DNA from: a virus
Strand: one strand, 5' to 3'
Length of the DNA stretch: 64,000 nucleotides
IMG/VR virus record: IMGVR_UViG_3300008262_000025
Location: 1 to 64,000 of that record
Shown here: in pieces, positions 1 through 64,000 of the stretch
How the letters are laid out: every line of letters starts with the position of its first letter
Position numbering within the stretch: the stretch's first letter is position 1
Notes under the pieces: generated by a model
The model's input: only the letters and a program-made list of their open reading frames with translations
Databases searched by the model: none
Told to the model about the DNA's origin: nothing
Program-made: the position numbers and the translations under genes

Positions 1-872
1 AAGAGGCTGATGATAAAACAGATTATGATTTTAAATATAGAGGTAATGGTCAACAACATAATAAGAACTTAGAGTTTTTAAATTCATTAGCAGATGAAGG
101 TACTGAAGAAGATGCTGATTTACAAACTGCAAAAACTGAGTTAGAAAAAGAATTAACTAAAAAAAGAGATGATTTAAAATCACAAATAAAATCAGAAACA
201 TTTAATCCTACTCCTTATGTAGAAGTAGATAAAGGTGATGGAAGTGGAAAACCAAAAATGATGCTTCTTGTACCTCAAGAAGAATTAGAAAATGCATTTA
301 AAGATTATGTAAAATCACAAATACCTTATTTAAAAGATGTAATTATTAAAGATATAAAACAAGGTATTATATCTTTTGATTTAATTTTTGAAAATGGATT
401 TACATTTGATAGAGGTGAATTTCCACTTGTAAAAGGTTCACTGGGTGGTATGATAGTTACTGATGCTAACTTATCAGAATATAAAGTAGCAATAGATTGG
501 ATTATTTCAGAAGAATATAAAGCAGAACTTGCAAAATTAGAACAAGAATCAAAAAAATCAGGTAAGTTAACTCAAACTCCAGTAGAATTTGGAGAAGAAA
601 TGTCCCCAACTGAAGGTATATGGTATAAATCTAAACCTGCATCTAATCATAATTCAATAGTTGAGTTTTATGATAACAATGAATTTTCAATAATTTTAGA
701 TGAAAAAGTTATTGGTAGAATTTTAAATATGGACCCAGGTATACTGATGTTCCCTATTATAAATGATGAAACAGGAGAAAGAATAGATAACCAAAATCCA
801 AGTGAAATTATAAGAAAAATGGTCAAGAACAAGTTAAAACTAAATCTATTGAAGAACAAAAAGCTGAGATAG
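1..872 (+). CDS. Giant virion/polyvalent protein, upstream-frame segment (5' truncated by window)
   Basis: The frame is open from base 3 to the stop at 870-872, with no start inside the window; the internal ATG at 258 is not a credible start because coding continues upstream of it. The product is lysine/glutamate rich and hydrophilic, with a KSGKLT motif encoded at 555-572 that recurs in the neighbouring giant proteins. After about 816 the translation becomes low complexity and stops, while the -1 frame opens with a smooth continuation into the next feature. I therefore read the two as one gene joined by a frameshift, either programmed or a sequence error in the A5 run at 815-819. No enzymatic domain is recognisable in this piece. 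Confidence 0.75.
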   Translation, partial: EADDKTDYDFKYRGNGQQHNKNLEFLNSLADEGTEEDADLQTAKTELEKELTKKRDDLKSQIKSETFNPTPYVEVDKGDGSGKPKMMLLVPQEELENAFKDYVKSQIPYLKDVIIKDIKQGIISFDLIFENGFTFDRGEFPLVKGSLGGMIVTDANLSEYKVAIDWIISEEYKAELAKLEQESKKSGKLTQTPVEFGEEMSPTEGIWYKSKPASNHNSIVEFYDNNEFSIILDEKVIGRILNMDPGILMFPIINDETGERIDNQNPSEIIRKMVKNKLKLNLLKNKKLR

Positions 873-3800
873 AAAGAAGAAAAAAACTATCTGGATGGAT
901 TGCATCTTATGAATTAGCAAAAATTGCAAAAGAAGAAGGTGTTGATTTATCTAAATTATCTAGAGAAGAATATGCAGAATATGCTATTAAAAACTATTTA
1001 AAAATAGATGATACTCAACTTAGAACTAATCCAAAACATAGAAATGCTACAACTGTACAAGAAGTTGGAGATATTATAAAAGCAGATAGAGCTTCTTTAA
1101 CAGAAGAAACTAAAAAAGCATTTGATTCATTTTATAGAGCAATGATGGCTATTGTTAATAAGCCTCAAGCAGAAAGATATTTAGCTCAAAGTGTAAGATT
1201 ATATTCAGGTACTAAAGATTCTGATTCTTGGTTATATTTTGGCATAAATAATGGAACAAATACTAATGAAAATTTTACACATAAAAGTTATTTTTCATTA
1301 AAAGATCTTAATGATTTTTCTCCAGAAATGTTTAAAGACTTTATGATTGAACTTCAAAAAAGAGGTTATAATGGTGATGTTAAAATATTTCAAGATTTAG
1401 AAGTTCAAGGTCCATCATTAAGTGATCAAGTTGTAATGCATGGATATTCAGAAGCAGATGCTAAACTAGCATTAGAAGTAGCTAAAGAATTTTATGGAGA
1501 TAAAATATTAGAATCATCGTATGGTAAAGATGAAATTATAAATGGTAAAAGTAAATCTTATAGTCAAATACTTTCTGATAAAATTAAAAATGAAATTGAT
1601 TCTAAAAATGTTGATGAAGAATTAGCTGCATTAGAATCTCAATCTGAAGTAGATCAAGAATATCAAGACTTTATTAATGGTATTATTACTGGTGAACGTA
1701 TTAAATCAATAGGTGAAAAACTTGCTACTAATAGAACTAACGAATTAACTGATTTTGAAAATCAGATATTAAAAGATGAAAAAGGAAAACAATTAATAGA
1801 TGAATATTTAGCAAAAAGAAAACAAGCTGAAGATAAAAAAGAAAAGAAAAGTGAATATACCGCAAAAGAGTTTATACAAAAATATTTAAATTATGAATTT
1901 AAAGATGATAGTGGTAAAACATATAAATTAGAATTCTTAGATAAGTATTTAGATTTTCTTAAATTAGCAGATGCTAATAATACTATCATTAGAGTAATTA
2001 ACGATAAAAATCAACAAGGTAAAATCTTTGCTCAAGGTAATGTTATTACTATTAATGTTTATCATTTTAATGATCAATCTCAAAAACTTATTATTGATGA
2101 TAAAATATTAAGTGAATTATTTGTACATGAAACTATACATACATTTATTGGATCAAGTTTAAAAACTAATAATGCATTCTTTAATGAGATGAAAGGTTTT
2201 GTTTTAAGTATGGGTAATTCTAATGACTTAACAGAAGCTCTTGATGGTATTGCTGATAATATTAAAGCTCAAATTAGACAAGTTAATAAATTAGAAGATA
2301 GTCCAGAAAAAGTAAAAAAACTTAATATTTTAAAACGTGCATTAGAATCTATAAACTATTCTAAAAACACTATTCTTGATAAACTAAAAGAATATGAAAA
2401 AGATAAAGTTAAAATTTCTCCTGAGGCTGCTCTTAAAAACGCAGAGGCTTTAGGTCTAGAAGAGTTTATTGTTTTAGCTTTATCTGAACCTGAGTTTGCA
2501 TTTTATTTGAATACAGTGCCATCTGATAAAGCTACAGAGGATGGTCCTAGTATGTCTATGTGGCAAGTACTTAAAAAGATATTATTTAAAATACTTGATG
2601 CTGTATTAAATAATAAAAGTAGATTAGCAGAATTAAATAATATGCTTGATAGACATTTAGCTAAAACAGCTAAAGGTTTAGATTTAATTAATATTCAAGA
2701 ATATTTTGATTTAGGATACATACTTGATAAAGGTATATATACAATTAATATTGGTACAGAGGTTAGAGATATTGTAATTCTTGATATGGAAGGTGATAAT
2801 ATTATATATACTTTTCCTAATGTATTAAGTGATCCAAGAATAAAATATACAATGTCTAAAGAAGAGTTTTATAATAGTGATCCTGTATTAAATGAAAACT
2901 TTAGATTTGAAGAATTTATAAATCAATTAAATAATTTAGAACTTACACCTGATAACTTTCAAAAAGAATTTCAAAGATTAAAAGATCAAGTATTATATGA
3001 TCATCTATCTATAGATACTAAATCTAAAATTGATGAAATACTTGATAGTATACAAGAGCAAATTGAAGCTGATATTAAAGATGATAGATTAGATAATTTT
3101 GCTGATCAAATTGAAAAGAAAAAGTTAATATCAGAAATAGAAGGTATATTAAATAACGCATCTACTGAATTTGGTATTGATAGTGATCAGTTTAAAACTT
3201 TAAGCAGAAAAGCTTTACTTAGAATTAAAGAAATATCTGATAATGTAAATGATATTCAAAATGATAATTTTATTAAACTTGCTAAGTTAACTGAGTTTAG
3301 TGATTCTTTTAAACATATCTTTACAGAATTAGAAAATATAAAAGAGGTTTTAAATAATAAAATAATTGAAACTATAAAAGATAAGTTATCAAAAGAAACT
3401 AATTTAAATATGTTACTTCGCATAAGAAATAATTATTTAAAAGGAGTAAATAAATTAAAAGATGCTTTTAATAACGAAGCTAATAGATTAAAAACACAAT
3501 TAAATGATGATGATTATGAACTTCAGTTAATTATTAATTCTACTAATTTAGATAATATTGAAGAGAGATTAGAAAGAGAATTTATATCTAGATTGTCTGA
3601 TGATGATATTAAAAATACATCTGGTGTAAGATATGCTCAAATTATTAAAGATGGTAAAGTTAATAGATACTTATATACAATAAAAGGAATTACTGAAAAT
3701 GGTTATTTATTAGAAGATGGTAATAATAAAATATTAGAATTTTCATTTGATGAAGTAATTGATTTATCTGAAAAATCAGCTTATTATCAAGGGTATTCTA

Positions 3801-6376
3801 ATAAAGAAGAAATTTTTGATGAAGATTATGCTAGATCTATCTTATTTGATTCAGTAAAAATAAATAGTAAAACTTATATTAATGATCTTCTTAATCATAC
3901 AATTTTAAAAAATTTAACTGTATTAAGATTTCCTGATAATCCATATGATATTGCTAAATCAATAGCATTAATATTAAATAATATACCTAATGATATAATT
4001 GACCTTAATAATAAAAAGAATGATGATATTAAAAAATTACTTAAAGAATTAATTATTAAAGCTGCTGAAAAAACTGAATCTGGAAATTATAAATTAAATT
4101 CAGATCAAGTAGAAAAATTAGTTAAAGAACTTTCAGATAAGTTAATAAGAGATCCTCGTTTTGATAGAGAACTAAAACCTATTAGTGGTTCAAAATTATT
4201 TAGTTCATTCCTTAATAGTTTAAGTGAAGAACAAAGACAAAAGACTAACTTAGGAGGTAACATTAGAATTTCTGTTAATGTTTCAACTAGAGCTAATAAG
4301 CTTAAGGATAAAATGAAAAGTACATCTAAAGATAACATAGATGAAAAACTTAGACTAGGTTTAATTAAAGCTAATACTACTAAAAAAGAAGCATTTGAAA
4401 ATAATGAAGAAGTAATTGGTATTCATATGTGGGAGGACATCTCAGTTGATTATGAAATTAATGTAGCTAGAGAAGGTGCAAAACCAAACTGGGTTAGAAT
4501 AGGTAGTGCTAGAAATCCTTATGCTTATAAAGCAATTAAAAGAGGTATAGGTGGACTTAATTCAACTGAAGTAGTTAGGAGTCCAGCTCATATATATTTA
4601 GAATATAGTAAAGAAACTAATCAAGATGAAAAGAATAAACTTGTTGATGAGTTTAATAATTTATATTCTGTAAACAATCAACCTGTAGATAATGCTACAT
4701 TTGAAGCAATTGGTAAATCATGGTTAAAACAAAAGAAATTATATGATGCGTTAAGTAAAAAGTTTAAAGAACAAGGTGATAAAGGTTTTACTATTGAAGG
4801 TGAAGAGTTAAGTAACATAATGTCATTCTCATTTACTGGTGGTAATTTTGATTTTGTTAAAAGACCTGATTCAAGAAAAACATTAAATCAAATAGCTAAA
4901 GAAGATAATAATAATGTAGAGTTATTTAAAATAGAAACTGAAGATGGTGTAAGAGAATTTGCTGTTGTTGATTTAGGTGATACTAAAAAATCAGAAAAAA
5001 GTAGAAGAGATATTTATAATACTGTAGATGGTAAATCTATAGAAGGCGTTAGCCGTTATGACTATTTAGATATTAATCAAAAACAAAATTATGGTAGATA
5101 TTGGTTAGTAATGAAAGATGTTACTGGTCAACTTAGATTCTTATGGTTAAAACCTAGAAAAGCTAAAACTACTGATTTAAATAAATTTACTGATTCTATT
5201 AATAAAAGAGTTAATGAGTATAATGAAGGTAAAATAAACAAGAGTCAATTAGAAAACTTTGTTAGAGATGAATACAGAAAAAGTATTTATTTAGCATTAC
5301 CTGCTTTACCAGAACTTAATTCCATTAATACATTCTTAAATATTGAATTTAATAAAGATGGTAAAACTTTAAAAAAAGATAAAAATGGAGCATATGTATT
5401 TAATTTAAAAATAGATCCTCAAACTCCTAACTTAAGTCCAACTCCAAAAATGTTTGTTAATAATTTAAATTTAACAGATGGTTCATCATTTATAAGTAGT
5501 TTATTTACAAATAGTAAAATAGCGTTAAAGAATATTAATACTAATTTTATGGCTATTACTGAAGATAATATACGAATATCATTTGATCAATTTGAAGATA
5601 TGGATAAATCAAAGATTCAAGATTTTATAATGGATATATTTGAGATACCTGTTAATTCTAATATTTATAGTACTAATAGATTATTAACTAATATTTCTGA
5701 TGATATTACTTTAGAACAAGAACAAGAAGAAGAATTAGAATTTGAACAAGAGGAAGAAGATGATTTATTATCTAATTTAACTGAACAGGAAAAAGAACTC
5801 TATTATAATTTAATGCAAATTGATCCTTATGCAGCTAATATAATTAATGCAACTAAAGAAGATAATTTTATAACTAATGCTGGTAATATAACACCAGATA
5901 ACGTTAGTAAAAAATTAGGAATAAGTAAAGATCAAGCTAAAAGAAGTTTACAATTATTAGTAGATTCTGGATACTTAATTAAGAGTGGTAAGTATTACAA
6001 GTTAAATGAAAACTTTGGAATAGAAGAAGAATTTGAAGCTAAAGAAGATATAATTCCTGAAGAAGATTTAAGTTTAAACGAAATTAGAGAAAAACTTTTA
6101 AATTTAGAATCTGATAAATTTTTAGGTAGATCAGTTAGAGGTAAAATTAATGAACAAGAATATAAAGATTTAACTAGTAAACTTGCTAGTAATACTCAAG
6201 ATTCTGATTTACGTAATCAAGTTGTAGACTTATTACTTCAATATTATCAAGAAGGTAAGTATACAGAAATAATTGATAAATTATTAGATGATACTAAATT
6301 AGGTAAACTAACTAAAACTATAGAAGAGGATCCAGATTTAATACGTAAGAAATTAAAAGGTTGTCCTAAAGGTTAA
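806..6376 (+). CDS. Giant virion/polyvalent protein, downstream-frame segment with zincin motif and winged helix
   Basis: This frame is open from the TGA at 803 to the stop at 6376 (about 1856 codons). The first ATG pair at 1142/1145 is internal to clear coding sequence (about 112 codons lie upstream of it), so it is probably not the true start. The frame most likely continues the preceding segment by a -1 shift near 812-820. Visible parts are: a zincin metalloprotease motif HETIH at 2126-2140, preceded by a beta-strand-rich stretch; long charged, helical and coiled-coil stretches; an acidic E/Q-rich run near 5720-5765; a winged-helix-like segment at about 5890-6000 (a Kx3LGI...A..SLQLLVDSGYL pattern); and a KLGKLT motif at 6296-6313 close to the C-terminus. 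Giant zincin-bearing proteins are typical of crAss-like phages. A function in transcription or ejection is inferred from the neighbours. Confidence 0.8.
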   Translation, partial: NYKKNGQEQVKTKSIEEQKAEIERRKKLSGWIASYELAKIAKEEGVDLSKLSREEYAEYAIKNYLKIDDTQLRTNPKHRNATTVQEVGDIIKADRASLTEETKKAFDSFYRAMMAIVNKPQAERYLAQSVRLYSGTKDSDSWLYFGINNGTNTNENFTHKSYFSLKDLNDFSPEMFKDFMIELQKRGYNGDVKIFQDLEVQGPSLSDQVVMHGYSEADAKLALEVAKEFYGDKILESSYGKDEIINGKSKSYSQILSDKIKNEIDSKNVDEELAALESQSEVDQEYQDFINGIITGERIKSIGEKLATNRTNELTDFENQILKDEKGKQLIDEYLAKRKQAEDKKEKKSEYTAKEFIQKYLNYEFKDDSGKTYKLEFLDKYLDFLKLADANNTIIRVINDKNQQGKIFAQGNVITINVYHFNDQSQKLIIDDKILSELFVHETIHTFIGSSLKTNNAFFNEMKGFVLSMGNSNDLTEALDGIADNIKAQIRQVNKLEDSPEKVKKLNILKRALESINYSKNTILDKLKEYEKDKVKISPEAALKNAEALGLEEFIVLALSEPEFAFYLNTVPSDKATEDGPSMSMWQVLKKILFKILDAVLNNKSRLAELNNMLDRHLAKTAKGLDLINIQEYFDLGYILDKGIYTINIGTEVRDIVILDMEGDNIIYTFPNVLSDPRIKYTMSKEEFYNSDPVLNENFRFEEFINQLNNLELTPDNFQKEFQRLKDQVLYDHLSIDTKSKIDEILDSIQEQIEADIKDDRLDNFADQIEKKKLISEIEGILNNASTEFGIDSDQFKTLSRKALLRIKEISDNVNDIQNDNFIKLAKLTEFSDSFKHIFTELENIKEVLNNKIIETIKDKLSKETNLNMLLRIRNNYLKGVNKLKDAFNNEANRLKTQLNDDDYELQLIINSTNLDNIEERLEREFISRLSDDDIKNTSGVRYAQIIKDGKVNRYLYTIKGITENGYLLEDGNNKILEFSFDEVIDLSEKSAYYQGYSNKEEIFDEDYARSILFDSVKINSKTYINDLLNHTILKNLTVLRFPDNPYDIAKSIALILNNIPNDIIDLNNKKNDDIKKLLKELIIKAAEKTESGNYKLNSDQVEKLVKELSDKLIRDPRFDRELKPISGSKLFSSFLNSLSEEQRQKTNLGGNIRISVNVSTRANKLKDKMKSTSKDNIDEKLRLGLIKANTTKKEAFENNEEVIGIHMWEDISVDYEINVAREGAKPNWVRIGSARNPYAYKAIKRGIGGLNSTEVVRSPAHIYLEYSKETNQDEKNKLVDEFNNLYSVNNQPVDNATFEAIGKSWLKQKKLYDALSKKFKEQGDKGFTIEGEELSNIMSFSFTGGNFDFVKRPDSRKTLNQIAKEDNNNVELFKIETEDGVREFAVVDLGDTKKSEKSRRDIYNTVDGKSIEGVSRYDYLDINQKQNYGRYWLVMKDVTGQLRFLWLKPRKAKTTDLNKFTDSINKRVNEYNEGKINKSQLENFVRDEYRKSIYLALPALPELNSINTFLNIEFNKDGKTLKKDKNGAYVFNLKIDPQTPNLSPTPKMFVNNLNLTDGSSFISSLFTNSKIALKNINTNFMAITEDNIRISFDQFEDMDKSKIQDFIMDIFEIPVNSNIYSTNRLLTNISDDITLEQEQEEELEFEQEEEDDLLSNLTEQEKELYYNLMQIDPYAANIINATKEDNFITNAGNITPDNVSKKLGISKDQAKRSLQLLVDSGYLIKSGKYYKLNENFGIEEEFEAKEDIIPEEDLSLNEIREKLLNLESDKFLGRSVRGKINEQEYKDLTSKLASNTQDSDLRNQVVDLLLQYYQEGKYTEIIDKLLDDTKLGKLTKTIEEDPDLIRKKLKGCPKG
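810..824 (+). other. Probable -1 frameshift site joining two frames of a giant gene
   Basis: Upstream codons run ata-aga-aaa-atg; slipping back one base within the A run gives aag-aaa-aat-ggt, which enters the long downstream frame. The downstream frame has stops at 788 and 803, so the switch must occur between 803 and about 860. A weak slippery string (A-AGA-AAA) is present, but I do not see a strong pseudoknot. A one-base deletion or insertion in the A5 tract, or a true mutation, would look identical. Confidence 0.5.
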
Positions 6377-6387
6377 TAAATAAAAAA

Positions 6388-6413
6388 GGGTAGATTTTTA
6401 GTCTACCCTTTTT
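6388..6413. terminator. Bidirectional terminator between convergent giant genes
   Basis: The stem GGGTAGA (6388-6394) pairs with TCTACCC (6402-6408) around a 7-base loop. It is flanked by A6 on the left and T5 on the right, so each strand sees a hairpin followed by a U run. It lies in the 57-base gap between the plus-strand giant gene and the minus-strand giant gene. Confidence 0.9.
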
Positions 6414-6433
6414 CTTTTTATAAAACCTAACTA

Positions 6434-9400
6434 TTAAAACGTTCTATTTAAATTCTTTGTCATTTCATCTAAGTTAGTTGCACTAGTAATATTACCAAAT
6501 AGTTTTAAACCTTTAGCATATAATTTGCTATCACCTTTTTTAAATATACCTTGCTCTTTTTCATATACTGCAAAAGGATCAGCAACTTGTGATAGAAAAC
6601 TATAAGCTCTATCTACAGTACCATTAAATGCAGTTGGACTTTTAAAAAGCTTCCAGTTATCACCAAAGAAACTAGGTACAGGAGCTAATGAACCAATTTC
6701 TTTTCTAAGTCTAGTAAGTTCATATAAAGCTAAAGCTCTAAATGCTGATACATCTTCATCATCTTCATCATCACCTATAGCTAATACAGCAACTAATAAT
6801 CCTAATAATAAATAAATACCTAATTCCATAGTTGCTCTTCTAACGTTAGCTTCTTCAAATGGTTGTAAACCTGTATCTTGTTTAGTACCACGGAAACTAT
6901 TCATAAACATTGTACTTAATTTTTTCCAATCAGTAAATAAGTAACTAAAAAATGTTATATAATAACCTTGTCTAATAACACCTACTTCTTCATTTCTATA
7001 AAGTTTACCCCATCTTCTTCTAGCCATAGGTACTAAGAACTTTCTATACATCATAAGTAATCTACCAAATACATTTCTTTGTATGTGAGTTTTATCAAAT
7101 GTAGCATAGTTACCTTGAAGATCTTTATTAATACCATGAAGTTTAGCTCTAATCTGCATATTCTTTTTACTTCTTAAAAAAGGAACACCATCTATATCTT
7201 TTATACCTTTTGCTATAACTTTACCATCAGCATCAAGTTCCATAGATGTTAATAAAGTATCTTTAATTTTATTAAATTCTACTTTTGCTTTTTTCTTTTC
7301 ATCATAAGTAAGTTCAGATCCTTTATCATTAGTTTTCTTTTGCATGTAATCTTCTATGCTATATACTTCACCATTAATAACTTTATAACTATTAAGTAAA
7401 GCATACATTGATGTAGCAGCAGCTTCAATTTCACCTATGTTATTATTAATAAACCAAGTACTTGATCTTAATGCTAAATTAAGTTTTGATGCAGTTAAAT
7501 CATTACCATATTCATCTTGGAATGTACCTTGTAAAGCATCATACATATCAAACAATTGACCTGATAAAGTTTCTCTTGATATCTTACCAAAATCTTTTAC
7601 CATATCCATAGTAAGTGATCCTATCTTATTACTACCATAATATACTAATTTTTTAGCATAACCCCAATCTTTAAGATTATAATGATCAGCGGCCCAACCT
7701 TCTAAGAATATTTGTGTATTAGCTTGTAAGTAGTTAGCAAAACCTTTAATCCAACCAGTAGATGTAATACCACCTATTTGAGCATACGATGCTGCAGTCA
7801 TAAGACCATCTAATAACTTATCTACTCTTACAGGCCCTACTACAGGAATGTTATAATTGATTTCATTATTCTGATCATCAAAGAATTGCATTTCAGTAAA
7901 TGATCTAAGTAATGCACCTTCATAAGTTTCACCTTCTTTGCGTACAAACTTTTCTATACCTAGTTTTTTAGCAACAGCATCGATCATTTTATTACCTTGT
8001 GCATCTCTTTCTATAGCACCACCTTCAGTTGATTTATCTCTTTTATTAATTAAATTTAAGATAGCTCTCATTTGAGGTAATATTTCACTCTTAGCTTTAA
8101 ATCTTTCTGCTTGTTGTATATAAGATAATATAGAGCTTACAACGTCTCTACTGACATTTTCTATATCAATGTGATATACATGTCTAAACGGAAGAGATCT
8201 ATTCTCTAATGATGTACTATAAGTTGCAGTACCTTCAATTAGTTGATCTTCATCTAAATCTATATCTTCACCAGATGTAGATAAATGTCTCATTATATTA
8301 TCATTTTCTATTTCTCTAGTAGCTTTATTTCCAAATTTAGTTTGCCACCAAGATCCAACTCTTTGTTTAAATTTACCTTCTATTAATTCTTCTCTACCAC
8401 TCTTATAAATATACGGTAATCTGTTACCTAATCTGTAAGCAGCAGGCATTTCTGCTTGTGCTTCTTTGTACTTTTTCATAATAACATTATAAAACTCTTT
8501 CCATTTAGGATCAAGTTGTTCATATTTAGAGTTTACCCATAAATGTTTTTTAGGTAACATATATCCTAATTGATCTGTGACTTTATCAAGATCAGTTCTA
8601 ATATATTCTTCTTTTATCTCTGGTGATTTATATAAATAATTAGGAAGTAATTTTACACCTTCAGTTAAAGTTTCATCAATTAATAAATATCCTGATTCTT
8701 TTTTTATTTCTTTATCTTCTTTGTGATTTTTTAAAAACCATTCTGTTTTTTCTAATTCAGCATTAAGAGCTTTATCGTTATAATTAGGATAGATTTGTTT
8801 AATCTTTTCTAATTCATTTTTTCTATCTATTTTGTAACGTTCAGAAATTTTATTAGTTTTATAAGTAGGTACTGTAGTCATCCATGCTCTAATAGGACTA
8901 TAAATAATTTCACCTTCTTTAGTATATTCAACATGATTATTTATATACCATTCAGATTCTTCAAAAAGTATACCATTACTTTCAGCCTTAGCTTGTTCTA
9001 ATTCATATCTTTTATAATATTCTGAATTAGGAACATATTCAACTATTTGATCAATAGCTTCATCAATACCATTTTTTATTTGAAAGAATAAATTCCAAGA
9101 TGGATCTTCTTGTCTTTGTTCACGTGTTACTTTATTAAGTAAGAATAGTTCATTTAATTCTTCTTCTAATTCTTTTAATCGAGCAATTACATCATTAGGT
9201 ATAACTTTAGTATCAACGTGAGTACCACCAAGTCTATATGGTTTTAATAAATCATTTATTTCTTCATTAATTTCATACTCATCATTTTTAGTATTATTTA
9301 ATTCATATTCTTCAAACCATGAATCTATTTTATTAGTAAATGTTTTAAAATTAATTACCTCATCACTTAATAACTTAATTTCATCCATTAAATCATAATC

Positions 9401-12400
9401 ATCATTATTCTTTGCATACTTAAGAACTTTTTTAAGTTTTCTTAAATATTTAACTTTATCAAATAATGAGTCATCTATTTTAACTTCAGTATTTTCTTCT
9501 AACCATAATAAATATTTATCTGGTTCTGTTTCAAATTTAAGTTTAGCTCTTCTTCTTTCATCTTCAAATCTTTCATAATTAACAACAAAACGATGTCTCT
9601 TATTATATTCTGTATTAAATTCTTGAATTCTAATTGCAATTTTTAAATCGTCACCTTCTTTTTTAATACCATCTTTATCATATATAGAACCTAATAATTT
9701 ATATTCAATATCTAATTCTCTTAAAGCTGCTAAGTCATCATCACTAAGTTCAATAGATCTATGCTTAACTCTATCTTTAATATTATCCATCATACTAATA
9801 ATTTCATCACGTCTCTTCTTAGCTTCTATACCAATTTCATCTTTAGTAAATAAATCATCCATTTTATAATAATCATCAATATTAGGACGTTCCATATTTT
9901 TATTTACCCAAGCTTTGTATTCTTTGTCAACTTTTCTAAATTCATCAAACTTTCCAGCTTCTTTAAGTTTTCTCATTCTATATTGATAATGCTTAATGAT
10001 ATTAGTATAAGTCATTTCGTCTTCAACAGTTTTTCCATCATCATTTACATAAGTAAATTTCTTTCTACCATATTCACTTACAAGATTTACTGTTTCAGCT
10101 AATATTAATTTACCTGTAACTGGATCTCTTACCCATTCTTTTACAGTTTCAAGTATAGGATCATAAAACTTTTGAGGGTTATCACCTTGATTAGGTAAAA
10201 AGTTAAACGCACTTTGATCAAATACAGCAGATGATAATTTCTTTGCTGCTTGTTGTATTTCAAGTGCAATATCTTTCATATTCCATTCTGCTTCAGTAAG
10301 ATGGAATTTTAACATCATAGCATAAGAAGATAATATACCACTACTAGTACTAATAGGAGCAGTAAGAAATCTTTCAATAAAACCAATATCTCTATTAAGT
10401 TGTTTAAAATCTCTAACTAATGTACCAGCATCTCTAACTAATGTATCTTTAAACCTCTCCATGTTCTTTTTATACCTATCTTTGTAATACTTTAATTGAG
10501 TTTTAAATTTATCATTACTAGGATTTTCTTTAATCTTTTTTTCTAAGTCTTTTATTTTCTGCTCATATTGAATTTGCTTACCTTTAATAAAATCATCTAC
10601 AGATTTATTTAAATTTTCATTTAAATACATCTCAAGATTATTACCAAGTAATCTTTCCATTTCATATTGATAACGTACATCAAGAAGTTTTTTCTTAATT
10701 TCTATAGCTGTCTCTAACTCTTTAAATGAATCCATTTTCTTAATTTCATTTAAATCTTTATCAGATGTTCCTTCTAATAAAGCATTCATTATTTCATCAA
10801 GAATATTATAATTCTCAGCTATTCTTCTTATATCTTCTATATCTCTAATAGCTTCACTAGATCCTATGTCTCCTTGATTATAACTATTAATAACTAATTC
10901 AAACTTATCATTAAGCCCTAACATATTTTCAGTACCATATAATTCAAGATAAGATGCATGTATAAAAGTATTTAAACTTCGTATTTTATCTAAATCTGAT
11001 ATGTCAGTTTTAAGTTTATTAATTTCAGTTTTTTGTTTATCTTGTTTTTTAGGATCTTTGTCTATAGATCTATTAATATCAGTTAATCTTTTTTCTAAAT
11101 AAATTTTAATATCATCAATTAATTTATTTATTCTTTGTTGTTTATTATCTAATAAAAGATCTACGTTAGCAAAATCTTCTTTTTCTTTTTTAACTTTTTC
11201 ATCACCAAACTTTGGATTATACTTAGATCTCATTCTTTCAAATGCTATTCTTTTAGCTTTATTATATACAAGAGCACCTTGATTACCAAATGGAGTATTA
11301 TAAAATGTTTTAATATTAATGCTGTAAGTCTTTTTAATTTTACCGTTTTCATCTAATGATGCTTCTATAGTTATTTTACCAGATGGTTGTTCATTTATTT
11401 TATAATCATTTACTTCTGATATTTCAAAGTGACCATCAATATATACTTCATTAACAATCTCACCTTTATCATTTTCATAACTATTTAAACCTACTTCAGG
11501 TACAGTAATAGGAATTAAGAATAAATCTTTAACTTCAAATCCTAATTCTTCTTCAAGTATTCTTTGATATAACATTAACTGTAAAGAATAACCTGCTTGT
11601 TTTTTTGAATTTAAACCAAATGTAAAATCTCTAACTATTTCATAATAAGGAGCTGCAGGTTTAGGTTCATAATGCATAGTTTTAAAGTCATAAATTTCTA
11701 CTTTACCTCTATATTCAGGGTCTACTGATTCATCATCTTCATAAATAACTAACATGTCTATTTGACCTGCTACGCTTACTTGTCTACTACCATCATTTAT
11801 ATCTAACATTTTATCAGTATGAACAAGTACTTCAGTAAGTATTCTACCTCCTCTTTCTTCAATCTGATTTTTCATTGAAACTATCTTATTATAAAAGTCT
11901 AAACTAGCATATAATCTATCAAGTTTCTTTTGATCTTCAGATAAAACAATAGCATCTTGTTTTTTTACTTTAGGTCTATCATTAAATCTAGGTAATAAAT
12001 TATCTTTACCAATTTTAGTTTCTAAATTGTTAATATCTTTTTCTAATTTTTTAATATCATTATTAACATCTATTGGATCTTTCTTTAATATCTTTTCAAT
12101 AAGTGAATGTACTTCAGTTCCTACTTCTCTTCTTACTTCTGAATTATATAAAACTTTAGTTAACTTATAAAATAATTCTTTATCAAAAGGTTCTTCTTGA
12201 ACAAGATTACCAAAAGCATCTTGAAAAGTAAAATTATCTGTTTCATTTTCTTCTCTATAAAAATTAAATCTATTATTTAATACAGCTGTAATAAAATCTT
12301 TTTTAGCAAGTTCAGTTAATGAATCAAACCAATCTTTACTTCTTTTATTACTTTGTATAATATATTTTATTAAATTCTCATCATCAAAATCTAAAAGATT

Positions 12401-15400
12401 ATGTTGTCTAACTATACCAGTAATTGAATGATCAAAATTTAAACCATTCTCTTTAATGTAATCATGTTTTCTTTGTGTAAGTTCAGCATGAATTGTTTTA
12501 CCATCAGGAGAACTATCAAACTTTACTTTAGATGCTCTATTCAATACTTTCTTTTCCATCTCTCCTGCTTCTTTTGTAACCTTACCAAACTTAATAACAT
12601 TTTCATTATTAAAATCTGTTGCTGTACTTAATATATCAAGAGATCTCTTATCAGCATTAGCAAGTGCTTGAGATACAATAGGATCTAAAAATAATAATAG
12701 ATTTTTATTCTTTACATTTTGAATTTGATTTAAATGTTCAAATGCAATATTTTCATAATCTATAGAATCTAATTTAGTTTTACTTTTTATAAATTTATAG
12801 TTATCAATAATATCTTTATTACCATAATTCTCCATCATAGTACCTAGCATATTATTGTTTCTAAGCAACCCTGAAGCTAATGTAATTAAAGGTACTACTT
12901 TAGTATCACCTGTAATCATAGATGGATTGTAGCTTAAAATACCGTTATTTAAAGACCATTCTTTATTAAGATTATAATCTTTTTTAAATTGAACTTTACT
13001 TTTAGATGATATATCATTCATAACATTTAAAGCAAATTCAATAGGTGAGTTATTTAACTTAATAGGTTTATTTATTAAAGGTATTTTTACTACATCAGGA
13101 TTAAGTACATGTGTTTCTGTATCAGACATAACTACATCATAACCAGCAGCTTTAGCTTTAGATATCTCAACAGGATTGACTTTATCAACCTTTTTAACTT
13201 TATTAGTTGCAATAAAGAATGGTTCAGTATTACCAGATACTTCATCTTTAAATACTAATGATTCCCTTGGTAGTTCATCTTCTTCATCATCAATAAAATC
13301 TCTAACTTTTTGAATGCTAAAATTATCTTCAGTTTTTAATAATTCTTTAAGATCAGTTTTAGTAACTTCAGGTAGATTTGATTCATTTACTCTCTTAGTT
13401 AAATCTTCTACAGATTCTGTTTGAGTAAGTTTACCTTTCTTAACATCTTCTGCTAATATAGCTTTAACTAAATTTAAATTATTAACTATACCGTTATTTG
13501 CAAATTCTAATATTCCTGTTTTAAGTAAGTCAAATAAATTATTAATTACTTCAGGATCTTCATCATAGTTTTGTAAATTAGTTAATAGAACTTTAGAATC
13601 TTCAAGATTTTCTATTGTACGTTCCACATTTGAAATATAATCATAAGCTTGTTCTAATATTTGAATTTTATCATAACCATCATTATAAGTATCTTTAATA
13701 ATTTTAATATTTTCTTCTGCTTCTTTTAATGTTATTTTATCATTATTTATTTCTTTATCTATATGAGTATTTAATTCTTCTATAGATATATTTTCAAAAT
13801 CATTTAAATAATATAAAGATTGATCTACTAATCCACTAATACCATTATCAAATTCATTAGGTGTTAATTTACCAAACTTAATAGTACTTAAATCTCTTTC
13901 AGGTGTAATTTCTACTTCATTCCATGTATTACCATGCTCATCTGTAATTACTACAGGATTATATCCTTGTTTTTTAAGGATATTAGTTACAGTATTCTCA
14001 TAGAAATTTATAGTACCTTGTATTTGTTTTTCTGTATTATCATAATGAGATTTATCTTTTTTTAATCTATATAAATCTTGTTGTCTTGCTTTATCAAAAG
14101 TTTCATCATTCTCAATTGCATCGTTAGGATAAAATGATTCAAGTACTCTCTGATAATCAACATAACCTTCTTGATCATTACCAATATATTGAGCTTGACC
14201 ACTAACGTCTTTTATAAAATCTGTTACTTTTAAATCAATTAAAAACTTTTCAACTTTATTAAACTCATTCATTTTATAGAAAATTTCTTTAAATTGCTCT
14301 ATAACAATTATAGTTTCACCAGTAGGAAATAAAACTTTTTTATATCCTTTCTTAGCACTATCTTGAAGTATAGATTTTAAAAAGAATGTAACCCAATTAT
14401 TGTTTTTGTTTAATAATTGAAGAAAGTTATTTTGAGAATCTTTCTTATAGTTATATAAAGTATCTTTTGGTATGATTACTAAAAAGTCATCATCCCAATC
14501 AGGTTGTTGATAATAATTAGTATCATCTTCATATAAAACACCATGATTGTGTTCAAAAGGTCTATCTTTAACGTAAGTTATATATTCTAATGCTAAACTT
14601 TCATCAAATAAAGGATCATCTATTTTAACAGTTTCTTTATAATCATTTAAATCTATTACAAATTTTCCATTAGAATTTATCTTATTGTTTGTAACAATAA
14701 TTTCTTTATCTTTAACTTTTTGAAAAAAAGACTGAAGTTCTAAAATACGACGAACTTGTTTATTAGAATCTTTATCATCATTACGAAACCAACCAATCAT
14801 GTCACCTCTTGATCTATTAAATTCATTATCATGATATTCTCCATCTTGAGAAATAACATTATTAATACTTGGTGTTCTAAATGTATTAATTTTATAATCA
14901 ATTCCACCAGGTGCTGTTAAATTAGAATAATCCTTTGTAATTTGTTGTTCATTATTTTCTTCAAATATATTTCTAGCATTAGTAAACTCTTGAGAATTAA
15001 TTGGTATAAGTTTACCAGTATTATTTTGCCAATCTTCAAATGATATTTTATAAAAGCCTTTATTAAAACTTATATTATGTATATACATGTAATCATTTAA
15101 TTTAAATGTAACATTACCAGATTTTATTGGCGATGCTGTACTACTAGTATTAACCTCTACAGTATACGTATATCTATTAACTAACTCCATTGCAATATTT
15201 TCTTGCAATGATAATTCATCAACATAATTATTAAACTCTAAATCTAATATTAACTTTTTCTGTTCTTTAGGAATCTGTAACTCAGTTAATATTTTATCTA
15301 AAGTCCAATTATTCTTTTCACCTTTTTTAAATACTTCATTAGCTTTATCTGATAACAATATATCAGTAGCTTTTAAAGAGTAAGCTACTTCAGGTGTATT

Positions 15401-18379
15401 TAAAGACTCAGAAGTTAACTTACCAAACTTTTGAGGTTGATCTTCTACAAAGTTTTTAAATCCTTTTATATCTTGTTCGGAACCTAATATATGAATTTGT
15501 TCTGGTTCAAATACTACAATTTGATTTTCCCCTACATCATAAGTTCTATTATTAGATTGCTTACCTCCTTTTAATAATAAACCATCTGCGTTTTCTTTTA
15601 AACTTGTAGAATTTTCATAGTTATCAAACCAATCTTTTACTGTTAGATTTTTTGGATTTTTTATATTAATAACTGCATGTTGAACTACGCCTTTGTTATT
15701 TTCAATATTCTTTTTTATTTTTTCTGCTTCTCTTTCAATTTGTTCGTCAGAAGCACCCATATCTTTATAATAAGCTATTTCTTTTTTTATCTGCTCTATT
15801 GAAGGATTTAAACCGTGTTTTTTTATAACATTTCTTATATTACCATCATCAAATTCATCTTCTGTATATTTAACGGTATAGATATTAGCAGCATTTTTAT
15901 CATCTGTAAAAAATATACCTAACTCTTTACTTTTTTGATTAGTTTGAATACCTGTATTACCTCTATAAACAATACCTTTAACTTTACTATCAGGAAATAT
16001 AGTATCAAGATATTGAGAGTATTGTTGTTGAGCTTCTTGTTTATTACTATCAAATGATGATTTTTTAGTATCAAAATTTTCTAAATTATTTAAAGTGTCA
16101 TTGATAACATCTTCAAGTAAAGTATTCTTTGCTTCAATTCCTATAAGATTTCTTATTAAATTTAAAATGTCATCCCATAATGTTTTACCTTTAGATTTAT
16201 CAGATGGAATATCTTTTAAAATATCTCTAAATAAAGGTTCTGTAAAAACAGCAGCTAAAAATTCATCATTATCAGAAGTTTCATAACTCCAATCAAAAGA
16301 ATATATTTTATTATTAAATTCTTTAGATTTTTCTATTTTTTTAATAACTTTTTCTCTATAAGAATTAATTAAATTATAAAAATTTTTATCTCCAAATTCA
16401 CTTTTTGCTAATGTATTTCTTGTTAAAGCATGAATTGATTCATGTAATAAAGTTCTTGTTTTTTCATTAAAATTTTGATTAGGAGAAACAATTATTCTAT
16501 TAAAATATTCATTATACGTACCAATAACACCTGATTTTATTTCTTTATAATATACTTTAGTTGGATAATTTTTTAATTTATTTTTAATTAAATTAGCAAG
16601 TTCTTTATATTTATAATAAAATTCACTTGATTCATTTTTTTCTAATTCTTCATTAGACATTTGTAAAATTTTATCAAGCTCATCATTTAATAATGTATAT
16701 TTATCATCTTTTGTAATTTTAATATCTTCTTCAATATTTAAAATTTTATACACAGTATTAGCTAACTCAAGATTAGATTCAAATAGTTCTGGTACACCTT
16801 CTTTTATTTGAGTTAATTTACCTTTCTTAATATCTTCTTCATTAAAAGGTATAAATCTATTATAATCCCAAATATCTTTAAATCTACTATATCTTAATTT
16901 AGCTTCAAATGGAGCTTCAAATTTAGATAAACTAACATTATATTTATTACCATCACTACCAACAAAAGGATATTTTATAATACCTCTTTCAGATTCATCA
17001 TTACTAAAGAAGTCAACTAACATTGCTTCTTCACCTTCTTTATCTTCGTCTTCATTTATAGTTTTACCAGTATCAGATATATCAAATTTTAATTTATAAC
17101 TACCTTTTTTTTCATTAGTTTCATTATCAACAACAGTATAACCTATAATCTTACCTGTTTCTCTTCTTTCAATATTAGTAATTCTAAATCCTGCAGGTGG
17201 AATTAAATAAGTATCTACTTGATATTTATCAAAAAATGAATATGCTTTTATAGAATCAGGATAATAATATTTAACTAAATCATCTATTTCTGCTTGTGAA
17301 TAACCACCATTAACAAAATCTAAATCATGAACAACAGTTTCTATTTTTCTATATACTGTACCTTGTGTAGAGTATGCTATTGATCCTGTTAATGTAATGT
17401 TAGGTATAGTACCTATCTTAGTCATTATATCTTTAGCAATAGAATTTTCATCAAATGCTGTTTGAAAATCTACTTGTTTATATCCATCTTTTTTAGTTAA
17501 TCTAATAAAGTCATTACCTTTAAATGTATTTTCTACTATAGTATTTATTTGAGTTTTAATCTTACTATAGTCTGCACCTTTTAAAGAGTTAATAAGATTA
17601 TTAATAAACTCTTTAATTCTATCAAGTAAAGACTTTGATACATTTAATTCTTCAGCTAATTTCTCTGAAAAACCACTTTCTAATAATTCTTTAAATATTT
17701 CTTTTGTAGCAAGTCTATTTAAATTTCTTTTAGTAGAATCTCCATATTCTTCTTCTAGTTCTTTTACTCTTTTTTTAAATCTATCCGTTTTTCTTACTTC
17801 TCTTTCTATATCATAGAAGTAATCAGAATAACTTAACATTTCTGATAATGGTTCTGCCATTGCTTTAGATACTTGTTCTACACTTGATGTATCTAAACTT
17901 ATACTTTTAGCTGCAAGATTTATTATTAAATTTTCAGATTCGTTTACTTCAAATCCAAACGATTGTAAAAAGTTTAATAACTTAGCTTGAGGTTCATTTT
18001 CATCTAAAGTTAATTTACCAAACTTTTTATTATTATCAATTGACCTTTTAATTTTATCATCATTAATAAAACTATCTAATGCAGTTTTAAATGGTTTAAC
18101 ACTATTAGCATCTTGTAGATACATTAACTTAGGTTCAAAATTGTTATCTACAAAAGGAGATACTTTAGAATAAGATGCTCGTGCAGCATTATATTCAAAT
18201 GAATCTTTAGTATAAAGTTTTAATTCTTTAGATGCACTTTCCCAGTTTCCAAATTCATTTGAAAATTCAGGAGTTCTTACTTTATACCATATTTCTTTTG
18301 CTTTTCGTTCTCCATATAAAGATTTAAGTTCTTCATATAAATTACTTGTTTGCCCGTTAGGAGCATAAAAACATGCCAT
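6434..18379 (-). CDS. Giant polyvalent protein (3981 aa): candidate NTase, zincin, ART-like and RecB-like nuclease domains, C-terminal TM
   Basis: The domains are read from motifs. A nucleotidyltransferase-like module lies at about residues 328-355 (TGS...HDLDF, matching the hG[GS]..DhDh pattern). A zincin HESIH is at about 645-652. An ART-like fold starts near 800 (VYRG ... FFTDDKNAANIY). A RecB/PD-(D/E)XK nuclease spans about 2090-2290 (GTEVHSLIE, GQIDMLV, YDFKT, QLMLYQRIL). Then come more than 1000 residues of charged coiled coil, and a hydrophobic helix at about 3846-3866 followed by DDEDDED. Six copies of K-x-G-K-[LV]-T occur at residues 119, 518, 984, 1501, 1647 and 1930, roughly at domain boundaries. 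The architecture matches the 'polyvalent proteins' of phages described by Aravind and colleagues and the giant virion proteins of crAss-like phages. Packaging, ejection and processing are inferred. Start: ATG at 18377-18379 after an A-rich leader. Confidence 0.85.
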   Translation of the reverse strand: MACFYAPNGQTSNLYEELKSLYGERKAKEIWYKVRTPEFSNEFGNWESASKELKLYTKDSFEYNAARASYSKVSPFVDNNFEPKLMYLQDANSVKPFKTALDSFINDDKIKRSIDNNKKFGKLTLDENEPQAKLLNFLQSFGFEVNESENLIINLAAKSISLDTSSVEQVSKAMAEPLSEMLSYSDYFYDIEREVRKTDRFKKRVKELEEEYGDSTKRNLNRLATKEIFKELLESGFSEKLAEELNVSKSLLDRIKEFINNLINSLKGADYSKIKTQINTIVENTFKGNDFIRLTKKDGYKQVDFQTAFDENSIAKDIMTKIGTIPNITLTGSIAYSTQGTVYRKIETVVHDLDFVNGGYSQAEIDDLVKYYYPDSIKAYSFFDKYQVDTYLIPPAGFRITNIERRETGKIIGYTVVDNETNEKKGSYKLKFDISDTGKTINEDEDKEGEEAMLVDFFSNDESERGIIKYPFVGSDGNKYNVSLSKFEAPFEAKLRYSRFKDIWDYNRFIPFNEEDIKKGKLTQIKEGVPELFESNLELANTVYKILNIEEDIKITKDDKYTLLNDELDKILQMSNEELEKNESSEFYYKYKELANLIKNKLKNYPTKVYYKEIKSGVIGTYNEYFNRIIVSPNQNFNEKTRTLLHESIHALTRNTLAKSEFGDKNFYNLINSYREKVIKKIEKSKEFNNKIYSFDWSYETSDNDEFLAAVFTEPLFRDILKDIPSDKSKGKTLWDDILNLIRNLIGIEAKNTLLEDVINDTLNNLENFDTKKSSFDSNKQEAQQQYSQYLDTIFPDSKVKGIVYRGNTGIQTNQKSKELGIFFTDDKNAANIYTVKYTEDEFDDGNIRNVIKKHGLNPSIEQIKKEIAYYKDMGASDEQIEREAEKIKKNIENNKGVVQHAVINIKNPKNLTVKDWFDNYENSTSLKENADGLLLKGGKQSNNRTYDVGENQIVVFEPEQIHILGSEQDIKGFKNFVEDQPQKFGKLTSESLNTPEVAYSLKATDILLSDKANEVFKKGEKNNWTLDKILTELQIPKEQKKLILDLEFNNYVDELSLQENIAMELVNRYTYTVEVNTSSTASPIKSGNVTFKLNDYMYIHNISFNKGFYKISFEDWQNNTGKLIPINSQEFTNARNIFEENNEQQITKDYSNLTAPGGIDYKINTFRTPSINNVISQDGEYHDNEFNRSRGDMIGWFRNDDKDSNKQVRRILELQSFFQKVKDKEIIVTNNKINSNGKFVIDLNDYKETVKIDDPLFDESLALEYITYVKDRPFEHNHGVLYEDDTNYYQQPDWDDDFLVIIPKDTLYNYKKDSQNNFLQLLNKNNNWVTFFLKSILQDSAKKGYKKVLFPTGETIIVIEQFKEIFYKMNEFNKVEKFLIDLKVTDFIKDVSGQAQYIGNDQEGYVDYQRVLESFYPNDAIENDETFDKARQQDLYRLKKDKSHYDNTEKQIQGTINFYENTVTNILKKQGYNPVVITDEHGNTWNEVEITPERDLSTIKFGKLTPNEFDNGISGLVDQSLYYLNDFENISIEELNTHIDKEINNDKITLKEAEENIKIIKDTYNDGYDKIQILEQAYDYISNVERTIENLEDSKVLLTNLQNYDEDPEVINNLFDLLKTGILEFANNGIVNNLNLVKAILAEDVKKGKLTQTESVEDLTKRVNESNLPEVTKTDLKELLKTEDNFSIQKVRDFIDDEEDELPRESLVFKDEVSGNTEPFFIATNKVKKVDKVNPVEISKAKAAGYDVVMSDTETHVLNPDVVKIPLINKPIKLNNSPIEFALNVMNDISSKSKVQFKKDYNLNKEWSLNNGILSYNPSMITGDTKVVPLITLASGLLRNNNMLGTMMENYGNKDIIDNYKFIKSKTKLDSIDYENIAFEHLNQIQNVKNKNLLLFLDPIVSQALANADKRSLDILSTATDFNNENVIKFGKVTKEAGEMEKKVLNRASKVKFDSSPDGKTIHAELTQRKHDYIKENGLNFDHSITGIVRQHNLLDFDDENLIKYIIQSNKRSKDWFDSLTELAKKDFITAVLNNRFNFYREENETDNFTFQDAFGNLVQEEPFDKELFYKLTKVLYNSEVRREVGTEVHSLIEKILKKDPIDVNNDIKKLEKDINNLETKIGKDNLLPRFNDRPKVKKQDAIVLSEDQKKLDRLYASLDFYNKIVSMKNQIEERGGRILTEVLVHTDKMLDINDGSRQVSVAGQIDMLVIYEDDESVDPEYRGKVEIYDFKTMHYEPKPAAPYYEIVRDFTFGLNSKKQAGYSLQLMLYQRILEEELGFEVKDLFLIPITVPEVGLNSYENDKGEIVNEVYIDGHFEISEVNDYKINEQPSGKITIEASLDENGKIKKTYSINIKTFYNTPFGNQGALVYNKAKRIAFERMRSKYNPKFGDEKVKKEKEDFANVDLLLDNKQQRINKLIDDIKIYLEKRLTDINRSIDKDPKKQDKQKTEINKLKTDISDLDKIRSLNTFIHASYLELYGTENMLGLNDKFELVINSYNQGDIGSSEAIRDIEDIRRIAENYNILDEIMNALLEGTSDKDLNEIKKMDSFKELETAIEIKKKLLDVRYQYEMERLLGNNLEMYLNENLNKSVDDFIKGKQIQYEQKIKDLEKKIKENPSNDKFKTQLKYYKDRYKKNMERFKDTLVRDAGTLVRDFKQLNRDIGFIERFLTAPISTSSGILSSYAMMLKFHLTEAEWNMKDIALEIQQAAKKLSSAVFDQSAFNFLPNQGDNPQKFYDPILETVKEWVRDPVTGKLILAETVNLVSEYGRKKFTYVNDDGKTVEDEMTYTNIIKHYQYRMRKLKEAGKFDEFRKVDKEYKAWVNKNMERPNIDDYYKMDDLFTKDEIGIEAKKRRDEIISMMDNIKDRVKHRSIELSDDDLAALRELDIEYKLLGSIYDKDGIKKEGDDLKIAIRIQEFNTEYNKRHRFVVNYERFEDERRRAKLKFETEPDKYLLWLEENTEVKIDDSLFDKVKYLRKLKKVLKYAKNNDDYDLMDEIKLLSDEVINFKTFTNKIDSWFEEYELNNTKNDEYEINEEINDLLKPYRLGGTHVDTKVIPNDVIARLKELEEELNELFLLNKVTREQRQEDPSWNLFFQIKNGIDEAIDQIVEYVPNSEYYKRYELEQAKAESNGILFEESEWYINNHVEYTKEGEIIYSPIRAWMTTVPTYKTNKISERYKIDRKNELEKIKQIYPNYNDKALNAELEKTEWFLKNHKEDKEIKKESGYLLIDETLTEGVKLLPNYLYKSPEIKEEYIRTDLDKVTDQLGYMLPKKHLWVNSKYEQLDPKWKEFYNVIMKKYKEAQAEMPAAYRLGNRLPYIYKSGREELIEGKFKQRVGSWWQTKFGNKATREIENDNIMRHLSTSGEDIDLDEDQLIEGTATYSTSLENRSLPFRHVYHIDIENVSRDVVSSILSYIQQAERFKAKSEILPQMRAILNLINKRDKSTEGGAIERDAQGNKMIDAVAKKLGIEKFVRKEGETYEGALLRSFTEMQFFDDQNNEINYNIPVVGPVRVDKLLDGLMTAASYAQIGGITSTGWIKGFANYLQANTQIFLEGWAADHYNLKDWGYAKKLVYYGSNKIGSLTMDMVKDFGKISRETLSGQLFDMYDALQGTFQDEYGNDLTASKLNLALRSSTWFINNNIGEIEAAATSMYALLNSYKVINGEVYSIEDYMQKKTNDKGSELTYDEKKKAKVEFNKIKDTLLTSMELDADGKVIAKGIKDIDGVPFLRSKKNMQIRAKLHGINKDLQGNYATFDKTHIQRNVFGRLLMMYRKFLVPMARRRWGKLYRNEEVGVIRQGYYITFFSYLFTDWKKLSTMFMNSFRGTKQDTGLQPFEEANVRRATMELGIYLLLGLLVAVLAIGDDEDDEDVSAFRALALYELTRLRKEIGSLAPVPSFFGDNWKLFKSPTAFNGTVDRAYSFLSQVADPFAVYEKEQGIFKKGDSKLYAKGLKLFGNITSATNLDEMTKNLNRTF

Positions 18380-18419
18380 ATTTTTTCTTTTAATAGTTAG
18401 ATAAATTTTTTGATAGGCG

Positions 18420-18444
18420 AAAAAGGGAACTCCGAAGAATTCCC
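18420..18444 (-). terminator. Intrinsic terminator of the RNA polymerase giant gene
   Basis: On the minus strand an 8-bp stem (GGGAATTC / GAGTTCCC with one G-T pair) closes a TTCG tetraloop and is followed by T5. It lies 16 bases after the stop of the upstream 4573-codon gene and 41 bases before the start of the next giant gene, so the two giants are probably transcribed as separate units or with partial read-through. Confidence 0.88.
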
Positions 18445-18459
18445 TTTTACCTTTTTATA

Positions 18460-21400
18460 TTATTTGCAATCTTTATTCACTTGACCATCTGTTTCTAAGT
18501 CTTTTTCAAAGTTACTTAAGGAATATTCAGTGTAATTTACTACATTAGTTGCAGTTAAATTGTTAAATCTTTCATATAGTTCTTTTAAAATAACACCTTC
18601 ACCAGATATATTATACTCATTGTTAGCTCTAACTAAATTATTCATAAGTAATGTTCCATTTGCATTAAGTATTTCAATAGCTTTATTAATAATCTTCTTC
18701 TTAACATCCTCTGACATTGTATTGTTAGCTGGTACAGCAACAAATATTTGTGATGAAGAATCAGCAATTATATTATCATTAGTAGCTATACCTTGATTAG
18801 AAGCACTTCTTAGATAATCATTAACTTTAGATTTTATAGATTTAACATCAGTATACCCAATAAATCCATTAGCATTTAAAGCTTTATTTTTATTATATCC
18901 AAACTCATCATTTATAACAAATCCAAATTTATTATCTGTAATTGTTTGATTTGTATCTCTTGCATATTGATCTATATTAGGAATGTATTCAAAATCGACA
19001 TCATATTTATCTTTTATTGAATCCATATTTAACATCATATAACTAATATCCCATCCTTGTTTTTTACTCCAATTTCTAGCATATTCAGATTTTTGCAGAT
19101 CTTTTATTTTTAAATTATTTGGATCGTATTTTAAACCTAGTTTAGCATAATCTTCAGATAGTAATTCATTAACACTCTTATCAGAAATATTAGTAATTTT
19201 AACATAAATAGGAGCTCTACCTTTACTTGTTATTTTTACAATTTCACCAACTGACATATCAGATATATCTGCAAATTTTCTTGATGTTTGAGTTCTTAAA
19301 AATGAAATAATAGCATCGTAAGTAGTTTTAATATTCTGACTTACTAAATCATCTCTCATAGGACTCATACTTAAACCATTTCTATCTGGTTCTATATGTT
19401 TCATATTATGAGGTAAGGTTTTTGTAATTCTTGTTTTCTTAACTATATTTTGTAAATCAGATTCAGTTTTATCACTTAAAACAGTACGAGATCTAATATA
19501 CATATCTGATTCTGCTTTAATCTTATCAGCATTTTGTAAAATATATGTATAAAGTTTTTTTCCATCTTCACTCTTAGTTAATAATGAAGGTAGAACATCA
19601 ATTGTACCTTTTGATAATATATCATCTGGTTTTACAAGATAACCTAATTTTCTTAAATCATTTGTAATTTTAGTTACAGTAAAATAAACAGATAAATTTT
19701 GAGATAGGCCTACAGATTGTAGTTCATTAGTTAATGCAGATTTAATATAACTGGTATAATCAGAGTTATCATTTTTTGATTTAATTATCATAACTTTATT
19801 ATATACATTAGGTATATTATTAACTATAAAGAAATTCTTAAGATCTTGAATTTGTTCATCCATATTACCTTTAGTATCTATAACAAATAAACCTTTTTGT
19901 GCATTAGTAACTTTATCAGCAACTTCTTCTACATTATTATTAACAACTATATTAATAGAAGCTTGTGTTTCAGAACTTCCATTATCAAATACTACAACAA
20001 TATTAGGAGATTTTTCCATATATAGTTTTGCAACTTTTGGTATAAAACCTTCAGTATTTACTTCATCTACTATTTGTAAACCATGTAATTTTAAATTAGA
20101 TAAATTATCACTAAATACAGTAATTACTTCTTTAACACCATAATTAGGTCTGTTTCTATTTTCTAATACTTTTGAAACTTCTTTTTCATAGTAAGGTTGT
20201 ATCTGATATATCTGAGTAGATTTACCTTTAAATGGTAAGTATTCGTCAGATGTTCTATCATAACCTAACCAATTATTCATATCATTATTATATTCAGAAA
20301 TAAAAGGTGATAATTCACTTTTAATATTTTTCTTATCTAAACCTAATTGTGAAACTATATCATATGGAGTTGTTACACCTTTACTTGTAACTTTATATAC
20401 AACATTATTAATTGTAATTAAAGCTGTCTCACCTATCTTTAGATCAAGTTTAGATAACACATCTTTATTAGTTACTGGTTTAATAAGAACATTTTCATTT
20501 TTTAAATGATTCTTATCTGAGTCAGATAACAAATTAACTGATAATGTACTATCATTAATTAACTTATATCTTTCGTTTCCAAACATACGTTTAGATAATA
20601 ACTTTTCTTCAGACTTACTAAATGAATTAGTAGTATCTCCATCCTTCTTAAAATCTTCAACAACTTTTAAAAGAGAACCCCCAGGAAGCTGAGGATTCTC
20701 TGTCATTTCTAAATTATAAGCAAATGAATCTTTAGATTCAGCAAATACTTCTCCAATTTCTGTTAAACTGTCAAGTTGTATATCTGCTTTTACTCCATCT
20801 TTATTTAGTAATTGAGACAAAGGTGCAATTACTTTTTTCTGCATTTCAACAAGACGTAACATTAAATGTTTATATTCTTGTGGTGTATATAAATAATTAT
20901 AAATAGAAGTATGAATATTATCTACTTTTACATAGACAGCTTTTCTACCTTTATATTTATATTTATTTTTTTCTTCTAATTCATCTAAAGTAACTTTATC
21001 TTTAACATCAGAAGGCATACCATCAAAAGATACTAATACAAATGTTTCATATTCAATCTTTCTTTTTTCATATGCTATCTGTTCTTCTTCAGTCATATTA
21101 TCAAAATCAGGTCTAGGTGGTTGTTTTTCCATTACAAAGAATAAAGGAAACTCTAACCCTATAACAAGTCCATTTTTATCATATACACCATTAAATGGAG
21201 TATTTTTAACTATTGGATTTATTACACTTGTAAGTTCTGATTTAACTTTTTTTGCAACTTCAGTGTTACTGATATTTTTTTCTTTACTTAATATATTATT
21301 AAATTCATTTTTATTAGAATACCCAATGAGTTTTCTAATACTTTTTTGCTCTTGTGAATCAAGAAATTTTTCAAATATTTCGTAAAGATTTTTATTATCT

Positions 21401-24400
21401 ATTTGATCTAATAACCCACTTTTATATATAGTTGTTAGTAATGGCATTTCATTATCTTCACTTTCGTATAAAGCTATTCTAGCTTTACTATAGTCAAATA
21501 AATGAGAAACATCAACTGATATATTATCATGGTCAAAACCGGCATATATTTCTTCTTCACTAGAAGTAAAAATATCTATTTCGCTATCAAGTTCTATTTT
21601 AATATTAGTTGATATATTAGATAATTGTGCATCTGTTACACTTTTAAGTAAACTTCTATTTTCAATATCTCTAGCAAATAAACTAATAAAAGAATTTTCT
21701 ATTTCTTTTTTACTCATTCCTACAAGATCTTGAAGTCCTTCAATCTCATCAGTAGATTCCCAAACATTATTACGTAAAGCAGTATTAACTTTTTCAAGAA
21801 TATCAGAATAATCTTGATAAATTTCTGCTGGTAAATATTTAATGAATGATGAATTTTTAAACTGCATACCATCTTTAACTATAGTATAATAGAATAAATT
21901 ATCAGCAAACTGTCTAATTTTACCATCAGTACTAGACATAAGTTCACGGAAACCGTTAACAATACGTTTTCTAAGATCAGGATCAATCTTCTTACGAGTA
22001 TCTGCAGTAATTAAATCTAAGTTTATAGATATACCATACGGGTTATTACTAAAAAGATTAATATCATCAGAAGCTATTTTATTAACTTCAGATCTAATAG
22101 TTTTAATAAATATATTATTTTTAATTGCATCAGATACATTAGGATCAGAATCATTTAATAAATCTTCTAATTGTTGTGACAAAGTTTTACTTAACATTTC
22201 ATTAGGTAGATTAGGATCTACTAAATTAGTATAAAGTAATTCAGGACCAAATGGAACTCTTTCACCTCGTCTTACAAATGAATTTCTATAAGCATTTAAA
22301 GTTAAGAATGATGATAAATCTTTCTTAATTTGCTTAAGACTATTAGCTCTATCTTTAATACCTAATCGTAAATTTTCAACTATTTTGTTGAATACTCCAT
22401 CAAAGAAATCAGTTTGACTGATAACAAATTCTTTACTTATTTCATTTATCTTTAAAAAATGAATAAGCATTTGTTTCATATCTTGATTTTCTTCTAATAC
22501 ATCTTGAATATCATATATAGCATTTGAAGATTTAGATAACTTTGTATAGTAAGAAGAACCTTTTAATAAAGCTTCTGTATCTATTTGGAAAGTATCAATC
22601 ATATCCCACAAGTTTTGTAACTCATAGAATGATGATGGTAAACCTTGATTCAAACGTAATAAAGCATTAATTGAAGAAAACGTTTTAGACTGTTTTTGTA
22701 ATTTATCAAAAGCTTTAATAACATGACTTTGAGTAACTATAGCAGAATATAATTCTTTTAGTTCATTTAAGTTTTTAATACTTTTAGCTTTATCAATAAA
22801 ACCAGTCGTTGTTTCATTTAAATAATCTATACCTGAATCTTTAAAAGTTTTAATTGAATTAAATAACTCTAAAGAATTTAAAGATATATCATCTAAATCT
22901 TCATTTTTTAATGATTGAGTTTGAAGTTTAACAAAATCTGTAAATGACATTTTGCTATTATTATAATTAACAGTATCAAGACTTTTATCATTTTTAATAG
23001 CATTTAATATTTCATTTTCAAGAGCTGCTCGAATTTCTTCATACTTCTTCTGAATAGTTTTAATTTCATTTAAATTTTCTGCATTTCTTATATCATCACT
23101 AGACATAACTGCAGAAGTTTTAGATGAATTCAACTTATTAAATTCATATAAAGCAGGTTGATTAGCTAATAACATTGATCTGTTTGTACCAATACCTAAT
23201 GACATTAAATATGTATATGTACCTAATGTATTAAGACTAAGGTTTAATTTAAACGCATCACCATGTTTAGCATTATCTGTCATTGCTGCTAATAATAAAG
23301 ATATCTCGGCCATTATCCTTTTATCTTTAAATATTTTAGGTTTACCCTCTGCATCAACTTCAAGATTAATTTGATACTCACCTTCGTCAGTAAGAACAAT
23401 ATTAAAACCTATATCTTCAGATTCATAAGAACTTAAATTATCATAAGTTTTACCATCAAAAATAATTGCAGATTTAGTCATATTTGTTTTTGAGCGAGCT
23501 AGTACAGCTTTAACAATGTTAGTAATAGCAACAGGACCAATAAGTTGAGCACCAAGTTTATTAGCTTCCTTTGCTTGCATTTTACCTTCAGCACTATTGT
23601 ATAAAAAGTCATCAATATTTCTTCCTGTTAGTAGTAACATAGTTTTAGATAATCCAATATTTGTACTATTTTCTTTTCCATCACCATGAAACGGTTCTAA
23701 ATCAGTAGATTCATATCTAACTTTATCCATTCCAGAATTTAAATATAGTAAACTTACCATATCTACAATTTCATTATTTATAGCAGAGTTATTTAATCTC
23801 TTATAGTGAGGATGATTTAAAAACTCTTCTAGTGAAGAAGGTAATTTATTCATCCTCATTGCTATTAATAATGCTTGTAAATTATAAGTTGATACTAATT
23901 TTTTCTGTTCACTAAGTAGTTTAAAAAGTTCAGCAATACGTTGATTTTTAGGTTTTACTTCTTCTATTAATTCATTACGAGCATCTCTTACAGACTGCAA
24001 TTGATTCCATTTCTGATTTTTATTTCTAGAAATGTTAACTGCACTATCGTATCCTCGTCCTTCTATAACAGAATTTCTAAATTCTCTTATTGTATTTTTT
24101 GCTTCTCTATAAATTTTTGTTTTTAATTTATAATGTTCTTTACTATTAGTTAATTTAACGTTAACACCTTTATTATTAATTGCATTCTTAATTTTTTCAC
24201 TTAAGATTAAATTAATTTCAGATGTTACTTTTTCTAACTCTTTAACAACTGGATACTTTTCTTTAAGTTTAGCAGCTTTATCTTTAATTTGACTTAATTG
24301 ATAAAGAGCTTGTTCAGCAATTTTTTCTCCTTTTTCTGTTAAGTTTAACATATCAACATATGATTCTAAACCTTGTCTGGTAGTATCATTAATTTTATCA

Positions 24401-27400
24401 GTATTAGATAATGAATTAAGTATATCAATATATTTACTGAAGTCATCATTATTAGGTTGTTGTTCTTCTAAGTAATCAGTATACTCTTTAGAACTTGATA
24501 ATTCCCATTCTTGTTTTGATAGTTTACTTAACTCATCATGTTCTTCTTTACTAAATCTTTTAAATATATTATTTGCATCACTAATAAATCTTGTACTTTC
24601 ATTATCAGGTAATGAATTTAATTCGAAATCAATGTTAACATTTAATAAATTAACAGTTTCTAAATCTGATTTAAAACCTATATATTCATTTCTAAGTTTT
24701 TCATCTTCTTGTTTTAGAAGTTTAATTTCTTTACCTATTTCATCAGCTTCATTCCTAATAGTTTCTAATTCAGTTCTAAGCTCTTTTACAAGCTTATCAT
24801 TTTCATAAAATACATTTACACCTTTATATTGTTCTCCAATAAGTATAGCTTTAGCTTCTTCTAAATCAAATCTAACATTTGAATTGTCTTTAGCTATATG
24901 CTTAATATACTCTTCAAATAAATGCATATTAAGTATTTCATCATCGGATATTTCAGGAAGATTATTAGGATTATACATAGATCTTAATTCTTTAATAGTA
25001 TATTCTCCATATACATGGAAATTAGTGTTACCTTTATCATCAGTAGTAGTATAAAAATCTTTAAGTAATGTATACTTAGAGTCAATGTCAAAGTCCTCAC
25101 CGGAGAATAACACTGTCTCTAAAGGTAATACTGCAACGTCACCTAATGCAAGAGGAAGAAAATCGACTACTTTAAAAGAAATCATTGAACGTTTATCCTC
25201 AGTAGGAATACGAGTAGCAAACATTTGAAGTATAGAATCTATAGCTTTTTTGTTTGTTTTATGTCTTCTGTAATCCTCTTCAGTAAGCTTATCACTAATA
25301 GCTTTAAACTCTTCTAAAGTTTTATAATCAATTATGTCATTAGACTTTAGATTAAATATTTCTTTAGACCATGCTGGCATCATTACTTCAGAAACACTTG
25401 CTTGTTTAACAGTAGATAATAAAGATCTAAGTTTAGCATAATTAACTGTTACATTAGGATCAGTTTCTTCTAATTCTGTATAAGGACTAAATATATTTGT
25501 TAATATATATTCAACATCAGATTTAAATTCATCAGATAACTTTTCAGTATTTGTACCTTCTCCACCTTCTCTATTTCCAGCAATGTTAATAGTTCCATGT
25601 GGTACTTTAGAAAGTAACTCTCTTAACTCTTCATCAGTATTAAAATCTTTTCCATATAAGAAGAAAGGTTTTCCATGTTTTTCTGCAAATTTTCTAGTAG
25701 ATATTAAACCTGCTGAATCTTTAGCACCTTCTGAAAAATAAATAGTAACATCAGAATTAATTACATTTTGTTCTGTACGAGCATTATAATAACTAGATCC
25801 TTTTTTAGATTTAGGATTTTCAGCATCATATCTATTTTGCAATTCATCTGATATTGCTACTACACCAAGTTCTTCAGCTAATTTTTTATTAGCGCCTTTA
25901 CCTTTTTCATTACCAAAATCAGATGTAGTTGTACCACCTATTTCTAAACCTCCTATTTCTTTAGCTAAAAGAAGACCAAGAGTATCAATACCAGTTTGTA
26001 AACCAGATATTACTTTATTAACACGAACTTTATACTTTTCTTTAATAGGTTTTTTTGTTCTAGAATCTATTAATAAAGATGTTTTAAGTCTAATGTATTC
26101 TCTAAGTAATTCATTATTACGTGATAAAAAAACTAACATGTTATTATCAAATACTTCATCAGTAACTTTTTTATCATTAAGTTCATTTATAATTAAGTTA
26201 AATAAGTCAGAAGATACATCATCTTGAGTTATTAATTTATCACCTATTCTAAATCCTTGTAATTGATCTGATTCACTCCATCTAAGTCTTCTAGTCTTAT
26301 ATTCTTTTTTAAGACTCCATTTACCTGTATCTTTATTTTTCTCATAATACTTTTCAGGATTCTCATCAATAGATAATCTTGTAATTACATTATCATTTTG
26401 ATCAACAATAACTTCATTACCATAATCAGATATTAATGATACTTTTCTACCTGGTACTACTTGTTGTAATACATTCTTAGAGAAATGTGCTAAAAATTGC
26501 TGTTCAAACTTTTCAGCAATAGCAGGAATATTAAAGTTATATTTACTTGATTTTCCATCAACACTAAATTCTCTAAAGAAGTCAAGTAAGACTTCATCTG
26601 ATCCACTATTTAATAGTACTTGTTTAATCTTCTTTTGAAAATTAACCATATCTCTTTGAAACTTACCATCTCCATCAAAGTAACCTAATACAGAAATAGC
26701 ATGTTCAACAGAGTTTCTTACTCTATCTGTTAAAGCTTGACGATACTTTTTAACTACATCACTAATCTCATAAACTTCTCCTCTAATAGCAGCCAGTCTA
26801 CTTTTATCTTGTTCATTATCAATGATCTGTAAAAGTTGTGACATAAATGTAATCTTAGTTTTACCAGAAGGAGTTTCTACTTGTAGTCTCCAAAATTCAT
26901 TTTTACGTTTAGATGTATTATAAGAAAAATCATGATAGCCATTAACATCAGTAGCAACAACAGGAGTAATAAGTTTAGATGCAGATTTAGGTAGTACTTC
27001 ATCAATACTATTTAATTGCATATTTACTCTCATGTTATGTAATACTTTGTGATTATCTCTAGGTTCCCATAATGTTTCATATTCATCCCATAATCTTTTT
27101 ACTTTATCTTTAACATCAGAATTATTTTTTCTAAATCCAACAGAAGCTTCTAATTCTTTAATCTTAGATTTAAGTTCATTAGCTTTAGCTTGATTTTCTT
27201 TTGGTAACCATGATGTTAGTTCTCTTATTAATATAGCATAAGAAAGTTTATGATATATTTCTCCATCAAAATAAACACCCTTAACAGAATTAAATGTAGC
27301 ATTTAAACTATCAAGTTTTTTTAATTCGTCCCAAGTTAGTTTTTCACCAAACCTAATCTTATCAATTATAGGTTTAATGGAATCTCCTAGTTTACCATTT

Positions 27401-30400
27401 CTCTTTAAAATAAAAATAAATCTATCAGTACTCATATGAGCTTGACCATCATCTCTATTTATCTTTTCTTTTTTACCTGTTACAATATCATATTCTTGTT
27501 CCTGTTCATCTCTATAAGCAACAGTAAATTCTCCTTGACCAGCATTAGGACCAAAAGCTAGAGAACCAGCATTACGCTTAACAGCATCTGTTTCGTTTTT
27601 ACGGATACGAGGATCTTTATCAATTAGAAGATTATAAGATAATGAGTTAATAAAATCATTAAAATAAAAATCACCAATAAAGTCTTCTACGTTCTTATAT
27701 TTATTTTCATCAAATGGTACTAAAAGATTATCAATTTTACCATCAGTTGATTTACTAATTATTTTATAACTAGATAATCTATTATGATAATTATTTAAAT
27801 CTTTAGTAAACATTTCACGAATAGCATCCTTTATCTCTTTTTCTATTTGAGTAGGACTATTTCTTTTAATTGTAGCTTCAAGTTTTGATTTTTTATTTAA
27901 TTCATCTGGTGTTAAATCTTTTGTCTTTTCTAATAACATCATGTTTGCTAGTTCTTTACGAGCTTTAACATAAGATTTTAAATTATTAGAATATTTCATA
28001 AGTTCTTTAAAATTCCATAAATCAAAACCTCTACCTACACCTTTAAGTGAGCCATCTTTATTTCTTTTTAAATTACCTTTACCATCAGTTTGTATATGAA
28101 AATCTTCATATAGAATAGGTCCAGTATAACCTTCAGATAGAATATTTTTTATTTCCTGTTTTCTTTTGATATCTTCACCTTGTTGATTTATAACATCAAA
28201 AGCTTCTTCAGTACTTAAATTTTCAGTATTATATTCTTTATTTTCTAATTTAGCTAATTCTAATTGTAAGTTAAGTCTTTCTTCAGAATTATTTTGTCTG
28301 CTCATAAAATCTAATAAAGACTCTATACCTTCATTTAATTCATTCTCAACCCTATCAATTAAACTTATCTCAGATAACAATAAATCAAATATTGTATCAA
28401 CAGCAGAATCAGTCATACCACCATTTTCTAAATCAAAAAACTTATCGTTATTTCTTACATTATTAACAGGTAATTGTATAGCTTCATCAGTTGATTTAGT
28501 TTCAAATATTTTAGGTATAAAATAAGAGGACTCAACTTCTGTAACTAGACCAGCTTCATTTTTAATCTTTTTAACTTTTCTTTCTTTAAATAAAGTTAGT
28601 TGAAGAAGATTAAGAGATTTAAAGTCAATTGTTTTTGATGTAACACCTTTACCTTCTTTAGTAGTAGACCTACTAAAACCTTCAATAATTTTACCTTTTT
28701 CATCTCTAGGTTTAAGAGGCGTTTGTCTTAAATCACCTGTATTCTCAAATTTAAAATCTTTAAAAATAGACTCAGTCATAGCTTGAGTACCAGAAAGTAA
28801 ATAGTTATTTTTAACTGTTCCAGGATATTTAGCTGCTAATTTATCTCTTTTAGCTTTATCTCTAAGTCTTCGTGTAGCAACACTCTGATAAGATTTTAAT
28901 ACGTGAGAGTATCTTTGATTTTGATTAGCATCTTGAAAACTTGATTCAGTAACAGTTTCATCAAATAAAGCATTAGCATTAGCTATCTTTTTAATAAAAC
29001 CTAATACATCTTCTACTTTAGTTTCTGTTTTATTATTTTCATCTAGATATTCTCTATCAGGAAATGGTATGTAAATATTACGATATTCATTAGGATTAAT
29101 TTGAAACTTACTTGAATCTCTACCTTGTTCTCTTAATTTTTGAACTTTAAATTCATAATAATTTTTAAGATCAGTAACTTGTTCGTCACTTTTAAACATT
29201 ATTTTTTTAATCTGATCTAAACTATTTTTAGTTAAACCTTCTGCAATTTTATTTTCATCTTGAGATTTAACTAATAATTCTTTAAAAGAAGTATAAAAGT
29301 TTTGATCTTTTTTTGGTATTAATACTTTAAATAAATCAACATTTTCATTGTAAAAATTATCAAGAATACTAAAAATGATTAAACCTTCAGATAAAGTCAT
29401 TCCTGTAAGTTTTTCAAAACTAGGTATATTTAATTCTGTATCTTTTTTCTGTACTTTAAATCCTTCATTAAACTTTGTAATTACATCTTTAAATATTTTT
29501 TTATATTCAACTGAATTACCATTTGCATTTTTAATTAAAATTAAAGAATCTTCAAAAATTAAATCTTCTAAAGCTTTAAAATATCTGTCATACAACGCTC
29601 TTTGTTTAGGATCATTTAAAATATCACTTAATTTATTATTATCCCAATTTGCATACCAATCTTTTATCTGTACTTGATCTACATCTTCATTAAGAGCATT
29701 AATTACTATACTTTGTCTTGTATCTGAATCAATAAGTGTTTGTAAATAACTTAATTTTTCTTTATCAAAAGTAATTCTAAACAAATTAACTAATTGATGT
29801 TCGTTATCATATTCATCAGAATTATGTTTAGTAATTTCTTTAAGAGCTTGATAAACAGCTCTGGACATGTCATTTCCATATTCAACAAATTTTTCAAACT
29901 CATCCATAACATCAGTAAAGTCTTTTGATGCTAATGATTTTATCAAACCATTATATACTACAGAACCATCTACAGATTTAAATATTTTTCTACCTGTATA
30001 TTCATCTTCTACTTCATAAGTAACAAGACTCATAAATTCTCTTAGCTGATTAGGAATCATATCAAATCCACCAATTTCAACATTAGTGATATCTAACATC
30101 TCTCTATTGTCAGCTTTATTCTCATCAAAGTAATCATCATCAAAAGGATTAAAATTAAATAACTTATATTTATCTTTTAATCCATCTAGTATTACATCAA
30201 TGTTATGTTTATTTTCTTCATTATTAACATTGAATATTTCTTGTATTTTTATTAATTCATTATACTTTTTATCAGCAGCAGCATCACCTTTTTTCTCAGC
30301 TATAATATTTATTATTTCTGAATTCTCTTCACTATCAGGATTATAAAAATTAAACCTTTCTTCCATTACTTTATTAAAAACAGTAACTATATCAGGTTTA

Positions 30401-32181
30401 ACATCAGATTGATCCTTACGTATTTCATGATAAACTAAAGCAGCAATATCACTAATTATTTTGTCAGTCTCTTGCTCTTTTGCGTAAACAATGGAAAGTG
30501 CTCCATTTTTATCTAAACCTTGATTATCCAATATGATTAATTGGAATGCTGGAATTTGTCTCATTTGTCTAACGAATCTATTAGGTGTGATAGTTTTATT
30601 TTTAAACCTTTGATTGTTGATGTCATGAAATAAAGCGTCAACTTTACCTCTAACACCGATTAACTTAAGAAACGCGTTCATAAGTCTATTAAACAAATTA
30701 ACAATTGATAAGTTACTAGTAGATGGTTTATTAGTTTTAGTAAAAGCTTGATATCTATCAGCTAAATACTCTTCATAAACTAACTGTTCTAGTTCTTGTT
30801 TTGATAAAGATTCATAATTACTTACTGAATCTCTTAACTTATCAATCTTATCATTAAGCTGTTTTTCAGAAAGATTCATTTCTTTCCTAGCTTCATTAAT
30901 ATATAGATCTATTTCATTATCATTTAAGAACATTCTAAATACAGCATGAAATGCTTCATGATATTCTGTACCTTGTTCTGCAGCTTTTTCATTTAGGTAA
31001 ATTAGATTATTAAAAAATAAACCAAATGGAACACCAGATACTTTCATGTTATCCATAACAGTTTCAATATCAGTAGATACTTCAACAGCATCTCCTAATA
31101 TAGCTCTAATGTTTTCTTTTGCTTTATCTATTTTAATTCTAGATTCTTCAGGTGCAGCTTGTGGTTGTAAACTAAATGGTAACGCTTCATAATATGGATC
31201 AATTAATTTAATAAGAACATCTATTTCTCCATAAAAATCATTAATATCAAATTTAGTAATAAATTCTTCTAATGCTTCAGAATAAATATTACTATTTAAT
31301 AATTGTAACATACCTAAGTATACATTAGTTTTATTACTACTTAATAATAAATCAGTTACAGGTTTAATTAAATCATTATCAATTAAACCGTTAAGAATAG
31401 GATAAATTTTTTCTTTAAATCCATCTTTAGAAACAGAAAAATCACTTGATCTAATATATTGAAGTAAAGGAAGTAGTTTAGATCTTATTAAATTTTTATC
31501 TAAGTCATTAATAACAAGATTATATTCTTTATTTATTATAAAAGTAGTTGTTTTACCTTCTGTATTACGATAATTTCTTCTATTATAATTAATATTTTCA
31601 GGTAATTTATATAAATTATCAAGATTTTTTATTACTAATTCTTTAAAGTTATTATATAAAGGTAAATTATCATTAATAAAAGATCGTAAATTTTTATCTT
31701 TTGTTACAGATGCAAGTTTATAAAAGAATTCATTAACAAAATAATCATCAATAAATGTATCTGGCGGACCATATAAGTTTAAATAAAGTTGACTTAAATC
31801 TTGTACATCTATTATATCATAACCTAAATTAATAAAATTATATTTTAGATTATCTAAACTTTGTTGATAATCATCAGTAATATTAATCCATAATTTATTT
31901 AAAATTAATAATGATTCTTTATTATTAAGTTCTAAAAATTTATTAATTGTTTCTTCTAACATTGGAAAATCATCTGAATTAACTAAATTTTGTACCATAC
32001 TCTCTGAATTATTAAAGTTTAAGTATAATTTAGCTGCTTCTTCTTTTAATATAATAGGATCATTAATTGTATCTGAAAAATGTTCTACATATTTATCAAA
32101 GACTTTTGATGGCCTACCGAATGGATCTAATACTTCTACTATTTCGTTAGTATTAGGATCTCTTTTTATTTGACATATCAT
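18460..32181 (-). CDS. Giant crAss-like DNA-dependent RNA polymerase (4573 aa) with zincin and SLOG/YpsA-like domains
   Basis: A zincin motif (EYHEAFH) is at about residues 405-411. A circularly permuted YpsA/SLOG-like domain spans about 2050-2215 (ISGLQTGID at about 2058, IGGTTT, ARTEQNV, SDVTIYF, AGNREGGEG). It is followed directly by an RNA polymerase beta'-like signature: ATRIPTEDKRSM, then FLP-x4-GD, then GEDFDIDSKY, with the metal-binding aspartates at D2363, D2365 and D2367. Spacing and sequence parallel the R-x-PT ... NADFDGD region of cellular beta' and the DFDxD of crAss-like single-chain polymerases such as phi14:2 gp66. The remaining roughly 2000 C-terminal residues contain mixed alpha/beta and coiled-coil segments I cannot assign. 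In the family this protein is packaged and transcribes early genes after ejection. Start: ATG at 32179-32181 after an A/T-only leader with no Shine-Dalgarno. Confidence 0.88.
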   Translation of the reverse strand: MICQIKRDPNTNEIVEVLDPFGRPSKVFDKYVEHFSDTINDPIILKEEAAKLYLNFNNSESMVQNLVNSDDFPMLEETINKFLELNNKESLLILNKLWINITDDYQQSLDNLKYNFINLGYDIIDVQDLSQLYLNLYGPPDTFIDDYFVNEFFYKLASVTKDKNLRSFINDNLPLYNNFKELVIKNLDNLYKLPENINYNRRNYRNTEGKTTTFIINKEYNLVINDLDKNLIRSKLLPLLQYIRSSDFSVSKDGFKEKIYPILNGLIDNDLIKPVTDLLLSSNKTNVYLGMLQLLNSNIYSEALEEFITKFDINDFYGEIDVLIKLIDPYYEALPFSLQPQAAPEESRIKIDKAKENIRAILGDAVEVSTDIETVMDNMKVSGVPFGLFFNNLIYLNEKAAEQGTEYHEAFHAVFRMFLNDNEIDLYINEARKEMNLSEKQLNDKIDKLRDSVSNYESLSKQELEQLVYEEYLADRYQAFTKTNKPSTSNLSIVNLFNRLMNAFLKLIGVRGKVDALFHDINNQRFKNKTITPNRFVRQMRQIPAFQLIILDNQGLDKNGALSIVYAKEQETDKIISDIAALVYHEIRKDQSDVKPDIVTVFNKVMEERFNFYNPDSEENSEIINIIAEKKGDAAADKKYNELIKIQEIFNVNNEENKHNIDVILDGLKDKYKLFNFNPFDDDYFDENKADNREMLDITNVEIGGFDMIPNQLREFMSLVTYEVEDEYTGRKIFKSVDGSVVYNGLIKSLASKDFTDVMDEFEKFVEYGNDMSRAVYQALKEITKHNSDEYDNEHQLVNLFRITFDKEKLSYLQTLIDSDTRQSIVINALNEDVDQVQIKDWYANWDNNKLSDILNDPKQRALYDRYFKALEDLIFEDSLILIKNANGNSVEYKKIFKDVITKFNEGFKVQKKDTELNIPSFEKLTGMTLSEGLIIFSILDNFYNENVDLFKVLIPKKDQNFYTSFKELLVKSQDENKIAEGLTKNSLDQIKKIMFKSDEQVTDLKNYYEFKVQKLREQGRDSSKFQINPNEYRNIYIPFPDREYLDENNKTETKVEDVLGFIKKIANANALFDETVTESSFQDANQNQRYSHVLKSYQSVATRRLRDKAKRDKLAAKYPGTVKNNYLLSGTQAMTESIFKDFKFENTGDLRQTPLKPRDEKGKIIEGFSRSTTKEGKGVTSKTIDFKSLNLLQLTLFKERKVKKIKNEAGLVTEVESSYFIPKIFETKSTDEAIQLPVNNVRNNDKFFDLENGGMTDSAVDTIFDLLLSEISLIDRVENELNEGIESLLDFMSRQNNSEERLNLQLELAKLENKEYNTENLSTEEAFDVINQQGEDIKRKQEIKNILSEGYTGPILYEDFHIQTDGKGNLKRNKDGSLKGVGRGFDLWNFKELMKYSNNLKSYVKARKELANMMLLEKTKDLTPDELNKKSKLEATIKRNSPTQIEKEIKDAIREMFTKDLNNYHNRLSSYKIISKSTDGKIDNLLVPFDENKYKNVEDFIGDFYFNDFINSLSYNLLIDKDPRIRKNETDAVKRNAGSLAFGPNAGQGEFTVAYRDEQEQEYDIVTGKKEKINRDDGQAHMSTDRFIFILKRNGKLGDSIKPIIDKIRFGEKLTWDELKKLDSLNATFNSVKGVYFDGEIYHKLSYAILIRELTSWLPKENQAKANELKSKIKELEASVGFRKNNSDVKDKVKRLWDEYETLWEPRDNHKVLHNMRVNMQLNSIDEVLPKSASKLITPVVATDVNGYHDFSYNTSKRKNEFWRLQVETPSGKTKITFMSQLLQIIDNEQDKSRLAAIRGEVYEISDVVKKYRQALTDRVRNSVEHAISVLGYFDGDGKFQRDMVNFQKKIKQVLLNSGSDEVLLDFFREFSVDGKSSKYNFNIPAIAEKFEQQFLAHFSKNVLQQVVPGRKVSLISDYGNEVIVDQNDNVITRLSIDENPEKYYEKNKDTGKWSLKKEYKTRRLRWSESDQLQGFRIGDKLITQDDVSSDLFNLIINELNDKKVTDEVFDNNMLVFLSRNNELLREYIRLKTSLLIDSRTKKPIKEKYKVRVNKVISGLQTGIDTLGLLLAKEIGGLEIGGTTTSDFGNEKGKGANKKLAEELGVVAISDELQNRYDAENPKSKKGSSYYNARTEQNVINSDVTIYFSEGAKDSAGLISTRKFAEKHGKPFFLYGKDFNTDEELRELLSKVPHGTINIAGNREGGEGTNTEKLSDEFKSDVEYILTNIFSPYTELEETDPNVTVNYAKLRSLLSTVKQASVSEVMMPAWSKEIFNLKSNDIIDYKTLEEFKAISDKLTEEDYRRHKTNKKAIDSILQMFATRIPTEDKRSMISFKVVDFLPLALGDVAVLPLETVLFSGEDFDIDSKYTLLKDFYTTTDDKGNTNFHVYGEYTIKELRSMYNPNNLPEISDDEILNMHLFEEYIKHIAKDNSNVRFDLEEAKAILIGEQYKGVNVFYENDKLVKELRTELETIRNEADEIGKEIKLLKQEDEKLRNEYIGFKSDLETVNLLNVNIDFELNSLPDNESTRFISDANNIFKRFSKEEHDELSKLSKQEWELSSSKEYTDYLEEQQPNNDDFSKYIDILNSLSNTDKINDTTRQGLESYVDMLNLTEKGEKIAEQALYQLSQIKDKAAKLKEKYPVVKELEKVTSEINLILSEKIKNAINNKGVNVKLTNSKEHYKLKTKIYREAKNTIREFRNSVIEGRGYDSAVNISRNKNQKWNQLQSVRDARNELIEEVKPKNQRIAELFKLLSEQKKLVSTYNLQALLIAMRMNKLPSSLEEFLNHPHYKRLNNSAINNEIVDMVSLLYLNSGMDKVRYESTDLEPFHGDGKENSTNIGLSKTMLLLTGRNIDDFLYNSAEGKMQAKEANKLGAQLIGPVAITNIVKAVLARSKTNMTKSAIIFDGKTYDNLSSYESEDIGFNIVLTDEGEYQINLEVDAEGKPKIFKDKRIMAEISLLLAAMTDNAKHGDAFKLNLSLNTLGTYTYLMSLGIGTNRSMLLANQPALYEFNKLNSSKTSAVMSSDDIRNAENLNEIKTIQKKYEEIRAALENEILNAIKNDKSLDTVNYNNSKMSFTDFVKLQTQSLKNEDLDDISLNSLELFNSIKTFKDSGIDYLNETTTGFIDKAKSIKNLNELKELYSAIVTQSHVIKAFDKLQKQSKTFSSINALLRLNQGLPSSFYELQNLWDMIDTFQIDTEALLKGSSYYTKLSKSSNAIYDIQDVLEENQDMKQMLIHFLKINEISKEFVISQTDFFDGVFNKIVENLRLGIKDRANSLKQIKKDLSSFLTLNAYRNSFVRRGERVPFGPELLYTNLVDPNLPNEMLSKTLSQQLEDLLNDSDPNVSDAIKNNIFIKTIRSEVNKIASDDINLFSNNPYGISINLDLITADTRKKIDPDLRKRIVNGFRELMSSTDGKIRQFADNLFYYTIVKDGMQFKNSSFIKYLPAEIYQDYSDILEKVNTALRNNVWESTDEIEGLQDLVGMSKKEIENSFISLFARDIENRSLLKSVTDAQLSNISTNIKIELDSEIDIFTSSEEEIYAGFDHDNISVDVSHLFDYSKARIALYESEDNEMPLLTTIYKSGLLDQIDNKNLYEIFEKFLDSQEQKSIRKLIGYSNKNEFNNILSKEKNISNTEVAKKVKSELTSVINPIVKNTPFNGVYDKNGLVIGLEFPLFFVMEKQPPRPDFDNMTEEEQIAYEKRKIEYETFVLVSFDGMPSDVKDKVTLDELEEKNKYKYKGRKAVYVKVDNIHTSIYNYLYTPQEYKHLMLRLVEMQKKVIAPLSQLLNKDGVKADIQLDSLTEIGEVFAESKDSFAYNLEMTENPQLPGGSLLKVVEDFKKDGDTTNSFSKSEEKLLSKRMFGNERYKLINDSTLSVNLLSDSDKNHLKNENVLIKPVTNKDVLSKLDLKIGETALITINNVVYKVTSKGVTTPYDIVSQLGLDKKNIKSELSPFISEYNNDMNNWLGYDRTSDEYLPFKGKSTQIYQIQPYYEKEVSKVLENRNRPNYGVKEVITVFSDNLSNLKLHGLQIVDEVNTEGFIPKVAKLYMEKSPNIVVVFDNGSSETQASINIVVNNNVEEVADKVTNAQKGLFVIDTKGNMDEQIQDLKNFFIVNNIPNVYNKVMIIKSKNDNSDYTSYIKSALTNELQSVGLSQNLSVYFTVTKITNDLRKLGYLVKPDDILSKGTIDVLPSLLTKSEDGKKLYTYILQNADKIKAESDMYIRSRTVLSDKTESDLQNIVKKTRITKTLPHNMKHIEPDRNGLSMSPMRDDLVSQNIKTTYDAIISFLRTQTSRKFADISDMSVGEIVKITSKGRAPIYVKITNISDKSVNELLSEDYAKLGLKYDPNNLKIKDLQKSEYARNWSKKQGWDISYMMLNMDSIKDKYDVDFEYIPNIDQYARDTNQTITDNKFGFVINDEFGYNKNKALNANGFIGYTDVKSIKSKVNDYLRSASNQGIATNDNIIADSSSQIFVAVPANNTMSEDVKKKIINKAIEILNANGTLLMNNLVRANNEYNISGEGVILKELYERFNNLTATNVVNYTEYSLSNFEKDLETDGQVNKDCK

Positions 32182-32213
32182 ATATTTTTATTATATCTTT
32201 TTTTATTAAAAAA

Positions 32214-32265
32214 TAATACGCGTATTTCTTTATTATCGCAATGATAATAAATAGTACGCGCATTA
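32214..32265. promoter_or_regulatory. Long imperfect inverted repeat between the HNH gene and the RNA polymerase gene
   Basis: The outer arms TAATACGCGTA (32214-32224) and TACGCGCATTA (32255-32265) pair over 11 positions with one G-T wobble. An inner perfect stem TTATTATC (32230-32237) / GATAATAA (32243-32250) closes a 5-base loop. On the minus strand it is followed by T6, so it can terminate the upstream operon. It also lies 33 bases upstream of the RNA polymerase start, where an operator or phage-polymerase promoter element is possible. Confidence 0.65.
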
Positions 32266-32276
32266 ATCTCTTAATC

Positions 32277-32840
32277 TTACTTAGATACAATTAAATCTTT
32301 TGTCCTATAGACAAGAGCTCTTGCTATAATTATACTATCCTCTGTCCTCGAATCAGACTTAAATTTATTATAATTGTTAAGCACAATTTGAGTATTATCC
32401 ATAGTATAACCTTTATCAGAATCAATTCTATCAATAGATGGAGCATATGGACTTAGTTTATCCAGATGACCATTTTTTGAATATTGTTTTATTTCAAAAG
32501 GTAGTCCAGTAACTGAACAAATACCCTCTCGTAATCTTGATTCTATCCACTCTATGCTTAAATCAAAATCTAAATTCTTAGATTTAGATCTTGAATAAGC
32601 ACTGTTCCACAGAGTTCTTGCTCTATATTTAATTGGATTATTTTTAGCATAGTTCTCAAGATATTTTCGACGCATCTCTTTACGTTCAAGTTCTCTATTT
32701 TTATCATCAATTTTCTTTTGAACAGATTTTGCCTTTCTCTTATAATGACCATGCTCCACTAATAATTCGGATATTTGATTTGCATTTAAATCAAACATGA
32801 ATTTATGGATTAAGTTAAGTTCTTTATTACTATATCTCAT
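32277..32840 (-). CDS. HNH endonuclease
   Basis: A 187-aa product if started at ATG 32838-32840, 1 base after the dUTPase stop. The longer in-frame start at 32861 would overlap dut and adds seven unconvincing residues. The C-terminal half shows the phage HNH pattern: CSVTGLPFE, then PSIDRIDSDKGYT, then NTQIV, i.e. the S-x-D-R-I-D...N-x-x core. The N-terminal part is basic and helical (KRKAKSVQKKI, KEMRRKY) and probably binds DNA. It is the last gene of the dut operon, directly before the giant RNA polymerase gene. It could be a free-standing homing endonuclease or a structure-specific nuclease; the sequence does not decide. Confidence 0.85.
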   Translation of the reverse strand: MRYSNKELNLIHKFMFDLNANQISELLVEHGHYKRKAKSVQKKIDDKNRELERKEMRRKYLENYAKNNPIKYRARTLWNSAYSRSKSKNLDFDLSIEWIESRLREGICSVTGLPFEIKQYSKNGHLDKLSPYAPSIDRIDSDKGYTMDNTQIVLNNYNKFKSDSRTEDSIIIARALVYRTKDLIVSK

Positions 32841-32841
32841 A

Positions 32842-33312
32842 TTAGTTTCCAGTAGAACCAAATCCTCCGCTACCTCTTTCTGTTTCCATTAGAGATTCAG
32901 ATTCAATGAATTCTACATTAATTAATTTCTCAAAACTAATTTGTGCTATTTTATCACCTACATCGTATAATTTTTCAGGCATTGTATCTGGATCAATATA
33001 CTCTGAATCCATATAAATGAAGTTAGGAGCAGCAAGTTTAAACCTTACTTTCCATTCTCCACGATAATCTGAATCAATTACACCTACAGAATTGCACATA
33101 GTAAGATCATAATTACTGATGCTACTTCTTGGAAATATTTTACCAACATATCCTTCCGGAATTTCAGTAGAAAACCCAAGACCGTATTCAACGTATCTTT
33201 CATTATGATTTATTGATGTAGCAATTACATCATAACATGCTGCAGATTCAGTAGATTTAGTAGGTAATTTAGCTTTGTCATTTAACAATTTAATTTGTAT
33301 TTGTTGCTTCAT
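32842..33312 (-). CDS. dut: Trimeric dUTPase
   Basis: Hydrolyses dUTP to dUMP and pyrophosphate, keeping uracil out of phage DNA and feeding dUMP to ThyX (58611-59279). At 156 aa it has the usual length for the homotrimeric family, and all five motifs are visible in order: ACYDVIA; PRSSISNYDL; GVIDSDYRGEWKVRF; a GDKIAQISF stretch; and C-terminal RGSGGFGSTG, the glycine-rich P-loop-like motif 5. The start at 33312 overlaps the stop region of the upstream gene by 23 bases, indicating translational coupling. Confidence 0.97.
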   Translation of the reverse strand: MKQQIQIKLLNDKAKLPTKSTESAACYDVIATSINHNERYVEYGLGFSTEIPEGYVGKIFPRSSISNYDLTMCNSVGVIDSDYRGEWKVRFKLAAPNFIYMDSEYIDPDTMPEKLYDVGDKIAQISFEKLINVEFIESESLMETERGSGGFGSTGN

Positions 33313-33949
33313 AAGTTATAATTTTTACTAAGTTATTATTAAATTCTTTTTGAATAATTTTGTTAATAATCTGCATGTTTAATTTTTCAGGAATAACAAT
33401 GATAGTTTTAAGATTAGGATATTTGTTATAAAGCTTTCTACAGCACAAAGCAAATGATATATAATCAACTTTATTGTTAATTATATAATGTGCACTAGAA
33501 ATCTTAATATTAATATTCTTATTAGGTAAATTAAAATTGACTACATCGATATTACCTAAATCTTGAATAGTTGAATCTGTAGAATAATTTACAATTAATT
33601 CATACTCACCACTCGTTGTGTAATAAGAAATATCTTCTTTATAGTCATCATGTTTAATATCATACAGTTCATTAAACTGTAGTTCTGATTCATTAACAAA
33701 CTTTTGTCTAAAGTTATTTATTAACTCTTGAGTTGGTTTTTGAGAAGTTGTAACCTTGTTAGCTAATAAAGTTTTAATCTCATACGTCATTAACTTTACA
33801 GTTAATTTATCAGGATCAGAACTTAAATAAGCATGTAAAGTTTTAGGATCTATAAGATCAGTAATTACAAACTCCTCATTCTTATGAGTTATAGCTTTAG
33901 ATATGTACGGTTCAATTAGATACTCTGTTGAGTGAAATTTAAATTGCAT
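33290..33949 (-). CDS. Hypothetical protein (219 aa)
   Basis: I do not recognise this family. The protein is soluble, without signal peptide or membrane helix. The N-terminal half looks alpha-helical and the C-terminal half alternates strands and helices, with a Rossmann-like ending (KTIIVIPEKL ... IIQKEF). It sits between a small unknown and dut; it overlaps dut by 23 bases and starts 4 bases after the upstream stop, so it belongs to the replication/nucleotide operon. A tail-like stretch of conserved hydrophobics (VDYISFALCCRKLY) could be a subunit interface. Confidence 0.8.
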   Translation of the reverse strand: MQFKFHSTEYLIEPYISKAITHKNEEFVITDLIDPKTLHAYLSSDPDKLTVKLMTYEIKTLLANKVTTSQKPTQELINNFRQKFVNESELQFNELYDIKHDDYKEDISYYTTSGEYELIVNYSTDSTIQDLGNIDVVNFNLPNKNINIKISSAHYIINNKVDYISFALCCRKLYNKYPNLKTIIVIPEKLNMQIINKIIQKEFNNNLVKIITYEATNTN

Positions 33950-33953
33950 TTGT

Positions 33954-34550
33954 TTATTCTTTTAATTCTGTTTGATATAAAAAGTTAACATCAAATAATT
34001 CTTCTTCATTTTTTACTTTGCTATCAAACTCTTTATCCCAGAGTTCATTAGCTAAGTCTTCTTCTAACTCTAGTTCTTTAACTAAAGTTTGATAATATTC
34101 TTGAGAGTGTTTTAAAACATGATATTCTTTACTTAATCCTATTTTCTTACTGATTGTATCATAAACAATAAATTTATCTTTATCAGAATCCAGTAAATGT
34201 TCTGAATACATTTCACTAAATTTAGAATTAATAAAGTTACTCAAGCTTTTACCACCCATAGTTTTAAACATAATTATTGCTAAATTATCATCACGATTTC
34301 CTACATGATAAGAACCTAAATAATATTTAGTAATACTCTTTAACTTAGTTATTTTATTTTCAAATTGATCATCTACTTTTACAAGTACATAAAATATACC
34401 ATCTTCCATTTTAGAGTCATTTACAGACTTATCTCCTAAATAGACATTGAGTATATTAAAAGAAAATAAAATACTTTTTATTTCATTATTATAATATAAA
34501 TTAACAGTCGGTTCAAATAGATACCGATATGTTTTTGTTTTCTTTAACAT
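33954..34550 (-). CDS. Hypothetical protein (198 aa)
   Basis: Unknown family. It begins MLKKTKTYRYLFEP and has an N-terminal beta-rich half, a central basic/glycine patch (MFKTMGGKSLSNF) and an acidic helical C-terminus (ELELEEDLANELWDKEF). No catalytic motif or membrane helix is visible. The gene starts 8 bases after the stop of the FEN-like exonuclease gene and ends 4 bases before the next start, so it is co-transcribed with DNA metabolism genes. Protein-protein interaction through the acidic tail is a guess only. Confidence 0.78.
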   Translation of the reverse strand: MLKKTKTYRYLFEPTVNLYYNNEIKSILFSFNILNVYLGDKSVNDSKMEDGIFYVLVKVDDQFENKITKLKSITKYYLGSYHVGNRDDNLAIIMFKTMGGKSLSNFINSKFSEMYSEHLLDSDKDKFIVYDTISKKIGLSKEYHVLKHSQEYYQTLVKELELEEDLANELWDKEFDSKVKNEEELFDVNFLYQTELKE

Positions 34551-34558
34551 TTAATATT

Positions 34559-35344
34559 TTAATTACAATCATTAAACACTTTGATTTGAATATCATCAAT
34601 GTTATTATGATTTCTTAATATGTAAACAAGTGAAAAATTTTCTTTAATTCGATCTTCATAATCGAAAGGATAAACTTTTTTGTATTCTTCAATAACAACT
34701 TGTTTACATTCTTCTCTATTAGCACAATCTTTTAAGAGAGAATATGTTTTAACAGGACCATATTTAGGTAGTCCTGGTATATTATCAGCGGTATCCCCCA
34801 TTAACATTTGAGCGTATAAAGATTTATAACCTGTGGCATCAAGTTTCTTCTTATCATCATTATAATATATATAACAGTTATCATCAGATACTATAGTTCT
34901 CTGATGTGTTTTTAAATTATAATGTATACCATTAACTTGAGGTAAATCTTTATCTATACTTGCAATAACAGCTTTATAAGAATATACATTCTCAACACTC
35001 TCATTACAAAAAGAATTAATTCTTTCAGATAATATAGCTGCTAAGTCATCAGCCTCTATACCATCAATAACAATAAATTTATATTCTTTAATAAGAAGAT
35101 CTCTTATTTCATAAAAATAAAGAGGCTTTTCAAATTTACGATTACCTTTATATTCTTTTGTTACAGCAACTTTCTTTCTGAAATTATTCTTACCGTCAAG
35201 TATACCGATATAAAGATTAGTATCACAATTTTTTAATACATCTTTTATATGAGCATGAATAGTTTCTTTATAATCTTCTTTGTTGCCATGTATGTAAAGA
35301 AGACAAGTTGCATCAAAAATTACAATTTGTTTATCTATTTCCAT
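34559..35344 (-). CDS. FEN-like 5'-3' exonuclease (PIN superfamily)
   Basis: At 261 aa it resembles T5/T7-type flap exonucleases, which remove RNA primers and 5' flaps. The acidic metal-site motifs are in the expected order: VIFDATCLLY near the N-terminus; IDGIEADDLAAIL in the middle; ASIDKDLPQ; and then the helix-hairpin-helix region with MLMGDTADNIPGLPKYGPVKT, which provides the last aspartates and the DNA-binding hairpin. It is the usual partner of a phage family B polymerase that lacks its own 5' nuclease. It follows the PD-(D/E)XK nuclease gene by 3 bases. Confidence 0.93.
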   Translation of the reverse strand: MEIDKQIVIFDATCLLYIHGNKEDYKETIHAHIKDVLKNCDTNLYIGILDGKNNFRKKVAVTKEYKGNRKFEKPLYFYEIRDLLIKEYKFIVIDGIEADDLAAILSERINSFCNESVENVYSYKAVIASIDKDLPQVNGIHYNLKTHQRTIVSDDNCYIYYNDDKKKLDATGYKSLYAQMLMGDTADNIPGLPKYGPVKTYSLLKDCANREECKQVVIEEYKKVYPFDYEDRIKENFSLVYILRNHNNIDDIQIKVFNDCN

Positions 35345-35347
35345 CTT

Positions 35348-35899
35348 TTAACTTTTGTTAGTAAACTCTGATAATGTTTTTATCTTCCATTTCAAAGTTC
35401 TCAATTTACCTTTTTTGGTATAAGAGAATTTATTTGGTGTAAATGTGCTAGCAAATAAACCGTTCTTTGAATGTAAAGGCATTATCTTATTTACATAAAT
35501 TTTATACCTATAGTACATTTGTTTTTGTATTATAGGAAATTTTATAGTACTACTATTACCTCTAGCTGCAAATGTACCCTTGACATCTACAACTGAATAA
35601 TATTTGTTTGTTAGTTCATCTTTATGAGCAAAGTGTTTTGATCTTAGCTCGACTATAATTGATTTAAATTTAGAGTCTTCAGTAAAATAAAATATATCTT
35701 TAGCTTTATCTTCCCATACGATAATGAAATCAGGTTTATAGATAGAAGCTCTAAGTATTACTTTGTCTTTTATTTTTACTTCAGGAAAAAGTTCATATTC
35801 AGGTTCTCTTTTGATACTATGAATATACCCTTCTTCTCTTAATTCATTTAACCAATCATAATAATATTCTTCTTCTGGTGAATCAAATGTCATAATCAT
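35348..35899 (-). CDS. PD-(D/E)XK endonuclease, DUF1064/phage resolvase-like
   Basis: A 183-aa product from ATG 35897-35899; a second ATG six bases on (35893) is also possible. The upstream in-frame ATG at 35959 would run through a stable hairpin and is rejected. It begins with S-P-E-E-E-Y-Y-Y-D-W, typical of the family's first helix with its acidic residue. It then has YKPDFIIVW (the PD) and VVDVKGTF (the D-x-K), which form the active site. The order and length fit DUF1064-type phage nucleases, related to Holliday-junction resolvases. Neighbours are a FEN exonuclease and a UDG-like protein, so a role in DNA processing or recombination is likely. Confidence 0.75.
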   Translation of the reverse strand: MIMTFDSPEEEYYYDWLNELREEGYIHSIKREPEYELFPEVKIKDKVILRASIYKPDFIIVWEDKAKDIFYFTEDSKFKSIIVELRSKHFAHKDELTNKYYSVVDVKGTFAARGNSSTIKFPIIQKQMYYRYKIYVNKIMPLHSKNGLFASTFTPNKFSYTKKGKLRTLKWKIKTLSEFTNKS

Positions 35900-35905
35900 T
35901 AGAAA

Positions 35906-35927
35906 GGGTGCCAGTTTCCCAGCACCC
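35906..35927 (-). terminator. Stable hairpin with GAAA tetraloop between UDG-like and nuclease genes
   Basis: On the minus strand GGGTGCTGG pairs with CTGGCACCC over 9 positions (two G-T pairs) around a GAAA loop, followed by only TTTCTA. It lies 7 bases upstream of the next start codon, so it could be a weak terminator, an RNA-processing or stability element, or a translation-control hairpin. Confidence 0.6.
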
Positions 35928-35952
35928 GTGACCTTTAAAATACTTAATACTA

Positions 35953-36660
35953 CTACCAATTTATTGATAAAGATTCGTCAATAGTTTTTAATTCTTGATT
36001 AATCTTATCAAATAAACAGTATCGGTGAAAGATTTCTCTTTCTTCTCTTGTTTTACAGACCTCTTTGGGCGTATATATTACATTAGCTTTTTCAGGAAAT
36101 GATAAATTAGATACATTACCAATACAAACAAATAAACAATTATTGTTGTATTCGTGAATACTATTAATCAAAGATTGAGTAAATCTCAACCAATAACTAA
36201 TATGATTATCTGGATTTACCATTTCTCTTGTCATAGAAGCGTTAATTAATAACACTCCTTGTTTCATCCATTCGTTTGCATTAAACGTAGTAAATATGTC
36301 ATCTTTATACAGTTGATAAGTAGTTTCTACTACATCAAGAATATCAGTTCTAATTCTTGGAAACTTATCTTGTAATTCTAAAGGTATTCCTGTACATCCT
36401 ACGTTCTCCATAGGTTGATCAAATATCATTACTACTTTTAGATCGTTTAGATTAACAGATCTAAAAGGTTGAAGTATATTTTGTATCTTAGGTAATAACT
36501 TAAAACCTAATTGTTTTGATACATTAAAACCATGATCATCTTTCTTAGGATGATCTGTAATTACATTTGTTAAAGTTTGAATATATAACTCACCTAATGG
36601 TGATTGAAATAAACTAAGCCATGAATCGTCAATCTTATTTTTAAAAATATCAGTTGTCAT
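35953..36660 (-). CDS. Uracil-DNA glycosylase-like protein with altered active site
   Basis: A 235-aa protein with the family 1 UDG layout: a segment corresponding to GQDPYH reads IFDQPMEN (D81); the central QGVLLINASMT (134-144) matches QGVLLLN-x-x-LT; VCIGN (178-182) matches the next core strand. The region expected to hold the HPSPLS minor-groove loop reads IYTPKEV (195-201), without histidine or HPS. A following FHRYCLFDKINQEL closely resembles the FxxxxHFxxaNxxL end of UDGs. The fold is convincing but catalysis is doubtful. A role as a non-enzymatic DNA or polymerase accessory, as for poxvirus D4, is conceivable. It overlaps the primase gene by 11 bases. Confidence 0.75.
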   Translation of the reverse strand: MTTDIFKNKIDDSWLSLFQSPLGELYIQTLTNVITDHPKKDDHGFNVSKQLGFKLLPKIQNILQPFRSVNLNDLKVVMIFDQPMENVGCTGIPLELQDKFPRIRTDILDVVETTYQLYKDDIFTTFNANEWMKQGVLLINASMTREMVNPDNHISYWLRFTQSLINSIHEYNNNCLFVCIGNVSNLSFPEKANVIYTPKEVCKTREEREIFHRYCLFDKINQELKTIDESLSINW

Positions 36661-37669
36661 CTATAAGTTTTTGTATATAAATTTCAAAATCTTCTTCATT
36701 CATTAATGATCTTATTTCAGCTAAATCTTTTTTATGATTTACTTTTTCAAGTAATCTATATTCACATTTAAAAGAATCAGCGTGTTTTATAGTATAATAA
36801 TGACCTGTTTCATCAGCATCATAAAGGATTATTATTCTTTTATATTTCTTTTTTAACTTATTAAAAATACTTTTAGGTATCTCAACAGTCTCAGATTGTG
36901 GTGCAATAGCATCATAACCTATAGAAATTAAAGTTAATAAATCTTTCATTGATGATGTAATAAATAATATGTCATCTTTTGATTTATAAGATAATTGTTC
37001 TAAACCTTGTACATCATTAGGATTAGTATTACTTCTCCATTTATTCTCAGAGTTTTTTGTTAATGGTCTATAAAGTTTCACATTAAAATCATTGTCTCCA
37101 ATCTTGTAACAATAACAAGGGTCATCACGATCTTTATCATAATCATAACTTAATGAAAATCCTGATTTATTTAAACTCTTAGTATAGTATTTCTTTACAG
37201 GAGATATTTTATATCTTTTTAAAAGCTTTATATCTATACCAAATTGCAACCAATATTCTTGATCTTTTTTATTCCAGTTTCTTATATGAATCTGAAAATA
37301 TGTTTTCTTAACTTTTGTTTCAAATTCTCTAGTATTGTTCTTTTTACGTAAAGGAGTTAAATCAGTTCTACTAGAAATATTTCTTGATGATAATCCTAAA
37401 TTGAAATCATCATTTATCTTTTGCATAGCCTGACCAAAATTCATGTCATACTTAAGCATTACTATTTTAATAGCATCACCACTGTAATTAGGTTTAGCTA
37501 AATCATAAAAAACAAATCTTCCTGATTTACTCCAACTAAAATAACAAGTTGGTTTATTATCAATTCTAAAAGGATTTCTATATTTAAGATTAGTTTTGAC
37601 CTCACTTGGAAAATATCTTTCCATTGCTACTTTAGGATCAACTAATTGAAATATCTCATTAGGAGTCAT
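36650..37669 (-). CDS. DnaG-like DNA primase with divergent TOPRIM
   Basis: Synthesises RNA primers for replication. The 339-aa protein starts with a primase N-terminal region (PFRIDNKPTCYFSW, then FYDLAKPNYSGDAIKIV), which resembles the zinc-binding/CHC2 part but retains few cysteines. The C-terminal half has a TOPRIM pattern: LFITSSMKDLLTLISIG at about 235-250, and IILYDADETG at about 280-290 with the D-x-D metal site. The usual TOPRIM glutamate is replaced by serine in TSSMKD. It lies in the same operon as the DnaB-like helicase (40072-41208). Confidence 0.85.
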   Translation of the reverse strand: MTPNEIFQLVDPKVAMERYFPSEVKTNLKYRNPFRIDNKPTCYFSWSKSGRFVFYDLAKPNYSGDAIKIVMLKYDMNFGQAMQKINDDFNLGLSSRNISSRTDLTPLRKKNNTREFETKVKKTYFQIHIRNWNKKDQEYWLQFGIDIKLLKRYKISPVKKYYTKSLNKSGFSLSYDYDKDRDDPCYCYKIGDNDFNVKLYRPLTKNSENKWRSNTNPNDVQGLEQLSYKSKDDILFITSSMKDLLTLISIGYDAIAPQSETVEIPKSIFNKLKKKYKRIIILYDADETGHYYTIKHADSFKCEYRLLEKVNHKKDLAEIRSLMNEEDFEIYIQKLIDDN

Positions 37670-37673
37670 TGAA

Positions 37674-37681
37674 CAAAGTTA
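37674..37681 (-). promoter_or_regulatory. Possible Bacteroidota-type -7 box at the primase start
   Basis: The minus strand reads TAACTTTG, matching TAnnTTTG, only four bases before the primase ATG and right after the terminator. Transcription would start at about the ATG, implying a leaderless mRNA. No matching -33 TTG is evident, so this is weak. Confidence 0.25.
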
Positions 37682-37685
37682 ATTT

Positions 37686-37711
37686 AAAAAGGGAGGAGTT
37701 ACCCTCCCTTT
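37686..37711 (-). terminator. Intrinsic terminator upstream of primase
   Basis: A perfect 9-bp stem AAAGGGAGG (37688-37696) / CCTCCCTTT (37703-37711) with a 6-base loop is followed by T5 on the minus strand. It lies 3 bases after the stop of the SSB-like gene and separates it from the primase gene. Confidence 0.92.
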
Positions 37712-37714
37712 ATT

Positions 37715-38665
37715 CTAAAAATCGTCGTCAGTAAGAATATCGTAATTATTACTATCAGCAATCTCTTTAATTTCAGTATTAGATTCTACTGTTTTAGTAG
37801 GATCATAAACTTTAAATAAGAAAGAATCCTGGATAGTAGCATTAAATCTACCTTCTTCTACACTTTCTTTTGCACCTTTAGATATATCTCTACCTTCTTT
37901 AGCAAATGCATTTACACTTTTACTTGTAAATACTCTTTGGTTTAGATAGAAATTACCATTTGCATCAGTATTGTCACTTACTTCAACACCCAATAATACG
38001 GCTACTTTTCTTGGTATACCGTCAGGATGAGAGAAGTTCTCATCACCAATTAACTCATTCAATGCAGATACATCTCCACTAAACAATGTTTCCATTGTAG
38101 CTGTAGCATCATCACCTAGAATAAAATCTGTAATTGGTGTTTCTTTGTTACTGCTTTTGTTATACCAGGCATAAAGAAAATCGTAAAGTTGCACTTCACC
38201 TTCTTTTGCTTTTCTTGCATTCTCAGTTTTAAACCAAGACATACCTGCATTATCTTTAATTGCATCAATACTTGGTGCCCAAGTACTTTGCAATCTATCA
38301 TTTATAAATCTAAAGTTACCACTAGCAGATACTTCGTCTCTATCAGAAACTAAAAATCCTGTGTTAAAATAATGATCATTTGGATAATCTTCAATCAATT
38401 TACCATCAATTGTTTTCTTTCCAATTTCAACATTAGGATTGATGCGCATTAGAATTTCAATTCTACGATAAGTTTTATCTTGCATCGTTACTTTATATTC
38501 AGGATCTTTAATGTTATCACCATTTTCGATTCCTTTAATTTCCATTATTTCCTGTTTAGTAGGATTGAATTTTAAGATTTCAGCATCTGCTACACCAGTA
38601 AAATAATGTTTTACTTTAGGTTCAAGTGTTTTAACTTCAACCCCACCTTTAGCTTTAATACCCAT
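37715..38665 (-). CDS. Putative single-stranded DNA-binding protein
   Basis: A 316-aa soluble protein ending in a strongly acidic tail (NNYDILTDDDF), the hallmark of phage ssDNA-binding proteins such as T7 gp2.5 and T4 gp32, which use it to contact polymerase and helicase. The body is beta-rich with many aromatic and basic residues (KHYFTGVADAEILKF; QDSFLFKVYDP). It carries no enzymatic motif. It has its own strong terminator and sits two genes from a Sak4-like ATPase, a recombinase family that works with a cognate SSB. The assignment rests on tail, size and context, not on a recognised OB-fold signature. Confidence 0.6.
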   Translation of the reverse strand: MGIKAKGGVEVKTLEPKVKHYFTGVADAEILKFNPTKQEIMEIKGIENGDNIKDPEYKVTMQDKTYRRIEILMRINPNVEIGKKTIDGKLIEDYPNDHYFNTGFLVSDRDEVSASGNFRFINDRLQSTWAPSIDAIKDNAGMSWFKTENARKAKEGEVQLYDFLYAWYNKSSNKETPITDFILGDDATATMETLFSGDVSALNELIGDENFSHPDGIPRKVAVLLGVEVSDNTDANGNFYLNQRVFTSKSVNAFAKEGRDISKGAKESVEEGRFNATIQDSFLFKVYDPTKTVESNTEIKEIADSNNYDILTDDDF

Positions 38666-38699
38666 ATAAATAAGTAAATTTAATTTAAAAAATGTTTAA

Positions 38700-39254
38700 T
38701 TAGTCTTGATGAATCTTTATCTCAGTATCTTTACCAGATGTTTGAAATACAGAATCAATCTCTCTTTCTTTTACTTCTACCTTAGGTACACTTAAATTAA
38801 CTTCTTCTAATTTAAAATAACCTTTTGTAGTTTCTGATTCTACTAAAGCAAAATAACGATCTTCCAAAAAGTTATCATTTGAATGATAGCTTTCAATCTC
38901 ATCATAAATCCAAGATGATTTACAACGGAGTGTAGAAAGATTTATTTTAGTAGTACTTTTTTTAACAACATTTCTTTTATTATTTACATATTCCACTGAA
39001 TCAGTGTTAGTAACATAAAGAAATACTTTTTCTTCAGATGTAGTCTTTGTTTCGTATCCACGAACAATAGCTAATCTATCTCTGTCATTGTTGACTTCTA
39101 ATCCTAAAAGCTCTACAGCTTTGCGGTTAAGTCTTAACATTTTAGATCCTTCGTTAGGATTTGCCTGTAGCATAATTGTTGCTACGTTTGGATAAATGTC
39201 TAATTTCTCTTCGATTTGTTCTTTCTTAGAACCTTTTGCTTTTACTGGAATCAT
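38700..39254 (-). CDS. Hypothetical protein (184 aa), replication operon
   Basis: Unknown family. It is soluble, with a basic N-terminus (MIPVKAKGSKKEQIEEK), a predicted strand-rich middle (ATIMLQANPNEGSKMLRLN; VFLYVTNTD; KINLSTLRCKSSW) and a charged C-terminus. It sits between the SSB-like gene and the Sak4-like gene with 34- and 5-base gaps. It could be an SSB or recombination accessory; no motif confirms this. Confidence 0.75.
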   Translation of the reverse strand: MIPVKAKGSKKEQIEEKLDIYPNVATIMLQANPNEGSKMLRLNRKAVELLGLEVNNDRDRLAIVRGYETKTTSEEKVFLYVTNTDSVEYVNNKRNVVKKSTTKINLSTLRCKSSWIYDEIESYHSNDNFLEDRYFALVESETTKGYFKLEEVNLSVPKVEVKEREIDSVFQTSGKDTEIKIHQD

Positions 39255-39259
39255 AATAA

Positions 39260-40072
39260 TTAATCAATGTAAATTTCTTCCCAATGTGCTGTTGTACCAT
39301 CCATGATTACAATTTCTTTACCTTGTAAGTGTACTGGTCTGGCACCGCACGTGTCATCTTGAGAAGCAAAATTAATAATAGTCTTGTCTTTATTTCTATA
39401 TATATAACCAATAGCATCTGATGATGCTGCTGTAATTTGTGAAATTTTACCCGTAAGATCTAAATCTTTAGAGCTCAATTCCTTACCATCTTTATCAATC
39501 TTTTTGTCTTTTAAGTGACCAACAAGAATAATATCTGGAGCTAGTCCATCAATTACTTTTAGCCAATACTCAAATGCCAATCTCAACCATAAATAACCTG
39601 CGCCGTTAGGTAATGATAATACTGTTTCCCATTCATTCTTAGGAAGAAATGCACCAGCTTTATCTCTGTTAAACTTTTTACCTTGTACGCTATCCATATA
39701 CATCTTAGTTGCATAGTCTTCACACCACATCTCTAATTGAGTAATAGTGTCAACAGCAATAATTTTATAAGGATATTCTCCGTTATTTTGTTTTCGATGT
39801 TTGTTTATTTCTACTGCAAACTCATTCAAATAATATTTGTATTCTGAATGTCGTTTTTGAATTTGTTCTGGTGTTTCCTGTTTATCAGAACGTAAACCAA
39901 TAACTTTTACTTTAATTGCATCTACGTGGTCAGTGCCATCTTCTAAATCTAAAATACAACAATCAGTTAGTTTGGATAAAATTGTAGTTTTACCAACTTT
40001 AGGTTTGCCATAGATAATAAGTCTTCTTGGATTTTGTCTTGTTGCTTTTAATACTTGCGTAGGTAACATCAT
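39260..40072 (-). CDS. Sak4-like / AAA_24 RecA-fold ATPase
   Basis: A 270-aa single-domain RecA-like ATPase. Walker A is YGKPKVGKTT (21-30). The next strand gives CCILDLEDGTDHVDAI, a characteristic element of AAA_24 phage proteins. Walker B is IIAVDTITQLEMWC, followed by DIILVGHLKDKKI (the switch strand) and a C-terminal sensor region. Members act in phage single-strand annealing or exchange with SSB. The start is ATG 40070-40072, overlapping the helicase stop by one base; a second ATG follows immediately. Confidence 0.85.
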   Translation of the reverse strand: MMLPTQVLKATRQNPRRLIIYGKPKVGKTTILSKLTDCCILDLEDGTDHVDAIKVKVIGLRSDKQETPEQIQKRHSEYKYYLNEFAVEINKHRKQNNGEYPYKIIAVDTITQLEMWCEDYATKMYMDSVQGKKFNRDKAGAFLPKNEWETVLSLPNGAGYLWLRLAFEYWLKVIDGLAPDIILVGHLKDKKIDKDGKELSSKDLDLTGKISQITAASSDAIGYIYRNKDKTIINFASQDDTCGARPVHLQGKEIVIMDGTTAHWEEIYID

Positions 40073-41208
40073 TAATTGTTTAATTTTTTATCTTTATCTT
40101 CTTTTGATAACTGTGTAAAATGTTTAAAAGATGATACTTTATTATATTGTTCTGCTGTAATTTGTTTACCATTTGGTAGTTCTTGAAAGTAACCACACTC
40201 GCCAATATATAATAAACCAACTCTTTTATTATTTTCACCTTCTCTGTTTTTTAAAATACCTATAGCTCTAAATCTATTTTTAAATTTAAAGATGTCATAA
40301 TCCATAAATTTATCAAGATTGTTATTAGGGTTTATATGATTCATAGGATCAAACAAAGCCATAACTAGATTAGCATCTTGTGCTAACATGTTAGTTTCTT
40401 TAATGTCTGATATTTTTGGAAATAGTTCACCGTATTTAACACGATTAATATCATCCATAGATCTGTTACTGTGTGAAACATTTACACAACTAAAGCCTAG
40501 TTGATTTCTGTAAATATCTCTACAGTTAGAACTATGAAGGTCAATCGTAGTTTTAACTGACGTATTACCATTATGACTTTCTACTTTTAAATTACCAACA
40601 GTATCTGTAATTATTATTACAGTTTGATTAGAATCGTTAGGAGTAAATTTAAATTTACCATCATCATCTTCTTCTAATTTACCTACACTTGCTGCAAAAT
40701 TTAATACATCCTGTCTAATTTGACTAGGACTCATAGGTCTATCAATAATAGTAATATGTTGAAACATTTCATCAAAATAAGATGATAACTCTTTTATCTT
40801 TTTATAGAGAGCACTATCAAGTTTATTATCACCTTTAGAAAATATATATTTAGAGTCTACAATAATTCCATAATCTATAAATAGTTTAAGTGCAACTAAT
40901 TTAGCAATTACTTCTTCTGCAGAAACCTCTAAACTATATAGTCTAATCTTCAATGAATCTTTTATTTTACCTTTATTTTTGTAACAATATTCATAAGGGT
41001 ACATTACATAAGCATACCATACAAATGAAGATTTACCAACACCAGACTCTGCAAAGATAACATCGTATCTTGCTTTCTGAATACCAGCAATATAATCTTC
41101 AAGTTTAGGAAAACCCATAGGTAAACCTTTGTTGTATCCTTGAATACCTTTATCTACTTTATTAAAAAATTTCTTATAAGTCGTCGAATAAGGAATATTT
41201 AGACTCAT
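40072..41208 (-). CDS. DnaB-like (SF4) replicative helicase
   Basis: A 378-aa RecA-type motor without the N-terminal primase-binding domain of full-length DnaB. Walker A is FAESGVGKSS (52-61). The following LRLYSLEVSAEEV matches the DnaB motif with catalytic glutamate (SLEMS). Further on are VIIITDTVGNL (Walker B) and CVNVSHSNRSMDDI (motif H3-like). LGTK-type C-terminal elements are replaced by GILKNREGENNKRVGLLY, resembling the K-x-R finger region of DnaB. It should unwind DNA ahead of the PolB polymerase. It overlaps the next upstream gene by 35 bases. Confidence 0.88.
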   Translation of the reverse strand: MSLNIPYSTTYKKFFNKVDKGIQGYNKGLPMGFPKLEDYIAGIQKARYDVIFAESGVGKSSFVWYAYVMYPYEYCYKNKGKIKDSLKIRLYSLEVSAEEVIAKLVALKLFIDYGIIVDSKYIFSKGDNKLDSALYKKIKELSSYFDEMFQHITIIDRPMSPSQIRQDVLNFAASVGKLEEDDDGKFKFTPNDSNQTVIIITDTVGNLKVESHNGNTSVKTTIDLHSSNCRDIYRNQLGFSCVNVSHSNRSMDDINRVKYGELFPKISDIKETNMLAQDANLVMALFDPMNHINPNNNLDKFMDYDIFKFKNRFRAIGILKNREGENNKRVGLLYIGECGYFQELPNGKQITAEQYNKVSSFKHFTQLSKEDKDKKLNN

Positions 41209-41755
41209 TAGTTAAATTATTGTCTTTATTAATTTTAATTTGTTCGCAATAAACAACAAGATCAGTAGATACTTCTCCTGTTACTTTATCTCTTTTCTTT
41301 ATAAAATGATCGGCTTGTCTTAGGTATTGGTAATTACCGTATTGTGAAATGATATCTTTAAAATAAAAATCTCTTGCATCAAAGACATCATCTTTAGTGT
41401 AAGTAGGATTCTCTTTAAAGAATTCTTTCATTTTTTCAATGCAGTCTTGTTTAATACCCATAGCTTTTACTCTCTTACCTGACCAACCTGCACGCCAATC
41501 ATCTATCCATTCTTCAATATTAGAATGACCATTATTATAGTTAATTTTTAATTGAGAGTTACTTTTTGTAACAATCTCTACTTCTACTTCAATAAAAACT
41601 AAACTATTATCCATTTGAAAATCTTTATTTAGTCTAGCTTTATTTAGATGAACTAAATTAACACTACAAAGTTTATACTTACCTTTGGATATAGGTTCAA
41701 GTAATTTATTACTTACTAAATAGTCAAATTCTTTTTCATTAACTTTAAGTAACAT
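41174..41755 (-). CDS. Hypothetical protein (193 aa)
   Basis: Unknown family. The N-terminus (LLKVNEKEFDYLVSNKLLEPISKGKYKL) looks like a short winged-helix or HTH-type segment. The middle is tryptophan-rich and basic (IEEWIDDWRAGWSGKRVKAMGI), and the end is acidic. It overlaps the helicase start by 35 bases and the coiled-coil gene stop by 11 bases, suggesting translational coupling with helicase production. A helicase loader or DNA-binding partner is a possibility from position only. Confidence 0.78.
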   Translation of the reverse strand: MLLKVNEKEFDYLVSNKLLEPISKGKYKLCSVNLVHLNKARLNKDFQMDNSLVFIEVEVEIVTKSNSQLKINYNNGHSNIEEWIDDWRAGWSGKRVKAMGIKQDCIEKMKEFFKENPTYTKDDVFDARDFYFKDIISQYGNYQYLRQADHFIKKRDKVTGEVSTDLVVYCEQIKINKDNNLTNESKYSLFDDL

Positions 41756-42458
41756 TTATACGAGTGTCTTTAAAATATTTATTTAATACTTGAATAAGTG
41801 CATCAAGATCATCGCTTGATAAAACTTTTTTCTTTTTTAAGTTATCATAAGTTCTATACCATACATCATCATTTTTGTTATAGTACTTCTTATGATTTAA
41901 GTACGTTTTCTTTCTTTTTACACTAAGTTGATATACTTCCATTTCAACAAAAAGTGAACCATCTAAATTACTATATGAATGACTTTTTATTTCTTCATGT
42001 AAATGTAAATGAGATAATTGTTGATTAATAGTTTTTATTTTACTATCATAACTCTTAATCATTTCTAATATCTTATCACATCTTTTTGAATAATCATTAT
42101 ACTTTTCTTTAGCAGACTTAGGTTCATTTTTGATGTAGTTAATATCTCTTTTAACTAAAGACTTAAGTTCTAATTCTAAGGAGTAGCCTTCTACATCTAA
42201 ACAGAAATCTTCTGAAGTTCCTCCACTTAAAAACCATTCTTTTTTTCTTTCGTTTAAATCTCTATGGATTTTAAATAACTTATCTTTTTTTGAAACAGAT
42301 TCTTTTAAAACTCTACTGTAATCATTTTTTAGTTTACTTTTTTCAGTTGTTAAAAGATTAAAATAACGAGAGAGTTTATCACGCTCTCTCGTTAATTCAC
42401 TTAAAGAATTAGATAATTCTTTTACTTGTTTCTCAAGATATTCCCAATCTATTTTCAT
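41745..42458 (-). CDS. Coiled-coil protein (237 aa)
   Basis: An almost entirely alpha-helical, lysine-rich protein with heptad-like stretches (residues about 5-75 and 115-145) and a short basic C-terminal part. No signal peptide or catalytic motif. It overlaps the membrane-protein gene by 4 bases (ATGA type), so the two are translationally coupled. A complex with the membrane protein is a reasonable inference from this coupling. Confidence 0.78.
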   Translation of the reverse strand: MKIDWEYLEKQVKELSNSLSELTRERDKLSRYFNLLTTEKSKLKNDYSRVLKESVSKKDKLFKIHRDLNERKKEWFLSGGTSEDFCLDVEGYSLELELKSLVKRDINYIKNEPKSAKEKYNDYSKRCDKILEMIKSYDSKIKTINQQLSHLHLHEEIKSHSYSNLDGSLFVEMEVYQLSVKRKKTYLNHKKYYNKNDDVWYRTYDNLKKKKVLSSDDLDALIQVLNKYFKDTRINVT

Positions 42459-43750
42459 TTAAGAAGATTTGATCTTTTTAATCTAGTTTCAAGAAATTCT
42501 TTTAACTGAGTTCTTTTTTCAGTTATAGATTTTAATTCCATACGTAAAGCATCACGAGTTTCCTCAAGAGGTTTCATCTTGTCTTCTAACTCTTTCTTTT
42601 CACGTTTGAGTTTAGCATCATTGTAAGAATCAGCTATATCTTCCCAGATTCCACCTTTCAATTTCTTTTCAAATTCAGCTAAAGGAGATGTTACTTTTTG
42701 TACATCTTTCTCTTTAATTGATAATTGACGAGTTAAATCTGTGTAACCTAATACACCAGAAGGATTATCACCAACTTGTCCAATAATTAGATTCTCCATT
42801 ATACTCTTAATTTGGTCTTTTGTTTTACTACCATTAACAATATCTGGATGAATCATTGTTTTATCAGATAAATCTTCACCTAAAACTTTATTTAATCTGG
42901 ATTTGATATCACTACCATTCCATTTAAATAAAGATTCAATCTGATCAATTGCTTCATAAATTGTAAATTTTGTTGGATTTTCGGAATCCTTCTTAGAAGA
43001 TTCCTGCTCAGGCTTTTTTTCAGCGCCTTCTTTATCTTTCGATTCTTCTTTACTTTTATCATCCTTAGGTTTATCTTTATCTTTCTTTTCTTGCTTTACA
43101 TAATTCTTATTACCTAACTCATTAGTATATTTTCTCCATAAGAAATATATTAACATAACGTCAAAAATAGTTGTAGTATAAATAAGAAAAACTGATGCAA
43201 AAGAAATTGGTTGTCGCCAATCTGGATTGATAAGTTTATAGTTACTAGGATTAAATTCTAAAGTAAAACCTAAGATAGGTAACCACCAAAGCTGTGTATT
43301 ATTTTGCTGTGCTTCTAAATGAAATATAGACTCTAAATAAAGCAAATAAATTATACCTGTTATTACAAATCCTACAAAGAATACAGGAATAGATTTAAAT
43401 AAAACCTTAAGAAGTTCTAGAAAATTCAATTTATTTTTTTCAGCAGCTTTCCGCATAGAATTAGATATTACACTAATGAATATAAAAGAAGTTAGTATTT
43501 CTATTACACCAATAAGAGCATATCTTGAAAAAGCCTGGAATAAATCCATACCCATACTGTCCATTGCAACTAATGATAAGTTCATTACCTCAATAAAAGT
43601 ACCTACAGCACTTAAACTTTTAAATAAAAACTCAACATTCTCCTCTGCTAATGTATTAAAATTTATTGGGTTACTTGATTTAGTATTAAAATAATACCAG
43701 ATACCAATAATAGCAATACATATAATTCCGATAACTGTTCCTAATGCCAT
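42455..43750 (-). CDS. Multi-pass membrane protein with charged cytoplasmic C-terminus (431 aa)
   Basis: Four hydrophobic segments are visible: about residues 3-21 (VIGIICIAIIGIWYYF), 75-100 (YALIGVIEILTSFIFISVI), 115-140 (VFFVGFVITGIIYLLYL) and 178-203 (VFLIYTTTIFDVMLIYFLW). They are followed by a K/E/D-rich low-complexity linker (about 218-255), a globular part, and a C-terminal coiled coil (EKELEDKMKPLEETRDALRM). No transporter or holin signature is recognised. It sits directly between a coiled-coil gene and a lipoprotein gene inside the replication operon. It might anchor a complex at the inner membrane or act in exclusion; this is inference. Confidence 0.8.
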   Translation of the reverse strand: MALGTVIGIICIAIIGIWYYFNTKSSNPINFNTLAEENVEFLFKSLSAVGTFIEVMNLSLVAMDSMGMDLFQAFSRYALIGVIEILTSFIFISVISNSMRKAAEKNKLNFLELLKVLFKSIPVFFVGFVITGIIYLLYLESIFHLEAQQNNTQLWWLPILGFTLEFNPSNYKLINPDWRQPISFASVFLIYTTTIFDVMLIYFLWRKYTNELGNKNYVKQEKKDKDKPKDDKSKEESKDKEGAEKKPEQESSKKDSENPTKFTIYEAIDQIESLFKWNGSDIKSRLNKVLGEDLSDKTMIHPDIVNGSKTKDQIKSIMENLIIGQVGDNPSGVLGYTDLTRQLSIKEKDVQKVTSPLAEFEKKLKGGIWEDIADSYNDAKLKREKKELEDKMKPLEETRDALRMELKSITEKRTQLKEFLETRLKRSNLLK

Positions 43751-43751
43751 A

Positions 43752-44192
43752 TCACTTCTTAGTTTTAATTATAATATTAGCAATAGTATCATCAACGTTT
43801 TTAAAATCTACTCTATTTCTTTTTACTGTATAATCAATAAATTCTGATATAGCTTGATCTAAAAATTTAACAATTCTTGGATCAGTGTTATAAATATTAA
43901 ATAAATCATAGAATGATTCATTAAGATATTTACCAGGAATAGTACCACTTTTAAGTTCTTGAGTTAACATTTCTTTCAATATTATCTCAGAAATTTCAGG
44001 ATACATAACTTTAGGTAAAGCTTTAACAGTATCTATTCTTGCAATTGAATCTTTAAGAATAGAATCCCTTTTTAACTTACTTGAGTCAACAAGTTCTTTG
44101 TTCTTACCAAACTTTCGCTTGGGTTTCTTTGTTTCTGTATTACCGCAAGATAATATAGATAAAATAAATAATAAAAGTAAAATTTTTCTCAT
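43752..44192 (-). CDS. Small lipoprotein (146 aa)
   Basis: A short basic n-region, a hydrophobic stretch (LLLLFILSIL) and a lipobox ILSC with the acylation cysteine at residue 16 predict export and lipidation by the host. The mature part is short, charged and helical, beginning CGNTETKKPKRK. It starts 1 base before the PolB stop and ends 1 base before the membrane-protein start, so it is tightly co-expressed with both. Surface exposure and a superinfection-exclusion role are common for phage lipoproteins but unproven here. Confidence 0.85.
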   Translation of the reverse strand: MRKILLLLFILSILSCGNTETKKPKRKFGKNKELVDSSKLKRDSILKDSIARIDTVKALPKVMYPEISEIILKEMLTQELKSGTIPGKYLNESFYDLFNIYNTDPRIVKFLDQAISEFIDYTVKRNRVDFKNVDDTIANIIIKTKK

Positions 44193-44193
44193 A

Positions 44194-45145
44194 CTAAAAA
44201 AGAGTTAATTGGTTATTATTAGATATTACATTAATAATCTTATAAGCTTCTCTAACATAATAGTTATAGTTGATGTCATAACAACTAAACTCTTCGCAAT
44301 TATAATACCTGTTAAAAATAGTAGTATTAAAGTCTTTCTCGACATTAGATTCTCTACTGTCGTTATGTACTTTCATTAACGTACCACCTTTATTTGTAAT
44401 TAAATATCTGTTATTCTTTTGTAGTTTTGTTTCTACAAATTCTCTGTCTTCAATCTTACGATGAATAGCTGTCCAACCTTTAGTAACTTTCATTGATAAT
44501 GTAAAGTCATAAATGTCTGTAGAGTTCATTATTGTTTCTTCAATTGGTATATTATGAACATAATAAGCTTCTAAAGCTTTAGGTACTATTTTCATAGAAT
44601 GATCTTTATGCCAATCTTTATTTATCTCAAAGTCACCTTTAAGTTTTGTTTTATCATTTTCATAAACTCCAATATAATTATTAACATCACGTATAATCAT
44701 TTTTTTATAATTAACGTATTCAAGTTCAAGACCAGAAAGTGTTTCCCAATCTTTACATATACTCATAAGTTTATCATAATGACTTTTATGAATCTTAACA
44801 GTAAGACCGTCAGTATTGATCTGTAACAAAGTAGAATCAGTATTTAATATTATTTCTTCAGCTAACATAGTTAATAGCAATTGGCCATTAACAGTAGTAG
44901 CTACAGTGTATGCTGGATCATAAAAGAATGATGTTTCTTCATTGGATTTACCATAAGAACCATTCAAAGCTAATTTTAATCCTTCATTAACAGCTTTAGC
45001 TGTCATGTCGTTTTTATCTATTTTAACTTTCTTTTTTGCAATAGATCTTTTATCATATACACCTTCGTATATATCACAAAACTTTTCACCTAAATGTAAA
45101 GGATAAAATCTATTACGTATTGCTAAATTAGGATAAAAACTACTA
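44194..45145 (-). CDS. Family B DNA polymerase, exon 2 (palm motifs A-C)
   Basis: This is the 3' exon of the polymerase whose first exon is 46110-47137; the join gives a 659-aa enzyme (1980 bases including stop, a multiple of three). Exon 2 contributes the rest of motif A (spliced D342-V-S-S-F-Y-P), motif B KLALNGSYG (400-408) and motif C NTDG (453-456, the DTD equivalent). The first in-frame ATG (45006) lies 46 codons inside clear coding sequence and is not a start. Coding sequence before it includes FYPNLAI and RFYPLHLGEKF, typical polymerase residues. It is followed after 1 base by the lipoprotein gene. Confidence 0.92.
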
Positions 45146-45177
45146 CATTTGTTTCTGACATTTCTATCAGGTTCGGA

Positions 45178-45855
45178 CTATATCTTAAATTCTTTTGTCC
45201 ATATATAACCCATGTATGATTTTTTATAACCATTACATACTGAGTATATATTTTGCCATTTAAAATCTGGATTATTTGAAATAATATCTTCAACAGAATC
45301 CCACTCTTTTAATAAATTTTTTTCTTTATCGTATTGTAAAAATTTGTATTTTTTCTTTTTTGTTTCTTTTAAAGTTTTAACCATCTTATTAACATTTTCT
45401 GGGTGTGACCAATGTTTTTTAGAATACTCAGAAAGTTTTAATTTATGTTCTGGATATTTTATATATCTTCTTTTTTGAGATTCTGATAATACAATTCTAG
45501 TCTCATGTGAAACAATACATTTAGTTTCAGAATCAATTCTTAAATTATACCCTTTATCTTTATTAGTAGATTCGTATTGATTAATCCAAAATAATTCTTT
45601 TTCTTTTAAAACTTTATCATCAATAATATCAAAATACTCTAATACCTCATATTCAAAAGAATCTCTTCCATATTTAAACCAAGAATGGATTAAATATCTA
45701 TTTTCATTTTTTGATTTTTTATTTAATAAATTTATATGTTGTTTTATTCTAGAATATATATTCTTAGATTTTCCAATATACACTTTATTATTATTTTTAT
45801 TTCTAATACAATAAATTCCACATTTATTAAGATCTCTTTTTCTGTTTAATTTCAT
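45178..45855 (-). CDS. GIY-YIG homing endonuclease encoded in the intron
   Basis: A 225-aa protein. The N-terminal GIY-YIG nuclease domain spans about residues 11-100 (CGIYCIRN ... KVYIGKSKN, then the arginine R27-I-K-Q-H and the glutamate region ELFWINQYES). A linker with an NUMOD3-like element (SESQKRRYI, KLSEYSKKHW) follows, and then a C-terminal NUMOD1-like DNA-binding motif (KEWDSVEDI ... IYSVCNGYKKSYMGYIW). Its TAG stop overlaps the intron S element, so ribozyme and reading frame share bases. The start is preceded by a hairpin. It should cut intronless polymerase alleles and spread the intron. Confidence 0.95.
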   Translation of the reverse strand: MKLNRKRDLNKCGIYCIRNKNNNKVYIGKSKNIYSRIKQHINLLNKKSKNENRYLIHSWFKYGRDSFEYEVLEYFDIIDDKVLKEKELFWINQYESTNKDKGYNLRIDSETKCIVSHETRIVLSESQKRRYIKYPEHKLKLSEYSKKHWSHPENVNKMVKTLKETKKKKYKFLQYDKEKNLLKEWDSVEDIISNNPDFKWQNIYSVCNGYKKSYMGYIWTKEFKI

Positions 45856-45869
45856 AACTAATTATTTAA

Positions 45870-45886
45870 TTGCTTACAATAAGCAA
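45870..45886 (-). promoter_or_regulatory. Hairpin just upstream of the intron endonuclease start
   Basis: A perfect 7-bp stem TTGCTTA / TAAGCAA with a 3-base loop ends 14 bases before the ATG. Directly upstream on the minus strand is TATATTTG (45884-45891), a match to TAnnTTTG. In T4 introns, hairpins and private promoters restrict endonuclease expression; a similar role here is inferred. Confidence 0.5.
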
Positions 45887-46109
45887 ATATAATAAATAGT
45901 TATTTTTAGTTACCTCCTATTATCCAATAAAAGAATTTCCTTGCGCTTCGAATATCCCCTCGATATCCTACTCTACTCCTTTCCGTTTAGCAACGTAGTT
46001 TCGATAGTCTCTGCACGTTCCTTATTTTAACATAAAGCTTCGCTCAGGATTGCCATATTTTATAAACTTAGGTTTCCCTGAATTCACAAGGTTAAGACGC
46101 TAGTAGTTA

Positions 46110-47137
46110 ACGTCTATATCGATAATTATATAATTATCACAAGACTCATATATACCAGGTGCAATACAACCGTGTATACCACCCACACCAAAATCATATT
46201 GAAATCCTTCAAATATAATATGTAAGTTATCTACTGTACCTTTCTTTTTATCAATGAGATTTCTATTGAAATAAGGAATAATTTTACTTACTTTATTTAA
46301 ACTAATATCAGTAAAGAATCCTTTTAAAACAGAACCTTCTATTCTACAAGATTTTAAGAATTCAAGGAGATGTTGAAACTCTTTACTTTTAAAATTAATA
46401 TATGGAAATATTAAATTAGAAAAAACAATTTCATCTCTTTTTGTTCTCATTTCTTTTAACTGAGAAACAGAAATATTCATTTCACTACTAATGATAGATG
46501 CAAATATTTCGGCACCAATCTTAGGAGCATTAGCATTTATAAGAGATAGATTATACTCTTTTGATAATGCTATTCTCATTGTAACTTGTTCTTTACTTTT
46601 TTTGTAGAACTCCCAAGTAGATAAAACATCATTAAGATTATACTTTAATATGTCTTCTACTTCGGAGTTTTCTACAATGTGGTAATGTGGTATTGGCATA
46701 TCTTGAACATTAGACCAATTCATAGCAATTTGAATATGCTTCAATGAAGTTCTACGGTTCTTATTATCGAAATGCCAAATCCTGTACAAGTCTATTTGTT
46801 TGATTTTTACATTCTTTTCTGGTATACTTGAGTATTCACTCTCAATTATTCTTTGACTTTGTTCGTATAATAATTGATTTATTTTATAAGAAGGATAGTA
46901 TTTCCATTTCTTATAATTAGAAAGAATAAAATGTAGTAAAGGGTAGTCATAATTAATATTATTGTACCCTATCATTATATTACAATCATTTAAAAGAAAC
47001 TTTACATACTCTTCTAATTGATTTACATCATTATGTATTACAAATGTTTTTATTGTTTCTGTGTATGGACAATAAGCAGTCATAGAATGAAAGTTTTTAA
47101 GCTGTTCTATGTCATATACCCATACATTATCCTTCAT
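46110..47137 (-). CDS. Family B DNA polymerase, exon 1 (3'-5' exonuclease and N-terminal palm)
   Basis: Contains the proofreading exonuclease: Exo I VYDIEQL (D9, E11), Exo II IMIGYNNINYDYPLL (about 55-69) and Exo III YNLNDVLSTW (about 168-177). Then comes GAEIFASI and the conserved FGVGGIHG that precedes the catalytic aspartate in this protein family. The frame runs to IIIDIDV, where motif A is cut by the group I intron; without splicing translation would stop at TAG 12 bases later. The start ATG overlaps the stop of the acidic-protein gene by 11 bases. It is the chief replicative polymerase of the phage. Confidence 0.93.
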
Positions 47138-47663
47138 ATAAAGATAAAAATTGTTTCTTATCTAATGTAAATGATTTAACGTTATTAGAAATTTCAATAT
47201 AAACATCATTATTTAAACCTTTACAAAATCTTACTTTATAATCATCAATAGCATCATAGCTAATAGATGAAAGATCATCGACATCTTCTAGATTAGAGTA
47301 ATCCTCATCTTCATAATCTTCATCCTCATCTTCATCTTCGTCATAATCATCATCATCGTCATCTTTATTATTAAAACATTCGATAAACTGAACCTCATCA
47401 TCATATTCAAAACCTTCAACATAATCTTGTAGATCGTAATCAGAATGAATATCATTCAATTCTTCAAAGAAAGAACTAGCATTTAACCCAATGTATTCAT
47501 CATTATCAAAAGGTTTTAACATATCTTCAATTGAAATAATAATATTTTTTATATCAATTTCTTTTAAATCATTAGGTTTTATATTAATATAAGCACCTTC
47601 TTGAGTACAATTATCAATACCTACATGTATACTACTTTTACTATAAGTGCAAACTCTAAGCAT
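47127..47663 (-). CDS. Hypothetical protein with a long acidic tract (178 aa)
   Basis: Started at ATG 47661-47663, which leaves a 2-base gap to the radical SAM stop; the upstream ATG at 47693 would overlap that gene. The central part (about residues 90-125) is a nearly continuous D/E run interrupted by tyrosines, flanked by small beta-rich segments. Such tracts occur in DNA-mimic or histone/SSB-like interaction proteins. No known domain is recognised. It lies immediately upstream of the DNA polymerase and overlaps it by 11 bases. Confidence 0.75.
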   Translation of the reverse strand: MLRVCTYSKSSIHVGIDNCTQEGAYINIKPNDLKEIDIKNIIISIEDMLKPFDNDEYIGLNASSFFEELNDIHSDYDLQDYVEGFEYDDEVQFIECFNNKDDDDDDYDEDEDEDEDYEDEDYSNLEDVDDLSSISYDAIDDYKVRFCKGLNNDVYIEISNNVKSFTLDKKQFLSLYEG

Positions 47664-47665
47664 AA

Positions 47666-48496
47666 TTAAAATATGTATCTTATAGAATTCCAAGGAATAA
47701 TCTCATCATGTAATTCTACAAATTGATTTATATAATCTTCTTTTAGATTGTATTTATATCTAATGTTTTTACCACCCATTTCACTAATTTTAAATTCTTG
47801 AATAGATGGATTCCATAATAAATACTCTCCTTCATTGTCTTTATTTTTCTGATGCATTTCTTCATTATGAGTAAGAAATATACATTCAGCTTTTACGTGT
47901 TGTTTAATCTCATCTTTAATTAATTTATCGACAAGTTTAAATAACTCTTCATATTTGTCTAACCAACCATCATATACTATGATAGGACTAAAGTTAATAT
48001 GAACATCATAACCCGCATCGTAAAAATCATTTATAGCTTGTATCCTCTCAACTATATGACTTGTTTTAGGTTCAAGTAATTGAGAATATTCTATTGGCAT
48101 TAAACTAAATCTAATTCTAATTTTTCTCTCAGGATTAAAGCTGAGAAATTTAGGATTAACTCGTTTAGTTGCAAAAGATGCTTTAGCTAAGTCATGATCT
48201 TTAAACCATTCAAACACATATTGCCAATTCCAATATTTAGAATCTAAACCTATATCAGCATTACAACCTATATCATAAGTTATATATTGATCATCAGTTT
48301 GATTTGGTTTAGCAATTTCAGCAAAATAAACATGACTATTTATAGTAGTCAATATTTCATTTATATTCGTTGATACATCAACTGACTTATCAGGATGATG
48401 TCTTTTTAAATAACAATAAGAACAATCATACTGACAACCTATTGTTATACTTGGAGCAATGAAATCTGTACTTCTACCTGAGTGGTAGATTTTCAT
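47666..48496 (-). CDS. Radical SAM protein, spore-photoproduct-lyase-like
   Basis: A 276-aa product from ATG 48494-48496; the longer open frame up to 48616 lies within the upstream gene in another frame and is rejected. The [4Fe-4S]-SAM motif is CQYDCSYCYLKR near residue 20, and CxxxCxxCYL in this form is typical of the SPL-like branch. It is followed by a TIM-barrel pattern (IGCNADIGLDS, RFSLMPIEYS with the E/P residues, VHINFSPIIVYDGW). Spore photoproduct lyases reverse UV thymine dimers by hydrogen abstraction. Phage and non-sporulating homologues are known but their substrate is unclear. The start overlaps the upstream stop by 23 bases. Confidence 0.85.
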   Translation of the reverse strand: MKIYHSGRSTDFIAPSITIGCQYDCSYCYLKRHHPDKSVDVSTNINEILTTINSHVYFAEIAKPNQTDDQYITYDIGCNADIGLDSKYWNWQYVFEWFKDHDLAKASFATKRVNPKFLSFNPERKIRIRFSLMPIEYSQLLEPKTSHIVERIQAINDFYDAGYDVHINFSPIIVYDGWLDKYEELFKLVDKLIKDEIKQHVKAECIFLTHNEEMHQKNKDNEGEYLLWNPSIQEFKISEMGGKNIRYKYNLKEDYINQFVELHDEIIPWNSIRYIF

Positions 48497-49211
48497 GCTT
48501 TTTCTTTTGTTGAACTTTATTTTTCTTTTTGATGCGTTTAAGTTTTTTATCATAAGCAGATAAACCTTTAGAGTTTGTAGTATAATAAACCATTTCACAA
48601 TTTTGAGTATCTTCATCAGGACAGATACATAATAAGACTTTTACTTTTCTTGTAGTTCTAAATGAATTATTAAACATAAATGATTTAGTTTCCATTGAAT
48701 ATTGATCACCAATAAATTCAACAATCCATTTTTGTTCTCTATATAAAGTATGAGTCCAGTTCTTAGTATACCTCTGATGAATAAATCTAATTATTTGGTC
48801 ATTAGTGTATTGAAAAATATAACTTTTATGTAAATTAAGTTTACTCCATTTGAGTCTGTAATTAAAAATTAACAAATCCATCTTCTTGAGATGCTTTTCT
48901 GTCTTACCTATTAAATCTTTTAACTCTTCTCTGAAAATTTTAATTTCAGGATTTACTAAAGAACCTTTAGAACCTTCAAAGTATAAGATCATATTTGCAT
49001 ACACCTTATTATTCTGTTCTTGTTCTTTAGTTAATGGTAGATGAGAACCACTTTCACCAATAGCTCTATCTTCTAATTTTGTAAATAATTTTTCATTGTA
49101 AAGAATAAAACTATGACCATCATCAACTAGTTCGATTAGTCTTGCTTGACCTTCGAAGTTTAATTCAAGTTGAGGACTATGGTATATATTAACAATGTCT
49201 CCAGGTTTCAT
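48474..49211 (-). CDS. Hypothetical protein (245 aa)
   Basis: Unknown family. It begins MKPGDIVNIYHSPQLEL, an SH3-like/small-barrel opening (GDIV..., G-x-A-x-L-I-E...). The middle is helical, and the later part is beta-rich and tryptophan/tyrosine-rich (KWIVEFIGDQYSMETKSFMFNN). The C-terminal 25 residues are very basic (KKLKRIKKKNKVQQKKK), suggesting nucleic-acid contact. It is coupled to the radical SAM gene by a 23-base overlap, so the two may cooperate. Confidence 0.78.
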   Translation of the reverse strand: MKPGDIVNIYHSPQLELNFEGQARLIELVDDGHSFILYNEKLFTKLEDRAIGESGSHLPLTKEQEQNNKVYANMILYFEGSKGSLVNPEIKIFREELKDLIGKTEKHLKKMDLLIFNYRLKWSKLNLHKSYIFQYTNDQIIRFIHQRYTKNWTHTLYREQKWIVEFIGDQYSMETKSFMFNNSFRTTRKVKVLLCICPDEDTQNCEMVYYTTNSKGLSAYDKKLKRIKKKNKVQQKKKHENLPLR

Positions 49212-49212
49212 A

Positions 49213-49935
49213 TTAGCTAGATTTACTTTTCATAATATAATATTGTCGTATAATCTGATGTTTATGATTCTTAGATAAATAAAAATCATAATTATCGTTA
49301 GTATTTAAAATCATAGGGTCATTGTTACCTATTTTAAATAAACCTGTTTTAGAATCTATTAGTTTAAGTAATTCTATTTTATGACCATCAATTGTAATAC
49401 CTATGAGTAGAGGTTTACTTAATTCAAAATCTTTAATTTTTATTAATTCTGAATAAAGAACTTTCTCATATTTAGATTCTGCTAAATCAATATCTGATTT
49501 AAAAGATTCTATCTTAGCAATTGGATGTTCAAAGTTTCTATAATAATCTTTTGTTTGATCTAGTTCTTTCAATAAAACAAGATTATTATACTTACCCCAT
49601 TTCTTATAAAATTGAGTGTTGATAATTGATAATCCTAAAGCTTTTGCAGATTTTAAAGAACAACTCTGCAAAACATCTTTATAATTTAATACAACACCCT
49701 CTTCATTATGCATTGGATATTTTACAATATACCCACCTGTTTCAATTATGTTTACAGCTTTTTCTGTAAGTTCATATTGATCTAAGTCATTATTAAAAGA
49801 TATTAATTCTAATTCAAGTAAATTTATTTTTTCTAATTCGCTAAAAAATATTTCAGGTATTTCAGAAGAAATTATTTCTTTACTATAAAGTAGTCTTAAA
49901 ACTATTATTTCACTATTGGATAATTTATTTTCCAT
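49213..49935 (-). CDS. Hypothetical protein (240 aa) with N-terminal helix-turn-helix-like part
   Basis: The N-terminus (SNSEIIVLRLLYSKEIISSEI ... YELTEKAVNIIETGGY) has the helix pattern and wing of a winged-helix domain. The rest is mixed alpha/beta without a recognisable enzyme motif. It starts 11 bases after the upstream stop and ends 1 base before the next start. It may be a regulator or a DNA-binding accessory; not assignable further. Confidence 0.75.
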   Translation of the reverse strand: MENKLSNSEIIVLRLLYSKEIISSEIPEIFFSELEKINLLELELISFNNDLDQYELTEKAVNIIETGGYIVKYPMHNEEGVVLNYKDVLQSCSLKSAKALGLSIINTQFYKKWGKYNNLVLLKELDQTKDYYRNFEHPIAKIESFKSDIDLAESKYEKVLYSELIKIKDFELSKPLLIGITIDGHKIELLKLIDSKTGLFKIGNNDPMILNTNDNYDFYLSKNHKHQIIRQYYIMKSKSS

Positions 49936-49946
49936 TTTATTAAAAA

Positions 49947-50453
49947 TTATTTTTCATTAAATTGTTCTCTCAACTTTTCAGATTGATTAGACAAATATGA
50001 ATCCAATCTTTCTAGTAGAGTAACATCGTCGTTTATCGTTTCATTAGATAAATTGTTTTTTAATATTTGTTTACGAAGATCTTTATAAGCATAATATCTA
50101 TTATCATTATATAAACTTAATAAAGCTTCATCATCTTTAAATAATCTATCAACTTTCTTAATTAAAGTCTTCTTAATAGATTTAGTCAAATCTAATTTCT
50201 CCTTAGTCGGAGCTTCAGATTCTTTATTAATTGACAAAAATACAACAAAATCTTTGTTATTTTTATCATTTAATTTCTTCCTGGTCTCAAATGGAATATT
50301 TTTATTATTCCATCTAATTATTTCAGGATTAACATTTAAGGTTTTTGCTAATTCTTCTTTACCAATATCTTGATTAAAAGCTTCTACATAAAACGTAGAT
50401 GGACCTTTTTGATCAGGTAAAAGAACAGTGTATTTGAATAAAAGTAATTTCAT
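49947..50453 (-). CDS. Hypothetical protein (168 aa)
   Basis: Unknown family. The N-terminal 90 residues look like a small alpha/beta domain (LLLFKYTVLLPDQKGPSTFYVEAF, KEELAKTLNVNPEIIRW). The C-terminal half is basic and helical (KKTLIKKVDRLFKDDE). No signal peptide. It is located 4 bases after the stop of the ATPase-like gene and upstream of the HTH-like protein, within the same operon. Confidence 0.75.
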   Translation of the reverse strand: MKLLLFKYTVLLPDQKGPSTFYVEAFNQDIGKEELAKTLNVNPEIIRWNNKNIPFETRKKLNDKNNKDFVVFLSINKESEAPTKEKLDLTKSIKKTLIKKVDRLFKDDEALLSLYNDNRYYAYKDLRKQILKNNLSNETINDDVTLLERLDSYLSNQSEKLREQFNEK

Positions 50454-50457
50454 ATTT

Positions 50458-51315
50458 TTAATTTTTTAAAATATAATTACCATTATAATCATCAGAAAAT
50501 TGACAAATGTTCTGAGAGTTTAATATTAAATTATATTCATTATAATTGGTATCATCAGTAAACAGTAATTGTGAATTAAAACTATTAATATCTTTATTTA
50601 CAAATAAGTTAATAATATTAACCTTAGATTTTACATCTATATCAATATCAAAACCATGTATAAACATTATACTATTAGAACCAATACAATCAATAACTAA
50701 AGGTAATAAAGAAAAAATTACTTTTATATTATAAGAACTATTAAAAATACTTTTACCATTTATATAAATGTCATCACCAGTAGATCTTATATTGTCTTTA
50801 TCTTGTATTAAATTAAAACTTAATAATAAATCTGTAACAACATTTACATATTCTACATCTTGACTACATTTAGCTATGGATTCATCCATTAGTACATTTA
50901 ACCAATTTTCTCTAGTTAAATCAATAACGATTAAACATTCAAAAAAAGTTCTGACTGGATCTGGTAAGAAAGGATTTAATTTAAAAGTATTATTCTGATA
51001 AATAATATTATTATTCTCATATAATTCTTCTAAGAATACTCCCTTTTTTGATATTTCTAAATAATAGTAATAATTTACTTCTTTATATACAAAATCTATT
51101 GAAACTGTAGTAATCTTATCATCTAATGTACTCTTAATGTAATCGTTTGAATTTGGACTTGACAACATTAAAAAGAACATAAAGAAATCAGAGAATACTA
51201 CTAGATCATTATCATATTTTTCACAAGTTATAAATAAAACATTAGTATTATCAAAAGTTAAATCTATCTTGTTAAAACCTGGATAATCTATTATTTTAAT
51301 ATTGCGAAAAAACAT
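50458..51315 (-). CDS. Degenerate RecF/AAA_15-like ATPase homologue (285 aa)
   Basis: The overall plan matches AAA_15/RecF-type ATPases. The N-terminal strand-turn is FFRNIKIIDYPGFNKIDLTF, and then comes the Walker A position, here VLFITCEKYDND with no GKS/T. A coiled arm with the strand YYYYLEISKKGVFLEELYENN follows. The C-terminal half reads LLPLVIDCIGSNSIMFIHGFDIDIDVK, where the Walker B D-E is replaced by H-G, and SQLLFTDDTN, where the H-loop T-T-H-D becomes T-D-D-T. Catalytic residues therefore appear lost. A structural or regulatory role is inferred. The 53750-54706 gene has the same plan. Confidence 0.6.
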   Translation of the reverse strand: MFFRNIKIIDYPGFNKIDLTFDNTNVLFITCEKYDNDLVVFSDFFMFFLMLSSPNSNDYIKSTLDDKITTVSIDFVYKEVNYYYYLEISKKGVFLEELYENNNIIYQNNTFKLNPFLPDPVRTFFECLIVIDLTRENWLNVLMDESIAKCSQDVEYVNVVTDLLLSFNLIQDKDNIRSTGDDIYINGKSIFNSSYNIKVIFSLLPLVIDCIGSNSIMFIHGFDIDIDVKSKVNIINLFVNKDINSFNSQLLFTDDTNYNEYNLILNSQNICQFSDDYNGNYILKN

Positions 51316-51317
51316 AA

Positions 51318-51869
51318 CTATGATTTAAAAGCTTCTTCCATTACAGAACTAATAGAACTTTTTAGTTTCTTAGTCTGGTCTTCACTGAGAAGATTTGGGT
51401 TATCATTAATAGTTTTTGATATTTTATTTAAAAATATGCTGATAGGTAATGCATTAGAATTAACATCAATTTCTCCAATTGATAGTTTTAGATTACCATC
51501 AATCTTCAATCTTAAGTTTTTCCAAACATTTAACTTATCTTCTATAGATTTTAACTTTTCATTCATTTTCTTTATTTGAAAACTCATGAACTCATCCATT
51601 ACACTATTTAACTTACCTTTAATAAAATCTAATTTCTCTTTAGCTTCTTCAGATGCAATATCTTCTAAAGGATCTTCGATTTTATAATTAGGAGTTTCAC
51701 TTGTAATTGTTGCAATATCTTGCTTAACTTCATCATAAGTTAAAGTTAAATTCTTGATAATCTCATCAATTTCATTTAACTCTTCAGTAGTAAGTTCAAT
51801 TTGATTTAATGGAACAGGTTGTTCTTCTACTATTACAGGTTGGTTTTTTTTCTTAAACATATTAAACAT
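51318..51869 (-). CDS. Coiled-coil protein (183 aa)
   Basis: The start is placed at ATG 51867-51869 (MFNMFKKK); ATG 51860 is also possible, and the extension to 51905 crosses an A/T leader without conserved features. The protein is acidic in its first third and then almost entirely helical, with two heptad-like segments separated by a linker. It has no enzymatic motif. It lies between an AAA+ ATPase and an ATPase-like protein and ends 2 bases before the latter's start, suggesting an adaptor or scaffold role. Confidence 0.75.
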   Translation of the reverse strand: MFNMFKKKNQPVIVEEQPVPLNQIELTTEELNEIDEIIKNLTLTYDEVKQDIATITSETPNYKIEDPLEDIASEEAKEKLDFIKGKLNSVMDEFMSFQIKKMNEKLKSIEDKLNVWKNLRLKIDGNLKLSIGEIDVNSNALPISIFLNKISKTINDNPNLLSEDQTKKLKSSISSVMEEAFKS

Positions 51870-51925
51870 AAATTGAAATTTAAATTGGTTAAATAGAGGT
51901 AACAAAAATAGTATACATCAAAATA

Positions 51926-53380
51926 TTAGTAATTTTCTTTAATGTATTCTACATTATCATAAACTGTTTTAACTTCTTCAGAATAGTCAAAAGCTGCAGT
52001 AATCATTTCTTTTACAGATAGACCAAGACGCTCATTGTTAGTAAGCATTTTCTTAGGTTTAGCAAGCTCTTGATGTTTTCTTGATGTCTCTGCAGCAGAT
52101 ACAATCATTTCAGGTTCAACAAAAGTTGCTTGTCTGTTAAGACGATACTCCTTAGCTTTCTGAATGATGTCATTAGCAAATGCTGGAACAATACCAGACA
52201 AAGCTTCAGCAGCAGAAATATAATCAGAATCAGAGTTTAACAAAGATACACCATCTTTAGTCTTACAGAACTGATTAATAAATCTTAGTGCTGTTTTTTC
52301 ATTCAAAGGATCCATAATGATACAAGTATCAATACGACCCGCACGCATCATAGTAGCATTAATATTCTCTAAGTGATTAGTAGTGAATACTGTGATAATT
52401 GCTTTATCTTTAGTATCAATACCATCAAGAGTATTAAGAATAGCGTTTACAGAGTCTTTAGAACGATCTGTTACTACGCGGTCAATATCCTCTGCGAATA
52501 CAACTGCAGGAGCATAGATCTCAGCGAGACGGAGAGCCTCTTTAGTTTGAGAAGAATCCTCAATGTAAATAAATGTCCAACCATTATCATTTGCAATTTT
52601 TGCTGTAAGTTTAGCAAGTAAAGTTTTACCAGTACCGTATTGTCCAGCAAGAACGCAACCATGCTTTAATGAAATACCTTCACGAATACAAGCAGCGCTA
52701 TCTCTCAAACGAAGGAATATACCAGAATACTCATTAAGATTTCTCTCACTAAGGATTACAGTTTCTTCATCTATTTGTGATACATTCATGAATTCAGGAT
52801 CAACAGGATTACCACCTTTGATAAGGAACTCAAGATTAACCTTGAAAGATTTAGCTTTGTAAATAGAATTCAATCTCAAAAATTCTTGAGTACGAAGACA
52901 TACTAAGTTTACAAGCTTCTCATTCTTCTTCTTGATTTCACCACGAATGATAAAAGAAAGATCCTTAGCATTGTAAGAAGTCTCAAGATACTCATGCTCT
53001 TCAAATCCAGGGAATTGAATACGACCCCAAGGTACGTTTTTAATTTGACCATTTTGTAATTTAATACCGATCATTTGAGGTGGTTTAACTCCAGATGGAC
53101 CTTTCTCACCAACAGTATCAGCATAGCCAAATACTTCAGTACACACCTCAAATAGTGCATTAGCACCATCAAAAGGAAAAGCTTTCATTTCATGAAATAT
53201 AGAAATTATTCTTTCTTCTTCATTCTTTTTACGCTCTAACCATTTGATACCCTCTTCAATAGTCATACCCTCAGGTAATTGAATTTTACCTCCTTTGATT
53301 CTTTCAACTTCTACACTTGAGAATTTATCCTCTTGTTCAATAGCTTTTGTAAGTTTTTCGAGTAAAGATTTCTTAGCCAT
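51926..53380 (-). CDS. AAA+ ATPase, FtsH/CDC48-like (484 aa)
   Basis: An N-terminal domain of about 235 residues precedes one AAA module: Walker A AGQYGTGKTLLAK (about 243-255); TFIYIEDSSQ; Walker B VVFAEDIDR (about 290-299); sensor 1 IITVFTTNHLENIN; arginine fingers RAGRIDTCI (second region of homology); and a C-terminal lid. The pattern is that of classic AAA remodelers (FtsH, CDC48, spastin-like), and no protease domain follows. The first ATG is 4 bases from the upstream stop. It is flanked by two degenerate ATPase-like genes and could remodel nucleoprotein or capsid complexes. Confidence 0.88.
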   Translation of the reverse strand: MAKKSLLEKLTKAIEQEDKFSSVEVERIKGGKIQLPEGMTIEEGIKWLERKKNEEERIISIFHEMKAFPFDGANALFEVCTEVFGYADTVGEKGPSGVKPPQMIGIKLQNGQIKNVPWGRIQFPGFEEHEYLETSYNAKDLSFIIRGEIKKKNEKLVNLVCLRTQEFLRLNSIYKAKSFKVNLEFLIKGGNPVDPEFMNVSQIDEETVILSERNLNEYSGIFLRLRDSAACIREGISLKHGCVLAGQYGTGKTLLAKLTAKIANDNGWTFIYIEDSSQTKEALRLAEIYAPAVVFAEDIDRVVTDRSKDSVNAILNTLDGIDTKDKAIITVFTTNHLENINATMMRAGRIDTCIIMDPLNEKTALRFINQFCKTKDGVSLLNSDSDYISAAEALSGIVPAFANDIIQKAKEYRLNRQATFVEPEMIVSAAETSRKHQELAKPKKMLTNNERLGLSVKEMITAAFDYSEEVKTVYDNVEYIKENY

Positions 53381-53384
53381 AATT

Positions 53385-53765
53385 TTAATTTTGAAAATTG
53401 TTTTTAAATTGATTTGAATATTCTATAGCAGTTTCATAAGTTTCGAAACCAGGTATAGTTAATTGATTATTATGAAGAAGAGTTTCACATTTTTTAACTG
53501 CATCTTCAAGTTGAGTTCTTGTACCTTCTAAACAAGCAATGTTAACTTTATTAGAGTCTAAGATACTATCTTTAATTTCTGATCTTTGATCTAAGAAACC
53601 AAAATAATTGATTTCTCTGTGATTGTATCGATTAAGAAAAGCACGAGCTTGTTTATAAGAGCCAATAACTCCTTTACACGCTACAAGCATGTCATCATTT
53701 GAAACTGTACAAACAGCTTCTATTGGATACTCACCAAAAGTACCAACAACTAATTTTTCTTCCAT
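53385..53765 (-). CDS. Hypothetical protein (126 aa)
   Basis: Unknown small alpha/beta protein: an N-terminal strand pair (EKLVVGTFGEYPIEAV), a helix with RAFLNRYNHREI, and a C-terminal helical part. No transmembrane or catalytic features. The start overlaps the upstream ATPase-like gene by 16 bases and the gene ends 4 bases before the AAA+ gene, so it is coupled to both. Confidence 0.72.
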   Translation of the reverse strand: MEEKLVVGTFGEYPIEAVCTVSNDDMLVACKGVIGSYKQARAFLNRYNHREINYFGFLDQRSEIKDSILDSNKVNIACLEGTRTQLEDAVKKCETLLHNNQLTIPGFETYETAIEYSNQFKNNFQN

Positions 53766-54706
53766 TCTACAAAAGTTGATTTTAAAAATTCAGTTACTTT
53801 AAGTATTTGTACATCTTCAATTATAGGACTAAATAAAAATTGCGAATTTTCAAGAAAAGTATAAATCTCTGAGGATTCTTCTACTATAAATTGACAATTA
53901 TTGTGCAACGTAAAAGAATCATTCATAGATATTAATTCAAACATTCTTACTAGAGATTCATGTTCTAAAACTGATTGTAAATTAGATAAATACAACATTC
54001 CAGTTTTTATAAAAACAGTAAATACAATAGAACATAAAGATACTATAATTTTTAGTTCTTTATCTTCATCAATAGTAATAGATGTTGAAGTGTACGCAAA
54101 TCTTACACTTAGTTCATTTTCATCATTAAAAAATATTTCATTAACATTATAACCTAAATATTTAAAAAAGTCAATAAGAAAAAGTTTGTAGGTTTCAAAA
54201 TCTTTTATCATATTGATACTTATATCAAAATATTTATCAACTTGTATTTGATTTAAACAATCAAATGTAAAAATATTATTGAAATAATCAGATAGTTTTT
54301 CTGGTATTTCTGGTACAAATTTACCAGAATTTTTTGTTCTGATATTTATATCATTTAATATTTCTTTTACTATTCCATTTTCATTAAAGATTAAATGGTA
54401 ATTTACAAGTTCATAATTACTTTTTTCACTGTCATAATAATAAAACTCAATGTTAATTTTTGAATTGTTATTAGGACAATGAACTGATTTACAAATATCT
54501 GGAAAATATTCCGTATTCATATAACTTAATAATACAAAAGAAAGTAATATACCAGTAGCTTTTAAATCGTTTTCTGAAGTTACTAGCATCATATTATAAA
54601 GATTTTCATTATTAAGCTTTGTTGTAGTTTTTTTATTGACTTTAGCGTCAAAATGCATTTGAAAACTTAAATATGCTATGTTAGCAACTTTTATACTTTT
54701 TATCAT
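53750..54706 (-). CDS. Second degenerate RecF/AAA_15-like ATPase homologue (318 aa)
   Basis: It has the same plan as the 50458-51315 protein: an N-terminal MIKSIKVANIAYLSFQMHF strand; a degenerate nucleotide loop VTSENDLKATGILLSF (K-A-T, but no GxxGxGK context); a long arm; and a C-terminal TGMLYLSNLQSVLEHES. The last segment aligns with a Walker B/D-loop (hhhhDEh-x-x-hLH) in which both acidic residues are replaced. A strand FIVEESSEI stands where the H-loop strand would be. It is likely catalytically dead. It overlaps the Dda-like helicase stop by 4 bases. The assignment is based on pattern similarity only. Confidence 0.5.
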   Translation of the reverse strand: MIKSIKVANIAYLSFQMHFDAKVNKKTTTKLNNENLYNMMLVTSENDLKATGILLSFVLLSYMNTEYFPDICKSVHCPNNNSKINIEFYYYDSEKSNYELVNYHLIFNENGIVKEILNDINIRTKNSGKFVPEIPEKLSDYFNNIFTFDCLNQIQVDKYFDISINMIKDFETYKLFLIDFFKYLGYNVNEIFFNDENELSVRFAYTSTSITIDEDKELKIIVSLCSIVFTVFIKTGMLYLSNLQSVLEHESLVRMFELISMNDSFTLHNNCQFIVEESSEIYTFLENSQFLFSPIIEDVQILKVTEFLKSTFVEWKKN

Positions 54707-56151
54707 ACTAATATACTTACATGAGTTTGAGCTCTAGTTACAGCAGTATATAAACTTTGTAATTTCTCTTTACGTGTTATTGGTTTTACATTAAGAATAT
54801 CTCTAAAATTTACAAATACTTTATTATAAGTATCTCCTTGTACTACATAGGTATTAACTACATAAGCAGGATCAAAAGGAATAAAGAAGTCATCTATTTG
54901 AAAATAGTCTTTCCAATCTTCTTTAACTTTTTGACATCTATTGTAGATTAAACCTTTAAAGTAATTAAATTTTTTATTAAAAGAATTATCAATTACTGGA
55001 ATTTTAAATTCTAAAGGATTACCTTGAATATCAGCTAGTGATAAGTAGTAACCATCAATAAAAACAACGGTTGAGTTTTTAAATTTTTCATTAATATATC
55101 TTTCAGAATCATTTTCAGACATTTCAAAACAAGTGATTAATTTACCTTCTTTTGTACAAACAAATACGAATTTTGTGTATTCTTTTTTAAGAATGGTATA
55201 TAAAGAGTTGTTTTGAATTATTAAAATATTATCTAAAAAATAAGAAGCTTTAGCTACTATCTTTTCACCAATAGTGTAAGGCTTATCTGTATTTAATATT
55301 TGCTTTTTAAAATATAAATTATCATTGTAAGCTGTTTCGTTTTTATAACAAACAACTACACAATTTTTAAGAGTATCTGATGATTTAAAACAATTAATTG
55401 CTTGTTCTTTAAAGTCATCTTCATTTCTATAAAATTTATAAGAATCAGATTCTTTGTTTACAAAGTTTAGAAGAAACTTAAAATCACACTCTCCAGTGTC
55501 ATTAAATTTATCTATTTCTAAAGCAATTGCATTTGCTAGATCTTCTAATTCACCTTCATATCTAAAAGGAATATTAAGATTAACATGTGGTATATCAAAT
55601 GTCAAAGAATCTTTATTTGTATTCTTTTGATCATCTTCAATAGGTGGAGTTTGATGTGAATCTCCTAAGTAAATAATTATAGCATCAGTTTTCTTGTATA
55701 AATCAATTAAACTTTTAGTCTTTTTATTTATTTGACTACATTCATCTATAATTATTATATCAGCATACTTAATAGGAGGTGTAACTTTCTTAGTTTTACC
55801 ATTAATTATTTTATAAGAATCATCAGGTAAAAAATCAATATCTCCAGTTAAAGGGTCAATAACCTTCTTTAACTGTAACATTGAAGCCACAGTCATTACT
55901 TCTATTTCATTACCTAAAGTTTTCTTTAAAACATTTTTAGCAGAATGAGAAATAGCTGCACCTATAATTATTAAATTCTTTTTAGCTAAATCAGACTTAA
56001 TAAGATCCGTTAGTTTCTTGGCTGAATAAGTTTTACCTACTCCAGCTTTACCAAAAAAACCTACTTCTTTATTACCTTCTTTATATAAATCAAATAATTG
56101 TTCTATTTTCTTTTGCTGATCTTCTTGAGCTTTTAGTTGTTGATCAGTCAT
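54703..56151 (-). CDS. SF1 DNA helicase, Dda/RecD-like (482 aa)
   Basis: A 5'-3' helicase of the SF1B group with the usual motif order: motif I FFGKAGVGKTYSAKK (about 32-46); motif II IIIIDECSQINKK (about 131-143); motif III IYLGDSHQTPPI; motif IV region NIPFRYEG; motif V/UvrD-like VVQGDTYNKVFVNF; and motif VI LYTAVTRAQTHVSI at the C-terminus. T4 Dda, the closest well-known analogue, acts in replication start, recombination and fork rescue. It is followed by an ATPase-like gene with a 4-base overlap. Confidence 0.93.
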   Translation of the reverse strand: MTDQQLKAQEDQQKKIEQLFDLYKEGNKEVGFFGKAGVGKTYSAKKLTDLIKSDLAKKNLIIIGAAISHSAKNVLKKTLGNEIEVMTVASMLQLKKVIDPLTGDIDFLPDDSYKIINGKTKKVTPPIKYADIIIIDECSQINKKTKSLIDLYKKTDAIIIYLGDSHQTPPIEDDQKNTNKDSLTFDIPHVNLNIPFRYEGELEDLANAIALEIDKFNDTGECDFKFLLNFVNKESDSYKFYRNEDDFKEQAINCFKSSDTLKNCVVVCYKNETAYNDNLYFKKQILNTDKPYTIGEKIVAKASYFLDNILIIQNNSLYTILKKEYTKFVFVCTKEGKLITCFEMSENDSERYINEKFKNSTVVFIDGYYLSLADIQGNPLEFKIPVIDNSFNKKFNYFKGLIYNRCQKVKEDWKDYFQIDDFFIPFDPAYVVNTYVVQGDTYNKVFVNFRDILNVKPITRKEKLQSLYTAVTRAQTHVSILV

Positions 56152-56157
56152 AATAAA

Positions 56158-56421
56158 TTAATCTGATATTAATTTGCTATCATAAGTTTTAGCAATCTCG
56201 TAATCTTTATCTCCTGATAGAGGATGGACATTAATTACTCTTTTTTCTACAATAATAGTTTTACCGTCTAGATCTTTTCCTTCTTTTACTATTGTAATTC
56301 TTCTATTAATAGATGAACTAAAAATGTTACTTTCACCAGTTACCATTTTTCTATAAGTATAATCAAGATCATTAAATCTTTTTTGAGATTTCATCATATT
56401 TTTGTAACTATTTTTTGACAT
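56158..56421 (-). CDS. Hypothetical protein (87 aa)
   Basis: A small basic protein without recognised domain: an N-terminal helix (SYKNMMKSQKRFNDLDYTYRKM) and a C-terminal strand region (RRITIVKEGKDLDGKTIIVEKRVI). It sits 1 base after the J-domain gene stop and 6 bases before the helicase start. It is retained as real because of its coding context and spacing. Confidence 0.7.
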   Translation of the reverse strand: MSKNSYKNMMKSQKRFNDLDYTYRKMVTGESNIFSSSINRRITIVKEGKDLDGKTIIVEKRVINVHPLSGDKDYEIAKTYDSKLISD

Positions 56422-56422
56422 A

Positions 56423-57235
56423 TTACATTGTTTTTAAAATTATATAATGATCTCCTTTCTTGTTTTTAAATTGAAGACCTTTACCTTTAATCCTTATTTT
56501 TTGATTATTTTTAATTTTATCAGGAAGTTTTACATCAACTTTCCCATCTACAGTTTCAACTCTCACTGTAGAGTTAGCATCAGTACTATATAATTTTAGT
56601 TCTGAGATTACTGCAGGTTGATCGTTTTCAACTTTTTCAATCCAAAACTCTTCTCCTTTTTTATAAATAGGTTTTATTATTAAATTACCCATTGGAAGAT
56701 TTTTTATTAAATCTCCAAAAGTATAATAAACTAAATTACCATCTTCATTCATTACGTCTGCTGTAATATTAACCTCAATCATTACATCTTGATATAATAC
56801 TCCAATATTACCACAATTAGAACATCCTTGGTTTTTACACTCTTCACAGGATATCCTTCTTGTATACATTACCATTGTTTTAAAAGTATCATTAATTTGT
56901 TGAACTGTCAGTTCCATATCTATTACAATATCAACTGAAGGTCTTCTTTTCATCCTTTTCTTTACGTTAAAAGTATTAATACTTTCTATAAATTCATCTG
57001 AATCGTAATAAGGACGTGGTGCATTTAAATACTTTACATACTCCTCTTGATGTTTTTTTATATAATCATGAGCAGAATTAATTTTTTTAAATGTCTCTTC
57101 ATCTCCACCTTTCTTGTCTGGATGATGTTCAATTGCGAGTTGTTTAAAAGTAGATTTTAATTTTTCATCATTTAAAGAATCTACAAGACTTAGTTTAAGA
57201 ATTTTACAAGATTCTTCATAGGTTTTAAGAAACAT
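56423..57235 (-). CDS. DnaJ-like co-chaperone (270 aa)
   Basis: The N-terminal J domain (about residues 8-65) has the Hsp70-stimulating HPD at 38-40 within IEHHPDKKGGDEETFKKIN. A short zinc site with four cysteines (C130, C133, C138, C141: CEECKNQGCSNC) replaces the eight-cysteine centre of bacterial DnaJ. The C-terminal barrel remnant reads VKLPDKIKNNQKIRIKGKGL, matching the substrate-binding domain. It should recruit host DnaK, for example to unfold or assemble phage complexes, as host DnaJ does in lambda replication. No phage DnaK is in the window. It overlaps the next upstream gene by 11 bases. Confidence 0.92.
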   Translation of the reverse strand: MFLKTYEESCKILKLSLVDSLNDEKLKSTFKQLAIEHHPDKKGGDEETFKKINSAHDYIKKHQEEYVKYLNAPRPYYDSDEFIESINTFNVKKRMKRRPSVDIVIDMELTVQQINDTFKTMVMYTRRISCEECKNQGCSNCGNIGVLYQDVMIEVNITADVMNEDGNLVYYTFGDLIKNLPMGNLIIKPIYKKGEEFWIEKVENDQPAVISELKLYSTDANSTVRVETVDGKVDVKLPDKIKNNQKIRIKGKGLQFKNKKGDHYIILKTM

Positions 57236-57623
57236 TTTTTTCTTTTTTAATTAATTTTATAATTATAGGATTCATTTCCAATCTAATAATAAAACCAACT
57301 ATAGAAGCTATAGTGTTTGGAGTTTCTAAACTATCAGTAATTGGCATAAATCTATTTTCAAAACTTTCATAATAATTAGCTTTTTCACTTGTCGTAATAT
57401 AACAATCAGGATCTACTTCAAACCTTCCTAAATTTGGAACAAATATCTCAGGATGAGTAGAATTCCAAAAAGAATTATTTTTTCGATAGTAATTATATAC
57501 TCCTGATTTAGGAAATATTTCATTAGCAAACAATCTAATTAAACCTATAACATTATTATAAGCATCTACTTTATAAGCAATACAATCTCTAATTATTTTT
57601 ATATAACCGTGAGTATTATTCAT
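57225..57623 (-). CDS. Hypothetical protein (132 aa)
   Basis: The start is placed at ATG 57621-57623 (MNNTHGYIKIIRD). The longer frame from 57665 would translate the tRNA-like element at 57638-57711 and is rejected. The protein is soluble, with motifs VIGLIRLFANEIFPKSG and FVPNLGRFEVDPDCYITTSEK that I do not recognise. It overlaps the J-domain gene by 11 bases and lies directly 3' of the tRNA-like element. Confidence 0.75.
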   Translation of the reverse strand: MNNTHGYIKIIRDCIAYKVDAYNNVIGLIRLFANEIFPKSGVYNYYRKNNSFWNSTHPEIFVPNLGRFEVDPDCYITTSEKANYYESFENRFMPITDSLETPNTIASIVGFIIRLEMNPIIIKLIKKEKNVS

Positions 57624-57637
57624 TATCTTATTGTTTT

Positions 57638-57711
57638 GAGCGATGGAGAGATTCGAACTCTCCATACTCCCTATGAGTATCGCTATAGAAGATTACAGAG
57701 CTCCATAGCTC
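57638..57711 (-). ncRNA. tRNA-like element overlapping the 3' end of the synthetase-like gene
   Basis: The minus strand has a textbook T arm, GAGAG-TTCGAAT-CTCTC (57646-57662), followed by CATCGCTC. Two folds are possible. In the 74-base fold, GAGCTATG (57711-57704) pairs with CATCGCTC at 7 of 8 positions, including a tRNA-His-like G-1:C73. The candidate anticodon stem ATACT/AGTAT has loop CATAGGG, but the D arm is poor, U33 is missing and the variable loop is 1 base. In a 47-base mini-fold, AGCGAT (57684-57679) pairs with ATCGCT around one hairpin plus the T arm. No CCA is encoded. It is either a degenerate tRNA, a tRNA mimic, or a tRNA 3' remnant. Confidence 0.45.
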
Positions 57712-58528
57712 TAATTAATCTTGTAATTCCAACTCCAGCACCAACTCTTGGAAAGAATTTGTTGCTAAGAAATTCATTTAATTCATTTATTACTCTTTCA
57801 TATCCAAATAAGTCAAATAGCTTTTCAGCATATTTACCATCTTCAATATTAAAGAATGTATCTCTCATTTGTTCAACATTACAAGAACGTTCAGCTGAAC
57901 CAATAGTTTCTTGACCACAAAGAATAACATCTATTTTTTTAGAGTTACCGTTATTGTATCTTTTCATATTCCAGAATGGATTAGTTCTTTCTGGGAAGTT
58001 CATTATAAATAAAGCATTTGAAATAGTTTCACCTAGCTCGTTTTCTAATTCAGAATTAATAATATCTACATCATAAGTTTGACATATATCTTCATAATTC
58101 ATCATTTTATAATCATCAAATCCTAAGAAATCAAGTAATTCAGTTTCAACTAAATGAAGATCTGTCATATCACCTGGAAACTCAAATTCAAACATTGGAA
58201 AGATCATACAATGACGACCTTCTATTGGATTCTTTTCTGCTCTGTATGAGGTACTGAGACAATAAAAACCTGGTACTTCAGGATTGTTTAATAATTCGTG
58301 TTCAAGCCACATTTGACCAGTTTGAGGTAATGGCCATACCTTACCCGCATAATCGTATGTACGAACATTAAACGGGTCTTCACAAGCTGCAAGAATAGAT
58401 AATCTATTCTGAGTGTGTACTTCTAAAAATCCTTTTTCATCAAAGAATTGTCTTAATTTTTTTACAACTTTTGTAAATTTATCAGCATCAATATGCGGAT
58501 AAAAAGAAGAGTGTAATGAGTGCTTCAT
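57683..58528 (-). CDS. Class II aminoacyl-tRNA synthetase-like protein (AsxRS-type core, no anticodon domain)
   Basis: A 281-aa catalytic core of the Asp/Asn synthetase type: motif 1 region FFDEKGFLEVHTQ; QTGQMWLEHELL (the loop before motif 2); motif 2 SYRAEKNPIEGRHCMIFPMFEFE; GQETIGSAERS; and motif 3 VGAGVGITRLIRAM at the C-terminus. The N-terminal OB anticodon-binding domain of true AspRS/AsnRS is absent. Relatives of this kind include asparagine synthetase AsnA and tRNA/protein-modifying paralogues such as EpmA. Substrate unknown. The last 29 bases overlap a tRNA-like element. It sits behind a promoter-like box and a 82-base gap, so it may open an operon. Confidence 0.82.
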   Translation of the reverse strand: MKHSLHSSFYPHIDADKFTKVVKKLRQFFDEKGFLEVHTQNRLSILAACEDPFNVRTYDYAGKVWPLPQTGQMWLEHELLNNPEVPGFYCLSTSYRAEKNPIEGRHCMIFPMFEFEFPGDMTDLHLVETELLDFLGFDDYKMMNYEDICQTYDVDIINSELENELGETISNALFIMNFPERTNPFWNMKRYNNGNSKKIDVILCGQETIGSAERSCNVEQMRDTFFNIEDGKYAEKLFDLFGYERVINELNEFLSNKFFPRVGAGVGITRLIRAMELCNLL

Positions 58529-58586
58529 TCAAATAATTTTAATCATTAACAATTTTAAATCTCTTTAATTAATCTTTTCGATTATG

Positions 58587-58594
58587 CAAAGTTA
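58587..58594 (-). promoter_or_regulatory. Bacteroidota-like -7 promoter box before the synthetase-like gene
   Basis: TAACTTTG on the minus strand matches TAnnTTTG and lies in the largest non-coding gap of the small-gene region, 58 bases before the ATG. A TTG is present 25 bases further upstream, which is longer than the usual 19-21-base spacing, so the -33 element is uncertain. Confidence 0.4.
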
Positions 58595-58610
58595 AGAAAT
58601 TAATAAATAA

Positions 58611-59279
58611 TTATAGTAACAATTTATCAGTTTCCCAAGCTTTTAACGTGTGTTCGAAGGGGTTACCTTCTATTTCTGAAACTAATTTTAGCATCTCTTG
58701 TGCTATCTCTCTAATTTCAAGTTGAGCATGTTCTGAATTTCTAAGTTTAAGAAAGTTAGCAAAACTTCTCATATTAAACGATACATCAGATTGTATCTGA
58801 GAGTTATACGTTTTAAAATATCTTGCTGATTCTTTTGCTCTTTTTCTACCAAGTATAGGAGTTAATTGCTCAAGACATTGATGGTAAAGTTTATTACCTT
58901 GTTTTGTATATTTTTCCAAAATTAATTGCCAATCTTCACCTATCAAAGGATCTAATTCACTATCTCCAGCATTACTCCAATCTTGAGGAATATAAAACTT
59001 ATCTTCTTTTAACTCTTTATATCTTGCACTTTCTGCATTAAGACTTGAGATTCTATGCTTTAATAAATGTATATGTGATGCAATATCACAATCAACAAGA
59101 AAATGAACTATACCTTTTTCAAAAGGTGTTTCATGTCCTTCTGACCAAAGCATATTTATTAGTTTAGGAATTCTATCTTTTTTATCTTCTGTTAGTTCTC
59201 TTGATGTAGATGTCCAAGCTGAACATGCTATTATTTCATCAGAACCGTAATGTCCAATTAATTCTACTTTATTTTTCAT
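58611..59279 (-). CDS. thyX: Flavin-dependent thymidylate synthase
   Basis: Makes dTMP from dUMP using methylene-tetrahydrofolate and FAD/NADPH. The 222-aa protein carries the ThyX signature R-H-R-x-x-S-x-N-x-x-S-x-R as KHRISSLNAESAR (residues 74-86), with the first arginine conservatively changed to lysine. Upstream TPFEKGIVHFLVDC (51-64) and downstream ESARYFKTYNSQIQSDVSFNMRS-type residues bind FAD and substrate. The start is taken at ATG 59277-59279, one base from the upstream stop. The longer frame from 59306 overlaps the neighbour. It works with dut. Confidence 0.95.
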   Translation of the reverse strand: MKNKVELIGHYGSDEIIACSAWTSTSRELTEDKKDRIPKLINMLWSEGHETPFEKGIVHFLVDCDIASHIHLLKHRISSLNAESARYKELKEDKFYIPQDWSNAGDSELDPLIGEDWQLILEKYTKQGNKLYHQCLEQLTPILGRKRAKESARYFKTYNSQIQSDVSFNMRSFANFLKLRNSEHAQLEIREIAQEMLKLVSEIEGNPFEHTLKAWETDKLLL

Positions 59280-59280
59280 A

Positions 59281-59589
59281 CTAAATAAATATTTTCTTTT
59301 TAACAATAATGGGAAATACTTCTACCATTACCGTGTGATATTGAAGAGGATCCACTTTATGATTAACAAATAATTTATTAACTTTAAATATAATATTCTT
59401 TGGATCTATACCATGATTTATATATCTCATGTAAAACTTATTATCCTTTTTAAAGATACCTCCAGCACTAAACAAACCATCGTATTCACTTTGATCAATA
59501 ATTTGTTCAAAGTTTTTTTGTTCGTTATTACATAAAAAAATGACTTCCCGAAGGAAGCCATTCTCATCTTTTTCTTGTTTGATTAACAT
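59281..59589 (-). CDS. Hypothetical protein (102 aa)
   Basis: A small protein without recognised domain: beta-rich N-terminal half (GFLREVIFLCNNEQ, GGIFKKDNKFYMRYIN) and a strand-rich end (HTVMVEVFPIIVKKK). It shares one base with the upstream gene and ends 1 base before the ThyX start, so it is part of the same transcript. Possibly a small regulator; nothing specific can be said. Confidence 0.7.
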   Translation of the reverse strand: MLIKQEKDENGFLREVIFLCNNEQKNFEQIIDQSEYDGLFSAGGIFKKDNKFYMRYINHGIDPKNIIFKVNKLFVNHKVDPLQYHTVMVEVFPIIVKKKIFI

Positions 59590-59942
59590 TATATAAATAT
59601 GTAATTTTCTATAAAAACTTTTTCGTTTTTTATTTCATTTAAATAATCATCAAAATGTTCTTTGTAATAATTCATTTTAGAATCTAATTCTGTTGAATTA
59701 ATTACAATTTCTCTAGAGCTAAGAGCATCAGATCTATTTAAAATGATGATCATCATTTCTTTTTTTGAGTTTTCAAAATCAAATAAGAACTGATCTTTTA
59801 TTGTATAATCTTCATCTTCTAATTCAAATTCGTCATCATCAACATTATACTTTCTTTTAATGTGTTCTGATAAGCATTTACTACATTCAGATTCAAAATC
59901 TTTATTAATATTAATTTCTTTATTAAGATGTTTACACCACAT
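59589..59942 (-). CDS. Hypothetical acidic protein with N-terminal cysteines (117 aa)
   Basis: It begins MWCKHLNKEI and has SECSKCLSEH, so C3, H5 and the C-x-x-C could bind zinc as a short ribbon. The next part is strongly acidic (DDDEFELEDEDYTIKD), then helical. It overlaps the neighbour by one base and starts 2 bases before the next gene's stop. Unknown function. Confidence 0.7.
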   Translation of the reverse strand: MWCKHLNKEININKDFESECSKCLSEHIKRKYNVDDDEFELEDEDYTIKDQFLFDFENSKKEMMIIILNRSDALSSREIVINSTELDSKMNYYKEHFDDYLNEIKNEKVFIENYIFI

Positions 59943-59944
59943 AC

Positions 59945-60106
59945 TTAAATACGTTTGTTTTCATTATCATTATTATATTTGTCTTTAAGTTCATCTCTGC
60001 AGATATGGCAAACTATAGAATCAATGCACATAAAATTTACCACAAACCATCTTGCTAGATGAGAACAATATTTACCAATCTTGGTTTTATGTTGTCTAGT
60101 TTTCAT
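59945..60106 (-). CDS. Small cysteine-rich protein (53 aa), possible zinc-binding
   Basis: The start is taken at ATG 60104-60106, giving an 11-base overlap with the upstream gene; the ATG at 60136 lies well inside that gene. The pattern C-S-H-L ... FMC ... VCHIC supplies enough Cys/His ligands for one zinc site. The termini are basic. Its short length makes it uncertain, but its coupling to both neighbours and conserved-looking Cys spacing support it. Confidence 0.6.
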   Translation of the reverse strand: MKTRQHKTKIGKYCSHLARWFVVNFMCIDSIVCHICRDELKDKYNNDNENKRI

Positions 60107-60383
60107 TATAACTGTAAAATTCTTCTTCTTTATCAATAGCTGGATATATTTCTATATTATCCAAATCTAGAATAGGCTTTTTAAAAGCTTTCTTTATTTC
60201 TTTAAATTCATCATCTAAAACTTCTTCAGAATAGATTTCTTTTAAAATACCTTCTTCTGACCAACCTACAATATTATTTTCATTGTCATAATAAACTTCT
60301 GCAATAAAATACTTTGTAGTTTCAATATCAAAATCATCAACTTCTTTTTGTTTACATCTTCTGTAATTCCAATAACCTATCAT
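60096..60383 (-). CDS. Hypothetical protein (95 aa)
   Basis: A small acidic protein without recognised domain (MIGYWNYRRCKQKEVDDFD; EEVLDDEFKEIKKAFKKP). It starts like the upstream neighbour (MIGY), 11 bases after that gene's stop. Soluble, no signal peptide. Function unknown. Confidence 0.68.
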   Translation of the reverse strand: MIGYWNYRRCKQKEVDDFDIETTKYFIAEVYYDNENNIVGWSEEGILKEIYSEEVLDDEFKEIKKAFKKPILDLDNIEIYPAIDKEEEFYSYNEN

Positions 60384-60394
60384 AACTTATATTG

Positions 60395-60850
60395 TTATTT
60401 TAAAGAATACGGCTGTTTTTCTATAAAAGTTAAATGTTTGTATGGATCAAAAATATTGTAAAGTCTATAACCTTTATCGTCAGAATGAAAACCAGCAAAA
60501 CCTAAATCATATAAGATTTCCATTACAAACTTTTCTTCAATAAGTATAGCATTATCTACACCTTTTAACTGAGTTAAATAATCTTTTATATTATACTCAC
60601 GATCATTTATATGAAAATACATAGGTAATCCAGTAGATAATATGAATTGATGCATATTATTCCAAGGATTAAACATCTTTTTCTTATCAGTAAATATTGA
60701 GTATTTGCCTATATAAGGATCAGTTAAAGTTTCTTTTGGTGAAAAATCTATAAAATCTTCCATGTATCTTTTGTTTTTAGAAAGACTAACTAGTAGTAAT
60801 TCACTTTCTATTGCTTCATTTCCATCAGGTAAAGCTAAATAACCTATCAT
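60395..60850 (-). CDS. Hypothetical protein (151 aa)
   Basis: Unknown soluble alpha/beta protein (IGYLALPDGNEAIESELLLVSLSKNK ... FVMEILYDLGFAGFHSDDKGY in pieces). It is the first gene after a 62-base non-coding gap that holds a hairpin, so it may be served by a separate promoter. No catalytic motif is seen. Confidence 0.72.
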   Translation of the reverse strand: MIGYLALPDGNEAIESELLLVSLSKNKRYMEDFIDFSPKETLTDPYIGKYSIFTDKKKMFNPWNNMHQFILSTGLPMYFHINDREYNIKDYLTQLKGVDNAILIEEKFVMEILYDLGFAGFHSDDKGYRLYNIFDPYKHLTFIEKQPYSLK

Positions 60851-60860
60851 TTTTATTGTT

Positions 60861-60888
60861 TTAAATTGTTAAAAATCCAACAATTTAA
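60861..60888. terminator. Hairpin in the gap after the S24-fold-like gene
   Basis: Ten base pairs (TTAAATTGTT / AACAATTTAA) around an 8-base loop. It is A/T rich and lacks a clear U run on the minus strand, so termination is likely weak; it may instead be a processing or operator site. Confidence 0.45.
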
Positions 60889-60912
60889 TAAAATAATTAT
60901 TAATACTAACAG

Positions 60913-61200
60913 TTATATTTCAACTTTAGCATATATTTTTTTAGTCCAACCAATCATAAAATTTTTACCATCGTTAATTTGTACTCCTCTTGCTGCATTC
61001 TTTTTTGATACAACCCCATATTTATAAGATTTATCAGACTTATATAGTACCATATCACCTTCTGCTGCAGTTTCTAAACTACAAGGTACTAATTTAATCT
61101 TTTGATTAAGTCTTATTCTAGGTTCAAGAGTGTTATTCGTTATCTTTACAAAAACTTCGTTATTAGTTTGCAATTCTTTTATAATATCTTCTTTATTCAT
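60913..61200 (-). CDS. Small protein resembling the LexA/S24 peptidase fold (95 aa)
   Basis: The pattern FVKITNNTLEPRIRLNQKIKLVP, then EGDMVLYKSDKSYKYGVVSKK, then a terminal strand matches the beta-rich S24 C-terminal domain (h-x-h-x-x-x-S-M-x-P-x-h-x-x-G-D-x-h). Here the nucleophile position is T (NTLEP) and the general-base lysine is not evident, so self-cleavage is unlikely. No DNA-binding domain is attached. It stands alone between two hairpins and could be a regulator or structural protein. The assignment is tentative. Confidence 0.55.
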   Translation of the reverse strand: MNKEDIIKELQTNNEVFVKITNNTLEPRIRLNQKIKLVPCSLETAAEGDMVLYKSDKSYKYGVVSKKNAARGVQINDGKNFMIGWTKKIYAKVEI

Positions 61201-61211
61201 ATCTATAAAAT

Positions 61212-61248
61212 AAAAAGCAGCTAAAGCTTTTACACTTTAACTGCTTTT
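61212..61248 (-). terminator. Intrinsic terminator after the AAA+ ATPase gene
   Basis: AAAAGCAG (61213-61220) pairs with CTGCTTTT (61241-61248), and a continuing TAAAG/CTTTA inner stem follows one mismatch. T5 follows on the minus strand. It lies 6 bases after the stop at 61255. Confidence 0.9.
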
Positions 61249-61254
61249 AGTTAA

Positions 61255-62454
61255 TTAGAATGTATTTTTTTTACTTTTAAACTTATGTTCAAACACAAAG
61301 TTTACATCATTTCTACATGATACTTTAATTAAATCGTGATTGTTAAAATCAATGCTTTCAATAATCATATCACTATCCTCATGACTTTCATAATTAAGGA
61401 TTAGTGAACAACTTGAATAATTATTGCTACTAGCATAATTGTAATCATCTAGTGTCATCAATTGATTATCCATAACATAGGTTTTAACTTGTTCTCTATC
61501 TTCTCTGCTCAAATCACCAAAATATCCGTGCTTAAATATTTTTGCTGTTGCTAAATTTAAAACACGCATTAAAGAACTATGTTGAGTACGGAATATATCT
61601 ATATATAATTGATCATCATGTAAATTAGTATAAACTTCATTACATTTATATAATGAATCGCCAAATTTCTCATGCGTTACATAATGTGAAGCCTCAGAAG
61701 AAACGTTAAGATGTTTTACAACTGACTTAGCGTCTTCTTCAAATAAATTCATATCTTTAATAATAGTAATAAGTATATCAAATGTTACAATACCTAATTT
61801 TTTAAGTTGTTTAAGTAAATCATCCCTATTATCTTTATTGATGAGTAAATCATCAATTACCTCATTAATAGTATTTAGTTCTAAATTCTCATAATGTTTT
61901 CTGTATTTAATTCTACCTGGTCTGTTAATCATAAAATCACTTACGAGATTAACATCGTTAACTGTAACTAGAAATACTAGCTTAGTAGTTAAATTACCAT
62001 CGAATAATGATAAGAGATCAATAGGCATTTTATCCTTAGGATAAATCTTTTCGAACTCATCAATAAATACAATACATTCTTCAAATACAGGACTAGATAA
62101 AAATTCTATAAAGTTTGATCCGTAAAAAGCTTCTGTTAATATTAAAACAGGCTTCTTAGAGTCTACACAAAACTTTTGAGCAAGAATTGTTTTACCTGAA
62201 CCCTTAAGACCACTTAAGAGTATACCTAAATTCTTATGTGAATTTTGTTCATAAGATTTTAACCATCTTTCAGTTATAGACACATCACCATACACTTTGG
62301 ACGGTAATTTAAAACCAGTTGTTTCTACAAGATAGAATTCATTATTTCTATCCTGTTTAATCAAATAATTTTTAGGTCCAACATTACTGAGTTTGTCACC
62401 TATACCTGATACGGAACCAATTCTTATTTGGCCATCACCTAATTTGTAAAGCAT
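61255..62454 (-). CDS. AAA+ ATPase (399 aa)
   Basis: An N-terminal region of about 75 residues, then an AAA module: Walker A LSGLKGSGKTILAQK (about 77-91); Walker B CIVFIDEFEKIYPKD (about 126-140); sensor 1 VFLVTVNDVN; arginine finger region NRPGRIKYRKHYENL. The remainder of about 200 residues is unassigned and ends in a basic tail. It is of the classic AAA type (BCS1/spastin-like core). Two small related proteins (62457-62741, 62741-63073) are encoded immediately upstream, spaced by 2 and -1 bases, and could be adaptors. Confidence 0.85.
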   Translation of the reverse strand: MLYKLGDGQIRIGSVSGIGDKLSNVGPKNYLIKQDRNNEFYLVETTGFKLPSKVYGDVSITERWLKSYEQNSHKNLGILLSGLKGSGKTILAQKFCVDSKKPVLILTEAFYGSNFIEFLSSPVFEECIVFIDEFEKIYPKDKMPIDLLSLFDGNLTTKLVFLVTVNDVNLVSDFMINRPGRIKYRKHYENLELNTINEVIDDLLINKDNRDDLLKQLKKLGIVTFDILITIIKDMNLFEEDAKSVVKHLNVSSEASHYVTHEKFGDSLYKCNEVYTNLHDDQLYIDIFRTQHSSLMRVLNLATAKIFKHGYFGDLSREDREQVKTYVMDNQLMTLDDYNYASSNNYSSCSLILNYESHEDSDMIIESIDFNNHDLIKVSCRNDVNFVFEHKFKSKKNTF

Positions 62455-62456
62455 TT

Positions 62457-62741
62457 TTAATCTTGTTTGTCGGTTTGTAAATTTTGATTCATAGCTAAAC
62501 TTTCGTTATAAGTTTTAAAGAAATCATTAAAAATAACGGATGCTAAAATAAATGATAAATCATCTCTTGTAACATCAGTATTAACTATAGTTTCTAATAC
62601 TTGCGTAAAAGATAAACTTTCGTTACTTTTTATTAAAGTATCAATTGAAGACTCAATTAATGCTCCTTTGACCTCAAGTTGATCAAAATCTTCTTCAGAA
62701 ATACCTAAATTAGGTTCATCAAATTTAAAATTCGTTTCCAT
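62457..62741 (-). CDS. Small helical protein, paralogue A (94 aa)
   Basis: Acidic, helical, unrecognised. It shares its layout with the next gene upstream: a LGIS-x-E-x-x-x-Q-L-x-V-K opening, a spacer, then SLSFTQVLETIVNTDVTRDDLSF-like and FNDFF-like segments in the same order. It ends 2 bases before the AAA+ gene start. A tandem duplication and a shared adaptor role are inferred. Confidence 0.7.
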   Translation of the reverse strand: METNFKFDEPNLGISEEDFDQLEVKGALIESSIDTLIKSNESLSFTQVLETIVNTDVTRDDLSFILASVIFNDFFKTYNESLAMNQNLQTDKQD

Positions 62742-63073
62742 TAGTTTTTATTTAAATTGTTTAATAATTCTTCAGATAGTATAATTCTTATCATATCTAT
62801 ATTGTTTTGGTAAAAAGATATAATATCATCTTTTAATTGAATAGCTAATACAACGGCTAATTCTTCTTTAGTTAAATCAGTATTTAATTCTTCTACTATT
62901 TGAGATAAAGAATAAGTATCTTTTTGATTTTTGTTAACAAGTTGAGATGATATATTTAGAATAATCTTCTTTTTTAAATACTCAAATTTTACTTGTAACT
63001 CTATCAGTTCTTCTGGTGTAATACCTAAAGATTGTGATATGTCGTTTTCAGTGTGTTTAAAATTAAAAGTCAT
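62741..63073 (-). CDS. Small helical protein, paralogue B (110 aa)
   Basis: Similar to the adjacent 94-aa protein: LGITPEELIELQVK near the start, SLSQIVEELNTDLTKEELA in the centre, and DDIISFY near the end. It overlaps the clamp-loader gene stop by 4 bases and shares one base with its paralogue. No known domain; possibly a clamp-loader or AAA+ partner, inferred from position only. Confidence 0.7.
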   Translation of the reverse strand: MTFNFKHTENDISQSLGITPEELIELQVKFEYLKKKIILNISSQLVNKNQKDTYSLSQIVEELNTDLTKEELAVVLAIQLKDDIISFYQNNIDMIRIILSEELLNNLNKN

Positions 63074-64000
63074 TTCTTTTTAATGTTTAATTGTATATTA
63101 ATAAATAATAATTCTAGACTAAGTCTTTTATTATGAGATAAATGATACCTTACAGAACACTCATCTATCAAACTTAAAACTTTAAATAAAGAGGCAGAAC
63201 CTATTTTATCAAACTGGTTTTTCATTCTTTGTTTTTGTTCTTCAGGAATGTACACTAATTCAGAAATTTTATCATTTTTTAACATGAATAATTTTCTAAA
63301 ATAGACAGCACTGTTTGTCATTATATCTTTTATATCATTACCTTCCTTGATTAACCTATCAAGTAGAAGCATCATGTCATCCATCTTACCATCAATCATA
63401 AAGTCTGTTAATTCTGTAAAAATAGAATCATCAATGTAATTTAACACAGATTCTAATTCTTTTAAATTAAGAGAATCATTAGTAGAAAACATACATTTTT
63501 CTAATAATGTCAAAGCATCTCTCATAGATCCATTAGCTTTCTCAGCTATAATGTAAAGTAACTTTTCTTCATAATCTTTGTTATAATCTTTACATATTCC
63601 ACTCATAGTATTAACTATTGAGTTCATGCTAATATTATTAAGATTAAAAACAGTACACCTTGATTTTATAGTATCAGGTATTTTATTAACTTCTGTTGTG
63701 CAAAGAATAAATAAAACATGCTTATATGGTTCTTCTAAAGGTTTTAAAAGAACATCAAAAGCTGCTTTACTAAGCATATGTACCTCGTCAATAATATAAA
63801 CTTTTCTCTTAGAATCATAAGGAGGTATCTTTAATTGTAAAACTAAACTCCTTACATCATCTATGCTGTTATGAGATGCAGCATCTATTTCATGAATATC
63901 TATATTAGATGTTTGAAGTTCATTAGCAACAATTCTTGCTAAAGTTGTTTTACCTGTACCGTGTTTACCAGTAAAAATGATATTAGATATTTCATCTTTT
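63070..64000 (-). CDS. dnaX: Clamp-loader ATPase, DNA polymerase III gamma/tau-like (5' truncated by window)
   Basis: The frame is open to the window edge (first full codon at 63997-63999). The ATG at 63777 is internal, because the sequence before it encodes Walker A FTGKHGTGKTTLAR, the EIDAASHNSIDDVR element and Walker B VYIIDEVHML, all diagnostic of DnaX. After it come sensor 1 FILCTTEVNKIP, the SRC arginine finger (IKSRCTVF) and sensor 2 NGSMRDALTLLEK. It loads a sliding clamp onto DNA for the polymerase; a phage clamp gene is not in the window. The C-terminus is short, without the tau extension. Confidence 0.93.
   Translation of the reverse strand, partial: KDEISNIIFTGKHGTGKTTLARIVANELQTSNIDIHEIDAASHNSIDDVRSLVLQLKIPPYDSKRKVYIIDEVHMLSKAAFDVLLKPLEEPYKHVLFILCTTEVNKIPDTIKSRCTVFNLNNISMNSIVNTMSGICKDYNKDYEEKLLYIIAEKANGSMRDALTLLEKCMFSTNDSLNLKELESVLNYIDDSIFTELTDFMIDGKMDDMMLLLDRLIKEGNDIKDIMTNSAVYFRKLFMLKNDKISELVYIPEEQKQRMKNQFDKIGSASLFKVLSLIDECSVRYHLSHNKRLSLELLFINIQLNIKKK

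What the first reader, a model, noticed from the sequence alone, without database searches (positions are those of the whole stretch)
555..18025. Short motif K-x-G-K-[LV]-T repeated in two giant proteins
Eight copies (555-572 and 6296-6313 in the plus-strand giant; six in the 3981-aa protein at residues 119, 518, 984, 1501, 1647, 1930) follow one strict pattern: KSGKLT, KLGKLT, KFGKLT (three times), KKGKLT (twice), KFGKVT. The motif is absent from the RNA polymerase giant and other proteins here. In the 3981-aa protein the copies sit between the recognisable domains, at intervals of about 150-515 residues, and both proteins carry zincin protease motifs. They could be processing sites that cut the polyproteins into ejectable units, or binding tags for packaging.
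Basis: partly seen in the sequence, partly recalled or inferred. Interest (0 to 1): 0.75.

Follow-up and report, generated by a model that had tools for sequence, protein, structure and literature searches.

The report
Junction motif in phage cargo giants
A gut phage that probably injects giant proteins into bacteria carries one exact six-residue motif at borders between their building blocks, likely as cutting or docking sites, and these giants hold almost no cysteine except one at each end where two proteins would meet, as if meant to be stapled into one chain.

Summary
K-x-G-K-[LV]-T occurs exactly eight times in the 89.6-kb record, at the stated places; shuffles never match its enrichment and near-copies are at chance level. 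It lies in three ORFs, not two: A, B (zincin giant) and C (gp49-like giant) of a divergent crAss-like phage.

All six copies in C fall in the part that its nearest relative cannot be aligned to. Where other phages share modules of C, homology stops within 0-14 residues of three of the copies. Codons vary synonymously while the residues stay fixed, so the peptide is selected. Relatives lack the motif. Best reading: a phage-specific junction peptide, most likely a processing site; cleavage is inferred, not shown.

Followed up: B, D (RNA polymerase) and C total 10,298 residues with four cysteines, all at the ends that would abut. In 36 crAss-like phages all 42 ORF joints of this set carry cysteine on both sides, 59 of 78 proteins have no other cysteine, and a fully fused version has none. 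End-to-end disulfide coupling of ejected cargo is a strong but untested hypothesis, and more surprising than the motif.

The parts
555..572 (+). KSGKLT copy in ORF A (residue 185 of the 289-aa open fragment)
6296..6313 (+). KLGKLT copy in B, residues 1719-1724 of 1744, 17 residues before the terminal Cys
18008..18025 (-). KFGKLT copy in C, residue 119
16811..16828 (-). KKGKLT copy in C, residue 518, a few residues before an ELFESN module start seen in other phages
15413..15430 (-). KFGKLT copy in C, residue 984, directly after the end of ART-PolyVal homology (983)
13862..13879 (-). KFGKLT copy in C, residue 1501, at the end of the module shared with L220, which has VLFQKDTP at IKFGKLTP
13424..13441 (-). 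KKGKLT copy in C, residue 1647
12575..12592 (-). KFGKVT copy in C, residue 1930
3..872 (+). ORF A, 3' part of a gene in the position of crAss001 gp46; contains no cysteine
   Evidence: role by gene order only
1142..6376 (+). ORF B, 1744 aa, position of crAss001 gp47; zincin HETIH at 2126-2140; homolog in G001
6434..18379 (-). ORF C, 3981 aa: short N-terminal domain, long modular region, C-terminal part homologous to crAss001 gp49
18460..32181 (-). ORF D, 4573 aa, virion-type RNA polymerase (DFDID at 25078-25104); no copy of the motif; HEAFH at 30946-30960
16430..16444 (-). HESIH zincin motif of C (residues 646-650); weak DUF6782 metallopeptidase match
15431..16042 (-). ART-PolyVal-like region of C (residues 780-983)
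   Evidence: (PF18760, E=0.012)
13877..15373 (-). Module of C (residues 1003-1501) shared with L220
11546..12142 (-). PD-(D/E)XK nuclease-like region of C
   Evidence: PF12705, E=2.7e-4
6362..6364 (+). Only cysteine codon of B (residue 1741 of 1744)
32173..32175 (-). Cysteine 3 of D
18466..18468 (-). Cysteine 4572 of D (of 4573); D has no other cysteine besides residue 3
18371..18373 (-). Only cysteine codon of C (residue 3 of 3981)

Best explanation
K-x-G-K-[LV]-T is a short linear peptide under selection that marks junctions between separately acquired polyvalent modules in the predicted ejected cargo giants of a crAss-like phage. The mechanism I think most likely is proteolytic processing: a phage protease, best candidates the embedded zincins of B, C or D, cuts at these sites before packaging or after ejection and frees modules such as the zincin, ART and nuclease regions of C. 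The RNA polymerase giant D, which must stay whole, has no site. The sites near the C-terminus of B and the N-terminus of C would also release D from its neighbours. Shown: the motif, its strictness, selection at peptide level, its border position for three of the six copies in C, and its absence from D. Inferred: that it is cut, by which protease, and when.
For: Exact copies with near-copies only at chance level. Flanks share no DNA similarity beyond background, while K, L and T codons vary synonymously. ART homology in L323 (73%), L322 (82%), L164 and L161 ends at residue 983, one before copy 984. The module shared with L220 runs 1003-1507, between copies 984 and 1501. ELFESN homology begins just after copy 518. 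All six copies in C lie between its two parts alignable to G001 (1-62 and 2160-3979). Flanks are acidic and polar: D/E 28% downstream against 17% overall. Poor single-sequence models put 5 of 6 copies in coil. Zincins are predicted to process polyvalent proteins, and P1 DdrB and DarA are cleaved (PMC5512222).
Against: No relative carries the motif array and no cleavage data exist. At equivalent junctions other phages show no repeated peptide. The B copy sits only 25 residues from the C-terminus, so it separates no domain. The copies at 119, 1647 and 1930 have no independent breakpoint. N4 virion RNA polymerase has a zincin domain yet is packaged uncut (PMC5512222). Structure models are too poor to show accessibility.
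Confidence: 0.5

Rival explanations
1. The motif is a docking peptide, not a cut site: one phage factor (portal, core or scaffold, or a cargo chaperone) binds each K-x-G-K-[LV]-T so that long cargo is held and fed in register during packaging and ejection.
For: Strict peptide-level conservation and presence in three neighbouring cargo ORFs. In crAss001 a cargo protein binds the portal through a defined segment (PMC10172136). The B copy near its C-terminus fits a tag better than a domain-releasing cut.
Against: D, the largest cargo protein, has no copy. Tags would not need to fall at module borders, yet three do. No candidate receptor was found.
Confidence: 0.27
2. The copies are scars of modular assembly: a short repeated DNA stretch served as recombination joints when modules were inserted and has not yet decayed.
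For: Copies lie at module borders. The first Lys is AAG in 6 of 6 copies in C although AAG is 17% of Lys codons there (about 39% before TTT). Module content differs between phages.
Against: Flanks are unrelated, codons vary synonymously while residues stay fixed, and near-copies are not in excess, which is the opposite of a decaying scar. The copies in A and B are not at known insertions.
Confidence: 0.12
3. The motif is a flexible hinge that lets modules unfold one at a time during passage through the tail, with no partner.
For: Coil-like, polar, acidic surroundings; cargo must partly unfold on ejection (PMC10172136).
Against: Flexibility does not need five fixed residues, and other phages have no repeated peptide at the same junctions.
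Confidence: 0.08
4. Chance or composition in lysine-rich proteins, or kinship with the DLTGQKFGKLTVIE motif that recurs in unrelated phage ORFs (by memory, AP2/HNH proteins).
For: KFGKLT is common in unrelated phage ORFs as D[LI]TGQKFGKLT.
Against: Enrichment exceeds all shuffles, and none of the eight copies has the DLTGQ context.
Confidence: 0.01

Closest known systems
Polyvalent proteins (Iyer et al. 2017, PMC5512222)
   Same: One huge polypeptide mixes disparate enzyme domains (zincin, ART-PolyVal, PD-(D/E)XK) and is encoded next to virion RNA polymerase; zincins are predicted to process such proteins.
   Different: No short peptide repeated at module borders is described in the passages read; here one strict motif recurs in three neighbouring cargo ORFs.
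crAss001 cargo set gp46, gp47, gp50, gp49 (PMC10172136)
   Same: Same gene order and polarity switch; C-terminal third of C about 23% identical to gp49; RNA polymerase DFDxD motif; same terminal-cysteine pattern.
   Different: crAss001 lacks the motif and the long N-terminal half of C; the paper mentions neither cleavage nor cysteines of cargo proteins.
N4 virion RNA polymerase (PMC12633501, PMC5512222)
   Same: Giant ejected polymerase with an HExxH domain that must pass a narrow tail.
   Different: Single chain, packaged uncut; no repeated junction motif or end-cysteine set mentioned in the passages found.
P1 DdrB and DarA (cited in PMC5512222)
   Same: Head-packaged antirestriction polypeptides that are cut; an embedded zincin is proposed as the protease of DdrB.
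   Different: No repeated site known from that text; not part of an RNA polymerase cargo set.

Membership tests
Crassvirales (crAss-like phages) | Giant RNA polymerase with the DFDxD motif | tested here: met
   GEDFDIDSKY in D; G-DFD-D and R-PTE-K columns invariant across nine phages
Crassvirales (crAss-like phages) | gp50-gp49 on one strand facing gp47-gp46 on the other (beta-type layout) | tested here: met
   D-C face B-A as in crAss001 and cr128_1
Crassvirales (crAss-like phages) | Conserved structural block (MCP, portal, TerL, tail stabilisation protein) | not tested
   No such ORF was recognised by eye in the record, which starts inside gene A; it looks incomplete
Polyvalent proteins | Several unrelated enzyme domains in one polypeptide | tested here: met
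   C: ART-PolyVal (E=0.012 in Pfam, strong BLAST to other crAss-like giants), DUF6782/HESIH zincin (E=0.004), PDDEXK_1 (E=2.7e-4); Pfam scores are below curated cut-offs
Polyvalent proteins | Delivered into the host with the DNA | not testable with these tools
   crAss001 homologs gp47, gp49, gp50 are virion cargo by mass spectrometry (PMC10172136)
Polyvalent proteins | Processed by an embedded peptidase | not testable with these tools
   HExxH present in B, C, D; activity unknown
Phage proteins with DLTGQKFGKLT | D[LI]TGQ directly before KFGKLT | tested here: not met
   None of the eight copies against many viral hits
Cysteine-coupled cargo chain (hypothesis raised here) | Cysteine on both sides of every ORF joint of the gp47-gp50-gp49 set | tested here: met
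   42 of 42 joints in 36 phages; 17 of 17 scorable joints in MAG contigs, 16 non-identical
Cysteine-coupled cargo chain (hypothesis raised here) | The joint cysteines form a covalent bond in virions | not testable with these tools
   crAss001 virions do contain disulfides in gp57 and in tail proteins (PMC10172136); cargo ends are not resolved there

The most novel reading that the evidence does not exclude
The ejected giants B, D and C of this phage, and their counterparts in crAss-like phages at large, are stapled end to end by a disulfide between the cysteine at the C-terminus of one and the cysteine at the N-terminus of the next, making one train of about 10,300 residues here. The train is threaded through the tail in fixed order, reduced in the host cytoplasm, and in this phage further cut into modules at K-x-G-K-[LV]-T. 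The conserved sequence rule is shown; the bond, the train and the cut are inferred. The probability given is for end-to-end cysteine coupling alone.
Probability: 0.55. Interest if true: 0.9.

Novelty: new variant of a known kind. Interest (0 to 1): 0.72.

Why it matters
Zincins have been predicted to cut polyvalent phage proteins, but no site was named in the work found here; this motif gives eight exact candidates that one co-expression experiment can test. The end-cysteine rule bears on an open question, how phages push several giant proteins through a narrow tail in the right order, and it is testable on cultured crAss001 and phi14:2 with one non-reducing gel.

Tried and rejected
Close relatives of the motif region: single-sequence scans of viral contigs with C or its C-terminal part gave no close relative, and tblastn of C 1-2063 and of B in annotated phages gave nothing at E<=0.01. 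Only G001 shares B and the C framework, and it lacks the motif. The one near-identical strain contig ends at window 18039, just short of the first C copy.

Scan for KFGKLT in all viral contigs: mostly the unrelated DLTGQKFGKLT motif.

Analogous repeats in other crAss-like giants: crAss002 PIxEQQ (4 copies) looked promising but only one survives in its relative cr107_1, so it was dropped. Cys-rich GC-x-D repeats in G041, G043, G040, G047 and G032 are a different thing.

DNA-level function or duplication of the motif: flanks at background; only a mild AAG bias.

AlphaFold2 without an alignment: pLDDT 35 and 32, not used for fold searches. Retropepsin-like protease (annotated in crAss001 and Dulem virus 41): no Pfam match among ten window proteins tested.

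Full report
THE OBSERVATION. In the complete 89,557-bp virus record the degenerate DNA pattern matches eight times, two on + and six on -, and its reversed control never. The plus-strand copies belong to two ORFs, A (3-872, open at its 5' end) and B (1142-6376); the other six are in C (3981 aa). D, the 4573-aa RNA polymerase giant, has none. An unbiased search of all 4-residue gapped patterns in A-D puts K.G.LT and K.GK.T first with score 20.4; the best pattern in 200 block shuffles never exceeds 15.5. Copies with one mismatch are at about chance level: the motif is either exact or absent.

WHAT THE PROTEINS ARE. The C-terminal third of C matches crAss001 gp49 and relatives at about 23%. D carries the crAss-like polymerase motif DFDID. 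D and C on one strand face A and B on the other exactly as gp50, gp49 face gp47, gp46 in crAss001. The crAss001 proteins gp46, gp47, gp49 and gp50 are virion cargo by mass spectrometry (PMC10172136). So the motif sits in predicted ejected cargo. The assignment of A rests on position only.

WHERE THE MOTIF SITS. The nearest relative found, IMG/VR 3300033049_000013 (G001, L146), aligns with C at residues 1-62 and 2160-3979 (30%) but not between. All six copies fall in this non-aligned part, which holds a zincin motif, an ART-PolyVal-like domain and other modules. Pieces of it occur in other crAss-like giants. ART homology runs from about residue 780 to 983 and ends at 983 in four records (L323, L322, L164, L161; L322 and L323 are near-identical there, as are L161 and L164); the motif is 984-989. 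L220, a gp49-like giant of another phage, shares residues 1003-1507, so its module lies between the copies at 984 and 1501; at the last border C reads IKFGKLTP and L220 reads VLFQKDTP. The ELFESNPELA module start of L170 and L224 falls a few residues after the copy at 518. Three of the six copies therefore mark borders defined without reference to the motif. For 119, 1647 and 1930 there is no such evidence.

SELECTION. Outside the six residues the coding DNA of the copies is no more alike than random windows (upstream 0.38, downstream 0.35, background mean 0.35 with a 95% point of 0.38), while Lys, Leu and Thr codons differ synonymously. A decaying recombination scar should show the opposite and should leave near-copies, which are not in excess. 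A mild codon bias (AAG for the first Lys in all six copies of C) hints at copying within C. The peptide, not the DNA, is what is kept.

MECHANISM. Junction peptides that are exact, polar, acidic-flanked and phage-specific fit a protease site or a docking site. I favour processing because polyvalent proteins carry zincins that are predicted to cut them and some head-packaged ones are cut (PMC5512222), because three giants here have HExxH, and because D, which must work as one polymerase, is spared. Against it: no cleavage data, no conservation in relatives, and a B site only 25 residues from the end. I put processing at 0.5 and docking at about 0.27.

A SECOND, MORE GENERAL FEATURE. Checking the ends of the giants showed that they hardly contain cysteine. 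B has one (fourth from the end), D two (residue 3 and the last but one), C one (residue 3); the other window proteins tested have 1.22%. In phi14:2 the only cysteines of gp078 (1797 aa), gp077 (2180 aa, the polymerase solved as 6VR4) and gp076 (1421 aa) are the last residue, residues 3 and 2179, and residue 3. Over 36 crAss-like phages (24 polymerase clusters at 40% identity) all 42 ORF joints in the gp47-gp50-gp49 order have cysteine in the last 10 residues upstream and the first 8 downstream; 59 of 78 proteins have no cysteine elsewhere; overall cysteine is 0.073% against 0.70% in 99 control ORFs; free N-termini had cysteine only in G036 and G045, where the upstream partner was not in the segment, and free C-termini never. 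In G038, where the set is one 5642-aa ORF, there is no cysteine at all. In contigs from an independent collection all 17 joints I could score (16 non-identical) obey.

Caveats on that rule: in five of the 42 joints I moved the start to an internal ATG just before the cysteine; C-terminal cysteine is common in controls (22 of 99), largely because of Cys-tailed ORFs ending like ..CSSCEG or ..AGGACEI; joints in L293, L311, L316 and L318 either do not fit or could not be assigned; contigs whose polymerase ORF is broken under the standard code were not scored. Intestiviridae and some other polymerases have a few more cysteines. Disulfide coupling is the simplest reading, since crAss001 virions are known to hold disulfides (PMC10172136), but metal binding or another thiol role is not excluded. 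I found no mention of it in the four crAss papers searched for these terms; the phi14:2 polymerase paper was not held.

HOW THE TWO MIGHT JOIN. If B, D and C travel as one cysteine-linked train, sites near the end of B and the start of C would free D even without reduction. This is a speculation that fits the positions, no more.

VERDICT. The end-cysteine rule in the same proteins is broader, better supported as a pattern and more surprising.

Noticed in passing
window 6362-6364, 18371-18373, 18466-18468, 32173-32175; also L288 (phi14:2), L135, L232-L287, L290-L324: Giant cargo proteins of crAss-like phages are nearly free of cysteine except one at each ORF joint of the gp47-gp50-gp49 set: 42 of 42 joints in 36 phages; the fully fused version (G038) has none. 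Suggests end-to-end disulfide coupling.
   Followed up: yes
L322 and L323 (titled Bacteroidia and Nitrososphaeraceae MAG contigs), L220, L212: Closely similar ART modules (73-82%) in polymerase giants of very different crAss-like phages show rapid module swapping between cargo proteins.
   Followed up: partly
window 44194-47137: Matches to one DNA polymerase PHROG are split over two ORFs (44194-45006 and 46100-47137) with a 225-aa ORF between (45178-45855); possible intron, intein or homing insertion.
   Followed up: no
G041, G043, G040, G047, G032 cargo-region ORFs: Repeats of the type C-x-P-x-I-x-GC-x-D-x-T in large proteins near the polymerase genes of several crAss-like phages.
   Followed up: no
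window D, about residues 2060-2200: The polymerase giant seems to hold an inserted Rossmann-like domain (TGIDTLGLLLAKEIGG...) that G001 D' lacks at that place; G001 D' has a somewhat similar stretch near its C-terminus (by eye).
   Followed up: no
G000 record ends: The 89,557-bp record starts inside gene A and no structural block was recognised in its remainder, so it is probably incomplete.
   Followed up: partly
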